Positions 1 to 64,000 of a stretch of 64,000 bases of DNA are shown here, in pieces. The notes under the pieces were generated by a model. That model worked only from the letters and a program-made list of their open reading frames with translations, was not told the origin of the DNA and made no database searches. The position numbers and the translations under genes were made by a program. Each line of letters opens with the position of its first letter. Within the stretch, counting starts at the first letter, position 1. The stretch is from Fistulifera solaris (taxonomy: Eukaryota > Bacillariophyta > Bacillariophyceae > Naviculales > Stauroneidaceae). The stretch covers positions 620,001 to 684,000 of the forward strand of contig AP026162.1 in assembly GCA_030295235.1 (NCBI GenBank), given 5' to 3'.

Positions 1-1328
1 GTGTGCTGGTCGTATATTAATTGAGGTCCTTCCAGAGGAAACTGCAAAACATCATTGCCTGGATTATGATTTGGAATTATAGCGCACGATAGACTCATAG
101 CCAGCCAAACGATCAGTCGCCAAATAATGGCCGTACAGAAAATCTTCTGGCGATTGCATTGATTCGAAAAAGTTAAAAAGCGCTCCGCGAGACCTTTCCT
201 TTTCAACCGTGTTCTGCGAAGACTCATTATTGTTTGACAGGCGTCACTGTGAAAAAGATCACAACATTATTTCATTGACGATGATCATTCAATTTTTTCA
301 CAACCAGACGAGCAGTTCGCGCATCCGGGTTTCTACTTACTCCTATGCATCCGTCGTCAACATGTCTCGAGTGAATACTATGGACAAAAATGTAGATTAC
401 CTTTTTCATGACTGCATTGTTTCAGCATCTTCATGTTCCGAGCCAGATTCTACCTACAGTAACCTTTGCTAGTTTTGCTAAAGTGTAAGGCTTCAAATGT
501 CTTTCCTATCGTGGACGTCCCTCTAGCAGCATTTGCAATGCGCACTTTGGATCTCTACGTTGAAAAGGTTTGCAATTTATTTTTTCCTTTTCATTACTAT
601 CGACCAAAGTGTTGGTTTACGAGACTGTGAGGAGTTTTTTTTATTCTTCCGAGCCAGACTGCTACCTAACTGCCGCTCGTTCTGCAAGTCTGCAAGCTTG
701 TTGAGCTCTATCGTTTGATCACAATCCAATACACTTAGCAGCGTTTGCACTGCATGAATCGTTTCTTCAAGACGAAAAACCTTGGGAGTTGTTGTATTTA
801 GTATTTTACTATAGACCAAAGTGTGGCATCCTCTTTTCCACGACTGCGTTTCAGTCACGAGACATTTCACGAAAAGACACGTACGTTTGCATTTTATTGC
901 GCTCAGCAACAACAAACGTATGCCTTAATGTCGTTGCTCATTGTTTGTTCTTCGATTATATAGATCGCTTGTAGAGGCTAGAGACTCTGTTGACTAATTA
1001 TAATACAATGCGCTAGAGGCGAATGAATAAATGGAGGGAGTTATTGCGGTCACGGACGTAAAAAGAGCCCTAACAAAATTAATCAGAACAAGTCTTGAAC
1101 AATAGTACCTGAAACACTCTACTACTATGCTAGCTATACTGCGGATTGCACTGGTACGGTACTTGCACCCCACCTCCGTGACCCCTTTCTCATTCTCGGA
1201 GAATAATGAATCAGTCCCCACCCTTTTTTCATTTCATTTTGCAATGCATCTGAGTAACTTTATTGTGTTGTCAACCCGTTTCATAAACACGGAGTCATTA
1301 ATAAAAAGTCCAACAATAGTCAATACAA
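1..1328. other. intergenic, no supported gene
   Basis: Open frames here are short, overlap on both strands and show no domain, targeting signal or compositional bias typical of the neighbours. The only structure seen is a diverged tandem repeat, listed separately. The last 100-200 bases presumably hold the promoter and 5' UTR of the ABC1 kinase gene. Confidence 0.6.
305..950. repeat. three diverged tandem units of about 210-220 bp
   Basis: Three blocks carry the same ordered landmarks: AGCAG-TTyGC-GC (about 310, 528 and 738), ACTATnGACnAAAnTGT (about 378, 598 and 808) and a CACGACTG/CATGACTG-like stretch (about 409, 622 and 842). Spacing between landmarks is about 218 and 210 bp. Units 1 and 2 also share CCGAGCCAGA followed by CTACCTA. 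Identity is low, so this is an old duplication. No coding potential is evident across the units. Confidence 0.45.
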
Positions 1329-2942
1329 ATGAGGACTTGCTTTTTAGCGGTTTTTCTACTATCATGGACGCGCCCTTCGACCGCGTTCGCTCCTCGTCCA
1401 GTTTCCACTCGATGTTGTAAAACACGTCTTCCGGTATTCTCATCGGGCAATGGAGATGGAGCGAGGCGAAAAAAAGAAATCACTGTCCGACCGAACACCG
1501 CAGGAAGCTATCACGTTGATACAAGATATTTTGAAAGCTGCCATCGAAGCGGGTCCGCGGGCTGGACCCGCTCGAACGTTGCAGGCCTATCGCGCCTTTG
1601 CCACCACAACACAAGAATTCTTACCGAAATTGCTGTCGCAACCCTCCAGTGTCGCATTGCCAGCTGTGTTACGGACATTATTTGAACGCATGGGTGCCAC
1701 GTACATCAAATTAGGACAATTCATTGCGAGTAGCCCCACACTCTTCCCCAAGGAATATGTTGTCGAATTTCAAAAATGCCTCGATCAGACCGAACCTCTC
1801 CCGTGGTCTACCATCAAAGAAGTGATTGAAAAGAACTAGGGCCCATTTCGAATACTTTTTCCAGCATTGATCAGACACCGCTCGCATCTGCCAGTATCGC
1901 GCAAGTCCACGTGGCGACGTTGAAGTCGACGGGGGAAGAAGTTGTCATCAAAGTACAAAAGCCGCGAATTGACGAGTGTCTGCAGGCCGATTTGGGGTTC
2001 TTGTACGTTTCCGCTCGTGTTCTCGAATTTTTACAACCCGATTGGGAACGCACGAGTTTATCGGCCGTCGCAGGGGACATTCGTCAATCCATGTTGGAAG
2101 AACTCGACTTCGAGAAAGAAGCACGCAACACGATCGAGTTTCGTCGATTTTTACAAGACAACCAGTTACTCAAACAAGCTACCGCTCCTCGTGTGTTCAC
2201 CGAACTGACGACTCGCAAAGTGATGGTCATGGAGAAATTGAATGGTGTCAGTTTGTTGGATCAAGATACGATTTCGCAAGTCGTCCAAGACCCCGAAATG
2301 GGTACCAACACCATCTTGACAGCTTTGAATATTTGGTCCATGTCCGTTACAAGTATGCCGTGGTTTCATGCCGATGTTCACGCCGGGAATCTTTTGCTAT
2401 TGGAAGATGGCCGTGTGGGTTTTATTGACTTTGGAATTGTGGGTCGCATCAGCGAAAAGGTCTTTCGAGCGGTGACCGAGTTAAGTGCTGCGCTGGTCGC
2501 GAATGACTCCAAGGGTATGGCGCAAGCGTTGTGCAACATGGGCGCCACGGACAAACAAGTGGATATTGCGAAGTTCAGTCAAGACATTGATCGCGTACTG
2601 AAGCGACTGAATGGTGTGGAGACGCAGGTATCGGTATCCGCCATGGCGGATGGGTCTGTCACAGGACGAATTGATGTAGACGACACAGAAATCACGAATC
2701 TGCTGCTCGAGATTGTGGAAGTGACCGAGAACAATGGTCTCAAACTGCCCCGGGAATTCGGATTGCTGGTCAAACAGAGCTTGTATTTTGATCGATATCT
2801 AAAGATTTTGGCCCCGAATGTCGACGTAATGAATGATTCACGAGTGATGATAGGGGGAAAGAGTCGCGACTCAGTCAGTGGCGAGGACGGTCCTATCAAT
2901 GGAGAACGAATTAACGGCAATCAAGTTGTAATTGATGTTTAG
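1329..2942 (+). CDS. plastid-targeted ABC1/UbiB family atypical kinase (two frame breaks)
   Basis: Atypical protein kinase-like ATPase of the ABC1K/UbiB/ADCK family; plastid members are linked to prenylquinone metabolism and plastoglobules. The start at 1329 gives a signal peptide ending STA|FAPRP, the diatom plastid cleavage motif. Family motifs occur in order: ERMGATYIKLGQF (KxGQ), ASASIAQVH, the lysine in VVIKVQKP, EELDFEKEARN, the catalytic loop FHADVHAGN and metal-binding DFG. The frame breaks twice: in a run of seven A at 1469-1475 (six restores frame) and next to G1833 in GAAAAGAACTAG (GG restores E-L and removes the stop). With both corrected the protein is about 537 residues and continuous across the whole domain, so errors are likelier than pseudogenisation. 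The substrate cannot be told. It converges on the ClpS gene. Confidence 0.85.
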
Positions 2943-3061
2943 AAGGTTTGGGCGCGTGAATTGAAGGTAGAGTACGTCCATAAGAAAATTCTGTTTTTTT
3001 TAGTTTCGATTTTATAAAGACTACGGTAGTGTTTTTGCGCACCGTAAAGGGTTTAAATAAC

Positions 3062-3560
3062 TTATATACCACCTCCCGAATGTCCTCCTTCAAAGTCTTC
3101 ATCCGGCGAGATACTGACCGTTAGGCCTTGTCGTTGCAACCCTAGACAAAATTGTTCCGCCTGTTTCTTCCAAGTTTTTGTAATGGTAGCTTTACCAATC
3201 CCATGTGTCTGCACGCATATTTCGAAAGCAGCTTTTCGATCCAGAGTACCGATCACCTTGGTCAAAGACCGAACGACGTAATTAAATGTGTGCACTTCGT
3301 CGTTGTGCAAAACGACCCGCCACATTTCTTCCTTTTTCTTTTGCTCTTCTGCCTTTGTCTCCGTCTTGTCGATGACTTGTACACTCTTTCCCTTCTTGGT
3401 CGTACTGCTCTTTTCGACAGATGACATGTAAATTGACGTGTCGCTTAGTCGCTGTGGCGACGTTAGTGTCGAAGAGGAGCGCGGAAGCACGGCAAAGCCG
3501 TGCACCGGCGTCAACGACGCCGCCACGAAAAAGTAAAAGTTGAATCGTTCTTGTTAGCAT
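3062..3560 (-). CDS. ClpS: plastid ClpS, N-degron adaptor of Clp protease (one frame break)
   Basis: ClpS delivers proteins bearing destabilising N-terminal residues to the Clp chaperone (ClpC in plastids). The core has the family hallmark VVLHNDEVHTFNYVV, whose Asn-Asp pair contacts the substrate amino group, and a later histidine in VQTHGIGKA. The N-terminus, read from the ATG at 3560, is a hydrophobic signal peptide followed by HG|FAVLP, a plastid cleavage site. This leader and the core are joined only if the run at 3528-3532 (five A on the + strand) is one shorter. Corrected length is about 165 residues. A second ATG six codons upstream (3578) is also possible. Confidence 0.85.
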
Positions 3561-4619
3561 TATTGACTGTTGAAGCAATTTTGTCTTCCTTCAGCTGTTG
3601 AATGTAGTGATGAATGAACTAAATGGTTTTGTCTCTCTAAGCTCTATGATAACGATAAGAAAGGTGGAAGTTGAAGACGGCGAGGCAGTTTCGTTTGTTT
3701 TCAAAAACATCCGCGTGGAAGGTCCACAAACAGTTGACCACGTCATGCACGTGAATGTATTCTTTAGTCTCGTCAAATGTCGTCTACACTTGAGGGGTAT
3801 ACTCAAGATGGACGATGGATGATTCGCGAGGATTATCGACGTACAAAAATGAGCGCTGTGCATTGCAAATGCTACTGTAGGCAAATGATTGTGAGGAAGA
3901 CAATAAAGCTCACTAATCGACCAAAACGATTGGTGATTAAAGAGCACTCCGACGACGACTCCTCTTCTCGTCGACATCACCGACTGAGTAGCACAGTTGG
4001 TTACTCTCCGGTTGACGAAACCGGAGGGGGCGAGGTTCGATACGGTGGTTGGTCGATCTTGGCGCCCAGCGCCGTAGATGAGAGTCTTGAGACGATCGGT
4101 GGTCCCCGGTCGTGTCTGAATCAGACAGGAGCCCCTCTGCTCCGATTGTGACCTGGCAACGGTTCGGTGTTCGGTGGATTCCATCCATTTTCCACTGGGT
4201 TAGTTGTGTTTCTCTAACTCGATTAGGGATTCGGTTCTCTTGTAGGGATAGGACGTAAGCATAGTAAATTCTAGCCATTTTTTGACAACTCATGACTGAG
4301 ATCCAGTCGTGGTTATGGTCTTCGTAAACTTTGGTCCAGTCTTACCGGTATCGAGTACTGCAAGTAGTTTTTTTGTAAAAACTCCCCCGATTGATTTTTT
4401 TCTTTGAAAAAACAATTTCGATTTCGATTTCAGTCGAGAAGACGATTGCATCCGAAAGGAAGAAAGGATGAAATACTAAAGATCATTTTAGATCGAAAGG
4501 TCAGAGGAAGTAAAAATGGAAGAGTCGTGATCATTCACTCATTATTGCAAAAAATAAGTGCTCTACGCTTCACGAAATTACGTTTCTTCCCTTTTCGAAT
4601 CCCCGCACTTTCTCGTGTC
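3561..4619. other. intergenic with several short hairpins
   Basis: No convincing gene. The longest frame (3591-4184, minus) has no recognisable domain and a composition unlike neighbouring proteins. The segment 4000-4150 is richer in G+C and contains closely spaced inverted repeats: an 8-bp stem with a 5-nt loop at 4006-4026, a GTCTG/CAGAC stem near 4115 and a GGAGC/GCTCC stem near 4130. A structured noncoding RNA is possible, but I could not match it to U1-U6, SRP, RNase P or RNase MRP signatures. TACCGGTA occurs at 4343-4350, 270 bp before the next start. Confidence 0.4.
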
Positions 4620-5697
4620 ATGTTCAAGACAACGTTAGGCCCATTCCTACTCCTTTTATTGTCTCATCTTTCTTCCACAGCATTGGCGTTCACCATGAAA
4701 GCGCGTGTGGCTGTGGTTGGTTCGGCCAATCAAGATCTGACCACGTATACAGCGGTTCTTCCGCAAATGGGAGAAAACTGTCACGGGGACGACCTTTGCC
4801 ACTAGTTGTGGAGGGAAGGGATCGAACCAAGCGTGCGCCGCGGCTAGTTTGGGATTGACCCCGGTAACAATGATCTGTCGCATGGGCGATGATGTTTTTG
4901 CGAAGGATCTATTAGCGAACTTTAAGAAGAAGGGCGTACACGTCGATGAGGAAGCGACTATTCTTCAAGGAATTTCGACGGGTGTTGCTAGTATTGTCGT
5001 GGATACAAAAACGGGAGACAACATGATTATTGTGACACCCGGTGCAAACCATCAAATGAAAGCCAGCGATGTTGAGAGGTCGTTGAAAGGTCTCTCGGAA
5101 AAGCCGGCAGCTGTTGTCGTCCAATTGGAAATTTTGAAAGAGGCTGCGTTGGCTGCTTTGAAAACTGGCAGTGAGTTGGGTGCTATAACCATATTGAATC
5201 CTGCTCCTGCACCAGAGGCTGGGGTACTTGACGACTTTTACAAGTATACGGATATCATCATTCCCAACGAAACAGAATTGAGGAAAATCTGCGGAGTTGT
5301 AGAAGATGCCAAGGGCGGTTCTGATATGGAAGAGTACCTTGCCAAGCAGCTTCTTACTGATAGTGGAGTCAGAAAGGCCGTTATTGTGACCTTGGGTGCA
5401 CGAGGTGCGATGGTGGTTGCGAGGGACCAAGAAGGTGCAGACGGAGTTACTGTGTCGTATGTGAATCAACCTGATGATTTGCCCTGCAAGAACGATCCCA
5501 TTGCCGATACTATCGGCGCCGGCGATGCATTCTGTGGAGCGCTTGCTGCTTACCTTTCTTCTGGAGTCGGACTAGAAGAAGCCGCTGCAATGGCTTGTGG
5601 CTTGGCTAGCATGTCGATTCGGCGCACAGGAGCCTCGTACCCATCTCCTGACGAAATACCCGATTGTCTTAAAATTAAGTCAGCGGTCGATTGCTGA
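4620..5697 (+). CDS. ribokinase-like PfkB family sugar kinase, signal-peptide bearing (one frame break)
   Basis: PfkB-family kinase, most like ribokinase (ATP-dependent phosphorylation of ribose or a related sugar). Evidence is the N-terminal GSANQDL, the glycine-rich SCGGKGSNQACAAASLG (PfkB signature 1) and DTIGAGDAFCGAL (signature 2 with the catalytic Asp). The start at 4620 gives a leucine-rich signal peptide ending STALA|FT. Phe at +1 suggests plastid import, but the transit peptide would be very short, so the compartment is uncertain. A run of four A at 4774-4777 must be three to join MGE with TVTGTTFATSCGGKG; as written the frame stops at 4805. Corrected length is about 358 residues, somewhat longer than the usual ~300 because of the leader. 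Confidence 0.85.
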
Positions 5698-6257
5698 GAT
5701 GCAGACGAGGGTCCGATACTCTACAAATGGCACATATTTGATAAAGGTGACATAATAATATTCTAATAGAACGCTTTACAAGGATGAATCATTAGGAAAC
5801 CGTAGGTCAAATCTGACCTCAACAAAACCCCCAACTATCATTCAACTTATTGAATAACGAGCCAAGTCTGATTGTCAATCACTTCAGGGTTGAGCAGCTG
5901 TCCATGTTTGACGGATGAAGGGAGACCATTCTAGACCTCACAGATAGAACGCGGAGATCGCTGGAGCATGCACTGATGCGCAATGTTTTTCACACTTCTT
6001 CATTAGTTGCTACAGTACTCCGTACCAACTAACCGAGTTACTTGCTGTTGCACTTAAGGAAGTACCATGTGAAGATTTTAACAAGTATAATATAAGTAGA
6101 GCAGATATAGTCGATGTGTGAAAATTGTTTAGGCTAAATGTAAGGAGTGTGGTTCTTTTGAAGGATCAAAAAAGGAAAGTCGGGGCTTGTTATGTCTCAT
6201 CGCTCATCGCCATTGTATACAGATTGTGGCATAGGAACGGTAGAATTGAACGCTTTT
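5698..6257. other. intergenic, nothing recognised
   Basis: A+T-rich stretch between the ends of two convergent genes. Open frames are below 65 codons with no family resemblance. No repeat or RNA gene seen. Confidence 0.5.
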
Positions 6258-6909
6258 TTAGAGGCTCAAACCAAGGAATGCGTCTTCGGCTTCTTGTAAG
6301 AGTCCTCCGGTAGACTCATCCGGTACGCGCAAGAGAAAGCCTTTGAGTTCATTCGCCGGCGCGCTCTGAGTGTACACAGGAAATCGCGTTGACTTGACGC
6401 GACTTGACAGTTTTATAGGGGTGAAATTGGCGAGGATTTTGTCGAAATTGCGACCGGGGGGAAGGACACCCAGGCACAAAGCTTGTCTCGCACAAAGACA
6501 GATCATGCATTTGCGTGAAAGGCATACCTTCATCTGACACAGTGGATGGGCACAACATATCAACAAAGTGTCCCCAAGGAGAAGGGGAATTCGGTTGAGA
6601 TCCTGGTTGATATTCCGTGTTGTATCTCCTTGGGGCGAGCTTGATTGAATCATCGCTCTCATTGAAGGAGGGACTTGAAGCGAGTTCGGAAAGCTTCATG
6701 CTAGAACTCCGCCGCCTCAATCGATTCACAGAACTATTCTGACCATCTATTGTCGGTGAGCTCGGTTCACTCGACACTTGTCGAATATCCTCATCTGATA
6801 CCATACGTGCTGCGGCGTCACGCGTGAGTAAATCAGCGGGGAAATCGAGCCAACACTGAGACAGGTCTTGTTGGCGTTGGTGGCGGCGCTTTAGGCAGAG
6901 TTTGGGCAT
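6258..6909 (-). CDS. unknown Ser/Pro-rich small protein (one frame break)
   Basis: I do not recognise this family. The product (about 216 residues after correction) is largely polar and Ser/Pro-rich, with basic patches (RLRRRSSSMKL) and Ser-Pro dipeptides that look like phosphorylation sites. An ordered core contains SPSPWGHFVDMLCP, and a C-terminal block includes RNFDKILANFTPIKL and LLQEAEDAFLGLSL. The two blocks lie in different frames that meet exactly in a run of six G on the + strand (6456-6461); five restores one frame reading CPSPGRNFDKIL. No signal peptide or membrane segment is seen. Both halves look coding, which supports a real gene. Confidence 0.6.
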
Positions 6910-7435
6910 TGCGCTTGTGATGTATATTTGTTATTTATCTTTATGGGGTATTGAAAGCTCTCTTCACCGAGAAGATGTGTCCTCTTTTATTGCCTTTCCT
7001 GTGCCTTGCTTTTGATGTCAAGATTCAAGATGTGTTCAACAATGGTGTGATGCGACGTGATTGCGCAGAACACCCACGTCAACAAAATTCACCAATGGAA
7101 CGAACTGTGTCAAGAAAAGGAACAGTCGTGTCTTAAGTCATCTGGGAGTTCTATGATGAAGAAATGATCCGTTGCCTCATCGTGCTTTGACAGTGCTCGA
7201 CAATCTCCCCGGTAAGAGTTTATTAGCGGATGACCATTTTCTGAGTTCACTAATCTAAAATGTACCACAATATCAGAAACGCGACAATTTTGTGAGGCAT
7301 TGAGTACCGTTTTACAGTACGTGAGCAGAAACGTTATTGACAGCGACTTTATTCTGAATCATCATCCAGATTCTTACCAGATTTGGGAGCCAAGATCCAA
7401 GATGTCAAGCGTTTTACTTGAGACAAGCAGGACGC

Positions 7436-7458
7436 ACGACGACGACGACGACGACGAC
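7436..7458. repeat. ACG trinucleotide microsatellite (about 7.7 units)
   Basis: Seven perfect ACG units plus AC, readable as poly-Asp on one strand. It lies in noncoding sequence. Confidence 0.9.
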
Positions 7459-7994
7459 ATGACATCAAGAATCCAGAATTCCTTTGGTCTCGATTCTTCT
7501 TGATGTCGACATGGCATTTGGCCGACGACAAGGCCGATAGCTGAAGTACAACTCACCCTACTACGCTTCCCATACTATGATTCAAAAATGCATGACGCTT
7601 CGAGATTCGGGCTAAATGTAAATACTGTAATGCAGAAACGGGAGACAGACGACAGACGAAGTTTTATCCGTGACTGATGGTATTCGTGAATCTTGAGTGG
7701 GAGAAGGCTCACAACTCACAACCATTTACAGAGCATCTGTTGCTGGGCGCTGGTCCCATTGCTAGATCCTAATCAAATAATGATATTGTGTTCTACATAC
7801 TGTTTGAACGTAGTTTACACCATAATTTTTATCGGCAAGATATTGTGACTGAGAATGGGTCAAGCGGGGAAAAGGGTCCTTGTTTCATTCAAAAAGTAAT
7901 TGACTCCATAACTAAGCTTTATTTTCTATTTAGTCTAAAGTAGTTACAATCACCCAAAACTAGACTATGTGAAGCGTGAACTTGTAATAATAAA

Positions 7995-8017
7995 CCCACC
8001 GCCCACCGCCCACCGCC
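7995..8017. repeat. 7-bp minisatellite CCCACCG, about 3 units
   Basis: Three head-to-tail copies of CCCACCG directly visible, in the region upstream of the CDF transporter gene. Confidence 0.9.
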
Positions 8018-8229
8018 AAGCTACAAAGTACAAAGAACGTAGTCCGGGCGTCTGTCTGTCTACCGGTACTCATTATTCACCGCAACGTCAACAAGGCCAC
8101 GCAATGCGAAAAACGCAACACACCTTTCATTCTCAAGTGGCGATCAGAGATTCACAGAAAAACACCCATTGAATCTATAATTACCCGAAATTGATAATTC
8201 GTAATAACTTATTGTGTATGCTACAGAAA

Positions 8230-9408
8230 ATGGACGAAGAAAAAGCAATATTATTGAGCAAGGACTACGGTAGCACCGCATCCTTGACGCCCGCCTCGAC
8301 CAAACGATGTTTTGAAGAGTCGGAACAGGCCGGTTCGGTAACATCCGCGGAAAGCAACGAATCGATCATTGTCGCTGGATTTCATATTCCTTCCTTGCGG
8401 ACGATAGCGATTCAGCTTTCGCTTTATGTGAATATTCTAATTACGCTGGCAAAGCTGATAACGTACATTCAGACATTCAGTCTTTCGGTGCTCGCAGCCC
8501 TTCTCGACTCTGTTCTCGATGTGGTTTCGCAAATGGTTCTTTTTCATACTGAAAAGCACAGCTCGTTGCAACGCTCTTCTGCCTTTTATCCAGCTGGAGC
8601 TAGTCGACTGGAACCCATTGGTGTTTTGACATGCGCCGCGTTGATGGGTGTAGCATCCTTTGAGGTACTCAAAGATAGTCTTATGGCTCTCATTTTCAAC
8701 AAGACCGCCATGGATGCGGATGACTTGACGTTGTCGAGTTTCTGGAACATGCTTTCTATTGTTTTGATCAAGGTAGCCCTACTTTATTTGTGTAAGAGGG
8801 CCGCGAATCGAAGAATGCTCCGATCTAGTAGCAGTATGGAAAACGACACGGAATCTAAAACAAAGACGGAAATTGCCGATTCGACGATGGAAGCCTTGGC
8901 TAAAGACCACCTGAATGATGCACTTTCCAACGTTGTCGCCGCATTGGCTCTACTGTGCGCTCTGAAGCAACCTTCTTTGTGGTGGCTCGATCCGGTCGGT
9001 GCTGTCGTTATTTCACTTTACATCATTTATTCATGGTATACCACCGGGAAGGAACAGATTGAACATCTGACGGGCAAAGTTGCACCGGAAGAATTCATTG
9101 AAGATATTGTCAACATGGCCAACGCGTTCGACGATCGCTTAGAAGTTGATCATGTAAGAGCGTATCACTTCGGACCAAAGTTTCTGGTTGAGTTGGAAGT
9201 TGTCATGCCGAAAGAGACATTATTGTTTGAGTCACACGACGTTGGAATGGAGCTGCAGTATGAGATCGAAGGCCGGGAAGAAGTTGAGCGTTGTTTTGTC
9301 CACATTGACTATCAGACGAGGCCTTACGACGAGCATGTTGTCAGCAAAGTACCCGAACTGCGCGAAAAGTATCGACCCCGAAAACTTCGATCAACCCAAA
9401 GCGTTTGA
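8230..9408 (+). CDS. cation diffusion facilitator, Mn-CDF (MTP8-11-like) type
   Basis: Membrane antiporter moving divalent metal ions (probably Mn2+) out of the cytosol in exchange for protons. The intact frame encodes about 392 residues from ATG 8230; an upstream in-frame ATG at 8191 is less likely. The hydrophobic N-terminal half carries LDSVLDVVSQM in TM2 (DxxxD) and KDHLNDALSNVVAAL in TM5 (DxxxD). Aspartates in both metal-site motifs, rather than HxxxD, are typical of Mn-CDFs. YPAGASRLEPIGVL matches the conserved loop after TM2. The C-terminal soluble domain (about residues 285-370) fits the CDF cytoplasmic dimerisation fold. Substrate is inferred from motif type only. Confidence 0.87.
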   Translation: MDEEKAILLSKDYGSTASLTPASTKRCFEESEQAGSVTSAESNESIIVAGFHIPSLRTIAIQLSLYVNILITLAKLITYIQTFSLSVLAALLDSVLDVVSQMVLFHTEKHSSLQRSSAFYPAGASRLEPIGVLTCAALMGVASFEVLKDSLMALIFNKTAMDADDLTLSSFWNMLSIVLIKVALLYLCKRAANRRMLRSSSSMENDTESKTKTEIADSTMEALAKDHLNDALSNVVAALALLCALKQPSLWWLDPVGAVVISLYIIYSWYTTGKEQIEHLTGKVAPEEFIEDIVNMANAFDDRLEVDHVRAYHFGPKFLVELEVVMPKETLLFESHDVGMELQYEIEGREEVERCFVHIDYQTRPYDEHVVSKVPELREKYRPRKLRSTQSV

Positions 9409-9745
9409 GGTGACTGTATGCGATGAAGTTCATAGTATCACGAAGTTGAATTCCTATTGTTACATATTAGAATAGAAGCCGAGTAATCGGGGTCATGTTT
9501 TACTGCAGTCGAGATCGAAGTCGTAGGACGTTCAAAAGCGAGGTTAGTCCAGCTGTTAATATCTTATGCCCGCAGCGAGCTGTAGCACACTTCCATTGAC
9601 GCATCAGATGGGTTTCGCATACAACTTGGCAACGCTATACTTCCTAGTAGATAAGCATGAAGACAACATAAAAGATTTACTAGAGGTTACAAAAGCATAC
9701 ATTATAACTTATACGAAGTGGCAGATAACATGATGATCTGTCTAG
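9409..9745. other. intergenic between convergent genes, nothing recognised
   Basis: Short 3' flanks of two convergent genes. No frame, repeat or RNA signature seen. Confidence 0.5.
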
Positions 9746-10285
9746 TCAAAATCGTTTGTGCACCATGTGTGGGTGTCGAATGCGTTCCCAAAATCCAACC
9801 TCCATTGCCAGCTCCCGAGAACGCTGAATCTCTCTCACTTCCTCGCGGGTTTGCACAAGCACCTGCTTCGAAGCTCCCGCACTTTGGGCGATTTGTTCGC
9901 GCACGTACGGACTAAGTTTTCGAGCCACTTTTCCAGAAGTGTCGTGTTGGTCCAAGGAAAACGTTTCACACGAGTTGTGGGCCCAGGATAAAGTAAGAGG
10001 AACTCCTTTACTCACTGCCGGATTATCACCGACAATCAGCGAATGAAAGCACACTTTCACAGTTGAGAACTGCACCCTTTTCTTAGGCGACGATTGTTCC
10101 GACATGCTGGTGCTCGATGACGACTTCGCAAGATTAGAACTGCTGACATCGCTATTGGAAGACAAAGCCTTTGCCAGAGGAAGAGGTCTTTTGCGATGGA
10201 GACTTAACATGTTTGTCTTTAGAATGGCCATGATGATTGTGACGGAATCGTGTTCGTCTCGAGAGTTGAGAAATTTTATGAGCAC
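9746..10285 (-). CDS. unknown protein with VxF-GDNPAVS-GxPLTL-W motif
   Basis: Small basic protein (up to 179 residues; the ATGs at codons 19 and 26 are alternative starts). A polar N-terminal part is followed by KKRVQFSTVKVCFHSLIVGD, then NPAVSKGVPLTLSW, a block I recall as typical of a large diatom/stramenopile family of unknown function. That attribution is from memory and unchecked. The C-terminal third is rich in Gln/Arg/Glu and probably helical (REEVREIQRSRELAMEVG). No signal peptide, membrane segment or catalytic motif is visible. Confidence 0.65.
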   Translation of the reverse strand: MLIKFLNSRDEHDSVTIIMAILKTNMLSLHRKRPLPLAKALSSNSDVSSSNLAKSSSSTSMSEQSSPKKRVQFSTVKVCFHSLIVGDNPAVSKGVPLTLSWAHNSCETFSLDQHDTSGKVARKLSPYVREQIAQSAGASKQVLVQTREEVREIQRSRELAMEVGFWERIRHPHMVHKRF

Positions 10286-10721
10286 TTTCGGAATGGATGT
10301 TAATGAGAAAGGCCTCTCGCAAAACGCGGACGCGGACGAGGGAAAAGGAAGGCTTTTTCGTGAGGATTTCCAGCGAACAACACTCGGATGAACACAAAAG
10401 AACCAACAAGGATTCTACATTTGGATTCTATATTCTTATTTTCGGACGTGTTCCTCAGTCATCGGCTCTGAGAACAATTGTGATGCTCATTCGCTGTACC
10501 AGTAAGACATCGTAGAAAATGTACACTGAGGTCTTTACCGGCTCCCGGCTTCACCCGAATCAGCCTAAGGGTTGACGACCTCCTTTTATTTTTTTATTAA
10601 AATAAACAACTATCTCCCAAACTAACAGCATTTAGCATACTTGAGACTAATAGATGCGAATGAGTAAATATTTTTTGTTTATTGACGCAGAAACGATTGT
10701 GGGTGATCATGCAGAGAGCTT
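10286..10721. other. intergenic, nothing recognised
   Basis: Frames on both strands around 10297-10515 have no family resemblance and overlap the 5' flank of the upstream minus gene. A+T-rich from 10580 onward, consistent with the 3' end of the helicase gene. Confidence 0.5.
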
Positions 10722-12593
10722 TTACGGATCTATAGATTTGATTTGAGCGTTTGAAATTGTATGAAACTCGACACCAAGCATCCGTGACCATGACACCAAA
10801 GAAGCCGAATCACTTTCACTCATTATGCTAAACACCTTACCAGGAGTACCTGCTCGTCCAGTTCTTCCAGCTATGTGCGTGTATTCATCTGGACCATTCG
10901 GTCGTCCAAGAACCAAAACATAATCTAGACCGTCCAGATGAAGACCTCGGACGGTGTCTTCACCAGTAACGAGCACGTACCCGCTGCTCGCACTCTTGTC
11001 ATCTTGACGGCGACTTTGTCCAACCCCGTCAGCTCCCGATACTTCTCTGTAGAGCTCAATCATATGATCGGTACCATCCGCTTCTAACGTGTCCAACAGA
11101 TTTTGAGGCTCAGGTTGGCATCCGAAGTGTTTCAATGCACCGATCGAATTTTGCGTATTCATTCCAAATCCTTTGGACAATACCAAGAGAATACGCGCAT
11201 TGCTTTTCACGGCAGTGAGCGACTGAATCACTTGATACGCTGCCGTTAACACCTGACCCGGCGACGAGCCAGCAGTTGGAACAACATAATTCGTCACCGA
11301 ATCAGGGATCGTTACCGCTCTGGTGGTTGCTGCATCTTGCCCAGCGTCTCCAGTACCATCACCAGCACATATTACCGGGGGACACTCCTGTGGTGGAAGT
11401 CCGAGAACACGTGCCAGCTCGCGTCGGAGTGGTCTACCAACGGTGGCACTGGCCGCCACAATTTGCACCCGACCGAGCGTCAATCGAGTTACGGCCGCAC
11501 ATACGACCGCGGCTGGCTTTTCGTGAATTTTCTTGTATTGCTTTTCGGCTCGGCTCTTTTGCACGGCCAACATCCGGTCCACTTCATCCATTACAATGCA
11601 GCGCACATTTTTGAGAAACTCCATGGCCTCGGGTTTTTCGTGTGGGCGGAGCCGGCATCTTCCCCATCTCCGTAGAGCGAATGCATAATAGTCTTGGCAC
11701 TTCCAATAAAGAGCCTAGGTTTTGTACCCAGTTCATCAACATCAATGGGTACACCCCTTTCTTTAGCACCATCGGCCATGAGATCCGTGGGCCTCGAAAT
11801 AAAACGGACAGTTCCCGGAGGAGCCAGCACAGCAGCAATTCCAGCAATTTGCGATGCCAACTCTCTGGTCGGCGCCATAACCACGGCAAACGAGTCTCGG
11901 TCTTGTCCTTGTGTCCATAAGTACTCAGTCAAGGGGGAGAAGAAAAGCCAGTGTCTTTCCAGACCCTGTCTCCGCATGCAAAATACAGGATTCGCCTCGT
12001 ACTAATTGAGGAATGGCCGCGGCTTGAATGGGACTGGGCTTGAAAAATTTGGCCCGACCAAGCGCATCACCGGCAACCGTAGATAACTTCAACCCAGCAA
12101 AATTGATCAGTCGCTCTACTACTACTTTTGTTTCCGGCATTTCGTTGAGTATGTCGTCATCCGCCACCAATTGCTTCAACGGCACGTCCTCGTCGTCTTC
12201 TCCTTTGACAGATTCTCCGTATATTTTTCTCAAATCGTCCGCCGCTAATCGCATCGCCAAATCGGGTTTTCTGCCATTTCTGGGAAGCTTTCTGGTTTTG
12301 AGTTCGACTTTGAGAGAGTTTGCTGCTTGTAAAAGATACTGGCGATAGAGTTTCTCGCGTTCGACGCTGAGAGGATCGTACGGTCCGTTTTCGTCTATTT
12401 TCGGAGCTTGGCGCTGCCGTTTTAGTTTCTCTAAATGCGATGCGGTCTTCTCAAGTGCATCCTGCGCCAAGGGGTCGGATTTGGACGAGGATAAGAAAGT
12501 TAATGGACGGCCTGACAATGGAAGAGCCGGTGAAAAAGCCATCAAATCGCGTGCTAAACACAGCGTGAAAAGGACTCTCAACCTGCGCTTCAT
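10722..12593 (-). CDS. plastid-targeted SAP-domain DEAD-box-like (DEVD) RNA helicase (two frame breaks)
   Basis: ATP-dependent RNA helicase, superfamily 2. From the ATG at 12593 the N-terminus is a signal peptide ending LMA|FSPAL, a plastid cleavage motif. Then comes a SAP-like nucleic-acid-binding helix pair ([18 protein letters not shown], about residues 90-125). Helicase motifs in order: [12 protein letters not shown] (Q-like), AETGSGKT (I), [10 protein letters not shown] (Ia), VMDEVDRML (II, DEVD instead of DEAD), SAT (III) and [13 protein letters not shown] (VI). The position normally TDVAARGLD reads [14 protein letters not shown]. Breaks lie in runs of G at 11933-11937 (five, four expected) and 11644-11646 (three, four expected). 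Corrected length is about 623 residues. It is divergent from the CLP1-like gene. Likely role: plastid rRNA or mRNA metabolism (inference). Confidence 0.85.
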
Positions 12594-13180
12594 GTAATAT
12601 TTCTGCATCATAAACTGTAACTTCGTCAAGTGCTGGCTTCTTATGAATGAAATCTTTTTTTATAAAGGCTAGTATTTGTCAACAACTACTCTTCGTGTTC
12701 TGTGTTGGTGGTTGCTGGTGATGGGACGAGAACTTTTTCTTGGTGGTGGCGTGTGCGGGCTTGCGCGCACAGTAGGTAAGCGTACGTGACACTACGCAGG
12801 AAAACTAGCACTCACGTATAGGGGCTCCGCCTCCCCAATGTCAAGAAAAAAGCCAGCTGCATGTTCAATAACTACCAGGTACGTAATGAGAGCCGTACGT
12901 TTTACACTGCTTTAAATCAAAGGTTTCAGACCTTGCAACGCGATTAGTTGCAACGCTTTAGTATCCGGGACTGACACTATTCCGGGGAGTGAGTCGAGTC
13001 GTATGTCGTATCGGCGTCATGTATACTCTTTACAACATAGTACTAAAAATTCTTTTTCTTGTGACGGACAGACCGCTCCGTTGTTGATGCGATCATCACG
13101 CCGGACTTTATACCATCAACACCTTTCCCTTTTCCGTTTGCGCCATTGCAGCCCTTTACAAATATTACATCAAGGTAATA
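12594..13180. promoter_or_regulatory. bidirectional promoter region
   Basis: 587 bp between divergent starts (helicase at 12593 minus, CLP1-like at 13181 plus). No gene is supported. TACCAGGTA at 12873-12881 sits almost exactly midway and is one member of the recurrent motif. Confidence 0.5.
12873..12881. promoter_or_regulatory. TACCAGGTA motif copy
   Basis: Near-palindromic 9-mer, 280 bp upstream of the helicase start and 300 bp upstream of the CLP1-like start. Function is inferred only from its repeated upstream position in this window. Confidence 0.4.
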
Positions 13181-14575
13181 ATGGACACGAGCGATCTTCC
13201 CGCGCCGCAAGGTGAGAGGCATATCCTTGCCGCTGAAGAGGAGTTGCGCCTCGAAGTAGGGTTTCAAAAGCAGAGTATCTGTCAGATAATTGTGCTGAAA
13301 GGCTCCTGTGAGCTACAAGGCGTGGAGCTGGCAACCAATAAGCCGTATCAATTCACAGATGGAGGTTTAAAGCTAGCTCTTTTTACTTGGCACGGCTGTG
13401 TGGTCGATGTTCAGTGCGACGAAAGCCTTATGGAAATTAGTTACACTAGCGATGAAACGGCTTGCAACATTGCCTTTGTCAACACGCACGCGCAGTTGGA
13501 GGCGTTGCGCGACGAAGCCGCCGCTTCCAGCGGAGAAGGCCCGCGCGTATTGATTGTAGGTCCTACGGAGTCGGGAAAGTCGTCTCTTACCAAGACATTG
13601 ATTGCTTATGCTACCAAACTCGGTCGGGTCCCACTTTGGATCGATTTAGATCCGGCAGATAATGCACTCTCCGTTCCTGGTACCATGGCGGTTTGTCCTA
13701 TGGATCGGGAGGTAGTTCAAGTGGAGTTATTTGCGACGACGGGAATACCGCACGGAACAGCGGCACCGTTGGTTTTGTGGCACGGAAATACCGAAATCTC
13801 TCCGGATCTGTTTCGCGCACAAGTAACTGCTTTGGGAAAGAAGATTGATGCTCGGATGCAAACAGATGATTGGGCACGCTCCTCGGGAATTATTGTGAAT
13901 ACTAATGGATGGATCCAGGACGAGGGCTATCAGCTATTACTGCACACTGTGACGGCGTTGCGAATAACTGTCATTTTAGTGCTGGGGCATGATAGGTTGT
14001 ACAGCATGATGAAAAGCGCACTGAAGAAGCAAGACGAATCCATAAAAGTCATCAAAGTTCCGAGATCCGGGGGTGTCGTATCAAGAGGAAAGGAGTTTAT
14101 TCGACAACATAGATCAAGGAGCGTGAAACGCTATTTTTACGGTGATACCGTTGAATCCGCGCCGCAGGGTTCTACTGGACACTCATCTTCCGCGTCAACG
14201 AGAGTACCGCAGTTGACCCCCTTCCTGGCTCACGTCAAGTTCGACCAAGTCACGGCCTACAAATTTGCGTCCATGAGCTTGTCGGCTTCTCTGTTGCCGG
14301 TGGCAGCGGCACAGACTACAGAGTCCGTGCAGCTTGTGGAAGTGAGCGATCTTGCTTCGCTGCAACACAAAGTTGTTGCTGTGTGTCATCCTCAAGCTGT
14401 CGCAGCGTATCAAACAAGCAAGAAAGCTAAGGACTTGTACGAATCAGGGGTCGCAGGATTTTGTGTAGTTGAAAGGGTCATTTCCGATACCGAAACATTG
14501 CATCTGCTCAGTCCATGTGCTGGCAGCCTGCCTAGCTACACACTGCTGGTTGGAGATCTAACATGGATGGAGTAA
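13181..14575 (+). CDS. CLP1: CLP1-type polynucleotide 5'-hydroxyl kinase / pre-mRNA cleavage factor
   Basis: CLP1 is part of the pre-mRNA 3'-end cleavage machinery and in some lineages a tRNA-splicing RNA kinase. The 464-residue uninterrupted frame has the three-part CLP1 layout: an N-terminal beta domain (about 1-110, with EELRLEVGF and FTWHGCVVDV), a central P-loop kinase domain (about 120-310) and a C-terminal domain. The Walker A is GPTESGKSSL (animal CLP1 has GPTDVGKST) and the Walker B region is LWIDLDPADNALSVPG. GIIVNTNGWIQDEGYQLL matches the conserved central segment. No targeting signal, so nuclear/cytosolic. NOL9/GRC3 is the alternative family, but the N-terminal domain favours CLP1. 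Confidence 0.85.
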   Translation: MDTSDLPAPQGERHILAAEEELRLEVGFQKQSICQIIVLKGSCELQGVELATNKPYQFTDGGLKLALFTWHGCVVDVQCDESLMEISYTSDETACNIAFVNTHAQLEALRDEAAASSGEGPRVLIVGPTESGKSSLTKTLIAYATKLGRVPLWIDLDPADNALSVPGTMAVCPMDREVVQVELFATTGIPHGTAAPLVLWHGNTEISPDLFRAQVTALGKKIDARMQTDDWARSSGIIVNTNGWIQDEGYQLLLHTVTALRITVILVLGHDRLYSMMKSALKKQDESIKVIKVPRSGGVVSRGKEFIRQHRSRSVKRYFYGDTVESAPQGSTGHSSSASTRVPQLTPFLAHVKFDQVTAYKFASMSLSASLLPVAAAQTTESVQLVEVSDLASLQHKVVAVCHPQAVAAYQTSKKAKDLYESGVAGFCVVERVISDTETLHLLSPCAGSLPSYTLLVGDLTWME

Positions 14576-14656
14576 AAGCTCGTACAAAACATAAGATATA
14601 TAACTATAGGATCATCTACCTCATAACAATTGAAACATACTCTTTGGGCATCGCAT

Positions 14657-16511
14657 TTATGCATGAGTCACCCGGTGCCCTGACATTTTGCTCGTATTGT
14701 CAGGCTTTTCAATAACCCAATGATCCATACAAATGTCCTCTTCATCAGGTCCCATGCAAACTGCGCATCCCAGTGCCCTATTCGTTGCACTGGATAGCGA
14801 AGGCAGCTTGAATATTTGATAATTCACTTCCCCCATGAGTTTTTGAATTCGCTGAAGTTCAACTGCCTCAGGGTCTAGTTCGCGTTGCATGTCTTCCATT
14901 GCTTCAAGTAGTGGAAATGCCAGCGACCATTGTTCGAGCGATATGTGACAAATCACCATTTTCTTCACAACATCTAATTTCTCTTCAAGACAGTCCTTGG
15001 ATCCTCGCATAGCGCTCCATATGTTCTCGTAGGCGTTCAACGCCTTCACTGGTTTTGCCAGCATAAAATAAGCATAGCCTAAGTTATCCAGTGTACTTTG
15101 CACGAGCTTGTTGTCTGTTCCCAAAACCGAACGCTGTATTTTCAAAGATTCCTCAAGAAGAGCGATTGCTTCCGTGAAACGATCTTGCTCGATCTCTACG
15201 TACGCCTTATTGCACATTGTTGATGCCATGGTTAGAATGCCAGGGCTATTTCCGTCGACTCCGCAAACAAGATTGATCCAACTTTTGAAAACCGTCTTTT
15301 GCAATTCAATAGCATCATCAAAGGACCTTCTTGCATCTCCAAAGCTTCCCGCTTCAAAGTTCACACACCCAATGTTATTCAAGACTTTTGCAATTTTCAA
15401 GTTACTTTCATCGATATCTTCTTGCGCGAAGCTTTCATCTCTTTCTTCTCGCCGTAGCTTCAAGGCACGCTCAAATACTTTCAAAGCATCCTCGTTCTCA
15501 TCCATGGATAAAAGAATGATTCCCAGTTCAACAAGTGAGTCCTGATCACACGAGATCAAATCAGATGATAGGTAAGAAAACTAAATCATTGTCGTGGTCG
15601 CATTTGAGCAATGTGTACTTACAGCGACTCTAGGATGACTCCGACCAAGAGCACGCGATCTAATCTTAATAGCTTCCTCGATGGCATCCATAGCGTCATC
15701 CAAGGAGCCTGCTCGAAGGTTCGCAATAGCGACATTATGTAGCGCTGCACCAATTCGCTCATGTCTTTCACCATATCGACCAAGCAAGTCAGATAGAATT
15801 GATTCAAACTCTGTGAGGGCTTTTTTATAAGCTCCACTCTACGCAATAGAAAGTTGACGGCTTGTGTGAGATAAAGATTATCTTGTAGATGTAGTAAACA
15901 TTGAAGCAATTTTTGGAACTTACGGACATGGCCTTGCAAGCCTTCGTATGTTTTCGCCCTCAGCGTTTTCTCAAAACGCTGAAAGGTTTCGCTACGTTCA
16001 TCTAGGCTCTCCCCTTGGTCTCTAACATCACCTTCTGTTGAAGCTGATATATCAGATACTGCAGACGACACATCGTCCTCAACATCCTCGCTTATTGCTT
16101 TTTTCCATTCTTTATTATCTTCCTTCTTCTCCGCAGTTTGCTTTCCGGCCGGTGTCGATTGGTCTCGAGGAATCTCTGCCTCAGTCTTGTTTCTTTCAAA
16201 AAAGCTGCTGACTTTCATGGTCCCAAGCACAACCGAGCTATCTTGTTGATTTTCTTTTCGCTTGGTGTTTCGTTGGACTGTGCACCTTCGACTTCCGATG
16301 TATTCATTCCTTTGACATCGCCAAGGTCGGTGGAAAAATCGTGAGTTCGTAATGTTGTCGATCTGGCGAGAGTTTGTGGCGCTTTAATTGGGCCTACCAA
16401 ATTGAACTGTACATAGGACCAAAAATTCGCACGGTACTCGTGCTTAGATCCAAGAACGTGTACGCCCAAAAGGACAATCAGCGCGCACGTCGAATATGCA
16501 TTAGCCAACAC
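14657..16511 (-). CDS. signal-anchored tetratricopeptide (kinesin-light-chain-like) protein, 3 exons, two frame breaks
   Basis: Protein-interaction scaffold of unknown partner. Three exons: 16511-15924, 15838-15623 and 15541-14657, with GT-AG introns of 85 and 81 bp. The N-terminus is hydrophobic (STCALIVLLGVHVL) and could be a signal peptide or membrane anchor. An acidic/Ser-rich linker follows, then TPR units of the kinesin-light-chain kind with about 42-residue spacing (AALHNVAIANLRAGSLDDAM, KVLNNIGCVNFEAGSFGDAR, STLDNLGYAYFMLAKPVKAL). The frame breaks at T runs on the + strand: 16250-16253 (one more expected) and 15951-15954 (one fewer expected). With both corrected, exon lengths sum to 563 codons including the stop. 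It converges on the CLP1-like gene. Confidence 0.75.
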
Positions 16512-16675
16512 TATCGCTGAAAAGCAAAGTACTTTTTGTACGATATGAAGGCTTATGCCCTCACAAGTTGCTATCGCTCAAATGATTCTCCTTGACCACA
16601 AAATGAGAAAAGAACAACAAGTGAGGCCGATATCTTTCCTTTTCGTTACTCCAGTATAAAGAGAAGATAAATACA

Positions 16676-17421
16676 ATGAAGTAAGTTCCTTACAACGTTT
16701 ACGATTAAAATCCAGAGGAAAGAAATTGTTGCTCACCTTCTCGTTGTTCTACGACCTCAGGGCCGGTCTTCGCGGGATGCTCCGAAAAGCTCGAGAGGCT
16801 CGGAAGAAAACAGTCGACGAGTACCAGAGTAAAAACAACAATAAGACGCTTGCCCCTATTGATGAAGCCAGTTTAGAGGAAAGTCGTGCACCAGAGGAAG
16901 GCCGCGAACCTGAGGAGTGTGCTAAACCTGGGGAACAGAAAACAAAGAGGGTGCCAAGGTTTTTCCGCGGCAAGAGTGCTAAAAATGTTGAACACAAAAA
17001 ACAAGAAAATGACGAAGAATCGAAAGCTGACAGCCATACTATCAACAATGAAGTCGAGAGTGTAAAGAAGGAAGGGCCAGAAAAACCCAAAGCCGTTGAC
17101 GATAACGAAGATAGCGATGAGACCCAGAAATTTGCTGAGCAGGAAAAAGAACCCGTTCTCTCCCCGGTATCGATCAATAGCCCAGTCTCCGACCATGACA
17201 TCCATTCGCCAGCTAGCTCCCGCTCCAGTATGGACGACGACCGCGACGCACCAATGGTGGACTCAAATCAAAGCATCGATTCCCACATTTCAATAATCCA
17301 GTCTCCCCGGGGAGCTGGTATTCGTTCCGCACCAAAAACACCTGACTATACAACCCGGATGGAAGTAGCTGAAGACACTCCTATAGCGCACAGTACCGGT
17401 TTCCTATGCGGTTGCATCTGA
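16676..17421 (+). CDS. unknown highly charged, disordered protein
   Basis: No family recognised. The frame is Glu/Lys/Asp/Ser-rich and almost certainly disordered, with Ser-Pro sites (EPVLSPVSINSPVSDHDI) and a C-terminal FLCGCI whose cysteines could be lipidated. The start is uncertain. The ATG at 16676 joins the frame only by removing a GTAAGT...CAG segment of 35 nt (16681-16715), giving MKGKKLLLTF and about 236 residues. Otherwise the first in-frame ATG is at 16777 (MLRKAREARKK), giving about 214. It is divergent from the TPR gene. Coding status rests on frame length and consistent bias. Confidence 0.55.
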
Positions 17422-17601
17422 TTTCCCGGAATTGGATGAGTTTGGAAAGCTTTAAACTTTTGGTGAACAGTGTAATGTGTTTTATATAGTTGCTTTATTA
17501 TGGGTCATCATTCATCAGATACAACTAAACTCAAAGTGACAAAGATACATCGCACAGCGTCATGTAGACATGACGCCACCAATGCTACCACTTTAGCTCT
17601 C

Positions 17602-18961
<1,360 letters not shown>

Positions 18962-19516
18962 TTGGCTGAAGTTGTCGGTCTATCTGGGATGAGAGAGTTT
19001 TGAAGATGTGGAAGTCCTGTCTCCTTCAGAAAGTGATTGAACCGATGCCGATAGCTAATTGTTAGACTTGCAAACGGTTGCTTCTACCTCTGCAGCTTCT
19101 TTGTCGCTCGATCGCTTAATCTTTCACGAAATGTTAACAGAAGAGATACCTGGTAGGTTCGAAGGTACGGCGTATCGCTTTATTATTAGAGATGCGATGG
19201 TGTTCGTTGCCTCTACCTCGGCGTTTTTTTCCGCCCTGAACTGGCGTCCTGCCGTCGTTCCGGTATTAATTATAACATTCTAGTCAATAGTGAAAAAATC
19301 TTATTCATGACTGACGTATGTGCGTGACCTACTGAGTCAAGAGAGCAAGAGAGTCTTATGAACACTTTTCTTCAACTCCACCAACATTTTATCACGAGCT
19401 AGTCAACGTTGACAATAAAAGCTTTGTTACAAAATAATAATATATCAACCGAAACACTGAAAAGTCACAAAATATGCAAGATGTAATTTAAAGAAATTTA
19501 GCATCACACTTCTGCC
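18962..19516. other. intergenic / TrpRS 5' region
   Basis: 555 bp. One 75-codon plus frame (19059-19283) has no family resemblance. TACCTGGTA lies at 19147-19155, 186 bp upstream of the TrpRS start. A+T-rich 3' flank of the next gene from about 19400. Confidence 0.45.
19147..19155. promoter_or_regulatory. TACCTGGTA motif copy
   Basis: Member of the recurrent upstream motif, 186 bp before the TrpRS start codon on the minus strand. Confidence 0.4.
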
Positions 19517-20281
19517 TTACTGAAGAGGATCAATTAAAGCTCCTGCTACTACAGCAGCTACTGCCAATACACCAAATCCGATCGCGGCAACTTTCGTAGC
19601 CATTTGCTCTTCGTTCGTTTGAATTTCAACCAAGCACTGGCTCAAGTCGTTCTCCGAACCATTCTTGTCTTTTTCGGTAACACGGTAAACCCAACCACCG
19701 GGCTCAACTTGATCGTCTAGGAAGCGGTAAACCCCGCCACTGGATCCTTTAGACTGCAGTGGACCGTAGTTTGCGTACGAGGCAAGAACTTCGAATTTCT
19801 CGGTTTTTGCCGGCCGACGCTTCACGATGAATCCTTGTGTGTTCGATTCTTCACCGGTCGTCCACTCCAACTCGACGGCACCATCAATGACCTTGTATTT
19901 TAACCCTGTACCAGAAAGTTCTTGGAAAGCAGAGTCGCGCAGCAAACTTCCCTGCACCTGTGTTTCCTGCTCTTTGCGCTTGCGACGGGCCTCGGCTTTA
20001 TCACGCATGACTTTACGGATTTCCTTTTCGTCTTCAGCCGTGATCTTCATCCAAGGAGCGTACTCAATACCTCTTTCGTTTCGCAAGTTGGACATTCGTT
20101 TCGTCTTTTTCAATTCCTGCTGCACCATCTCTTCAATTTCCTCTTCCAGAGTCTTTTCGAAGCAGACAGTTGTGGATTGCGGTTTCGTCGCAACATAAGA
20201 AGAAACACGAGGAAGAGGCGCAAAAGCGGCCGACTGCCCAATGAGTAGAGCCAAGCCTGTAGAAACGAGAGTCAACTTCAT
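19517..20281 (-). CDS. plastid-targeted single-span membrane protein, unknown function
   Basis: 254-residue intact frame. The N-terminus is a textbook diatom plastid presequence: hydrophobic signal ending QSA|AFAPLPR. Next is a highly charged helix-rich segment (about residues 45-105). A beta-rich domain follows (about 120-220) whose motifs (VELEWTTGEESNTQGFIVKR, GWVYRVTEKDKNG) resemble fibronectin-III-like folds. The C-terminal hydrophobic stretch (about 230-250) is a likely thylakoid or envelope anchor. Start choice follows from the presequence. I know of no assigned function; the domain call is by pattern only. Confidence 0.75.
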   Translation of the reverse strand: MKLTLVSTGLALLIGQSAAFAPLPRVSSYVATKPQSTTVCFEKTLEEEIEEMVQQELKKTKRMSNLRNERGIEYAPWMKITAEDEKEIRKVMRDKAEARRKRKEQETQVQGSLLRDSAFQELSGTGLKYKVIDGAVELEWTTGEESNTQGFIVKRRPAKTEKFEVLASYANYGPLQSKGSSGGVYRFLDDQVEPGGWVYRVTEKDKNGSENDLSQCLVEIQTNEEQMATKVAAIGFGVLAVAAVVAGALIDPLQ

Positions 20282-20653
20282 GATGAAATATATAACGACT
20301 GACTGAAGGATATCAACTTAGATTCGTATATTTGCATCAAGGTAAATGAGACGGCAGTTTGCAGTGTTCGATGCAGGCTTTGCTGACTGCAATACAACGA
20401 GTAACGGATGACATCATTCGATCGACGTCAGCTTGCGTGACTCGTGGCTCGTGGCAATTTTCTCCCTCCATTCGTCTGTCCTGCCAACCGTCCTACCTGG
20501 TACGATCGTTTTGAACGGATGGCGCTCGCACCTCGCACGTCTCATCGCGTCCTCCGTTCACCGTCTTCCAAAACTTTTCTTGTTGCGCGGGTGCGGTACC
20601 TTCAACATCAATTAAACCGCATCATTGAATATACGATTATCAAAACTACAAGA
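20282..20653. promoter_or_regulatory. bidirectional promoter region
   Basis: 372 bp between divergent starts. TACCTGGTA at 20494-20502 lies 213 bp from the minus start and 152 bp from the plus start. A plus frame running through this region into the ABCF gene has no upstream coding signature; the ATG at 20654 opens the conserved lysine-rich N-terminus. Confidence 0.5.
20494..20502. promoter_or_regulatory. TACCTGGTA motif copy
   Basis: Member of the recurrent motif in a divergent promoter (plastid membrane protein / ABCF1-like). Confidence 0.4.
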
Positions 20654-23600
20654 ATGGCACGAGGCAAGAAGAAAGGAGGCCGCAGAGACGACGACCGCGA
20701 CGACGAGAAACCGGCGCCGGCTCCGGCGCCTCAGGAGGCGGGCAAACAAATGAGCCGCAAAGAAAAACGACTTCAGAAACAACAACAAAAGCCGAAGCAA
20801 GCGGCCGACGACTCGGATAGTGACGTTGATGATAATCTGGCGGCATTGCTCGGTGGGAAACTGAAAACGAATTATGGTAGTGACAGTGATGACGACGATG
20901 TGCCCCGGCCCGCCAAGGCTGCTGGCAAAAAGAAAGGACGGGCGGCGATGCTGGCTCAAGCCATGGAGTCTTCTTCGGAAGAGGAGGAAGAAGAAAAGGT
21001 GGAAGAAGAAATTGACGCAACAAGTGACGCTGACGAGGACGACGGTGCTATTCAGCAAGTTTCGATGAAATTGGCTGACGACTGGGGAATCGATTCGAAA
21101 AAGAAAAAGAAGGATAAGAAAGAGAAGAAGGAGAAAAAAAGAGAAAAAGGAAAAGAAAGAAAAGAAGGATAAGAAAGACAAAAAGGATGAAGAGGAGGAG
21201 GAAAAGCAGGTAAAACCGAAAGAGAAGTCAAAGTTTGAGCTACAAATGGAAGCTGCTCTTCGAAAGAAGAACGAGGAAGCGAAAGACGAGGATAAACCTG
21301 CCAAGCCAGTTCCCGCACCGCCCAAGGTGCAGGAAGTAGCGCCTGAACCACAACCGATGGTTGTCGAGGAGAATGACGATGAGGATAATAATGAAGATAC
21401 CGAAATCGTTTATGGCGCTCCTGATGATGTTGCGTGGACGGACAAGAGTCACGCTCAAAGAGAAGCAGACAACAATGGTGATAATGATGACGATCCTTCG
21501 AAGCTACTGTATGGTCCAGACGGAAAGAAACTGAGTAATAAGGAGCGAAAGAAATTGTTGAAGGAACGAGAAGCTGCGAAGCGACAAGCGGAATACGAGG
21601 AATCTGCTGCGAAGGCATCAAAAGAAGGTGCACAATTTGCATGCTCGCAAACTGCCGTTAACGAAAATGACCCGCAATGGATGAATTCTCTGGATATCAA
21701 CATTCCCAATTTTACCATTAGTGCAGCGGGAAAGATTCTATTCAAAGATGCTGCCTTGACGATTGCACACGGTCGTCGCTATGGGTAAGAGATGATGGTT
21801 TTCTGATTAATTGTATTGAATCACTGATTGTCTAACGGCGCGTATTACACAAAGGCTTGTCGGTCCAAACGGAAGGGGAAAGAGTACGATGTTGAAGATG
21901 ATCGCCTCCCGCGATTTGAAACTGCCTCCTCGTATTGATTTCTTGTATGTGGAACAGGAGGTTGTGGCTGACGACACTCCTGCCGTCGAGGCCGTACTAC
22001 GGGCTGATCAAATACGATGGAAGTTGCTGGAAGAAGAAAAGGAACTGATGCAGGCTATCGATAATGGCGATGAAGCTGTCGACAAGCTAGAAAGACTTCA
22101 AGAAGTCGTCGACGAGTTGACGAACATGGGCGCTGACGCAGCCGAGGCGAAAGCACGTCGTATTCTGTACGGTCTTGGTTTCACTATGGATATGCAGACG
22201 AAACCTACTAAGATGTTCAGCGGTGGGTGGCGAATGCGCATTTCACTGGCTCGGGTAAGTGCTGTCAAGAGTGACAAGTCAACGAAAACATTGACAAGGA
22301 ATGCTAACACACTCGTCAAACAGGCCTTGTTTATGGAACCAACGCTTCTTATGCTGGATGAGCCCACCAATCATTTGGATCTTAACGCGGTTATCTGGTT
22401 GGACGAATACTTGCAAAAATGGAAGAAAACTCTTTTGATTGTATCGCACGATCAAGATTTTCTTAATAGTGTCTGTCAAGAAATGCTCCACATTGAAGAT
22501 CTAAAACTTATTTCCTATAAGGGCGACTACGATAGTTTTAAGAAAGCCGAGAAGACTAGGTTCCTTGAACAAGTAAAGGCGTGGGAAAAGCAAGAGAAAC
22601 GACTAAGAGAGCTCAAGAAATCTGGCCAGTCCAAAGCCAAAGCACAAGAAACAGTCAAAAACTCGAAGCGCGAAGCTGGAGCCCGAAGTCAGAAGAAGAA
22701 GAATGACGCTATAGCCGCTGGTTCTGCTACTGCTGAATTGAAGGAGCTGATCGCTCGGCCGCGCGAATACACGGTAAAGTTGGAATTTGCGGAAGTGGCA
22801 GAGCTCGGAAGACCTGTCATCGAGGTCAATAATGTGCACTTCAGATATTCGCCGAAACATCCCATCATTTTCGAGAAGATAGATTTTGGTATTGATATGG
22901 ACAGCCGAGTTTGTGTTGTTGGTGAGTATCATCGGATGCATTTCTCGCTCTTTCGATGATCATTCGTTTGGTCTGACACATTTATTTTACTTTGATAACA
23001 CCAGGCCCGAATGGATCGGGAAAGAGTACCTTAATCAAACTTCTCACTGGTGAGATTAACCCGACAACAGGAGAAGTGCGACGCAATCCTCGGTTACGCA
23101 TGGGTATCTACAATCAGCACTTTGTTGATCGACTACCAATGAACAAAACACCAGTTGAGCACCTTCGCGATCGATTTCCGGGACAAGATTATCAGAGTGT
23201 GCGAAACCGTCTAGGAAAGTATGGACTAGAAGGCCACGCGCATGAGGTTACGATGCGAGATTTGAGTGGCGGACAGAAGGCACGTGTTGTCTTTGTAGAG
23301 CTAAGTCTACAAGAGCCGCATGTCTTATTGCTGGATGAGCCTACCAACAACTTGGATATTGAGACAATTGACGCACTTTGCGAAGCCATCAATGAATTCA
23401 AAGGTGGTATTGTCGTCGTCACGCACGACCAACGTTTGATTGAAGAATGCCAATGCACCCTATGGGTGGTTGAGAAACAGGGCGTCACAAAGTGGGAGGC
23501 AGGTTTTGACGACTACAAAGCGAACATTCTCCGACAATTAGAAGAAGAGGTCGAGCGCGAGGCAGCTAGCCGAAGAGCGAAGCTTGAGGCGGCAGCCGCG

Positions 23601-23660
23601 GCCAAGGCGGAGAAACTGAAACAGCTTTCCAGCAAGTTGAAAAAGAAAGCAAAGAAATGA
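20654..23660 (+). CDS. ABCF1: ABCF1/ABC50-like translation ATPase, 4 exons (one frame break)
   Basis: Soluble twin-ABC ATPase without membrane domains; animal ABCF1 binds eIF2 and ribosomes. The lysine- and acid-rich N-terminus (about residues 1-290) resembles that of ABCF1. The first ABC domain has GLVGPNGRGKST, FSGGWRMRISLARA (signature) and MLDEPTNHLDLNAVIW. The second has PNGSGKST, LSGGQKARVVF and LLLDEPTNNLDIE. Introns: 21785-21854, 22255-22323 and 22922-23004 (70, 69 and 83 bp). The 69-bp intron is in frame and stop-free. A run of seven A at 21134-21140 must be six to join the lysine-rich tract. Corrected exons sum to 928 codons including the stop. Plant GCN4/ABCF4 is the nearest alternative name. 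Confidence 0.88.
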
Positions 23661-23774
23661 GCTTCGATGATTGCTGAGGTAATGTCTCATTAGTCAAACG
23701 CAAAGCATTCATAAATACTACTACTAGTACGTTCAACTTTGCAAAGAAACGGTCTATCGACAATGTATTATTGT

Positions 23775-25025
23775 TTATTGGTTTTCCGACCTCTGAATTT
23801 CAGAGTATTTCTGTTCGACTGTAGGTTTCAGCCACGTTGTTGCCCGAGGCATGGCACGGTTCGCTGCATAGTCTACAATGAATGTGGGGAGAAGTTTCGA
23901 AACTTTGAGGCTGCAAAGCAGCCACACACGTGTTACGTTGGGCCCACGCCCATCGGGATTGCGCTGCGTGTACCAAATGCCCTTGGCATCTTGTAAAACG
24001 GCACCCTTGTTGGCGCGATCAAGAGTGAACACCATGTAGTGTCCGTCCGGGTGAGGCTGGTATTTGTGGATTGCAGCGATCTTAAGTTGGTACTTGGACA
24101 AGACGAAAGAGGCACGCGAAATACTGGCAGTACCGTAGTGGCGCATAGCTCTCGTACTCTCCGGTAACACCGGATCTTCTGCCAAATAACTCGACGCCAA
24201 GTGTGTGTTGGTGAACATTCTCATGCTTCGCACTGTCTTGATGTATTCCGGATAATTCTCAAAATCCAGCAAACATTCCCACACAACATAAGGCGGAGCG
24301 TTCACATCCACTACAACAAAACCAGATCCTTCGCGTCCCATTTTTGACTGTTCCTGTATTCTTTCTCCAGCTGCAAGCTGTTTCCTCTGCTCGTCCGAGA
24401 GCGACGGAAGTGAAAAGGGAAGTGGCGAGTTTTCGGCCGTTAACAACGCATCCACGTCGACACCCAGCTCTGTAGCTTTTCCGGCTCTTTCTTCATCGGT
24501 CAAAATAGGAGTAAGAATAAACCCTTCTGTTTTATTCCACGTCCCCGGGGACGCAGTGTTTCTGGTAAATACTAAATCCGACACTTGATCCAATCCACCG
24601 ATGGAAGCTGCTTCGGCAATTACCTGACGCGGCTCCGTCTCACTGTAATTCTTCAATCCGGTTCGTTGTTTCGCTCGTTCCAGCACATTTTTGACTCTTT
24701 TCCGCACTCCAAAACGACTACTTTTTCGTTCTTCGCCTCCCTTGGACCACGAATCTGTCGTGTTGCTGCGGATGGGCTTTTCCACGGCAAATCGAGTCAC
24801 TCGAATGGGCTCTGACAAAAATCCCCATCGAAGACACGACTGTCGAGACGATAAGAAACCATTTACCGGAAACGAAGACAGAAATGAAGCTGCCAAAACT
24901 GTTGATAGAAGGACGGAGCACAGTCGTCTGGATCGACAAGAAAGACGACTGCCTTGGTTCCTTCGCCGCCGCCGACGACTCATTCCAGTGGATTGTGTGA
25001 TTTCTGCGATGGTTGGCATACTCAA
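23775..25025 (-). CDS. plastid-targeted SRPBCC (START/polyketide cyclase-like) protein
   Basis: 416-residue intact frame. An arginine-rich start is followed by a hydrophobic signal and PVNG|FLSSR, consistent with plastid import; the real start may be the Met at codon 15. The C-terminal half (about residues 230-390) is an SRPBCC/polyketide-cyclase fold: VVDVNAPPYVVWECLLDFEN followed by YPEYIKTV is the classic opening of such lipid- or quinone-binding domains (compare COQ10-like proteins). The middle is low-complexity and charged. Probable role is binding a hydrophobic ligand in the plastid; the ligand is unknown. It converges on the ABCF gene with 114 bp between. Confidence 0.8.
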   Translation of the reverse strand: MSMPTIAEITQSTGMSRRRRRRNQGSRLSCRSRRLCSVLLSTVLAASFLSSFPVNGFLSSRQSCLRWGFLSEPIRVTRFAVEKPIRSNTTDSWSKGGEERKSSRFGVRKRVKNVLERAKQRTGLKNYSETEPRQVIAEAASIGGLDQVSDLVFTRNTASPGTWNKTEGFILTPILTDEERAGKATELGVDVDALLTAENSPLPFSLPSLSDEQRKQLAAGERIQEQSKMGREGSGFVVVDVNAPPYVVWECLLDFENYPEYIKTVRSMRMFTNTHLASSYLAEDPVLPESTRAMRHYGTASISRASFVLSKYQLKIAAIHKYQPHPDGHYMVFTLDRANKGAVLQDAKGIWYTQRNPDGRGPNVTRVWLLCSLKVSKLLPTFIVDYAANRAMPRATTWLKPTVEQKYSEIQRSENQ

Positions 25026-26151
25026 ATAGACGATGTAGATTGTAACGAATTAAGACTTGCTGGATAGTCTTTTCTTGTTCTTTTTGATAAACCTCAATAG
25101 TTATTTCACACAGGCCGATCGAGTTGATGAGCACACGGTTTCTTGTCGTGACTGCGTTGACTTGGCGAAACCAACGAGGGCCTTTTCTTCGCGTTGTTCT
25201 GTGTTCTGCGGGGGTGTGACGAGCGCAAAGAGATTCCCGTCGGACGTCCGACCCATCACCATCGTCCAAGCAAAAGCACTCGTTTCCGTCTGCGCTGTTT
25301 TGTCATGACGGCACAACCGAGCGGAGTACGTCACTGTCGCCGAAGAAGCCGAAGGGTGGTGGAGAGCTCGGGAGTCACGGTGAAAACGGATTCACGAATA
25401 AGGCGTAACAACATCTTCCACGTCAACTTCATCGGTGACGTATGTTGTGACGTACCTTGTAAAATTTTAGCATCCAGGACTATGACCGGATTGTGTTCAA
25501 AAAAGTAATCTACTTTTAGCGCTATACTAGCGCTGAATACCGGAAACCAATCGCGTGCCGCGTGAAAACGAGGCGCATCGATTTTTCGCTTTTTCGCGTC
25601 TCTCGTCTCTCGCTCGCTCGTTCAGCGATGTTCACAAACGACAGAAAACCGGCCGAGACTTATCAGCAATAAAAGCAATCGAAGGTGAGTTTAATAAGTT
25701 ACAAGAGAACCATATATGAAGATGAATCATATAGAAATGTCGAGAGCGGTATTTGTGTCTAAGAGGAATGTGTTTGCGTCGAGATTCGGAAGAAGACGAA
25801 AGGGTCGTCATTTTGGCGGCATTTTCATCAGTCGCCCCGCGTTTTCGACATATCGCACTCCTGGCTACAGATGTGTCAACGAGTGATTTGATCTCTTTAG
25901 TCTACATCTATTTCAATGAGAGATGCTCCCCATCATTGCTGCTGCGCCTCTTGCATCGACGGTGACGAGAGTCATTCTCGGTCGTGCTTTCTACGTGCCG
26001 GCCCTACGGCGCGAAAGTGCGCGTCGTGCCCCCAAAAACCACTCAAAGTGAACCTCCAATTGCATTCCGTCATCTGACCCGGTCTTTTTTTCGCTTTCAT
26101 TATTATTTTCGTTCCCCGTCGCATTATCATTACTTCATAATTAAATCACAG
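25026..26151. promoter_or_regulatory. bidirectional promoter with probable 5' UTR intron of the ADP/ATP carrier
   Basis: No coding gene supported. A GTGAGT donor at 25685 and a CACAG acceptor ending at 26151, immediately before the carrier ATG, fit a 467-bp intron in the 5' UTR. Two back-to-back perfect 7-bp stems with 3-nt loops lie at 25501-25517 and 25518-25534. The frame at 25984-26151 is continuous with the carrier but shows no sensible leader. Confidence 0.45.
25501..25534. repeat. two adjacent perfect hairpins (7-bp stem, 3-nt loop)
   Basis: AAAAGTA-ATC-TACTTTT is followed directly by AGCGCTA-TAC-TAGCGCT. Both are perfect and each 17 nt. They lie about 475 bp before the SRPBCC start and 620 bp before the carrier start. 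Confidence 0.8.
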
Positions 26152-27062
26152 ATGTCCAGCTCTAGCGAATTTATCATCAACTTCCTTGCCGGAGGTGTGT
26201 CTGGTGCTGTTGCCAAGACTGCTACGGCTCCCATTGAGCGTGTCAAGCTCCTCATCCAAACCCAGGATGCTAACCCCAAGATTATCAGTGGAGAAGTCGC
26301 CCGTTACAATGGCATCGTCGACTGCTTCTCTCGTGTTGCGAGCGAACAGGGTGTCAAGGCTTTCTGGCGTGGAAACTTGACCAACATCATCCGATACTTC
26401 CCTACTCAGGCCTTCAACTTTGCCTTTAAGGACACCATCAAGGCCATCTTCCCCAAGGCTGACAAGAACAAGGAGTTCGGAAAGTTCTTCGCCATCAACA
26501 TGGCCTCTGGTGGTCTTGCCGGAGCCGGTTCGTTGTTGATCGTCTACCCCTCGATTACGCCCGTACCCGTCTTGCCTCGGATGTCGGTTCCGGAAAGGCC
26601 CAGTTCAGCGGCCTCTTCGACTGCCTTAAGCAGACCATCAAGACCGGTGGTCTTGCTGCCCTCTACAACGGTATCGGTGTGTCAATTGTTGGTATCATCC
26701 CCTACCGTGGTGTCTACTTCGGATTGTTCGATACCATGTCCGGCTACAACCCCTACCAGAAGAGCGATAACAATGTGCTCCGTGCCGGATCCAAGTTCGT
26801 GTGCGCTCAGTCATCTGCCATCGCCGCCGGTTACGCCTCATACCCCTTCGACACCGTCCGTCGTCGTCTGCAGATGCAGTCCGAGAAGCCCAAGGCGGAG
26901 TGGGTCTACAGCGGAACCATGGACTGCTTCGGCAAGATCGTCGCCAACGAAGGTGCGGGTGCTCTGTTCAAGGGTGCGGGTGCCAACGCCCTCCGTACCG
27001 TCGGTGCGGCCATGGTGCTTGTGCTTTACTCCGAGATCACTGCTTTCTTCAACGCCAAGTAA
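26152..27062 (+). CDS. mitochondrial ADP/ATP carrier (one frame break)
   Basis: Exchanges ADP and ATP across the inner mitochondrial membrane. Three mitochondrial-carrier repeats are visible with motifs APIERVK, YPLDYAR (after correction) and [30 protein letters not shown] and [15 protein letters not shown] (each under the family consensus) are typical of AACs. The signature normally RRRMMM reads RRRLQM here. Codons are strongly C-ending (GCC, ATC, CCC), unlike most neighbours, indicating high expression. A run of four C at 26547-26550 must be five to keep frame; otherwise the frame drifts into Pro/Ser-rich nonsense for about 350 bp. Corrected length is 303 residues. It follows a probable 5' UTR intron. 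Confidence 0.9.
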
Positions 27063-27434
27063 GCTCATGTAAAGCGGATAATGATGTAATCGCGATGTTT
27101 GGAATGACTATTGTCGTCTTTGTGGTTATTCAACGTATTCTATTGCCAAGGCGGACTAACTAGTATCAACTGCAACAATATTATTGTGTATTAGTTGATC
27201 TACATGCAAAGGAACCTGGAACTGGATTGTTGTCGTCAAAACACTTAACACAATTTCTCGGACGTGAACGAATGGGTAACTGGCATTAGACGAAAAAGCC
27301 CCAAGGATATTGTGTCGCGCATCGCTCCGTCATTCCTTTCTGATTTAGCATTAAAAAAGTTTTTGATTGTCTCATCGTTTCCGGAGCAGATGATTCGACA
27401 TGATATGTTGTCGATCAATTCCAAACATCGAGTG

Positions 27435-27443
27435 TACCTGGTA
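27435..27443. promoter_or_regulatory. TACCTGGTA motif copy (not upstream of a recognised start)
   Basis: Eighth locus of the motif, about 370 bp downstream of the carrier stop codon. It is the exception to the upstream pattern unless an unrecognised gene lies nearby. Confidence 0.3.
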
Positions 27444-27664
27444 TTCCTTTACATGCAATATTAAAAAGACAATGCTTTGTGTTTAAAAGGCAACATGTAA
27501 GCACGGTCTTGTCAGAAAAGAAGTTTTTTATGAAGAAGATGGAAAGCATACGCCACTTCCTGTGTAATACTTTGTAAAGATGCAAGATCTAATACAAGCG
27601 AGCAATTCTCTTGCTCTTTGGCAAATCAGCACCTATAGCTTGCTCGATACTTCCGACAAACTGC

Positions 27665-27943
27665 TCATTTGGTGATCCATTGATTCACTGGTCGATTGGA
27701 AGCACCAGTACGGAGTATCGCATGAAGACCGAGAAAGGCAAGAATGGCCGAATCTTGTGAGGGGGAACATTTCTCGGTAAACAAAGTGCTGCTACATCCG
27801 TGTCAGTATCGACGCCATGAACAAGATTTGAGACCGACTTGCTCCCGACTAGCGATCCTATTGATTAAATCAAGTACGACGTAAGAATGAAATTCCTCAC
27901 GAGGCTTGCAAGTTGTTGCAAGCAACAGAGAATAAGAGCACAT
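27665..27943 (-). other. possible small gene or remnant (about 92 residues, two compensating frame breaks)
   Basis: Reading from ATG 27943, protein-like text (EEFHSYVVLDLINRIASREQ) moves to a second frame (LVHGVDTDTDVAALCLPRNV) and back (ILAFLGLHAILRTGASNRPV) to a stop at 27665. The shifts fall in an AAA and a CC, like the other run-length breaks in the window, and cancel out. No family recognised. It could equally be a decayed gene or chance. Confidence 0.25.
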
Positions 27944-28364
27944 TTTTGGTTTTTCTTGTTGCGTGTTGCGTGGATTTCGTCCGCTTCTTCCTTTTTCTCC
28001 GTTTCGCGTTTTGTGACCCTATGTACTTAGACCACGAGTGTCTCTGCTCGAATGTCTTATCGTGCGTTCCACATCTACAGTAGAAAAATCTAGCTACACT
28101 AATTGTCGTTTGACTGTAGGATGGAAAGTATCGGGAAGATTCCCGTTTCTTCTTTTCTATCAGCTGGAAAGTAGGCAGCCAATTCGCGTGGGAAGAACTG
28201 CTTCCATTTTCTGCCCCCAAGGGAAAAACGGCTTTACCAGTACAACAACAAACAAAAATACCAACGCCCCTTCAACTTTCATTCTCATAGTTATCATCAT
28301 AACATAACCGCAACAACAACCATCCAAGTCCGGAAACACGCCGCACTTGCCTATCTAATTAAAT

Positions 28365-28975
28365 ATGAATCGAGATTGGGGAATGAATCAGGTTTTGAAC
28401 GAGTCACCGCCTCTATCCGCTGAGGATTACGAATACGAAGAATGTGCTCCGTCACGACGGGAAAGCCCGATAGCGTTTTGCGGAAAGGGATTTAAACCAG
28501 TTCTTGATGTTCTAGTCAAAGGAGATCATGCTCCCCTGCCGGCAGATCGCTTGGCTCGGAAGCAGCGGATAGTTGGTAGAAGAGGAGGCGTCGGGCAATT
28601 GCAGCTCGTAGAAAACGCCGCCAGGGCGGCACTCGACACAAACGAATCCGATGACGAAACCGGCATCCAGCGGGAGAGCTTACCAAATTCTTCCTTGAAC
28701 GGTCCACAGCCCATGGCGGTAGATCGAACGAGTCCGCGCAAACGAGCCAGAATGGGATCGACCCATGCTGCAGAACCGGATCCTTCCGTCGCGGCAGCTG
28801 GCAAACTTTTGAAGGTTTATCCACACTGGATGACAAAGATGAAGAAGATCCTGTTCGAGGTGTTGTTCGGAGAACGTCGCGGAGAACTTCGTACGATAGT
28901 AAAATCAAAGATGCAAAGGACGATTTCTTGCTCTTATCAGCTTATGCGACGAACGCATCGCAGCTGAAGCGATGA
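28365..28975 (+). CDS. unknown polar protein with basic motif (one frame break)
   Basis: No family recognised. It begins MNRDWGMNQVLNESP, then an acidic segment, then a GKGFKPVLDVLVKGDHAPLP block that looks ordered. A basic RLARKQRIVGRRGG and SPRKRARM (possible nuclear localisation signal) follow. The C-terminus reads as basic nonsense in the written frame. Lengthening the run of four T at 28807-28810 by one gives an acidic/Arg tail (GLSTLDDKDEEDPVRGVVRR) ending at a stop at 28975, total about 203 residues, more consistent with the rest. No membrane or signal segment. Confidence 0.5.
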
Positions 28976-29215
28976 ATAAAATATATGTGAAATAAATTCG
29001 AATGTCTGTTTTAATTAAAAATTAAACTTTAGAACACTATAATGTTAAGTCATTACCAGAGTTCTTCAAATAAACCGAAGGATGCGCCAAGACTTCGAAA
29101 ATCTTCGTGTACACAAACTATTCCGCGTTGTTAGCATTAGCCACTGTACTCCCAAAGCTCCTTATCCATAGCGATGCGGCCCCATTCTTTACTTACAATC
29201 GAAGCGTTGTAGATA

Positions 29216-32200
29216 TCAGTGTTCGTTAAAAAGCTGAATATATTCAGGACGGTGCGCTTGGGCTGTTTGGGTTTGCCGAATAGCGTCAACATCTCCCTCG
29301 GATTTGCTTTTGCGCGACGACGAGGGATCGAATTCTATCCGTATTGGGGGCGTTCGAGGTGCAGTATTCTTCGATGTAGTGACCGGCGGTGAAGTTTCTG
29401 GTGGACAAGATCGCTTCTTCGACGACGCAAATTTAGTCTCCGTGGCATTTGTTGACTGGTCCTCGGGCTTGTAATGTTGCATCATGGCGCGCATTTGCAT
29501 TTCGTGAGCGCGCTGCTGCTGACCGAACATAGGTGTGACTGGAGGTACACCCATTGTGGAATAACCGATATGACCCATCACCGATGAAGTCATGTAAGCC
29601 GGGTGCATATATCCACGGTGAGACATAGTTCTTTGTGGCATTTGGTGACCATGAACCGCCCCAGCTGGCACTTTGCTGCTTCGAATGTTGGCGGGGGAGG
29701 CAGCAGGGCCCTGCTGCGGGGCACGCTGTCCTTGCCAAACTTCATGAGCAACTCGTACTGCATACTCGGCGCCCTTAGAATCCTTCATTTTTCTCCTCTT
29801 GTCGATCAGCGTCTGAGACCCAGCCAGGTTTTGACAATCCACGCATTTACAGCTCGGTCCGCAAAATTGCCCGGCAACAAAACACTTTGACAAAGAAACA
29901 AACAAAAATGAGAGGTGACAGGATAGCAACAAGAAAAGGTGCGAAAATACTTACATCGCAATACTTTTTGAGGCAAAATGACCGCTTGCATCTGCAGCCG
30001 CTCGTACTTTGTTGAAAGGCTGTGGGGTTCTTGGCGCGAGCACTCTGAATCGCTTTCTCTCTTAATTCATCAAACTGAGGAAGGTTGTTGCAGTCCACGC
30101 ATTTGCATCCGTCACAGTACACTTTCGCGGAAAAGCAGAAGCAATAAAGCTTGAGACATTTCGAGTTTTTACAGTTACAGGACCTCTTCCCTGAATCATT
30201 TTCTTTCGTTGCGCTGTCTTCGCTAGCCGGAACGCTCTTCTGGGACGTTTTGACCGTACTCGGTGGGATTAGTTTCGGTACTTCTGCCGGAGTTGAAGAA
30301 GATAGGGCGGTCTGAGTTTTGGGTGTGGAGACGGGTTGTGTATTCTGAAACACATGAGGTTGCGGTGCGTATCTGTGGGCTTGGAGATGGGGTTGCGCGT
30401 ACATGTGTGGCGGATAAGCAGTTCTATAGGCCTGTGCTGAATGGTATGCTGCGCTTGAGGCTCGCATCATGTTATTGATCCCTTCGAAGGACTGCTGTGT
30501 ACTTGCATACTTCGTTCCGACTTGGCCCAGTTCAAGACGCATCCCGTTCCGGGGAACAGATGGCATCTGTCGATTCAATGTGCCATCGTTCCACAATTTC
30601 GTTGGCTTAACTTCACTCGAAGGTAGAACAGGAGATGCTTGCAGAGAAGTCGTAGCGCCGATTCGAGAAGCACTAGACATGGCGCTTTTCGAGGCTGAGA
30701 CTTTGGTAGCGGAAACTTTCGTAGCCTTTCGGACAGGTGACCTGGTCACTCCCTGCAGCCCTCCAGAAGGTGGTACGGTGATGAAGTCATTCAGAAAGCC
30801 TTTGAAGGAAGAGTCATTTTTCGAAGATCTTTGTGGTAACGGAGGAGCATCGATTTCGTCAGAGCTCGATCGCGTCAAGGAGATCTTTGGATGGTGTTCG
30901 TCGCCCGAAGGTTCAAAATAGACAAGCGATGGACCGACAGGTGAGAAAGCATCCGCCAACTGTGGATCAGGCGTTTCCACTATCCCAAAACTGGATGATA
31001 AACCCAAATGCGGTGAAGCACGAAGAGGAGATCTATTAAACCCTTTTCCAGGAGGCGAACGAAAAAGATTTGAGGTAGATTTGTTGCTCGGTGTCATGGC
31101 CATATTGACCCCGCCCAAACGTGTCAAAGGAGAGGTTCGCGCAGACGTGGCAAACAAATCGTCGACAGGCGGTGGAGAGCGCCAAACTGGTTCATGCTCA
31201 TAAAAAATGTTGTAGTGACCTTGTGGATGGGGTCGTCCATGAAAGTGTCCGGGTGTCGCGTGCGCAGTCGACGTGCCTTTCTGGTGCCACTCTCGATCTT
31301 GACCGTAAGGAGTTGAATAATCGGAAAAGTGCATGTATTGGTAATGCGAGAGCGGCGGGGAGCCGTGAGGCGAAGCAAATAGAGACGAGGGCCGATGATC
31401 ACGGTAACCTGAAGGCGATCCTCTTGGCGGTGAATCGCTTTCACCGAACGAACCAAGAGGGCCTTCCCAGATCTCAGTGGATTGAAGGGGGTCGTGGTGG
31501 CTGCCAGTGGTGTCCATATCGTTCGAAAGGGGCGCTGAAGCTGAAGCCTGTGTTGTCGAACATTATGAATAAAAGGGTGGAAAAAGCACGCGACAAGATT
31601 CGCGCCATTTTGTTGATAATAGCATTTGCAGTCGTGAATACGTCACAATTAGCAAAAACCGTTGCAATCGGTAATCGTGATACCCGTTGAATGGCAATAA
31701 ATTCCGTATGGACGAGTTTTTGACCGACCATAGTAATCATGTCAATGTATTAAACAGTATCGTGCGTAGCAAAAATACATAATGAAATAATAACAATGAC
31801 AACGGTGATAATCATCAACAAGGCAATCGTGCAACGAGAAAAGGAGGGAGGAAATGCGAATTCGAAACAAGGCAAGTGAGAAGAAGTTGATAAAAATACG
31901 ATCAATAACAGCTTGCGAAAAGTTCATCCGATTTAGATGTAAATCATTGTGAGAACGTACCTTTGGAGATTTCCGGGGCATTTTGGAGCGATGAATAGAA
32001 GATACATTACTTCGAGCTGGCGTTGCATCTTGATCACGGCGCGATGAGCCATGATCCTCTCCTTTGCGTGACTGGACTTGGGCATCGGCTGGCAACGTCG
32101 CTTTCCTAACAATACTCTTTGTTTGTGAAGATTTTGGAACTTGGCTGGATGGAGGAAGAAAGTCGCTGTGTGTACTCGTGGCTTCCGATTTTATTGACGA

Positions 32201-32283
32201 TTTTTGCCTGTTGATTTTGAGTTCTTAGAATCTTTCCGTGATGATGTATCTGCCGAGGACTGCCCTCTTGAATGCGGCTGCAT
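29216..32283 (-). CDS. CXC-domain (tesmin/TSO1/LIN54-like) DNA-binding protein, 3 exons (one frame break)
   Basis: CRC-domain proteins bind CHR-type DNA elements and act in cell-cycle (DREAM/MuvB) or developmental transcription control. Two cysteine-rich CXC repeats are clear: KRSCNCKNSKCLKLYCFCFS...CDGCKCVDC and GCRCKRSFCLKKYCDCFVAG...CGPSCKCVDC, joined by a linker with the conserved AKNPTAF. A 70-bp intron (29885-29954) cuts the second repeat between YCD and CFVAG. Most of the rest is Ser/Pro/Gln-rich with many SP sites. A first exon (32283-31961, MQPHSRGQSS) joins through a long 413-bp intron (31548-31960) and needs one extra T in the run 32201-32205. Exons then sum to 862 codons including the stop. 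The first exon is less certain than the rest. Confidence 0.82.
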
Positions 32284-34175
32284 GGTGTGAGAAAATCTGA
32301 AATTCCGCACGTAGCCTATGCAAGTGTAATTGTTTCTTCAAATGTCTTTCCTCTGTTGAGCGTCAAATCCTAAGTAGACGAAAACTTCAGGATGCGCTTA
32401 AATCAATGGATCGCCCAAGTTTCAATACGAAAGACCAACTGACACAGAAAAGCGGCAAAAATGCACCTCAGGTGGTGACGATCTCTCCTGAGTCTCTTCG
32501 CGCGCCTGAACCTCGCCTGCTCTGTTCTTGCTGCGGAAAGGTCTTACTTTGTGAAAGCAATTTCCCAGACAACAAAGCCACTGATTTCGGCAAGGTTGGA
32601 TTGATAGTGACGTGATTTCTTTCTGTATCGAAGCTACAACACTACTAATTCTATTGCATTTCTTGACGATAACCAAGGTCGGTGAAGCACGGCCGCGTTT
32701 TCTGCCCCGCTTTGGCGCCACAAATGTGAGCTCAACATGACTGGGGGCAAGTCCGGCGCCGTTCCACGTGCGCAGGAGGTCCTGCTAGGAAACTTCCTCC
32801 TGCCTAAGTAATATTTCCGTTGTAGTTTACTTAAGGGATCTGGATAAATTTCCATCCGATTGAAACGCACCGAGTTCATTCCTCTAAATTTGATAAAAAT
32901 AGGTTATTCTGTGTTTTAATGTTATATTATTGAGAATTTATTTGGATATTATTTTTTATTGTATTGAAATTAGCGTTATTCGTAAAAAGTTTTACTTTCA
33001 ACTTTCATTTCGGCAGAAAACGGAGATGTAGCTTGTATCGAAGTCCTGGTTGCTCATTCCGCATAGAGTGAGCGCAATTTTTGGCGGCGAGCTCGGCGGC
33101 CAACGAAAAGCGGGAGATGCTCAACGTATCTATTTTGGCTACTTTCTTGCTTCTGAAATCCAGGTTTCCCAGAACTAAGGAAGGCCATCTTAAGGTTTGT
33201 AATCGCAGGTTCCTTTGCTCCGAGCCACTGGATAAACTAAATTTTAGCCCGATAGCTTCTATAGTAAGTTGGTTGCTTCTCTGATGTCTAGCATTCAATG
33301 AATAATGTATTCTTTTACAAAACTCCATATCATGGGGTTGGTGATAGCTGCATTCGGATTGCTATTTCAGGATGCATACTATGTTGGAAAAAATGCGTGC
33401 CTTTGTTCATAAATTAAGCGATAGCACTGAGCCTCAATCGAGCAATAGTGCATGAGGTGTCAACCTACAATGAGTCTGATTGTATCTAGTCCCCAAGATT
33501 AGGTTTAAGTTCATAGCTTCTAGCTTGAATCGACGCGGTACTCAAAAAAAAACAGCTAAAAATTCTTCTCAGCAGACAAGGCGTTAGTTTGGCACGCCAA
33601 TCACGCAGAGGAATTGCAGCCACGATGATTCTTGGCGAAGACAACTTAAATCCAAATCTAAAAACTTTAGCTCAATGATTAATTTCAATAACAAAAGGAT
33701 AGCTTTTTGATGTACAAGCTTACAAGAATTATAAGTTTGGTAGAAGCATCAACAATCACCTTATATTTGGCTATTAGGTCTGACCGAAAAGCTAAATAGT
33801 CTGTATTTTTAGAGCTCGATTCCTTTTTGTGACTCAGCGTGAAGACTCTGTCACGTGTCGCAACGAGTACAAAGTGGTGAGTTCACTGTTTGTTCGAGAG
33901 TACCTGGTACCCGGTACCAGTAGATACACAGTGGTCGTTGCGGCGGTTGGACGACGACCTTCAGTTGGCTTTGATCTTTGTTGTTGCAGCGAAAGGCAAA
34001 AGTAGGTGCAGTTCTCGCGACAACTAATTGACGATAATATCAATATCCTATTTGAATTGGGAAACGAAATCAGCACAAGCATTCTACAACGCCGATTTAA
34101 GAGATAGAAAACGAGAATCGATAAAAAGACTTTTTGTGGAACTTGTTATTGACTGATCTAACGCATTCAATTGTC
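32284..34175. other. A+T-rich intergenic region, no supported gene
   Basis: 1.9 kb. A 69-codon plus frame at 32406-32615 with a cysteine-rich middle (LLCSCCGKVLLCES) is 120 bp from the divergent CXC gene but matches nothing known. A GCAGGAGG/CCTCCTGC hairpin lies near 32770-32801. From 32880 to 33830 the sequence is very A+T-rich and featureless. The last 300 bp should be the Sec10 promoter, with the palindrome at 33901-33920. Confidence 0.45.
33901..33920. promoter_or_regulatory. TACCTGGTA motif inside a CTGGTAC-CCG-GTACCAG palindrome
   Basis: Perfect 7-bp inverted repeat with a 3-nt spacer (33904-33920) overlapping TACCTGGTA (33901-33909). It lies about 265 bp upstream of the Sec10 start. 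Confidence 0.45.
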
Positions 34176-37100
34176 ATGTCGAGAGACGGCTATCCCATGG
34201 GCGGCCCCAATCGGCGACGACAAACGATGAAATCGGGTGGTTTGGGAACGTTCATGGACGATCCTCGATCGCGCAGTCGGGGACGATCGAAATCAAAGGA
34301 CGCCGATTTGTCGATCATGAGCGGCGTGTCTGGCGTAGACAGGATTTACGATACTATACCGGATAAGTATCTTTACAACTCCAAAAATATAGAGCCAACC
34401 TTGTACTTTTGCCGCGGCTGCTGGAAAACAACGCAGAAGCTAGAAGGGATCCTACAGCTGTCGCAGGGAAGAAGAAAGCGTATCATCTTACGCTCAGAAA
34501 CTTGATCAAAGCGGCTGAGGAAGATGTCCGTCTTCACCGGGCACGGGTGCAAGCAGCTCAGGTCAAAGACGTTCGGTTGCTTCGAAACTATCAACTAGAA
34601 ACAGATCCAGAGTATAAAGAGCGCACAGATAGGTTGAAAGAACGCCAGGCTCTCATCGACGAGCTGAATGATCAAGCCCATGCTATTCTGGAAGGACTAC
34701 ATGACAACCAAGATGGCCAGGGGTTGACGCAGGCGGAACGAGCGCAGGTGCATCTAGCACGTTGGCAACGCGCACTGGAGCTCTACGTACACACGCAACA
34801 CGAAGGAATGGATTGGCAATCCATTTTCGAATATTTGCTGGGAGGTATTTCCGAAGATCAAGATATTAGCCAAGTGTTACAAGAGGCATCGCAGCTATGC
34901 TCGGCAGTTGTTGATTCGACGACACAAGCATTGAAGGACGCAGAGGCATATGTTGCCGATCTTGAGTCTCCTTACCTTATTCGGCTGGAAGCGCATTCTT
35001 TGTATGCAAATGAATGTATGCGACAAGTAGGCGAAATCGAAGACCAATTCAAAACGTCAGGACGCACTGCCCTGCAGATCGGACATCAGCTGGAGCATGC
35101 TGAACTAAAGCGCAATCAGTGCGAGGCCGCTTCGATGTTGATTCGTCGCTGGTGGATGATGGAGAGTCTTGCTGAAACCGAGAAGAACAGTGGAAAGCCA
35201 ATTGATGTAGAAGCCGAAATTCGCGGAATCATCTCTCCGGGGGCCTGTAAAATGGATCCTTTGTTTACGAGATCGGAAAACTCGCTGGATGCCGCGAAGG
35301 CATTGAAGCAGCTCCGGGCCGTTGTTCGTTCAAGAGGAAATGCAGCGGCGACGGGAAGTGCAACGACGGCAATGACTGCGGACAAGTCGTCGTCTCGTCG
35401 GTTCGCGATTACAGCGAATTTGATTACCAGAACGAGCGACGCGGTCGAAGGTCGCCTATTGAATGCGTTTTCCGAAGTCTACGGTGCTGGTGGAATCTAC
35501 GACTTTTCTTCAAAGCCCAGACCCGGTGCAATTGATTGGCGCGAGCTTCGAGCACTCGCTCAAGCTTTGCTTTTGTTTGATTCCGGACGGAATCTACACA
35601 AGCGCTATGTCGACATGGTGGTCGGTTCGCGATTCCCTGAGCTGTTTTCTCCTCAGATGGATGACGGGGATGAAGATGCTATGTATTTTAGGGAGGCATC
35701 AGACGCGGATGCCACAAGAAGTAAGCTCACAAATCTGTTTCAGAGGGTTGGTGAAGTTTGCACGGCCGAATTTGAGTTGATTGCCCACGTTTTTGGAGCC
35801 GATGAAAATCGAACTGATCTGCTGGACGGGAATGAGGAAATGCCGCTCGTTGTAGCGCGGGCACTTCTTCAGCGCGTAGTGAGTGATCCTTCCCATGGTC
35901 TACAAGCTCGTATCAACGCCTTGTTGGCCAGCATTGACCGTCAAGGCGATTTGGAAGCTGCTGCAAAGAAGCTTGATACATTCGTCGTGGTCCATGAAAA
36001 AGCAGCAGGGCTCTTTAGCCTTCTGATAGGTGCTGCAGAAGCAATGGCATTTCGTGAGGAAACATCTGGCACTTCCAAAAGTTCGTCGAAAGCAAATCAA
36101 GGGAATGCGGTGGAATCTCTTAAAGGCTTTTTAAGATCACAAGAGCTTGCGATCACAAATGCCCATAGACAGGCCTACGTCAATTTGGAGCTGCGCTTAA
36201 TGCATCACGATTGTTGCAATATTCTGGATCACGCCGGTTGTGCCATGGTAAAGAATGCCCCATTGCGCCCCGATCCTGCTTTGGCGGAAAAAGGAATATT
36301 GGAAGAGTTCCGCGCCCCTGTGTTGCCGCTACACAAGGAGTCTCTTAAGCGTATTGGGTTCACAGGAATTCTTGCTGGTCCCCTCAAGCAATCTTTAATG
36401 ATTCAAACTCTTGTTCGTGGAACAGATTCGCTTGTGCGAGCTAGACTCATGTTCGGAGCTAATAAACGTAGTGGAGAAGCAACTTCACGAGTAATTCTGA
36501 GAATTTACTCTCAGATGTGCTCTTTCTTTGGTGAAGCTTTTCTTTTCCCATTGTTGAGACATTAGGAGACATCTTACCTGTAAGCGCCCCTTCTCAGCCA
36601 CCTCAGTTACCTTTTGACGAGGAACAAGAGCCGCCGGATCTTGGTGTCCCAGCTGCTTTCTGGGTGTGTCTAGAGCATGTCAGCTCTGTTGCGAAGGCAT
36701 TTGATCGAGAGCTGTGGGCCGAAGGTCGTGAAGACAGTCAGCGAGTTTGGGAAACGTTAGAAGAATGCGGGGACAGCAACTCAATGGCTATTGCACGAGA
36801 AGAACGCGTTCTGTTTTACACGAAACTTGAAAAACGAGGCGAGGCGGCCATTCTAAAGGCGTTGAATACATTGAGCGCGCATATGCAATGGATTCTTGTA
36901 ACCGGGGGCGAATCCATGTTGGCAACGGGTGGTACACGCATACTGAGCTCCCTGACTGGACAATCAGGTGGGCCATATGCGATTCCTGCCAACACAATTG
37001 CTGAAAACAGCAACAGTCCAGCTGTCAAATCTCTACTTTACTGTTTGCGGCGTCAGCTTCCGTCAATTCAGGCAGCACTTACTCAAGAAAGCCTGACTCG

Positions 37101-37539
37101 ATTCTGGACGGCTCTTTCCATGCGCATGTATGATATTTTTGTTTCGCGTTTGTTACAATATTATTACATTACAACTGCAGGTGCTGTTATACTCTTGGAA
37201 GATATCAAGTCGATGACAAACGTTGCGCAGTTAGTTGGAACAAAGCATGACCACTGGTTCAAATTGATTGAACTCGTTGCTCTATACCTGCCGTCTCCGG
37301 GTGGAATTACTTCTATGTTGACCGGCCCCGAAGGAGACCCTGGAAAGGGTTTGTTTGCGAAAGTCGGTCGGGACCAAGCTTTGGTATTTCTTAGCCGACG
37401 ACAAGATTATCGCTACAAGGCAGCGGCGGGAATGAAAAAGAGTTCGTGGGTTACGGACATGCTGACGAGTTTAAATGTGACCGATCCGACCGATGGAGTA
37501 GTCAACATGAGTCTTTTCGCAGCTAGCAGGATGGGTTAA
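34176..37539 (+). CDS. SEC10: exocyst complex component Sec10 (two frame breaks)
   Basis: Sec10/EXOC5 is a subunit of the exocyst, which tethers secretory vesicles to the plasma membrane. The match is by pattern to the plant SEC10 C-terminus: the block PSIQAALTQESLTRFWTALS, then LLQYYYITTAGAVILLEDIK, then QALVFLSRRQDYRYKAA corresponds to the conserved final helical repeats. The middle is helical throughout, consistent with a CATCHR fold; the N-terminus (MSRDGYPMGGPNRRRQ) is basic and disordered. No introns. Breaks occur in runs 34383-34387 (five A, six expected) and 36547-36549 (three C, four expected). Corrected length is about 1,121 residues, longer than the ~700-830 typical of the family. 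Identity is probable rather than certain. Confidence 0.72.
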
Positions 37540-39224
37540 TCTGCGCAACTGTTCGCTGGCCAGGCTCTGCCTCCTTACGGGTTGATTCGGTAAACAAGTA
37601 AAGCGGAGTACTCTGTATTTTTGTGCTGAATTTATGTTATTGATGTGCACCACATCTGTTGTGTTTAGCCAAGGGACAAGGTCGTTGCCCCACCTTCTCG
37701 TCTTGCATTATTAGGAAGCAAGTTCAAATACAGCTAATGATGCTAGAATATACATGGTTCATTTTTTGAATGTTATGCTCCTCTTCGCAATGCCTCTTAA
37801 AATCTTTCCAGTCCCAGCAATCGTTGTTTTAGTGCGCTTCACTTTCTTGTCCTTAGGCATGAATAAAATAGCGTGTAAAATAGCAGTCGATGTAATTATA
37901 TTTCTCGTTGGAAAATGTCGGATGAAACGAATCTCACTGTGATTGTCGTGCAAACGGATGATTTGCTGAAATGAGGTCAACGCTTGAGCAACAACCTCTA
38001 GAAAATAGATTGTGTCACTTCGTTGGTCGGGTCTTTTTTGGCATTACATCGATTGGCAAGGATACTCCATGATCCACTCCGGCTCCTCATAAACAATCGC
38101 AACACACATGGGACTTAATGGCAAATGGATTGATGTAATAAGGATAATACTTCGTGCAGGCCCATAACACAAGGTCCACACTCCCCCAATCCACCGCGTC
38201 ACTCGTATCGAGCCGGACTGCGTCAATAACGTTCCAAATACGATCAATCTTTGTGGTTCAGTGTGCGCTGATGCGACGGGTCGTGAGCAGCTCCATCGAG
38301 ATCTTTGAATGTCTTTTTTGGAGTCAACGAGTAATTGCAGTGCTGTGAACATATTTTTGTGTGTTAGGTAACTCGTCCATCAATGTTCTCAATCGAAATT
38401 GCAGAACATGATATGCTTCGGTGTCTCTGATGTTGTTGTTGTTTCGACGCTAGCACCAACACATGGCTATTTTGTCGTTCTGCATTTCACTCTATCATTA
38501 TTTGCTCGGTTCTCCTTGAGTGGTAAACACTTTTTAGCAGTCAACCAAGCCGCTAGTATGCAGGAAACAACTGCGCCCCCGATGGATATTTCTCGCTACG
38601 GCTTGATAGCCCTTTCACTGTATGGAAAATGACATTTTCTTTCGTGCTATTAAACTTCATGAGGATACATCTCGCCGAAACCCTTCTCAAAAATGAAGGG
38701 TTACACCCTTACTGAAACGAATTTTCACTCGCATCCTTCCTTGACGAGTCTGCACTAGCATGAATGTAATGACGGCAGGAAAAATTGAGAAGGAAGTCAA
38801 GTATCTGCTTCAAAAGGTCACACAATTCTGTGCTATCCCCTTGCATTTTTGGCCGAAAAGCACGTTTTGAAAACTATGCATTGCTGAAGTAGGTGACAAC
38901 TAAGTGTACTACAAACAGTAGTAGCGAGATCGGAGCGGTACACGGGTTTTGGTCTATGTCGCAGTGTGCTTAAAAATGTCGCAGAGGACGCACGGACAGA
39001 CTGGACCCTCTTTTAGACTCGTGACCCACAGTAAGGAAGGGATTACTGTGACGTATACTGTAAACCTGGAAGTACACGGGACACACCTTTTTGACTCTGC
39101 CATCGTCTGCATCATCAGAGCATCAGAGCATTGCAAACGAAGCCCTGATGAAAGCCATTAACTTACGAATACGGAGTATTTTTAGCAGTAACTACAACAT
39201 CGCTAAAGCAAAGCACTATCGGCA
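37540..39224. other. intergenic; one degenerate coding-like stretch
   Basis: 1.7 kb. A minus-strand stretch at about 38035-38470 looks coding in shifting frames (separate entry). The remainder shows no frame, repeat or RNA signature I can support. Confidence 0.4.
38035..38470 (-). pseudogene. possible decayed gene, family unknown
   Basis: Successive protein-like segments appear in different minus frames in a consistent order: GASVETTTTSETPKHIMFCN, LRTLMDELPNTQKYVHSTAI, TPKKTFKDLDGAAHDPSHQR, DRIWNVIDAVRLDTSDAVDW, VDLVLWACTKYYPYYINPFA and VAIVYEEPEWIMEYPCQSM. Some shifts lie in short runs like elsewhere in the window, but at least one (near 38335) does not, and an in-frame stop lies just upstream. 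That favours decay over sequencing error. No family could be recognised. Confidence 0.3.
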
Positions 39225-40364
39225 ATGAATGAAGGCAAGAAGCGAAAGGCTTTTCTCGAGCTTATCGCAAATGCCAGCAAGCGACCTCGAGTTGCTCCTA
39301 TTTCGTCGAGCGGTGGACAGCGCAACTCTGTTCCGACCGGCGCCACCGATAACGGAGGAGTGGCAAATGAATCATTGAGAAAGACTTCTGTTCCACCGAA
39401 AAAGGGTGACTTGGAAAAAGGTTGCGGTGCATTATCCAATGATTTAAGCGCAAGTTCTTGTCCACGAGAAGTCGACTCGCGCGAATGGGTCTGTTTAATG
39501 TGCACGCTTCACAATTCCGGTAATCGCAAGCGATGCCAAGCTTGCGGATCTCGTGAGCCGATTTTGAATGATGCTCCACCAGTTAAGGCACTCCGTGATC
39601 CGTTACCTCGGATGGTATATTCTACGCCTGCTGTGAACAATAGGCAACAAAAAGACTCTTCAATCGTTATGAAACTTGTTAAGAAGTTGGATACACCGAA
39701 AGAAAAGACGGTGAAGAAACCAAAGACGTCGTTTCAGAGCTCGTCGGCTATTAAGAAAGTCGATCACAAAAGTCGCGCTTTAACATCCTCTGCGGATAAT
39801 GAGATTGCTCCGTCCAGAAACCGAGATGGAAACAACGAAAGGAGTCCTTCAGCACTTACGGGTCTGAAAGCTACCGCACTCACGAACAACGATTCATCTA
39901 AGAATGCAATTTCTGTTAGTGTTACCAGGGATGCACGATTGGCACCAGCGCAAATTCCTCGCGACCAAGAGACTCCGGTATCGTCGCATTGCAATCACGA
40001 ACAGATGCAACAAATGCTCGTCTCGATTGTGGATAAAGTGCATTCTCTGAGCAAGCTTATTCAGGCTCAAACGGATGAGATTCAGAGTCTCCGTAAACAA
40101 AATGAAGAACTGTTGATGATGCAGAAACAGACTCTTCACGAAGCACAGGAGATGCGGACCTCTTTGACAAGTTTCACGCTTGGTCATGCTACTGAGCGAT
40201 CTCACGCAGAACTTGATGCAGCAATCGTCACTGATTTTCCACAAACGGGTGTTTTGCAAGAAGCAAAGCAAGGTGGAAACACCATGATGGTGACAGGCAT
40301 CGTTGGGTGTTGTGTCTCCCTGATTGCGGCTCTCGTATATTCGAACTACAAGCCGTTATCTTAA
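39225..40364 (+). CDS. RanBP2-type zinc-finger protein with C-terminal membrane anchor
   Basis: 379-residue intact frame. A basic N-terminus (GKKRKAFLELIANASKRPR) precedes one RanBP2-type zinc finger at about residues 88-107 (WVCLMCTLHNSGNRKRCQAC: W-x-C-x2-C-x3-N-x6-C-x2-C), followed by a YSTP motif. The middle is disordered. A coiled coil (about 270-320, SKLIQAQTDEIQSLRKQNEE) precedes a hydrophobic C-terminal segment (VTGIVGCCVSLIAALVYSNY, about 355-374) that would make it tail-anchored. RanBP2 fingers bind RNA or ubiquitin. It is a tandem paralogue of the gene at 42010, sharing N-terminus, finger, YSTP and coiled coil, but lacks that gene's Sae2/CtIP domain. Confidence 0.78.
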   Translation: MNEGKKRKAFLELIANASKRPRVAPISSSGGQRNSVPTGATDNGGVANESLRKTSVPPKKGDLEKGCGALSNDLSASSCPREVDSREWVCLMCTLHNSGNRKRCQACGSREPILNDAPPVKALRDPLPRMVYSTPAVNNRQQKDSSIVMKLVKKLDTPKEKTVKKPKTSFQSSSAIKKVDHKSRALTSSADNEIAPSRNRDGNNERSPSALTGLKATALTNNDSSKNAISVSVTRDARLAPAQIPRDQETPVSSHCNHEQMQQMLVSIVDKVHSLSKLIQAQTDEIQSLRKQNEELLMMQKQTLHEAQEMRTSLTSFTLGHATERSHAELDAAIVTDFPQTGVLQEAKQGGNTMMVTGIVGCCVSLIAALVYSNYKPLS

Positions 40365-42009
40365 AAAAGCTTAGCGTCTTAGTTAATTGATGCTTTATTT
40401 GCAATGAAAGTTGGCCGGAATTACTGCCTTGCTTGTTTGAACATTCATGCGCTCTAGTATTAGAAGCAGCCGTTCCACGCTTGAAACAATAGACAATAGA
40501 TACAGCTGGTGTCCGATCGTCAGAGCACCATGTACCCTCATACGAAAATCTACGTGTAGTACATTTTCTACGTCCCATTTCTCCGTAGGAGTAAATTGAA
40601 AGTAAAGAATCTAAGAAAGAATAATCATGAACTCAATTTCAATTACATTTTATTCCTTCTGTTGACAATTTTACACATGTAGGAATATAATCTACGGTTA
40701 GCTGGTTCGATTTCGTGTTTTCTTGACCTTGAAATGAGATTATCCTAGATTTTCGCCTCAGTCACTAGTCAGTCATGAGTCATGTTAACTATGTTATGCA
40801 GGCGACGATTCCCACTTGTATAGGTTTGTTTGACTAAAATACATCATTGTTCATAGTTATATTTAATAGTTTACTCAGTCTGAAGCAGAACTCTATCACC
40901 AGTAAGGAAACACGATGGAAATATTGACAAATTAGTATATAAAATTATTAGTTATGCCAGTTCCTCGTCAAATTCTCTATCTGATGGCTGGTAATCGCTC
41001 CACTCATTTGATGTCTCATGCTGCTTTCTCATCAAAGATTATTTGCGCTTTGTATTCACCACTGCCCTAACGAAACACCCCTCAAAATTCATGACACAGC
41101 GGAAGTCTTTAACTTCTTTACTATCTTTTCGAGGTCTTTTGCGTGATTGCCATCGCCCCAAGTCCTCTCTTCATAAGAGCTTGCCGAAGTTATAATGAAC
41201 CGCGCGCTTGATTTCTTTATTTGGTCATAATACCTTGATTTGATTACGGTAAACTTCCGGAAGACCAAAATGAGGCATTTAATGAGGGACTTCGAATAGG
41301 ATAAGTCGGACGAAATTGGCACGTCTAGAGTCCCTCTTGAACGTAATTGCCGAAAATGGGCTGTATTTGATAAGAAACGGAAAGAAAATTTCGTCACAGA
41401 TCAACGTATTCATGATAATCGTCCAATTCAACTTGACCAACAAGTGAGTGCCTTGTTCTTGCGATGTTTTTGAAGTCCGTCATGATCTGATCTCGTGGAT
41501 CAAGTTATACCGTTCGACGCGAAATTAAAAGTTACACAATTCAAGTTTTTCGATCCACGAGGTGAGATGTTTAGAACGAGTTATCAGTGATCGAATGGTA
41601 TGATCGGCATCGTCAAAACAACACGAAATTTGTCGCGATAAAAAAGAGTTTGGAGGAGTTTTTGGACCGGTACTCAAATCATATTTTTTCCGTTGTGGTA
41701 GGCTTATACGAGGGCTACATGGAGTTGAGACGATCGGACACCAGCTGTATCAGCAAGGACAAAAAATAGTTTTGAGTCACGGATATTGATTCCCTCGATC
41801 GCGCCAGAAACTTGCGTAGAGATTTGTACTGAATGTACTGCACTGATCTGGTCGGCGGTCGGCGGCAAATGTCGGATTTCATATTCCACCTCGCTCTTTT
41901 TCTTTTTCCCTTCGTCCTGGTTCGACTAGTCTACTATGCGATAAAACACGTTGTGAAGTAAACCATTGACAGAGAATCGAACAGAATTAAACAATCTACT
42001 ACCATCGAG
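40365..42009. other. intergenic between tandem paralogues, nothing supported
   Basis: 1.6 kb. Frames at 41089-41397 (minus) and 41587-41769 (plus) have no family resemblance. A 10-bp inverted repeat CTCGTGGATC / GATCCACGAG sits at 41492-41501 and 41552-41561. No remnant of a Sae2/CtIP domain from the first paralogue is seen. Confidence 0.45.
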
Positions 42010-43877
42010 ATGACATCTACAAGCAGTGACGGCAAGAAGCGAAAGCGCTTTCTCCAGCATATCGTTAACAAGCGACCTCGACCAAATCGTGTCTCGTCCA
42101 GTGGTGTCAAAGAAGCAGCTCCAAGCGCCACCGAAGACGAAGATATTGTCTTACAAGCAACATCGCAGACACTGTCTTTTGAAAAGAAACCTGATTTAGA
42201 AAGTCCCCGTACCTCCACGAGTGATCCCTGCACACATGTTTGTGCGGAAAATAAAGAGAATGCAACGATCAAGCCAAGGGGCTGGAATTGCGGTAGCTGC
42301 ACTCTTCTGAATCCCGAGAACCGTAAACGATGTACAGCCTGTGGGTCTCGTAGACCGATTGCGGATCCGTGTGCAATCTCTGATCCACACAATGCGGAGT
42401 ATTCTACACCTGGAAAGGTACATCCGATGCAAATACCTGCTGACACCTCAGTTGATAATATGCGTTCGGAAGAGTTGAAGACACCCACAATAGAGAAGGC
42501 CGACGATGTATCGACGCTAAATGAAAACAATACGTCACGCAGAACTGCTCGACAAGTGATCTGCGATCCGCCATCTAAGATGACTGCTGGTAGTAACGAA
42601 CGTTCTGCGCAAAGGAAACGCAGTAAGAGACCCGCCCTGCAATCGGTATGCCTACGATTATCATCCCCAGCAATTGAAGAAAACACTTCTTCCAGTCAAG
42701 TGGAGTGCGCAAATGATAACGAGAACGCCCGGCTGGTACAGCATGACCACGAAACTTTGAGGAATGAACAGCAACAACTTACTTTGGCGAAAGTTCTGAA
42801 TGAACTGAAGAGCATGAACGAGCTCATTCGTATTCAGAAAGACGAAATTGGAGATTTGACGAAACTTATCCGTGACCAAAGCGAAGAAATTCGGATTTTA
42901 AGAGAGCAGAATGTAGACATGTTGTTGACGCAAGACCAGATGAAATCGTCGTTGTTCATTTTGGAAACGAGGAGCAATGCCAGGCAGCCTAACGTAGATC
43001 CGAAAGAAGCGCCAGTTCAACAGGACGAGCCATCGAGCGTCACGCCAGAGGAAAGATACGCAGATGTCGTTTCGAAAGATTGCGAGGCGACGCCACGCCG
43101 ACAAGAACATTCTCCTGTACAAAAGTGTACTCCGCCTACCGGTATTCGCACTCTTGCCGTTGAGCCTGTATTGAAATTGGTGGATCCAGTTAACCTCCTT
43201 GAGGACGACAGTGCTGAACAACTCGAGAGACGAACCGAGCATGCAGCCAAAGACAGTCAGAAACTTCCTTCATCGCCTCCTTCGCCAGCCGCGTCAACAC
43301 AAACAATCGATCCGGATGCTAGTTCACAGATGGCTGCTTCGAAGGAATCATCTGTTTCTAAACGTTCCTTACCTGATCGTTTGCTGAAGAACCGAACAAA
43401 TCAGGCATTACCCAATCAAGTGTCGAAAGCGTGGGTGAATAATAAACATGCCCGTCAGTTTATAAGCGAAATGGAGAAAGATATTCCACGAAAGGCATCA
43501 GCGTCCTGGATGACGACGCGTCCAAAGCTCACTTCGACGGCTCCCTTTTGTAGCGCCACCAACCCTGGACAGGATACCCTTTTGAAGAAAGCCCACAGCC
43601 TAAGTATGCTTACAAAGAAACGGTCCGCTGTCGTAAAGATCGGCAAGCGTTGCCCTGTCATGATTGCGATGAGTGCCGATACTGGTACCTGACGCTAAAG
43701 AATACGGGCCATGAGTTTAGTCAAGATCCATTGTCGTTCAGTCGCCATCGCTCGCGATTTCAGCCGCACGAATCCCCCGTCGATTTCTGGGAAATGTCGT
43801 TTGTTGACGAGCGTAAAGCTCGACAAGCCGAGGAAGCAGAGCGCAAGGCTCGAGAAGCAGAGGAAACTGAGAAATAG
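42010..43877 (+). CDS. RanBP2 zinc finger - coiled coil - Sae2/CtIP (Ctp1) C-terminal domain protein (one frame break)
   Basis: Probable diatom CtIP/Sae2/COM1 homologue, the cofactor that activates MRE11-RAD50-NBS1 to resect DNA double-strand-break ends. The N-terminus (GKKRKRFLQHIVNKRPRPNR) and RanBP2 finger (WNCGSCTLLNPENRKRCTAC, about residues 92-111) match the upstream paralogue. A coiled coil spans about 253-325 (MNELIRIQKDEIGDLTKLIR). The C-terminus carries the Sae2/CtIP hallmark: PKYAYKETVRCRKDRQALP, then CHDCDEC, then RHRSRFQ with the RHR motif, and SPVDFWEMSF. It is in frame only if the CCC at 43577-43579 (or the adjacent T run) is one longer; as written the frame ends at 43692 in nonsense. 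Corrected length is about 622 residues. A RanBP2 finger is not part of the animal, plant or yeast proteins as I know them. Confidence 0.8.
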
Positions 43878-43905
43878 GCCTCCGTAAATGCAACAATAGA
43901 CTTTC

Positions 43906-44478
43906 TTATATTTTCTTATCATTTTGTTCCGGTGAGACTACTTCCTGTCGCGTAGCAATTTCAAAATAGGAGTGGGCACCTACTTGTTTCGTTTTGGGCT
44001 TCAGATACGATACCCAAACTTGTTCGGCTTGTTGTTCCTCGCTTGGCGATGGTTTGGATGATGCTTGCCGCACCGGTGTTTCCGTGACGCCCCGCGGAGC
44101 ATCGTAAATATCTGCATCGGTGAGCGAGTTCATTTCCGGGCATGAGAATTCCGAAATTTGATGAATCATATGCATCATGTTCCCAAGATCCTGCCGTAGC
44201 TGATGCTGTTCTTGAGCGTCAATTTCGTCCAAATCAATCAGCGCACGCTTGGCCAGAATCTCGATTTCTGCTTGTGACATTGGTTCGTGTTTTTGATCTA
44301 GCCGAAGGTCAGCAATGGACCACGTCGGGTCGGGAAAGCAATCGGTGATTGAAGGTTTGCCGGTGCCGTTTCGTGTCGACGAAAACATGTTAGAGGGCTG
44401 GTTGCGCGCCCGTATACCGGCTACGCATTGCAACGTTGCTGTATGGCTATTGCGCAGGACTAACTGGGAAAGTTTCAT
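43906..44478 (-). CDS. GatC-like subunit of organellar Glu-tRNA(Gln) amidotransferase
   Basis: GatC stabilises the GatCAB complex that converts Glu-tRNA(Gln) to Gln-tRNA(Gln) in plastids or mitochondria. The 190-residue frame has a basic, Ser/Thr-rich leader (about 1-50) suited to organelle import. A helical core follows: MSQAEIEILAKRALIDLDEI then QLRQDLGNMMHMIHQISEF, matching the GatC pattern (LAxLARLxLxEEE...L..IL..V..L). The tail is longer than in bacterial GatC (~95 residues). It is convergent with the CtIP-like gene, 28 bp apart. The family is short and degenerate, so the call is moderate. Confidence 0.55.
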   Translation of the reverse strand: MKLSQLVLRNSHTATLQCVAGIRARNQPSNMFSSTRNGTGKPSITDCFPDPTWSIADLRLDQKHEPMSQAEIEILAKRALIDLDEIDAQEQHQLRQDLGNMMHMIHQISEFSCPEMNSLTDADIYDAPRGVTETPVRQASSKPSPSEEQQAEQVWVSYLKPKTKQVGAHSYFEIATRQEVVSPEQNDKKI

Positions 44479-45000
44479 GACAATTGCTTGGCCTTCAGAT
44501 CATAGAAAATGTAAGGATGTTGATGTTTATTGTGAGTTCATAATTATTTTTGTCACATCATTGAAAAACGCGTGCAAGGAAAATCCACGCAGAACGTTCA
44601 CTGTACGTGGTTTATGTACCAGCCGGTCGAGTCGGGCCAAACCTTTTGCTTTTATTTAGTCACGAATCTCTAATGAGGGTACAGTCTGTCCGTGCACTCT
44701 CTGCGACTTTTTTCAAACACACTACGACACCAGCCAAATTGTGAGTACCACTCCAAAACCACGACTACTTCTTGATGATAGACAAAATAGTAATCTACTA
44801 TACGTGCTATAGTCGCTAAACCGTGTTCCAGTCGCAAAATGCAAGGCCTTGTGCAAGGCGATAGTAAAGGAAAAAAGGAACGAATTAATCCTTGGGAACG
44901 AAAGCAAACAACACAAAACGCACGATGTGATCTTGTGTTTGAGTATGTCCAATTGCAAACAACAACAATACGTTCTACCACGCGACATACCGAAACTAGA
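44479..45000. promoter_or_regulatory. bidirectional promoter region
   Basis: 522 bp between the GatC-like start (minus) and the LRR-like start (plus). An in-frame extension of the LRR frame back to 44839 has lysine/glutamine-rich text unlike the protein and is probably 5' UTR. No other feature seen. Confidence 0.4.
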
Positions 45001-46437
45001 ATGGAACTTTTCGAGGAGTTACCAGCCCACGAATGGCGATACCGAGTTCCGGAGTTTCGATTACTTCGAGAGCCGGTTCATTTCAAAGAATTGTTAGATG
45101 GTCTGCAAACGCAAAAGTGTCTGATATGGCTTGCAGAGGCAGAAATGTTTGTTACCCACCGCGACGCTGTATGGTGTCATGTGCACGACTTCAAAAGCTG
45201 GTCCTTTTCCGTCTCAAGAAACGACCGGGATGTCTGCCAACATCCGTTCCGATTGTATGCCAAAACGACCACCGTCGTTGAAGACTCAGTGCTGTTCCGT
45301 TTACGCGACGACTACTTCCGCCGCTTGATATTCTCGCACAATGAGTTTCCGTTTGCTCAATTTCCGTTTAGCAAAAGCTTTGTTGGCACCATTCTGGGGT
45401 CCAATCCGAGTAGATGTCACGAATTTCGCGAGTTTGTATTTTCCCCAGAACAGTCGGCTGTGATGGTGAAGCAAGCTACGCCAGTCCAGTTGGTTCTCAC
45501 AGACTGCGAGATTACGGACGAGGGAAAGCTGTTTTCCAAATCATTTAGAAACAGATCCGAAATGTTTGGATCGCTCACTCTCCAGGGCGCGCTACCTATT
45601 CGTGGCATGCACTTCTCGTCGTTCTTACGACAGCTTGATAAAGACTTGGTAACCCTGGATAAATTGAAGATCGAAGGCGCTGTTGTTCCCCGGCTTGATT
45701 GTGCCTTGTTGTCACGAATTAACGTTCAAGAGGTTATTCTACAACGTTGCGTGTTGGAAGACGACGGTGAATCATTGATACATGCGCTATCATGTGGTAC
45801 TACAGCATTTCAGACCTTGTCCGTTGACAGGATACAAGGTGGTTGTTACCGTTCTCAATTTACTTCGTCGTTGAACTGGGTTCCCAACAATCTGCTACTT
45901 TCCATAGGGGACGAAAGGTGCAGGATCAAACATTTGAGAGTTGGTTATCCTTACTTCGATGTTCCGGTATCGCTCATCGATGCGTTGCAGAACAATCAGA
46001 GGCTTGAATCGCTTTGTTTGTACAACCCTAACATACCGATGAATTTTTGGTTACGACTTTTGGACGAAATATCGCGACATCAATCACTGAGTCTCTTTGA
46101 ATTGGAGAATATGTGGAACTTCGATCCCCATAAAATTGCCTTTCTCAAGGAAATGCTTGCCATGAATTTTCGAGTGGAAGTTGTGATAAATCGCGAAATT
46201 AGTATGAAGCAGGACTGGCAGGACCGATGGGATGAAGCCATCGTCCCTCAGCTCTGTTTCAATCGCTTTCGTCGGGGTGTTATCCAATTAGGCACCACGG
46301 TTGATGGGTCGAGTAAAGTTGGCTTGTTTAACGCTGCTCTTCTCAGAAACCAATCTAGCCAGAAACGAATTGGTCTTCTCATGAGCTTTCACGCTGATGT
46401 TTTAGTAAGCTTACTTCAGACTTCCGTCAACGTGTAA
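45001..46437 (+). CDS. leucine-rich-repeat-like protein, unknown function
   Basis: 478-residue intact frame from ATG 45001 (MELFEELPAHEWRYRVPEF). The C-terminal two-thirds has irregular repeats of the type LxxLxIxGxxxxxL (LDKLKIEGAVVPRLDCALLS, INVQEVILQRCVLEDDGESL, NNQRLESLCLYNPNIPMNFW), suggesting a ribonuclease-inhibitor-like LRR solenoid. The N-terminal part (about 1-130) is mixed and unrecognised. No signal peptide or membrane helix, so probably intracellular and protein-binding. The repeats are too diverged for a subfamily call. Confidence 0.65.
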   Translation: MELFEELPAHEWRYRVPEFRLLREPVHFKELLDGLQTQKCLIWLAEAEMFVTHRDAVWCHVHDFKSWSFSVSRNDRDVCQHPFRLYAKTTTVVEDSVLFRLRDDYFRRLIFSHNEFPFAQFPFSKSFVGTILGSNPSRCHEFREFVFSPEQSAVMVKQATPVQLVLTDCEITDEGKLFSKSFRNRSEMFGSLTLQGALPIRGMHFSSFLRQLDKDLVTLDKLKIEGAVVPRLDCALLSRINVQEVILQRCVLEDDGESLIHALSCGTTAFQTLSVDRIQGGCYRSQFTSSLNWVPNNLLLSIGDERCRIKHLRVGYPYFDVPVSLIDALQNNQRLESLCLYNPNIPMNFWLRLLDEISRHQSLSLFELENMWNFDPHKIAFLKEMLAMNFRVEVVINREISMKQDWQDRWDEAIVPQLCFNRFRRGVIQLGTTVDGSSKVGLFNAALLRNQSSQKRIGLLMSFHADVLVSLLQTSVNV

Positions 46438-46928
46438 CAGGTTGTTTGCTAGAAGTTGATCAATGCAATGCATGCATGAATTTTTGTTTTTTCGTCTTTC
46501 ATGTCAACGACATGACTTTCGCTTTTAAATCAAGTTGACAGCATTGTCTTGTGCCTCAAGAGTTTGAAGAACAAAACAAATAATCGAGAGTCCGCGGTCC
46601 TCATGGACTTAGTTCGTGTCGGGAGTCGGGAATCAGAGCTCACGTAGAAATGTTGCGTGGAATAACTACGAGGTAACGCAGAACAGCACCCAACTATAGT
46701 TACAGTACAAACTTGCTGTTCTATCCATAGATACCAAACTTCTTGAGGTGATGCTGGCGCGCACTTTGCGTCGAGTTCGACACTTCTTGTTCCTTGTCAT
46801 CACGAGCTGTGTACCTTCTGTAGAATTTGTACTGCAACGCCACTGCGAATCAATCGAGCCGGAAAATCTCCTCCCACAAAACGAAAATCATCCATTTTCG
46901 CACTTCCGCGCAAACGCTCATCACCGAA
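46438..46928. other. intergenic / histone H1 5' region
   Basis: About 490 bp. A plus frame at 46748-46951 overlaps the H1 start in another frame and is not supported. Nothing else recognised. Confidence 0.45.
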
Positions 46929-47956
46929 ATGTCGACAATCGAGCTCATTAAAGAGGCCATTACGGCTCTAAAAGACCGCACTGGATCTTCCATTGTGGCA
47001 ATCACTAAGTTTATCGAAAGCGAGAAGAAGGTAAGTTTTTGGAAAAGAGTTATCGTGTTTTTTGGAGCAACGAATTTTTCGAGTTGGCGAAAACGCGCGT
47101 TTTTCGTTGACACGGCTCACATACCACCAGCGATAACTCGTTATCGACCCCGATGTTTCTTCTTCCATTCACCTTACTTTTCAAACATCTCTTCAACTTG
47201 ATGATGTGATGTTTTAAGCCGAGTTGGGTGATGGAAGGGAGCGCTAAAGCAGTTTTATATTTGACGTTGAGTTGTACACAAAATTGACGTTGATTTTGTA
47301 CGGGAAATTGTGAGGCATGATTTTACCCCCTTCTCGACGCTTTCGGCAACTCTTTTCACGACCCCTCCTTCATTCGACTGTTACCTTACTCTTTTCTCTT
47401 TTCATTTCAGCAAAATGTCAAGAAGCACATTCTAAAGGCTGCTTTGAAGCGGGGGTCGAAACCGGTACTCTCGTACAGGTCAAAAATTCGTACAAGGTGT
47501 CCGCCGAAGCCAAGAAGAAGCCGACCAAACCTGCTGCTAAGCCCAAGATTGTGAAGAAGGTAAATTTCTTGTCAATTGTTCTTTTTTGTTATTATTTCTT
47601 CTCAAGAATTGATTTTCATTCCGTTGCTTTACCATCAATCATTGTCTAATGACCGGGCTCAACGCTAATGCAGACGACAGAGAAAAAGGTATGTTTGATG
47701 GCTAACAGCGCCGTTCACCTATATCGTTCACTAAAAATCTCTATATTTATGAAATAAACAGCTTGCAACTGGAAAGACAGCAGTGTCTAAGAAGAAAGCT
47801 CCGTCTGCAAAGAAGGCCACAGTCAGCAAGAAGACCGCCCCCGCTGCGTCGAAGAAGAAGACTGTTGCCAAAGCGCCTGCTGCCAGCAAGAAGAAGGCGG
47901 CATCGTCTAAGAAGAAAGTCGCGACGAAGGCAAAAGTTGCTGCGAAGAAGCAGTAA
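46929..47956 (+). CDS. linker histone H1, 4 exons including a 15-nt exon (one frame break)
   Basis: Binds linker DNA between nucleosomes. Exons: 46929-47030, 47411-47559, 47674-47688 and 47762-47956, with GT-AG introns of 380, 114 and 73 bp. Exons 1-2 encode the globular winged-helix domain (ELIKEAITALKDRTGSSIVA ... KKHILKAALKRGVETGTLVQ). Exon 3 adds only TTEKK. Exon 4 is the Lys/Ala-rich tail with SKKKA/AKKA repeats ending AAKKQ. A run of five G at 47451-47455 must be six to keep the globular domain in frame. Exons then sum to 154 codons including the stop. Small size is usual for protist H1. Confidence 0.85.
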
Positions 47957-48335
47957 GCAAGGAGCTGGGAGCATGTCCATTCGTTCTTTGATAATCACCC
48001 GTTGCATGTTGATGTTTGTATGATACATTGGAAAGATAGACTGTACCTGTTTGGTCTCAATAACCAGTAAAACTAAAAATACCGTCTATGGAATTAGATT
48101 TATCTCGTAAGAGCTAGAGAGGGCTGCGTTCATGCCCGTTGCGGAGGATTTAGGACATGGCATCGCGTAGATATAGCAAGGATACTTTGGCGTCTTTCCG
48201 TTCTGGTTCCTACCCAGCTACTCAGATTAGCCGTAATCCTGCTTTGGCCGTGTATCAAAGTTATTCACAAGTTTCAAGCACCCAAAGTATACGAAAGCAC
48301 TCTGGTTTTAGTTTCTCTGCGCCTCCCCTCTTAGT

Positions 48336-48362
48336 TTTCGGTCTCGGTCTCGGTCTCGGTCT
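48336..48362. repeat. GGTCTC hexanucleotide tandem repeat (about 4 units)
   Basis: Head-to-tail TCGGTC/GGTCTC units directly visible in noncoding sequence. Confidence 0.85.
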
Positions 48363-48578
48363 ATCCTTTACCGGAAAGACAGGAATAGAGCATGTACTTA
48401 AGATAGTACACTCTACTGGATACTCAAGTAGCCAACGGATAATTTTGCCTTAAATTAACAGATAAACTCATAGTGGGATGCCACTTTAATTGTTCAACTA
48501 AGATAGCTTGTTTTTTACTTAGCTTTATGCGTGCTACTGAGGCTACGCGGGCGCGATTAATTGATGAAATAATATGTC

Positions 48579-48604
48579 GCGCAAAGCGCAAAGGTGCTTT
48601 GCGC
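48579..48604. repeat. perfect 9-bp hairpin
   Basis: GCGCAAAGC, an 8-nt loop, then GCTTTGCGC, about 120 bp before the PEN-2 start. No T-tract or tRNA-like features. Function unknown. Confidence 0.7.
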
Positions 48605-48726
48605 AACGAAGAAACGAACACGATGACAGATCACGACGAGGACTTGTTCGTATTAACATTCTCGTCGCCTTTCTTGTTAAATCTTCTTAATAACTTCTTC
48701 TTGGTCGACTACATTGTACAGCGACA

Positions 48727-49143
48727 ATGCGGACTGACATTCTTTCACAGCGACTTTTCTATGTTGGAGGTTTCGGCTTGCCTTGGTTGTGGATTGTTCA
48801 CGTTCTGTATTGGAGAGGAAACAAAGAAGGAAGTTCAAGCGAAGGTCTACTAAATCCAGATGATCGTAAGTACAGCTTTAGTAGCAGCAATATCGAAATG
48901 GCATCGGTCGTCTAATCTTTAATTCGCTACGCCGCAGACTTTCACGACGAGCCGACAGAAATGTCAGCAGATGAGATTAAAGAAGCAGCAGCGAAATGGG
49001 TAAATCGATGCAGAATGTGCTCTGGGCTTTTTATCATAGCGTGGATTGTATGGATTGTTTCGGCGCAGCTGCTGAGAGGTATTGTTTTTCCGACTACGTG
49101 GTATATGCTAAGTCCAAATGATTCAGCCGTAACAGGGTGGTAG
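48727..49143 (+). CDS. PEN2: PEN-2, gamma-secretase subunit, 2 exons
   Basis: PEN-2 is the small subunit that triggers presenilin maturation in the gamma-secretase intramembrane protease. Exon 1 (48727-48865) and exon 2 (48938-49143) join across a 72-bp GT-AG intron to give about 114 residues (human PEN-2 has 101). The first hydrophobic segment RLFYVGGFGLPWLWIVHVLY lines up with the conserved RKYYLGGFAFLPFLW region. The second, CRMCSGLFIIAWIVWIVSAQ, follows a hydrophilic loop (DDHFHDEPTEMSADEIKEAA). A short polar C-terminus follows, as in the family. The N-terminal few residues before the first segment are short, so the true start may lie upstream in an unrecognised exon. Confidence 0.72.
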
Positions 49144-49390
49144 TCGGGTTTGTTGTCATCGACGACACAAAATGATATGTCAGAACAATAGGCGAAACGG
49201 CATCTCGTTGATGTCTATAACGGCTGATTCATTAAATACTGAGTTTCTCAGTATACAAATACTTTCATTATTGCTTTGCCGATGATGCAATCGCAGATCA
49301 AATACGTGTATGTGAAAATTCTACTCCGTATAGCATATGTACTGTTCGAATGACTACATTTTTGAGTTTAAAACTAGTACGATGTTTAAA

Positions 49391-51126
49391 TCAAACGTCG
49401 TTCGCAGCTCTCAGCAGGTCAGGCTTGGCTCGGAGCACTGCAAAAAGCGTTGTGCGGGCCCCTTCCTCTCGTCGGAGAATTCGGCTGGATGGCACGTGAT
49501 GAGAGCCGAGTTCATTGTCACCAGTGCTGTGGCGCTCGTTTGCAAGCAGAGCTAGCACATGCGGATAAAGAGCGGGCGCAATGATCTTTTCGCTATGAAG
49601 AGCTGGTGGATGGGCTTTCATCAAAGTGCGAAGACCATCGTCCCAGGTTCTTACCCCCGCCTTCAGTGCCAGCACCAGCGGAAGCCTTCCATTCTGCCCG
49701 TGAGGTGTGAATGCTCCTTCTGGAAATCGCTCTAGTAGAAGCTTGATAACTTTGTCAAAAGGATTCGTTGTCTGTGAAACGGTTGCTGACGAAAAGAAGC
49801 TCATCGCTTCGGAGAGGACGCTCAAGTCATCAGCATTTGCATCTGCTGGGACCGCCATGGCCGCGGCTGCTGCCATGAAGCTAGGATGCGTTTCGTTGAG
49901 ACGAGAAAGAAATGACGATGCAGTGGCTGCTATGTGAATGGGGAGGTTTCCTTCCTCATCCATCTCGCGGACTTGATGCGGATGAAGAGATAAGGCAAGA
50001 CGGATAATTTCTGGTGGGCATCCGTAGCCAGTCAGCCCCACAGATGCATGAACAATACGAAATTGTCGACGCCCGTGCTTGGAGTTGCTACTTTTCTCTT
50101 CTTCGCTGTCTTCTACTGAAGGGAAAGAAGCTTGAATTGACTTCCCAAACAAGCTGGGCTTCGGGCTGGTTGCCGCAATACATTCCGTCGCCCAAGACGC
50201 TGCCTCTTTGCGACGGCTGCTTCGCCCGGCGATCGACAGCCCTGCTCGTGTAAGCTGCGAAAATACTTGCTTTCTCGCTTCAACCTCTCTTCCGCTAACC
50301 GGGCTATGATCCATCCGGCTCGCTTCCATAGATCGCCAAGATTGACATGAACTGTCATGGCTGCTGCCAGAGCAGCCTTCTCGGGTATATCTTGGTGTTG
50401 ACGATGGAGGCTGTCGACTCTTGCAATCACCACTTTGACACGCTCCCTGTATCGCCGGAAGAGAAGTGCGAGCGGTGTCTGACCAGTGGCATCTTTCATG
50501 CCCAAGACATTCACTTCAACTTGTGGCCCTGTGCCGCTTGATAAGTACGTCTCGTCTTCTTCGATGTCATCGAAATCTTCTTCCAAAGCACATTGATTCT
50601 CCGATCCCATCCTGAGGTTACCTTCTTTGATCGATTCCTCGAAAAGCAAGCGAAAGGCATCAATTTCCAGGCCTCGAAAAGACATGCATGCATAATGTAT
50701 AGGGGCTCTCCCCATTCTGGAGAGGTCAGCCGTCGGAGAGACACTCTTTCCTTCCGAGTGGCTGTGCTGCTTGGCACATTCTATCAAGGCCCTCACCGAT
50801 TGAGCCGAGCAGCGATGGCTTGCGGCAACGTGCAATGGCGTCGCACCTTCGTGGTTCGAGATTCGACTGGCGGCGCGTAACGCCAAGATGACAGCCGGAG
50901 GAGGATCCAATCGACATGCTACATGCAGCGGAGTATTTCCAGTTACCTCGTCTTGATAAAGAATTTCGGAGGGATGCTTACGAGCACGACGAATAACCTC
51001 TTCCCAAGACTGGTTTTGGATCAGGCAGATGAGAGTCGATGGATGGAAGTGACGCATGCGACGCAGACGTCGCTGAGCGAAAGAATAAATAGGATTTCCG
51101 CGGAGATCAGTAAGCAAGTGCCTCAT
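49391..51126 (-). CDS. ankyrin-repeat protein (one frame break)
   Basis: Protein-interaction scaffold of unknown target, about 578 residues after correction. Ankyrin repeats are plain near the N-terminus (TGNTPLHVACRLDPPPAVIL, GATPLHVAASHRCSAQSVRA, GRAPIHYACMSF), with further ones at TGQTPLALLFRR, in the C-terminal half (EEGNLPIHIAATASSFLSRL) and at NGRLPLVLALKAG. The halves are in different frames that meet in a run of four A on the + strand (50260-50263); five gives KYFSQLTRAG and a continuous protein. No signal or membrane segment. The layout, with repeats interrupted by long acidic or Ala-rich inserts, is one I associate with diatom ankyrin proteins (memory, unchecked). Confidence 0.78.
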
Positions 51127-52420
51127 TTTTCAAGTCAATGGTGGTCGCTGGGATGTCGAGGAGTGATATGTGATGCTATTTTACGAAAGGAATTTGCTTA
51201 CGGTGGGTATTATCAAGACCAAATGGCTGACTTTTGTCAAGAATGATCTCGAGAACTTCCTTGAGCTTTTGCCTGACAGAACAGGAAAATATAATGGAGG
51301 GAGGTTCGGAATCACGAATATCTGGCCTCTACTATGTACAGTAAACCTTACCTGGTACCAGGTAGTTGAAGTGTCAAGCGGTAATCAGATTGTTGCCGGC
51401 CGGATCTATTTTTTGTTTTCCATTTAGTACTTTTTCTTCTACTGTTAATTTTGACTAGGTTTTTGAGTCCCGATTGGGGATTGGGGCTGCGTTGCGCGTT
51501 GCAGCCTATGACGCTTCATGATTATTTGATCAATGCGTCTAGCTAGAGATCCTCTAGTCTAAAATATTATTCGACGCTAGCGCAAGCGGAAATTGTTGTT
51601 GAGGTGACATCTGGTTCCGACAATAATAATGATGTTTCATGACTCGACTGAAATGCAGTCGTGATGAAATACGAAAAAAGTAGTAAAATATTTTAAAAAC
51701 AACGTTTCGAATTCTTTTTGAAGTACAAGTATCAATGCGTGTAATCAAAGACTGCTAAAAAGACTATCTCCGTGCCACAACAACAAATAGAGCGCAAAAC
51801 ATCGGGCGAAGGAACGAAGTATACGTAGCATCGTCGCTCAAAGGTCAAAGGAACGTGACTCATGACTGAATTGCAGTCTTGGATAATTTGAGATACACTT
51901 TGGTCTATAGTAAAGCTGTTGTCCTAGTTTTTGAATCAGACGGAAATTCTGACAGACTTTAGAAATGTCGCACTTATTCTTGATTTGACACTAGATCTAG
52001 TCTATCTAGAGGCGCCGGCTGCGGATATTTTTTCGTACTCGCCCTTCCCGAACGCGGGCACAATAATCGATAAATAACTATGAATACATTATTCGAGTAC
52101 GGAGAGGCGAGACGATTAGACATACCTGGTGCCATCAAGAAGATGAAGTGAACCATCGAGGTCTAAAGGGCAGCTGGAGCTTGTCGGTTGCCAATCTGTT
52201 AGCTTATTCATCAAGCGGTCAAACCGATAGTTGCCTCTAGCTACGTTTCAGACGCATAAATGAATCATGCTATACATATATAATATAATCGCTGCTTGCT
52301 TTTGAGGGTCACCTTAATTCACTAGACGGACTAGTTATTGCTTTGTCATGAATTCAGAAAAATTGCGATACGGCAAAGGTGCTACCAGAAACATGAATGA
52401 GATTCATCATCATCGAAGTA
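51127..52420. other. intergenic; palindromic elements only
   Basis: 1.3 kb with no supportable gene. It holds the 16-bp palindrome at 51349-51364 and two related CATGACT...GCAGTC elements at 51638-51663 and 51861-51880. A plus frame at 51170-51427 has no family resemblance. Confidence 0.45.
51349..51364. promoter_or_regulatory. 16-bp perfect palindrome TACCTGGTACCAGGTA (two overlapping motif copies)
   Basis: Two overlapping copies of the recurrent 9-mer in inverted orientation, 223 bp upstream of the ankyrin-protein start (minus). Perfect two-fold symmetry suggests binding by a dimeric factor (inference). Confidence 0.5.
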
Positions 52421-53490
52421 TTATAGTGCGCTCAACTTGTCCCATGCTACCTGTCCGATTGCGGCATCTTGCGCTCCTGTTCCTGTCAAATCGACAACGA
52501 TCAGTTCGTCGCCCTCTCTTCCTGGTTTCCCATTCACCAACTCTCCAAGTTCCGCGTAAACATCGGCTTCCGTCATGGCGCCTTCTTTCAAGGCGGATCG
52601 TAGTTCGCCAACTTTGGACGTCTGCTTTGTCAAATCACTAATATATTTGCTAGCCTTCAAAACGTCGACGGGAATTTCTTGTTTCGTCGGTTGATCACTT
52701 CCCGAAGCAATAATAGTTGTACCCGGACGTAAATCATTGAGCTCTAATACAGTATTTCCACCGGGCGTCTGAGTGAAAATCACATTCGACATACCACACA
52801 GCTCAGCCGAAGACTTGGCCACTTGAAAGTCTAATCCGAGTTCGGCACTCATATCTGCTGCGAACTCCTCGGCTCCAGCGAGCCCATAAGCAACCCCTTG
52901 AAGTTCGGTCTTACGGCCTTCGCGGCACGTGCCATATTCCTAGCAATTGCTCCACAACCAATGAATCCTATCGTTAAATCGTCCTCCGGTCCAGTGGTAT
53001 ATTTGAGCGATACAGCACCTGCCGCACCTGTTCGAAGGTCCGTCATGAAGCGATTTTCCTGGAAGACTGCCAAGGGGGCGCCGGTCACAGCATCTACGAC
53101 AATGAAAACTCCGGAGCCTGCCGGTAAGTTTTTCTCTAGGTTCTTGTAAAAGGACACACAGGCTAGTTTGACGGTGAATGTTTTCGTTCCGGAAACGTAT
53201 CCACCTTTGATGTGACAGTCCCCCGGACCAGCAGCAGCTGTTTCATGGATTCCGATATGCATAGGCATAGGGACATCGACTTCTCCTTTAGCCAAAGCAC
53301 CAAACGCAGATTCGACGGATTCGATGGCGTCGGCGACCGAAAGATTGGACGTGACAGTTTCGTAGTCAAACAAACGCGGCGCAGGGAAAGCGGAGGTTGC
53401 CAGGGTGCGGCGGCTCGCTGCAACAGAGCATGACGTGAACTTTCCCGCGTTACGGATCAAGTGACGAGATGTAAGAGAGAAGAAAGTCAT
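52421..53490 (-). CDS. ornithine cyclodeaminase / mu-crystallin family NAD(P)-dependent enzyme (one frame break)
   Basis: Family members deaminate ornithine to proline, reduce imines or ketimines, or bind NADPH. The leader MTFFSLTSRHLIRNAGKFTS with later Arg and Ser fits a mitochondrial presequence. The catalytic domain carries VDVPMPMHIGIHE, CHIKGGYVSGTKTFTVKLAC and ENRFMTDLRTGAAGAVS, typical of the family. The Rossmann fold opens with TIGFIGCGAIARNMARAA. The run at 52893-52896 (four C on the + strand) must be five to join NFKG with VAYGLAGAEEFAADM; the C-terminal half then reads on with VIFTQTPGGNTVLE. Corrected length is about 356 residues. Exact substrate unknown. Confidence 0.82.
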
Positions 53491-53851
53491 GTTGATATTT
53501 TAGTCAATTATAGATCCTTGAATAACTTCATCGATCAATTCAATCAAAATCAATAGCAAGAACACGCAGCATGTTCGAGAGATCTTTTTCGTCGTACGTG
53601 GCAACCTCGACGTCATGTTTGCGTCACTTCCGTTCCCGGTGCGATAAAAGGTACAATACATTTCCGTCCGTCTGCATTCCGAATTCCTATCGTCTGCCTG
53701 CCTGTCGGACGTATCGCAAGCATTCAAACAAAATACCAGGTAATATTCATTCCACCCGATAACAAACCATGATGAGATCATTGAGCATTAGCATTGCCTT
53801 GTAGCTCTATTTCCTCATATCAAACTCGCGTCCGTACCTTTTAAGATCATA
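53491..53851. promoter_or_regulatory. bidirectional promoter region
   Basis: 361 bp between divergent starts, no gene. Contains TACCAGGTA at 53734-53742, 110 bp from the plus start and 244 bp from the minus start. Confidence 0.5.
53734..53742. promoter_or_regulatory. TACCAGGTA motif copy
   Basis: Member of the recurrent motif in a divergent promoter (cyclodeaminase family enzyme / large repeat protein). Confidence 0.4.
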
Positions 53852-56800
53852 ATGGATCAATTTTTGAAGAGATATTCACTGCGGAGGAAGGCTCGCCTCG
53901 GGAAGAATTCCTACGTCGTCTCGATTGTGCGAAGCGGTTGGTTTTGGAGGGAGACCTGAATACGCGCTCCCGTGTCGATATTAAGACGAGTTTATATCGC
54001 CTTTCTCGTCGATCTCCGTGGCTTGTCGATCAGGGCTTAATTAGCGTTCACCACGAGCAAGAGATGGCCATGGCTTGCTTTTTTTTGGGAATTTGGAAAA
54101 CTTTTCAAGTTAAGGACAGTTCTTGAATCCTTCGCCAGATCGGTTTCTCTCCTTCGAAACCTCAGTGGCACATTTCTAGAACTTTATTTGGAGCCCGACT
54201 TCTCTTTTGCTAAGTTATTTGACGAAACTGGCAGCGGCATATTCTCGTTGCCTGGGATTCTCATGGAGGCCTCTCCTCTGATCAATCGCTTCGGCGAGCC
54301 AGACAATCGACAAATAGAGTTTCGGAATCAGCGCTGGGAAATTCCGCTAGTTTACATGCTTTGCGGTGCTGGTTTGGAACTGTATCGTGGTACATCGTCA
54401 ATGGCGGAGGTATTTCATACGCTCAGGGCGTCTCTCAACAAGCTGTCGTTTACGTTGCAATCTAGCCGAGATGCTGGACTGGCTTTGTTCATGCTAGATT
54501 CGTTCTTGTTGGATAATAAAGCTGGAAAAGCTTTACCAGGGATGACTTTGGAACTTGTCAAAAGACTCTTGCTGTCCAAAGGTTTGTGGATCGTTTTTGT
54601 ACGACGTATCTTGTCATTGTCTCTGACATCATTTTTGTTTCAGTTATTCCAGCTTGCACACCGCTGCAAAGGCTGCTTGTCTTTCGCAGACGGATATCAA
54701 CGCAAGATGCATACAACTTCTGTTGAGCTCTGAGTGTGACCATATATATACAATCGGGGACGATCTGCTTCGTTCATTTTCTATAGGGCCTTACATCAAA
54801 GAGTTGGAGAAAAAGAAAGAATCTATTATCAATCATAGCATCTCACAAACGATGCGCGCTGACATTCTGCAGCCGTCTTATGCCTTGCACGCTTTCATTG
54901 AGTATAGAATCATGTTTGGTCGCACGTTTGAAGCGATTCAAATGGCTTCAGAAATGGAACAACATCAATTTATTTTCGGTCAACGGGCGGTTGAAGATGC
55001 TTACAAACTTATCGTCAACTATTACTTTCAGTCGAACATGCTACTCTACGGAACATGGCAAAGTAGTTACGCTCAAGAATACCTCCATTTTACCGGCGTG
55101 CTTGGCTTTGAAGTTCTCCTTCAAACAGTTGCTAGCCTTCCAACCTATTTTCCAGCGTCGCATTATACTTCTGAAGAGCGACACTATATTTCGACGCAAT
55201 GCACAAAAAGCGTGATTTCTCTCTTGGTTCACAAACGTGGAGAACGAACGGCGATTAGTCTAATGTCAAAGTACATGCCCGATTTCATTCCTGAATTTAC
55301 GGATATTGACAAGGGCATTGATTGGGCCAAACGAATCATGAAACAGGCCAATCCTATTCCAACTTCAATTGAGTTAGAAGAAATTGGTCCTTTGGTGAGA
55401 GCAAAACTATATTCCTTTATGGGCAGGATGGACGAAGTAGAGGAGTCATCTGAATCGGTCATGGAGCAGGAGGAGGATGAAGAAAGCGTGCCGTCCACTA
55501 GCAATGTGGAAGTGAACGTGTTGGGAGGCACTGAAGGAGCCATTTCACAAGGAGAAGATGGATATGACGCGGAAGATAGCCAGGACCACAGCCTGACTGA
55601 AGATGATGACGAGCCGCGTACGCCCTCGCTTTCTGGGATTGCAGCTACATTGATTCATAATAAGAGGAAGATCGAAACTGACGACTTTTCTTCGGAGCAT
55701 CCAAATGCATCCTTGCAACTAGATCCGGGGTATGATGCAGATAGTCAAGGTCAAACAGATATCGAAGAAGCTAGAAAAACAAAGAAGTGCAAAGTGGAAA
55801 CTGGCTACGAAGGCGGCGAAAGTCAGGGACATACTGATGAGGAGGAAGAGGAGGAGGAAGCTTCAAGAGAGAACATAGCTGACGAAAATATTGCCGGATC
55901 ATTATCTTCTGCTTTAGCGGAGACAGAATTACAGAGACACGGTACTCTAAATGGCGTGTCTCGTGCGAGAGACGAGACACCATCTGATGGCATGAGTGCT
56001 GCTGATGAGCTTACAAGTTGCCATGATGAAGATATTGGTGCGGAGTCGTCAGAACTAGATGAGGGTAATGGACCAGCCGCTCCTATGAATTTACCAGCAT
56101 CTGTTTCACAACCACGAGGTTCAGTATTGGTTCAGTATGCAACGGAAGCACAGCAAAATTTTTTGTCAGGGCGACTATCGTTCGTCAATAGCTCTTTCGC
56201 GACCGACGACGCTGTCTTAGATAGTGCCTCTCAAGCTGCAAGCATTGAATCTATGGATGTGTCGGAAGCAGGGCACTCTGTTGAGGACCATGGGTCTAAT
56301 ATTAATCTATACGCTGGTGTAAGTGCCGAGCTTGCACAAGAATTTAACCATCAGAATGATGCTGGCGCACACGAGAACGTTCATGACTCCAGCCTGCCGA
56401 CCATGGAAAGGAATCACTTGCAAAGTGAAATGAATAAAAATGGCAAAGATGACGATTCTAAGCACGTTTGGATGGAGCGTGGTTCCGAGCAGAATGGACG
56501 AGATGAAAAGTTTTTCGAAAGTGACGCGTCGACTGATCAGGTCACACAATTGGATCAGCCAGTGATGGTATCGGCGTGGAAACGTCCGTTTGCTGATATG
56601 GAAAACGACAACGATGAATACGATATAAGCACCAAGCGAGCTGCATCTATTGTAGCAGACGCTTCAACGGAAGAACCGATGGAAAAGAGGCCGCGTCGCG
56701 AATGTTTTTCCAACGACGACGCAAAAACATTCGAAGATAGCAATGACTTGAACTTATATAGGTCCACTCGAACCGATGGCAGTCAGCAACCGTCTCATAT

Positions 56801-58852
56801 GGAGCGCCAACCGGAAATAGGTTTTAGTGAGCAAGCTTTCCGAGGTATTCACGACTCGACCCTATTCCCAATTCGCGAAGAAGCTGGATATGATGCAACA
56901 GAGCATCAAAACTTGTCGTCAACCAATGTAGACATCGATAGCGGGATGAGTGGGGATGTCCGCTCCGATAGGCAGTCCGGGGATCACATTAAGATTGATC
57001 AAATGGCCATGCAAAAGGAGGAGCGGGTGACAGAAATCGATAACGAAGAACATTCTGTTGCTTCTTCGATTGCACGGGAAAAGCCTTCTAATAGCACACG
57101 GATACAAAGAGCAGCAGACGCAAATGTAGAATCGTCCTTGCCTATGAGCACTATAGATGACCAGGCAGCAACTGTTGAAGATGAAGAGCATTCCCTGGCT
57201 GCCTCAACTGCACAAGAAAAGTCTACTTTGGAACGGAACCCCCAAAAGGCAGATGTAGAACCAGAAACCCCTTTGCGCGTGACTCGTAGTCGAAGGACAA
57301 AAATTGGAGATGATGACGAACATTCTGTTGCTTCTTCGATTGCACAGGAAAAGCCACCCTGTAGCATGAGGAAAAGTGACCAAGCAGAAACGGGTGAAAA
57401 GAAGATCTTTCCATTGCTTCTTCAGTTGCGCAGGAAAAGCCTCTATTGAAACAGAACTCTAAAATCATAGAGGCAGAATTAGGCACGCCTCTTCGCGCGA
57501 CCCGTAGTCGAACGACCACAAGTGGAGACGATGGACATTCCGTGGCTTTTTCAACTACACAGGAAAAGTCTACTTTGGAACAGATCCCCCAAAAGACAGA
57601 ACCAGAAACCCCTTTGCGCGTGACTCGTAGTCGAAAGGCAAAGATTGGAGATGACGACGAAAATTCTGTTGCTTCTTCGATTGCACGGGAAAAGCCACCC
57701 CGTAGCACGAGGAAAAGTAAAGGAATTGCTGACCAAGCAGAAAGGGGTGGGAAAGAAGATCATTCCATTGCTTCTTCGGTTGCGCAGGAAAAGTCTCTAT
57801 TGAAACAGAACCCCAAAATCATTGAGGCAGAATTAGGCACGCCTCTTCGCGCGACCCGTAGTCGAACGACCAAAAGTGGAGACGATGGACATTCCGTGGC
57901 TTCTTCTGTGGCAAAGGAAAAGCCCCCACGTAGCACGAGGATAAACAAAGCTTACGACAGCCAAGCATCAATGGAAGAAGAACAAGATCCTTCCACGGTT
58001 TCTGCAATTGCAAAGGAGAAACCTTCACTGAAACAGAACACAAAAACTCCAGCGGCAGATTTAGGACCCCCTCAGCGCGTGACTCGTAATCGCAAGAAAG
58101 AGAGTGGAGATGACGACGAAAATTCTGTTGCTTCTTCGATTGCACGGGAAAAGCCACCCCGTAGCACGAGAAAAAGTAAAGGAATTGTTGACCAAGCAGA
58201 AAGGGGTGGGAAAGAAGATCATTCCGCTTCTTCGGTTGCGCAGGAAAAGTCTCTATTAAAACAGAACCCCAAAATCATTGAGGCAGAATTAGGCACGCCT
58301 CTTCGCGCGACCCGTAGTCGAACGACCAAAAGTGGAGACGATGGACATTCCGTGGCTTCTTCTGTGGCAAAGGAAAAGCCCCCACGTAGCACGAGGAAAA
58401 ACATAGCAGCCGACGCGATTGTAAACCGTTCTTTTCATACGAGAACGACACATGCCCAAGCAGGAAAGGATAGAGAAGATGATCATCCCATAGCTGTTTC
58501 CCCTGCACAGGAAAAGCGTATTTTGAAACAGGGTCCAGAAACTCCTTTGCGCGTGACTCGTAGTCGAAACACAAAGACTGGAGATGACGACGGACATTCT
58601 GTTGCTTCTTCGAGTGCACAGAAGAAGCCTTCCTCAAGCCAGAAAAAGTGCAGAGTAGTAAACAGGAACGCAGAACCATCACAGGCTACCGGGCAGGCTG
58701 AAGATGATGACAACAAAGAAACAGTCGCAGGCTTAGCAGCATCTACTCCCATGCGCTTGACGCGCAATCGAGCAGCTAAGATCGCTGAGGAAGCTGGACA
58801 AAGCAGGATCCTTCGAAGCCAGAAAAAGACAAGAGGTGCTGATAAAAAGTGA
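53852..58852 (+). CDS. large unknown protein with degenerate C-terminal repeats (several frame breaks)
   Basis: About 1,646 residues after correction; no family recognised. The N-terminal ~520 residues are helical and ordered (RWEIPLVYMLCGAGLELYRG, RTFEAIQMASEMEQHQFIFG). A long acidic linker with GYDAEDSQ/GYDADSQ motifs and a putative NLS (EKRPRR) follows. The last ~600 residues are repeats built from EHSVASSIAQEK and TPLRVTRSR units with basic patches. One small intron (54582-54643, 62 bp) fits if the AAA at 54578-54580 is AAAA. Other breaks: 53861-53865 (five T, six expected), 54079-54086 (eight T, seven expected) and 57397-57400 (four A, five expected). Ordered helices plus a basic repeat tail suggest a chromatin or nuclear-envelope protein (an ELYS-like nucleoporin was considered), but this is conjecture. 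Confidence 0.65.
57653..57943 (+). repeat. about 290-bp direct repeat, copy 1 (copy 2 at 58112-58399)
   Basis: Starting at GACGACGAAAATTCTG, the two copies are nearly identical over about 290 bp. They differ by a 3-nt deletion (ATTCCATTGCTT versus ATTCCGCTT) and a few substitutions. The offset is 459 then 456 bp, so the duplication kept the reading frame. Confidence 0.85.
58112..58399 (+). repeat. about 290-bp direct repeat, copy 2
   Basis: Partner of 57653-57943; lies in the same reading frame within the repeat tail. Confidence 0.85.
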
Positions 58853-58996
58853 GAACCTGTGTTTAAGATGCTCTAACGAGTCGTCTAGTAAGTCATGGGC
58901 AGACTACTGAACAAGTAAATCACGATAGCATTAAATAATAAAAACAACGCTACAGCTATTTTAAAGTGAAGAGCAAAACATATTACAAAACATACT

Positions 58997-60982
58997 TTAC
59001 TTGTACGTCAAATTTGCCATCAAATGAGGATCGTTTGCAGCCAGTTTGGCTATCCTTAGCATTTCTTGATCATGGTACACACTCTTACTGGGCGACGCTA
59101 AGGGTTTGCCGCTTGCTCCAGTCGAATCAGGACTGCCGATGAGCCGCCGAGCGCCAATCTCAGCTTCTAGTTTTGCTTTTGCCTTTGCCAGATAGCTTTT
59201 TGATGCCGAATTATCAGGGTCATACTTCAGTGCTGTGGTATAGGCCGAAACCGCCCCAGCGTAATCTTTCATGAAGAAGCGACTAAGGCCAAGTCGTGCG
59301 TGCGCTTTGCCGTAGGTGGGGTTTAGTGCTAAAGACTGCTGGGAGTCCTTTTCTGCCTCTGGATACCGCTCCATGTAACATAAAGAAGCCGCACGGTTTG
59401 AATAATAAACATGTGAATTAGAGCCATTTGGACAGCATTGAATGGCTTTGCTGTAAGCATCGAGAGCTTCAGCGTACTCTCTTTTCGACATGCAGCTGTT
59501 GCCAATAACTTTCCACTTTTCTGCTTCGCGTTCGCCAGATGCGTTCCCGTTGAGGTGTTTCTGATTTGATGTTTTATCCCATTCACTCACAACGGAAAAG
59601 CTTGAGCTTAAAGTCGTAGGATTATTGTCTACGGGTTCCGCCAAACGCTTAGCAGCCTTTTCAAGATAATTCTTGCTGCTTTTACTGTCGGGTTCGTATT
59701 TCAGTGCCACAGTGTAAGCTTCCATAGCTTGTCTATAATTCCCAAGCAAGAAGTGGGCCAGCCCCAAGCGGGCGTGGGCTTTGCCGTAGTCAGGGCGGAG
59801 TGACAAGCTGCGCTCCGAATCTAAAATGGCTTCATTGAACCTCTTCATGCTAACCATTGCTGCGGCTCGGTTGCTGAAATAAACATGAGAATGAGGTCCT
59901 GAAGGGGATATTTTCAAAGCCTGAGTGTAGCAATTTGCTGCCTCCTGAAACTCTTTTTCTTGCATATGCGTATTTCCCATAGATTTGAACCTTTCTGCTT
60001 CCTGAATGTCCGTTGGGTTTTGGACCGACGACGAAAGAGGCCCGTAATCTGATTCATCGACGTTCTTGGAAAGCATTCGACTTTCAGAACCTAGTCTCTG
60101 TGACGCACTACCACTATCAAGACGTCCACTTATCGCTTGCTGAATACGCTGAGTTCTACGCTGCATCAGTTGATCAGCAGCAGAATGAACAGCCAAGTCT
60201 CCCATCGTATCGTTTTCTTCTTTCGCGGCGATTTTATTACGAAACTTTGCAACAATTTTACGATAGCGATCTTCATAGATTCGTTTGTGATAGCTTTGCA
60301 AATCCTCTCCTTCTAACTGCTCAACACTCGAGGAAGATGTCGGGTCGAAGAAGCCTCTCGCTTGTACTGCCTGCAGAAATTGATCAAAGAGAGGAGACTG
60401 AATCATGTCTTTTTCTGCTTCAAGCCGCGTTCGAGCCCCCAAGCTAGCCAGGCCAGCAGTTGCAATTTCTCCCAAAGTAAGAGCGCCTTTCAAAGCAGGC
60501 CCACTCGCCAAGCCATTCAATGGGTAAAATCTGTAAACATTGCTGGGATGCGAGTCGTCGTATTCGTACCAATAATCGTCCTCCTCTTTCTGTTGACCCA
60601 ATTCACCGTTTCGACTGTTACCTTCATTTCTAACATAAAGAATCTCACTTTCCATCGCAGAGAGACTAGGAAGGTTTTCCTTCAAAGATTCGGCGGGTAG
60701 TGTAGAATGCGTTCGAGCTTTGTCGAAATATGGATCACTATCTCTGCCCAAGTGATTTGGAGAGACAAAAGCACGCCCGAGTGCCCAACACGCAACTGTC
60801 AGGTAATCGGCATCCAGGCCCTCCACGGAACGAAGAGCATGTGGCGGGTAAACTCTTCGCAGATCTCTCAAATAATCGAGACAAAGCAACACGAGTTCGT
60901 TTTCATTCGGAAGACTGGTATATTGTCCAGGATCACCGGGATCTTCCTCCAAAGCGGGATTCTTACCAGTGATGTCTCCCAT
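58997..60982 (-). CDS. protein with two TPR blocks, SGT/STI1-like co-chaperone fold
   Basis: 661-residue intact frame. Two similar three-TPR blocks, at about residues 330-445 (ERFKSMGNTHMQEKEFQEAA ... AHARLGLAHFLLGNYRQAME) and 485-605 (EKWKVIGNSCMSKREYAEAL ... AHARLGLSRFFMKDYAGAVS), resemble the TPR domains of SGT, STI1/HOP and related Hsp70/Hsp90 co-chaperones, including the GN-x-Y/F and SNRAA signatures. The N-terminal half is not recognised, but its first 60 residues (ELVLLCLDYLRDLRRVYPPH) look like a small helical domain. A short polar C-terminus ends ANDPHLMANLTYK. Likely cytosolic chaperone adaptor (inference). TACCAGGTA lies 62 bp upstream of the start. Confidence 0.82.
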   Translation of the reverse strand: MGDITGKNPALEEDPGDPGQYTSLPNENELVLLCLDYLRDLRRVYPPHALRSVEGLDADYLTVACWALGRAFVSPNHLGRDSDPYFDKARTHSTLPAESLKENLPSLSAMESEILYVRNEGNSRNGELGQQKEEDDYWYEYDDSHPSNVYRFYPLNGLASGPALKGALTLGEIATAGLASLGARTRLEAEKDMIQSPLFDQFLQAVQARGFFDPTSSSSVEQLEGEDLQSYHKRIYEDRYRKIVAKFRNKIAAKEENDTMGDLAVHSAADQLMQRRTQRIQQAISGRLDSGSASQRLGSESRMLSKNVDESDYGPLSSSVQNPTDIQEAERFKSMGNTHMQEKEFQEAANCYTQALKISPSGPHSHVYFSNRAAAMVSMKRFNEAILDSERSLSLRPDYGKAHARLGLAHFLLGNYRQAMEAYTVALKYEPDSKSSKNYLEKAAKRLAEPVDNNPTTLSSSFSVVSEWDKTSNQKHLNGNASGEREAEKWKVIGNSCMSKREYAEALDAYSKAIQCCPNGSNSHVYYSNRAASLCYMERYPEAEKDSQQSLALNPTYGKAHARLGLSRFFMKDYAGAVSAYTTALKYDPDNSASKSYLAKAKAKLEAEIGARRLIGSPDSTGASGKPLASPSKSVYHDQEMLRIAKLAANDPHLMANLTYK

Positions 60983-61638
60983 GTTTGTGCCTTGAGCACT
61001 ATTGATGTCTTTTGTTTTGTTTGTAGCTTCGATTGCCTTTCAATACCAGGTAATGTAGGTGGCGCCAAAGTAAACAAGGTCGATGTGTCTCACAGCTTGC
61101 GGTTTTGCGCGTTGTGATTGCGCACCAATTATTATTGTACTGGTATCGTACTACGTACTACGCTGTATCAAAATCCTTTCTGAATACCGCTTTCTTTGTT
61201 TTTGTACTTATATAAAACATACTGAAACGTATAGATATATAATGGATACTATGCTACGATTGGCGAGTTACTTCTAATTACTGAGTGCCGCGAAAACGAG
61301 GAAAGGAGCCGATGGGCGACGATCTGAGATTTCGTCGCACCAGTTCAAAAAGGTGTAAAGTATCATGCCGTACCGGTACCGACAGTCAGTAACGGTCAGA
61401 AAGTTCGGTCACAATCCAGTCCTCTATCAAAAGCACACTGAACGGAAAGAAAAATGTCATTGTGACATAGAACGTGGCATCCAATACTACTCAAAACGTG
61501 TAAGAGACTAAATAAATTTCATGGAATTATGACCTTATTCACAATGACCCCGAAAAGCTCACGAATTTGCCCCCATGTGACCATCATTGATCTTACGATC
61601 CATGCAAAGACCCTGGTTTTCGTGTGCCTCTTGGCATC
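60983..61638. promoter_or_regulatory. bidirectional promoter region
   Basis: 656 bp between divergent starts. Contains TACCAGGTA (61044-61052) and GTACCGGTAC (61370-61379). No gene supported; the plus frame from 61529 to 61768 overlaps the HSF-like start in another frame. Confidence 0.45.
61044..61052. promoter_or_regulatory. TACCAGGTA motif copy
   Basis: Member of the recurrent motif, 62 bp upstream of the TPR-protein start (minus), the closest spacing in the window. Confidence 0.4.
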
Positions 61639-62865
61639 ATGCAGATCGATTCCCATGCTGGCATTGACCATCAAGAAGAACCTTTTCTTCGAGAGGTATC
61701 AGCGCAGTCGACTTCTCCTAAACGCGCCGGCTTGGCGATGTCTCTTCCCACCGGTTTATCTGCCTTGATACAAGCAGCAACTTCCCAGCTTGGAATTCCT
61801 GCTGATGAACCGAAAACTGCAGTCACACACTCATCAAATCGAGTCTTCGCCATACCAAAGTCCGATGATACCAGTGAAGAGGGAGTCGATGGGCTTCGAA
61901 ATAAACCCAGTCAATCTAGAACACCAGTAATGATCCCAGAGCCAGATCCCAGGAAGCAGTCTTTTCCGGAACTGTTAATGACTCTTGCAATGGATCCTTT
62001 GAACATTGATACAATCGCTTTTCTTCCAGACGGGAAATTTTTTGCTATACGAAGTCAAACTTTCTCTCAGGAGCTTATGACAGAACATTTTGTGATAGAG
62101 ACGTTTGCTGCATTCCTTGAGGTGCTAGAGGATTGGGGTTTCACAAGAGTGAAAAAAGATGAACAGTGTCTCGGAATTGAAGTGTTTCATCATCCTTTGT
62201 TTTTGAAAGGTGATTGGATAAGATGTTCTCAGATTGAACACGGAAAATCACCCACCGAAGTAAGAATCTCAGCGCTTCCTGAGAGAGCTCGCTTAGAGTT
62301 TTCGTATTCACCCCCAGATGATAGCGAGAAATCCATCGGAGTTCACTCAAAACGAAGGCTTTCACCAGATTGTGCTTTAAACCGCGAAGCTGATACGTCT
62401 CTATCATGGCAGAAGAAGAGGGCTGATAATGTCACGAGCTATCTTCAAAACAACAGTAGCCGGCGGAGCAGCATGACTTCAGTGGCATCCGATTTACATC
62501 CTGATGCGTCCTTCACTGGCGTGAACCGCACTGACGATCTCAGAAGCATTGCGCTCTCGATAACAGCAGATAAACTTCGAATCAGATGCGGTGATTTACA
62601 ATCAAAGACATCCCAGCCGTTGATAGACTGCGCAGTCCAATCTGCAACTCATAATATTGTCACTGACGCTATTGAAACATTGCTCAGGGACGAGACTCAT
62701 ACACAAGAGACCTATCGGAGGCACGAACGCGAGCTTTCGAAGTCATCACTTCCAGGCTTAGTTCCGATCAGTAAACAGCTATTTTCGCATGTCAGTGAAG
62801 ACTTAGGCAACCATAGCACGGACGTTAAACCATCAGAGGGAGAAGACGAGCGTCAAAGTGATTGA
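61639..62865 (+). CDS. heat-shock-factor (HSF) type DNA-binding protein, diatom style
   Basis: Transcription factor of the HSF family, which is greatly expanded in diatoms. The start at ATG 61639 gives about 408 residues. The HSF winged-helix domain spans about residues 110-205: FPELLMTLAMDPLNIDTIAF, then LPDGKFFAIRSQTFSQELMT, then FVIETFAAFLEVLEDWGFTR and IEVFHHPLFLKGDW. Typical HSF landmarks are present (FxxxL...I.W-like, DGxxFxI, FxSFxxxLxxxGF, YHxxF) but several aromatic positions differ (IAF for I-W, FAAFLEVL for FxSFVRQL), so DNA recognition may be altered. The rest is Ser-rich, without an obvious coiled coil. Confidence 0.75.
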   Translation: MQIDSHAGIDHQEEPFLREVSAQSTSPKRAGLAMSLPTGLSALIQAATSQLGIPADEPKTAVTHSSNRVFAIPKSDDTSEEGVDGLRNKPSQSRTPVMIPEPDPRKQSFPELLMTLAMDPLNIDTIAFLPDGKFFAIRSQTFSQELMTEHFVIETFAAFLEVLEDWGFTRVKKDEQCLGIEVFHHPLFLKGDWIRCSQIEHGKSPTEVRISALPERARLEFSYSPPDDSEKSIGVHSKRRLSPDCALNREADTSLSWQKKRADNVTSYLQNNSSRRSSMTSVASDLHPDASFTGVNRTDDLRSIALSITADKLRIRCGDLQSKTSQPLIDCAVQSATHNIVTDAIETLLRDETHTQETYRRHERELSKSSLPGLVPISKQLFSHVSEDLGNHSTDVKPSEGEDERQSD

Positions 62866-63070
62866 GCGAACTATGTATTGCTGAGAAGTTTCTTTGCTGT
62901 CGACTATCGATTGTGCAATTTGAAGGTATGATGCTACAATACAAGAATGCGCATTTCAATTCGAAAAGCTAGACCAGTGGTATGAGATCATCTAAGAAGC
63001 GTCTTTAACGTAGTATCACTTACTGTAAGTTCGTTTTTAACAACACCTATCTTAATATCTCCGCACAAAT

Positions 63071-64000
63071 CTACTGGAGCCATAAAAAAGGCTTTCCAGG
63101 AGTCGAATTTTCGGCCAGATTATTGGGGGCATCGGTAGCTTCATCAGTCCCTAGTTTGACGACGTTTAATTCTGAAACGTTTACTTGCTTCATGATATAT
63201 TCCTTGACCTCATCCAATAAAGCCTTTTGATCGAAGGGCATTTGAACATCCATAGCGGACGCCCCAACATCTTGAACTTCACTTTTCACGAAGGATGCGT
63301 ATTGCATCGTGTTCTTCAATAGCTTTTTGTCCGAAACATTTTTCGCAGCCCAATCTTTAAGGTCTTTTCCGAAGGTAGAAGAGAAGCCCGTGTCCGGTTG
63401 ATACTGCTCTTGCATCCAAACCATAACGCTGACCTTCCAGTCAGGGAATGTATCAGACACAAGAATTGTTGCCTTGCTGTAGCTTTTCTTATGTTTTCCT
63501 GCGGTAGCACGGAAATCTCTCAAGCTGGAACTCAAAAATTTTATTTGCCTAGTTAGAATCTTGTCTTCTTCATTCGCTTCCGGCCATGGAGCATGCACGG
63601 CCAAACCAGCTTCCCCGATTTCCTTCCAGAGACTTTCTGACCTAAATTGGTGTAAGAAGTACAATCGATTAGCCTAATGAGGTATACGAACGTATGCTTA
63701 TTGACCACGGCATCACTTACCAGTGCGGGCAAATTGGACAAATCATTATGATGACACTTCGTGCCCACTTTCGAATCACATCGGCATGCATTGCTACGTT
63801 ACTATCTTTGCACCAAGAGCGGTAAAAGTCACGAGCAATCAACATTTCGAACCAACCCTGTTTCAAGCCCTCTTTAAATTGCATCGTCGAGAAAGCTTTC
63901 GCCGTGGCTTCGATGTGTCGGTTCGTTTCATTAATTAAAATCTTGTCCATTGTATTCATTTCACCTGAGCGGAGATCCGAAGAGGACAACGTTTCTTTGA
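63071..64000 (-). CDS. cytosolic-type leucyl-tRNA synthetase, C-terminal part (runs off window)
   Basis: Charges tRNA-Leu. Only the 3' portion is in the window; the gene continues past base 64000. The anticodon-binding helical domain reads FENEMNR-like DKILINETNRHIEATAKAFS, then MQFKEGLKQGWFEMLIARDF and YRSW, and IMICPICPHWSESLWKEIG, all characteristic of eukaryotic/archaeal LeuRS. A 79-bp intron (63642-63720) splits the codon for W in CPHW-SESLW. The C-terminal extension (RQIKFLSSSLRDFRATAGKH, then ATILVSDTFPDWKVSVM) matches the eukaryotic-specific tail and ends at 63071. No frame break is seen in this part. Confidence 0.85.

Follow-up and report, generated by a model that had tools for sequence, protein, structure and literature searches.

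Once CtIP/Sae2 has activated the initial cut, a DNA break is committed to recombination. At one locus of the diatom Fistulifera solaris, the C-terminal block of this family appeared to be joined to a zinc finger of the RanBP2 type, which raises the questions of whether the two domains belong to a single protein and what a finger on a resection factor would bind. We analyzed a window of 64,000 nucleotides (contig AP026162.1, positions 620,001 to 684,000), and all coordinates below are positions within it.

Results

One gene with a one-base frame break in the assembly

42010..43877, plus strand: finger-SAE2 protein gene, public 622-aa protein FisN_1Hh293 (P0001)
43577..43583, plus strand: C/T run with a one-base frame break, from comparison with the sister copy and the public protein

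The window gene is made up of two overlapping plus-strand frames, 42010-43692 and 43554-43877. Frame 1 is open from 41962 to 43692 with an ATG at 42010, and frame 3, open over 43554-43877, contains CHDCDEC, SRHRSRF and PVDFWEMSF. Since they overlap at 43554-43692, a one-base frame change is required to join both, confirming for this assembly the break near 43577 reported in the first-pass annotation. That annotation had also supposed that the gene might have escaped automatic gene prediction, and here it was mistaken, because FisN_1Hh293 (622 aa) in the public annotation spans the break. This F. solaris protein was the closest match to the window gene, with 99% identity over 94% of the query. 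A search of the 51.7-Mb genome located a second copy, 88% identical, on contig C2; we take it for that of the other subgenome, in line with the record names FisN_1Hh293 and FisN_1Lh293.

Both P0001 and the C2 copy are in frame and unbroken across 43577-43583. Because they are continuous at this site, the break is not an intron and is most likely not biological, and an assembly slip near 43580 is the most likely cause. The C2 copy carries four one-base differences elsewhere, each within a single-base run, and none of them, compared by eye, is shared by the continuous public L protein (FisN_1Lh293, P0003), as expected of assembly slips. An intron at 43550-43572 (23 nt, GT...AG, of a length that fits the frame) was considered and rejected, because P0001 retains SATNPGQ, which such an intron would cut out, and because the frame of the C2 copy stays open at this place.

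The public model P0003 is 489 aa long and starts at a Met corresponding to residue 140 of P0001, with the finger absent; the C2 DNA encodes the finger in frame upstream of that start. In UniRef the H copy is named after its RanBP2-type finger and the L copy after its Ctp1 C-terminus, so that each record is named for one half only and the fusion is easily overlooked.

The C-terminal block belongs to the CtIP/Sae2 family

43602..43814, plus strand: SAE2/CtIP C-terminal block with YKETVR, CHDCDEC, SRHRSRF and FWEMSF

The Pfam SAE2 profile (PF08573, cut-off 19.8 bits) scored 26.1 bits on the C-terminal frame of the window and 20.2 bits on P0001. The CxxC, RHR and FWEMSF block that had been assigned to this family at first sight, with an HMM search proposed as the check, is thus borne out above the cut-off. 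The best stretch covers profile positions 83-105 of 110 only, and the score falls slightly under the cut-off in P0002 (18.3), P0004 (18.1) and P0005 (18.7). Three protein searches, two of which started from the C-terminal block, gave a total of 21 relatives (P0001-P0021); searches of this kind reach only relatives of similar length with several exact shared words. SAE2 was matched at E ≤ 0.01 in 20 of the 21.

A CxxC pair in the C-terminal block is a feature of the CtIP/Sae2/Ctp1/Com1 family, and the DC..C pair was present in all 21 relatives. Read by eye, the C-termini contained RHR in 18 relatives (SRHRSRF in the window) and RHK in three (P0015-P0017). The family also has a CDK site next to the block; in P0001-P0009, again by eye, Ser-Pro lies just ahead of it in P0001-P0003, P0005 and P0009, Ser-Gln in P0006-P0008, and neither in P0004. 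The AlphaFold2 model gives the block mostly low confidence. For P0001, NCBIfam had nothing at E ≤ 0.01, and a whole-genome PF08573 search gave no match here nor in 14 control genomes, though frame-level Pfam shows the family to be present. On sequence grounds, we consider the assignment of the gene as a diatom CtIP/Sae2/Ctp1/Com1 orthologue to be sound.

A RanBP2-type finger lies in frame with the block and recurs in relatives

42271..42369, plus strand: RanBP2/NZF-type zinc finger, residues 88-120 (core W92-C111, 42283-42342), by motif, profile and fold

The window finger, GWNCGSCTLLNPENRKRCTACGSRRP in frame 1, fits W-x-C-x2-C-x3-N-x6-C-x2-C exactly, a motif expected 4e-8 times per protein of the window protein's length (pooled composition of the 21 relatives). 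Two structure comparisons matched the finger to the RanBP2-type fold, in agreement with the family profile and with the original reading of such a finger in frame with the SAE2 block. The proposed search with the zf-RanBP HMM (PF00641) gave a divided answer, as the match was found at E 3.6e-4 and its 20.2 bits lie under the cut-off of 27. Among the relatives, P0004 passed with 29 bits, P0006 scored 10.3 bits and P0007 was unlisted at E ≤ 1, with matches at E ≤ 0.01 in 8 of the 21. We therefore base the finger assignment on the motif, the fold and a profile of 15 sequences, not on the Pfam gathering score.

The strict finger was found in 15 of the 21 proteins with an SAE2 C-terminal block, and two more (17 of 21) had near-matches, P0017 with one extra residue and P0019 with altered spacing. 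It was absent in P0010, P0020 and P0021, of which P0020 begins without a Met and may be a fragment; in P0003 its absence is due to the gene model. Since the finger is missing in three relatives, it is not needed everywhere. Among the named proteins, P0001 and P0003 are from Fistulifera solaris, and P0011, a bearer of the fusion, is from Amphora coffeaeformis, a diatom of another family than Fistulifera. Phaeodactylum and Thalassiosira were not among the named sources of the 21 matches, in a word-based search that is no proof of absence, and no non-diatom source could be recognized among the 21, most of which have no stated origin.

When all 21 were aligned, the invariant columns fell almost wholly in the C-terminal block. 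In a tree of the 21 C-terminal regions, the finger-less sequences require at least two changes, with only 5 of 18 inner branches well supported and several sequences very long. Its recurrence in these relatives marks the fusion as a conserved form of CtIP/Sae2, not an accident of one genome. A literature search on diatoms with Sae2 and CtIP found no paper, and neither did one on NEIL3 with an NZF and ubiquitin. By title or the start of the abstract, no such fusion appeared among the matches listed for CtIP/Sae2/Ctp1 with RanBP2 or zinc finger, a search on Sae2 with NZF revealed no Sae2-NZF protein, and the single match for Sae2 and Mre11 in stramenopiles concerns a rhizarian.

The finger resembles ubiquitin-binding NZF fingers

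To place the finger among its subclasses, we compared a profile built from the 15 strict fingers with the PDB and considered the best 60 of 73 matches. Single-finger chains of the ubiquitin-type NZF class scored 26.4-33.5 bits among these. The part of PMC4386640 available to us describes the I44 patch of ubiquitin as contacted by a T-F motif together with a hydrophobic residue 10 positions later. In the 15 strict fingers, column 13 is Thr without exception, column 14 is Leu in 11, Tyr in 3 and Phe in 1, and column 25 is Ala in 7, Val in 5, and Leu, Ile or Met in 1 each. The ubiquitin-type pair and a hydrophobic residue about 10 positions on are thus present (T13; L/Y/F 14; A/V/L/I/M 25). The weakest point of this agreement is the window finger itself, which has Leu at position 14, not Phe or Tyr, and before the last Cys an Ala, a weaker residue than the Met found there in TRABID. 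By structure comparison, ubiquitin-, Ran- and RNA-type fingers could not be told apart.

From these comparisons, the finger appears closer to the ubiquitin-binding than to the RNA-binding subclass, which is the assignment we favour. The first-pass annotation had allowed for RNA or ubiquitin, and profile scores narrow this to a ubiquitin-like subclass, with the RNA class lowest. We think it fairly probable that the gene encodes a CtIP/Sae2 orthologue whose NZF finger binds ubiquitin and in this way gathers the protein at breaks or licenses it there.

It is unlikely that the finger of this orthologue serves only for docking or structure, with Ran-GDP, a repair partner, DNA or Mre11-Rad50 as its target and no role in binding ubiquitin or RNA. 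Single fingers of Nup153 and RanBP2 came second, at up to 24.3 bits among the best 60 of 73 PDB matches, and long chains with ubiquitin-type NZF fingers overlap this group (HOIL-1L 24.4, NPL4 22.7 and Vps36 22.0, of the same 60). Ran-binding fingers are also equal in fold match, and they would be consistent with Leu at position 14 and an Ala at 25. However, the Thr at column 13 of all 15 strict fingers is replaced by Leu, Ser or Cys in the RanBP2/Nup153 fingers among the PDB matches listed.

We regard as decidedly unlikely a finger that binds single-stranded RNA in the manner of ZRANB2, RBM5 or FUS, and so links resection to transcripts or R-loops. All three proteins were among the structural matches, RBM5 and ZRANB2 in both comparisons, and the finger has a basic tail, with Arg at column 29 in 14 of 15 and Arg or Lys at column 30 in 14 of 15. 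Against this, RNA-binding fingers scored lowest of the three classes, at 13.4-18.2 bits among the best 60 of 73 PDB matches (ZRANB2 18.2, RBM10 15.3, RBM5 13.4-13.8). RNA-binding fingers use an Asn-Val-Asn stretch and a following aromatic residue, where the diatom fingers have Thr-Leu/Tyr/Phe instead.

Strong purifying selection on both domains

We compared the H and L copies codon by codon. Over its 33 codons the finger showed 7 silent differences and none that changes an amino acid; of those in the 78 codons of the SAE2 block, 11 were silent and 1 changed an amino acid. By comparison, dN/dS in three linkers was 0.22, 0.43 and 0.55. For replacing sites, the difference from the three linkers had a p of 1.4e-4 for the finger and 1.2e-11 for finger plus SAE2 block, both from rounded counts with sites taken as independent. 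The two domains are therefore under strong purifying selection. Elsewhere in the protein, dN/dS was 0.35 in the coiled coil, 0.16 at residues 440-519 and 0.77 in the short basic start.

A real break, with finger and SAE2 block in two separate genes or a pseudogene and not in one protein from the window copy, would fit the broken frame near 43580 in this assembly but is very improbable, given that the frame runs on at that site in P0001 and in the sister copy on C2, that the four one-base differences of C2 elsewhere lie in single-base runs and, as would be expected of assembly slips, are not shared by P0003, that selection on both domains is strong, and that 15 of 21 relatives hold finger and block within one protein.

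Other conserved parts of the protein

42010..42096, plus strand: basic N-terminus, residues 1-29, KKRKRF...NKRPRPNRV
42724..42981, plus strand: long coiled-coil helix, residues 239-324, from the AlphaFold2 model
43294..43317, plus strand: conserved STQTIDPD motif, residues 429-436, with S-x-Q-T-x-D in 18 of 21 relatives
43432..43473, plus strand: W..N..AR.F..EM block at residues 475-488, conserved as a strict pattern by 18 of 21 relatives

Basic N-terminus, finger, coiled coil and C-terminal block occur in one gene in the order originally described. The basic N-terminus is likely a nuclear-import signal, from which we infer a nuclear role; the first 60 residues carry a net positive charge in 19 of 21 relatives, the exceptions being P0003, with its late start, and P0020, with no starting Met. 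The AlphaFold2 helix has pLDDT values of 89-96 at residues 251-320 and lower values at either end. It lies downstream of the finger; the oligomerisation domain of the family is N-terminal. STQTIDPD is a possible phosphorylation or docking site, and we take S-x-Q-T-x-D to be a candidate ATM/ATR-type or FHA-docking site. There are three copies of S-x-Q-T-x-D in P0008 and P0011 and two in P0018 and P0019. The AlphaFold2 model places a short helix (479-490) at the W..N..AR.F..EM block.

A tandem paralogue ends in a hydrophobic tail

39225..40364, plus strand: tandem paralogue P0022, 379 aa, with basic N-terminus, finger and coiled coil and no SAE2 block, by protein comparison
39477..39566, plus strand: paralogue finger, residues 85-114, REWVCLMCTLHNSGNRKRCQACGSREPI, PF00641 19.5 bits (cut-off 27)
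40281..40337, plus strand: hydrophobic segment resembling a tail anchor at the C-terminus of the paralogue, residues 353-371, by Kyte-Doolittle

P0022 is 30% identical to P0001 over 342 aligned positions (E 2e-23). In place of the SAE2 block it ends in TMMVTGIVGCCVSLIAALVYSNYKPLS. The mean Kyte-Doolittle value of this tail is 2.25 over 19 residues; among the 21 proteins with an SAE2 block, no stretch of that length exceeds 1.69. A copy with 72% identity is found on C2, so that both subgenomes have the paralogue. Between the two, 28 of 30 finger residues are identical with a dN/dS of 0.17, and two sister copies with so constrained a finger argue for a function. The hydrophobic tail is kept on C2 as well, with a dN/dS of 0.43 from few sites and 1.45 in the stretch just before it; the C2 paralogue has a one-base break ahead of the tail in this assembly, and its stop comes five residues before the C1 end. 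The paralogue is perhaps a membrane-tethered partner, a decoy, a tether, or a protein with no part in repair. On C2, the copies of both genes (L007, 3919-5060 and about 5574-7462) have frames broken by one-base differences; these appear to be errors of the assembly and would interfere with gene calling on it. Finger-like matches to the paralogue also occur in other frames, two on each of contigs C15 and C16 (L013-L015).

Ten frames were scanned with Pfam, which identified the following ordinary neighbours.

29847..31517, minus strand: tesmin/TSO1 CXC protein
36784..37539, plus strand: Sec10-like exocyst fragment
50113..51126, minus strand: ankyrin protein
58997..60982, minus strand: TPR protein
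61639..62865, plus strand: HSF-type DNA-binding protein

A convergent frame of 197 aa (43906-44499, minus strand) stops some 30 bases away from where the SAE2 gene ends. Its GatF match was sub-threshold only (15.7 bits, cut-off 33.4), and it is perhaps a GatC/GatF-like subunit. Inverted repeats were seen at 38972-39013 and 44672-44713 (42 nt, 86% complementary) and at 40499-40537 and 41713-41751 (39 nt, 87%); the outer pair flanks the two-gene block of paralogue and SAE2 gene.

Discussion

Reasoning from the family, the C-terminal block would activate the Mre11-Rad50 nuclease at DNA ends, the coiled coil would give an oligomer, as in known members, and the diatom protein would bind DNA. In the family, the C-terminal region binds DNA through an RNR/RHR motif, named as its C-terminal DNA-binding motif, and activates the Mre11 endonuclease, while the N-terminal domain forms tetramers (available text of PMC6315862). 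An NZF-type finger placed between basic N-terminus and coiled coil could bind ubiquitin carried by chromatin, by repair proteins or by proteins trapped at DNA ends, and this contact would concentrate or license CtIP at breaks. Both the binding and its part in recruitment are predictions.

As to partners, Mre11 DNA-binding-domain matches were found on contigs C9 and C10, and a search with the Nbs1 profile PF16508 carries no weight, as it matched in no control genome. Xrs2/Nbs1 and BRCA1 were not found in six diatom datasets, F. solaris possibly not among them, and Sae2, Com1 and CtIP go unmentioned in the main text of that study, as far as it was accessible (PMC4647503). In human cells and fission yeast, CtIP/Ctp1 docks on Nbs1 through phosphorylated sites (excerpts of PMC12453631 and PMC6315862). 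The contact with Nbs1 is critical in fission yeast, whereas in budding yeast that with the Xrs2 FHA domain is apparently unimportant for the initiation of resection (PMC6315862, same excerpt), so that loss of an Nbs1 contact need not demand a substitute.

A conserved ubiquitin-type finger on CtIP, where Nbs1 and BRCA1 are reportedly not found, would offer a single-protein test of direct ubiquitin licensing of resection. If the finger binds ubiquitin, diatom break processing may be steered directly by ubiquitin marks, with possible relevance to gene targeting in oil-producing diatoms. A more elaborate scheme, unlikely as a whole, would have the diatom resection activator read ubiquitin through its own NZF in place of an adaptor relay, and its membrane-tailed tandem sister form mixed oligomers with it, compete for the ubiquitin mark or hold it at the nuclear envelope or ER.

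The protein shares with CtIP/Sae2/Ctp1/Com1 the C-terminal CxxC, RHR and FWE motifs, an upstream coiled coil and a long disordered middle, and differs in its NZF-type finger ahead of the coiled coil, which has no counterpart in the available portions of two reviews of the family (PMC6315862, PMC12453631). ZRANB3 is likewise a genome-maintenance protein with an NZF that binds ubiquitin chains, but it has a helicase domain and works at replication forks and is not a resection activator. Its NZF is dispensable for recruitment to damage, so an NZF may bind ubiquitin chains without being what recruits the protein (PMC4239114, in the part accessible to us). With the NZF fingers of TRABID (NZF1), HOIP, HOIL-1L, NPL4, TAB2/3 and RYBP/YAF2, the diatom finger has in common the W, the four Cys, the Asn, the Thr with a hydrophobic residue, an aliphatic residue ahead of the last Cys, and the best single-finger profile scores among the best 60 of 73 matches. 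It differs from them in its Leu at 14 (11 of 15) and its Ala or Val at 25 (12 of 15), and in being attached to a resection factor, where its binding to ubiquitin is predicted.
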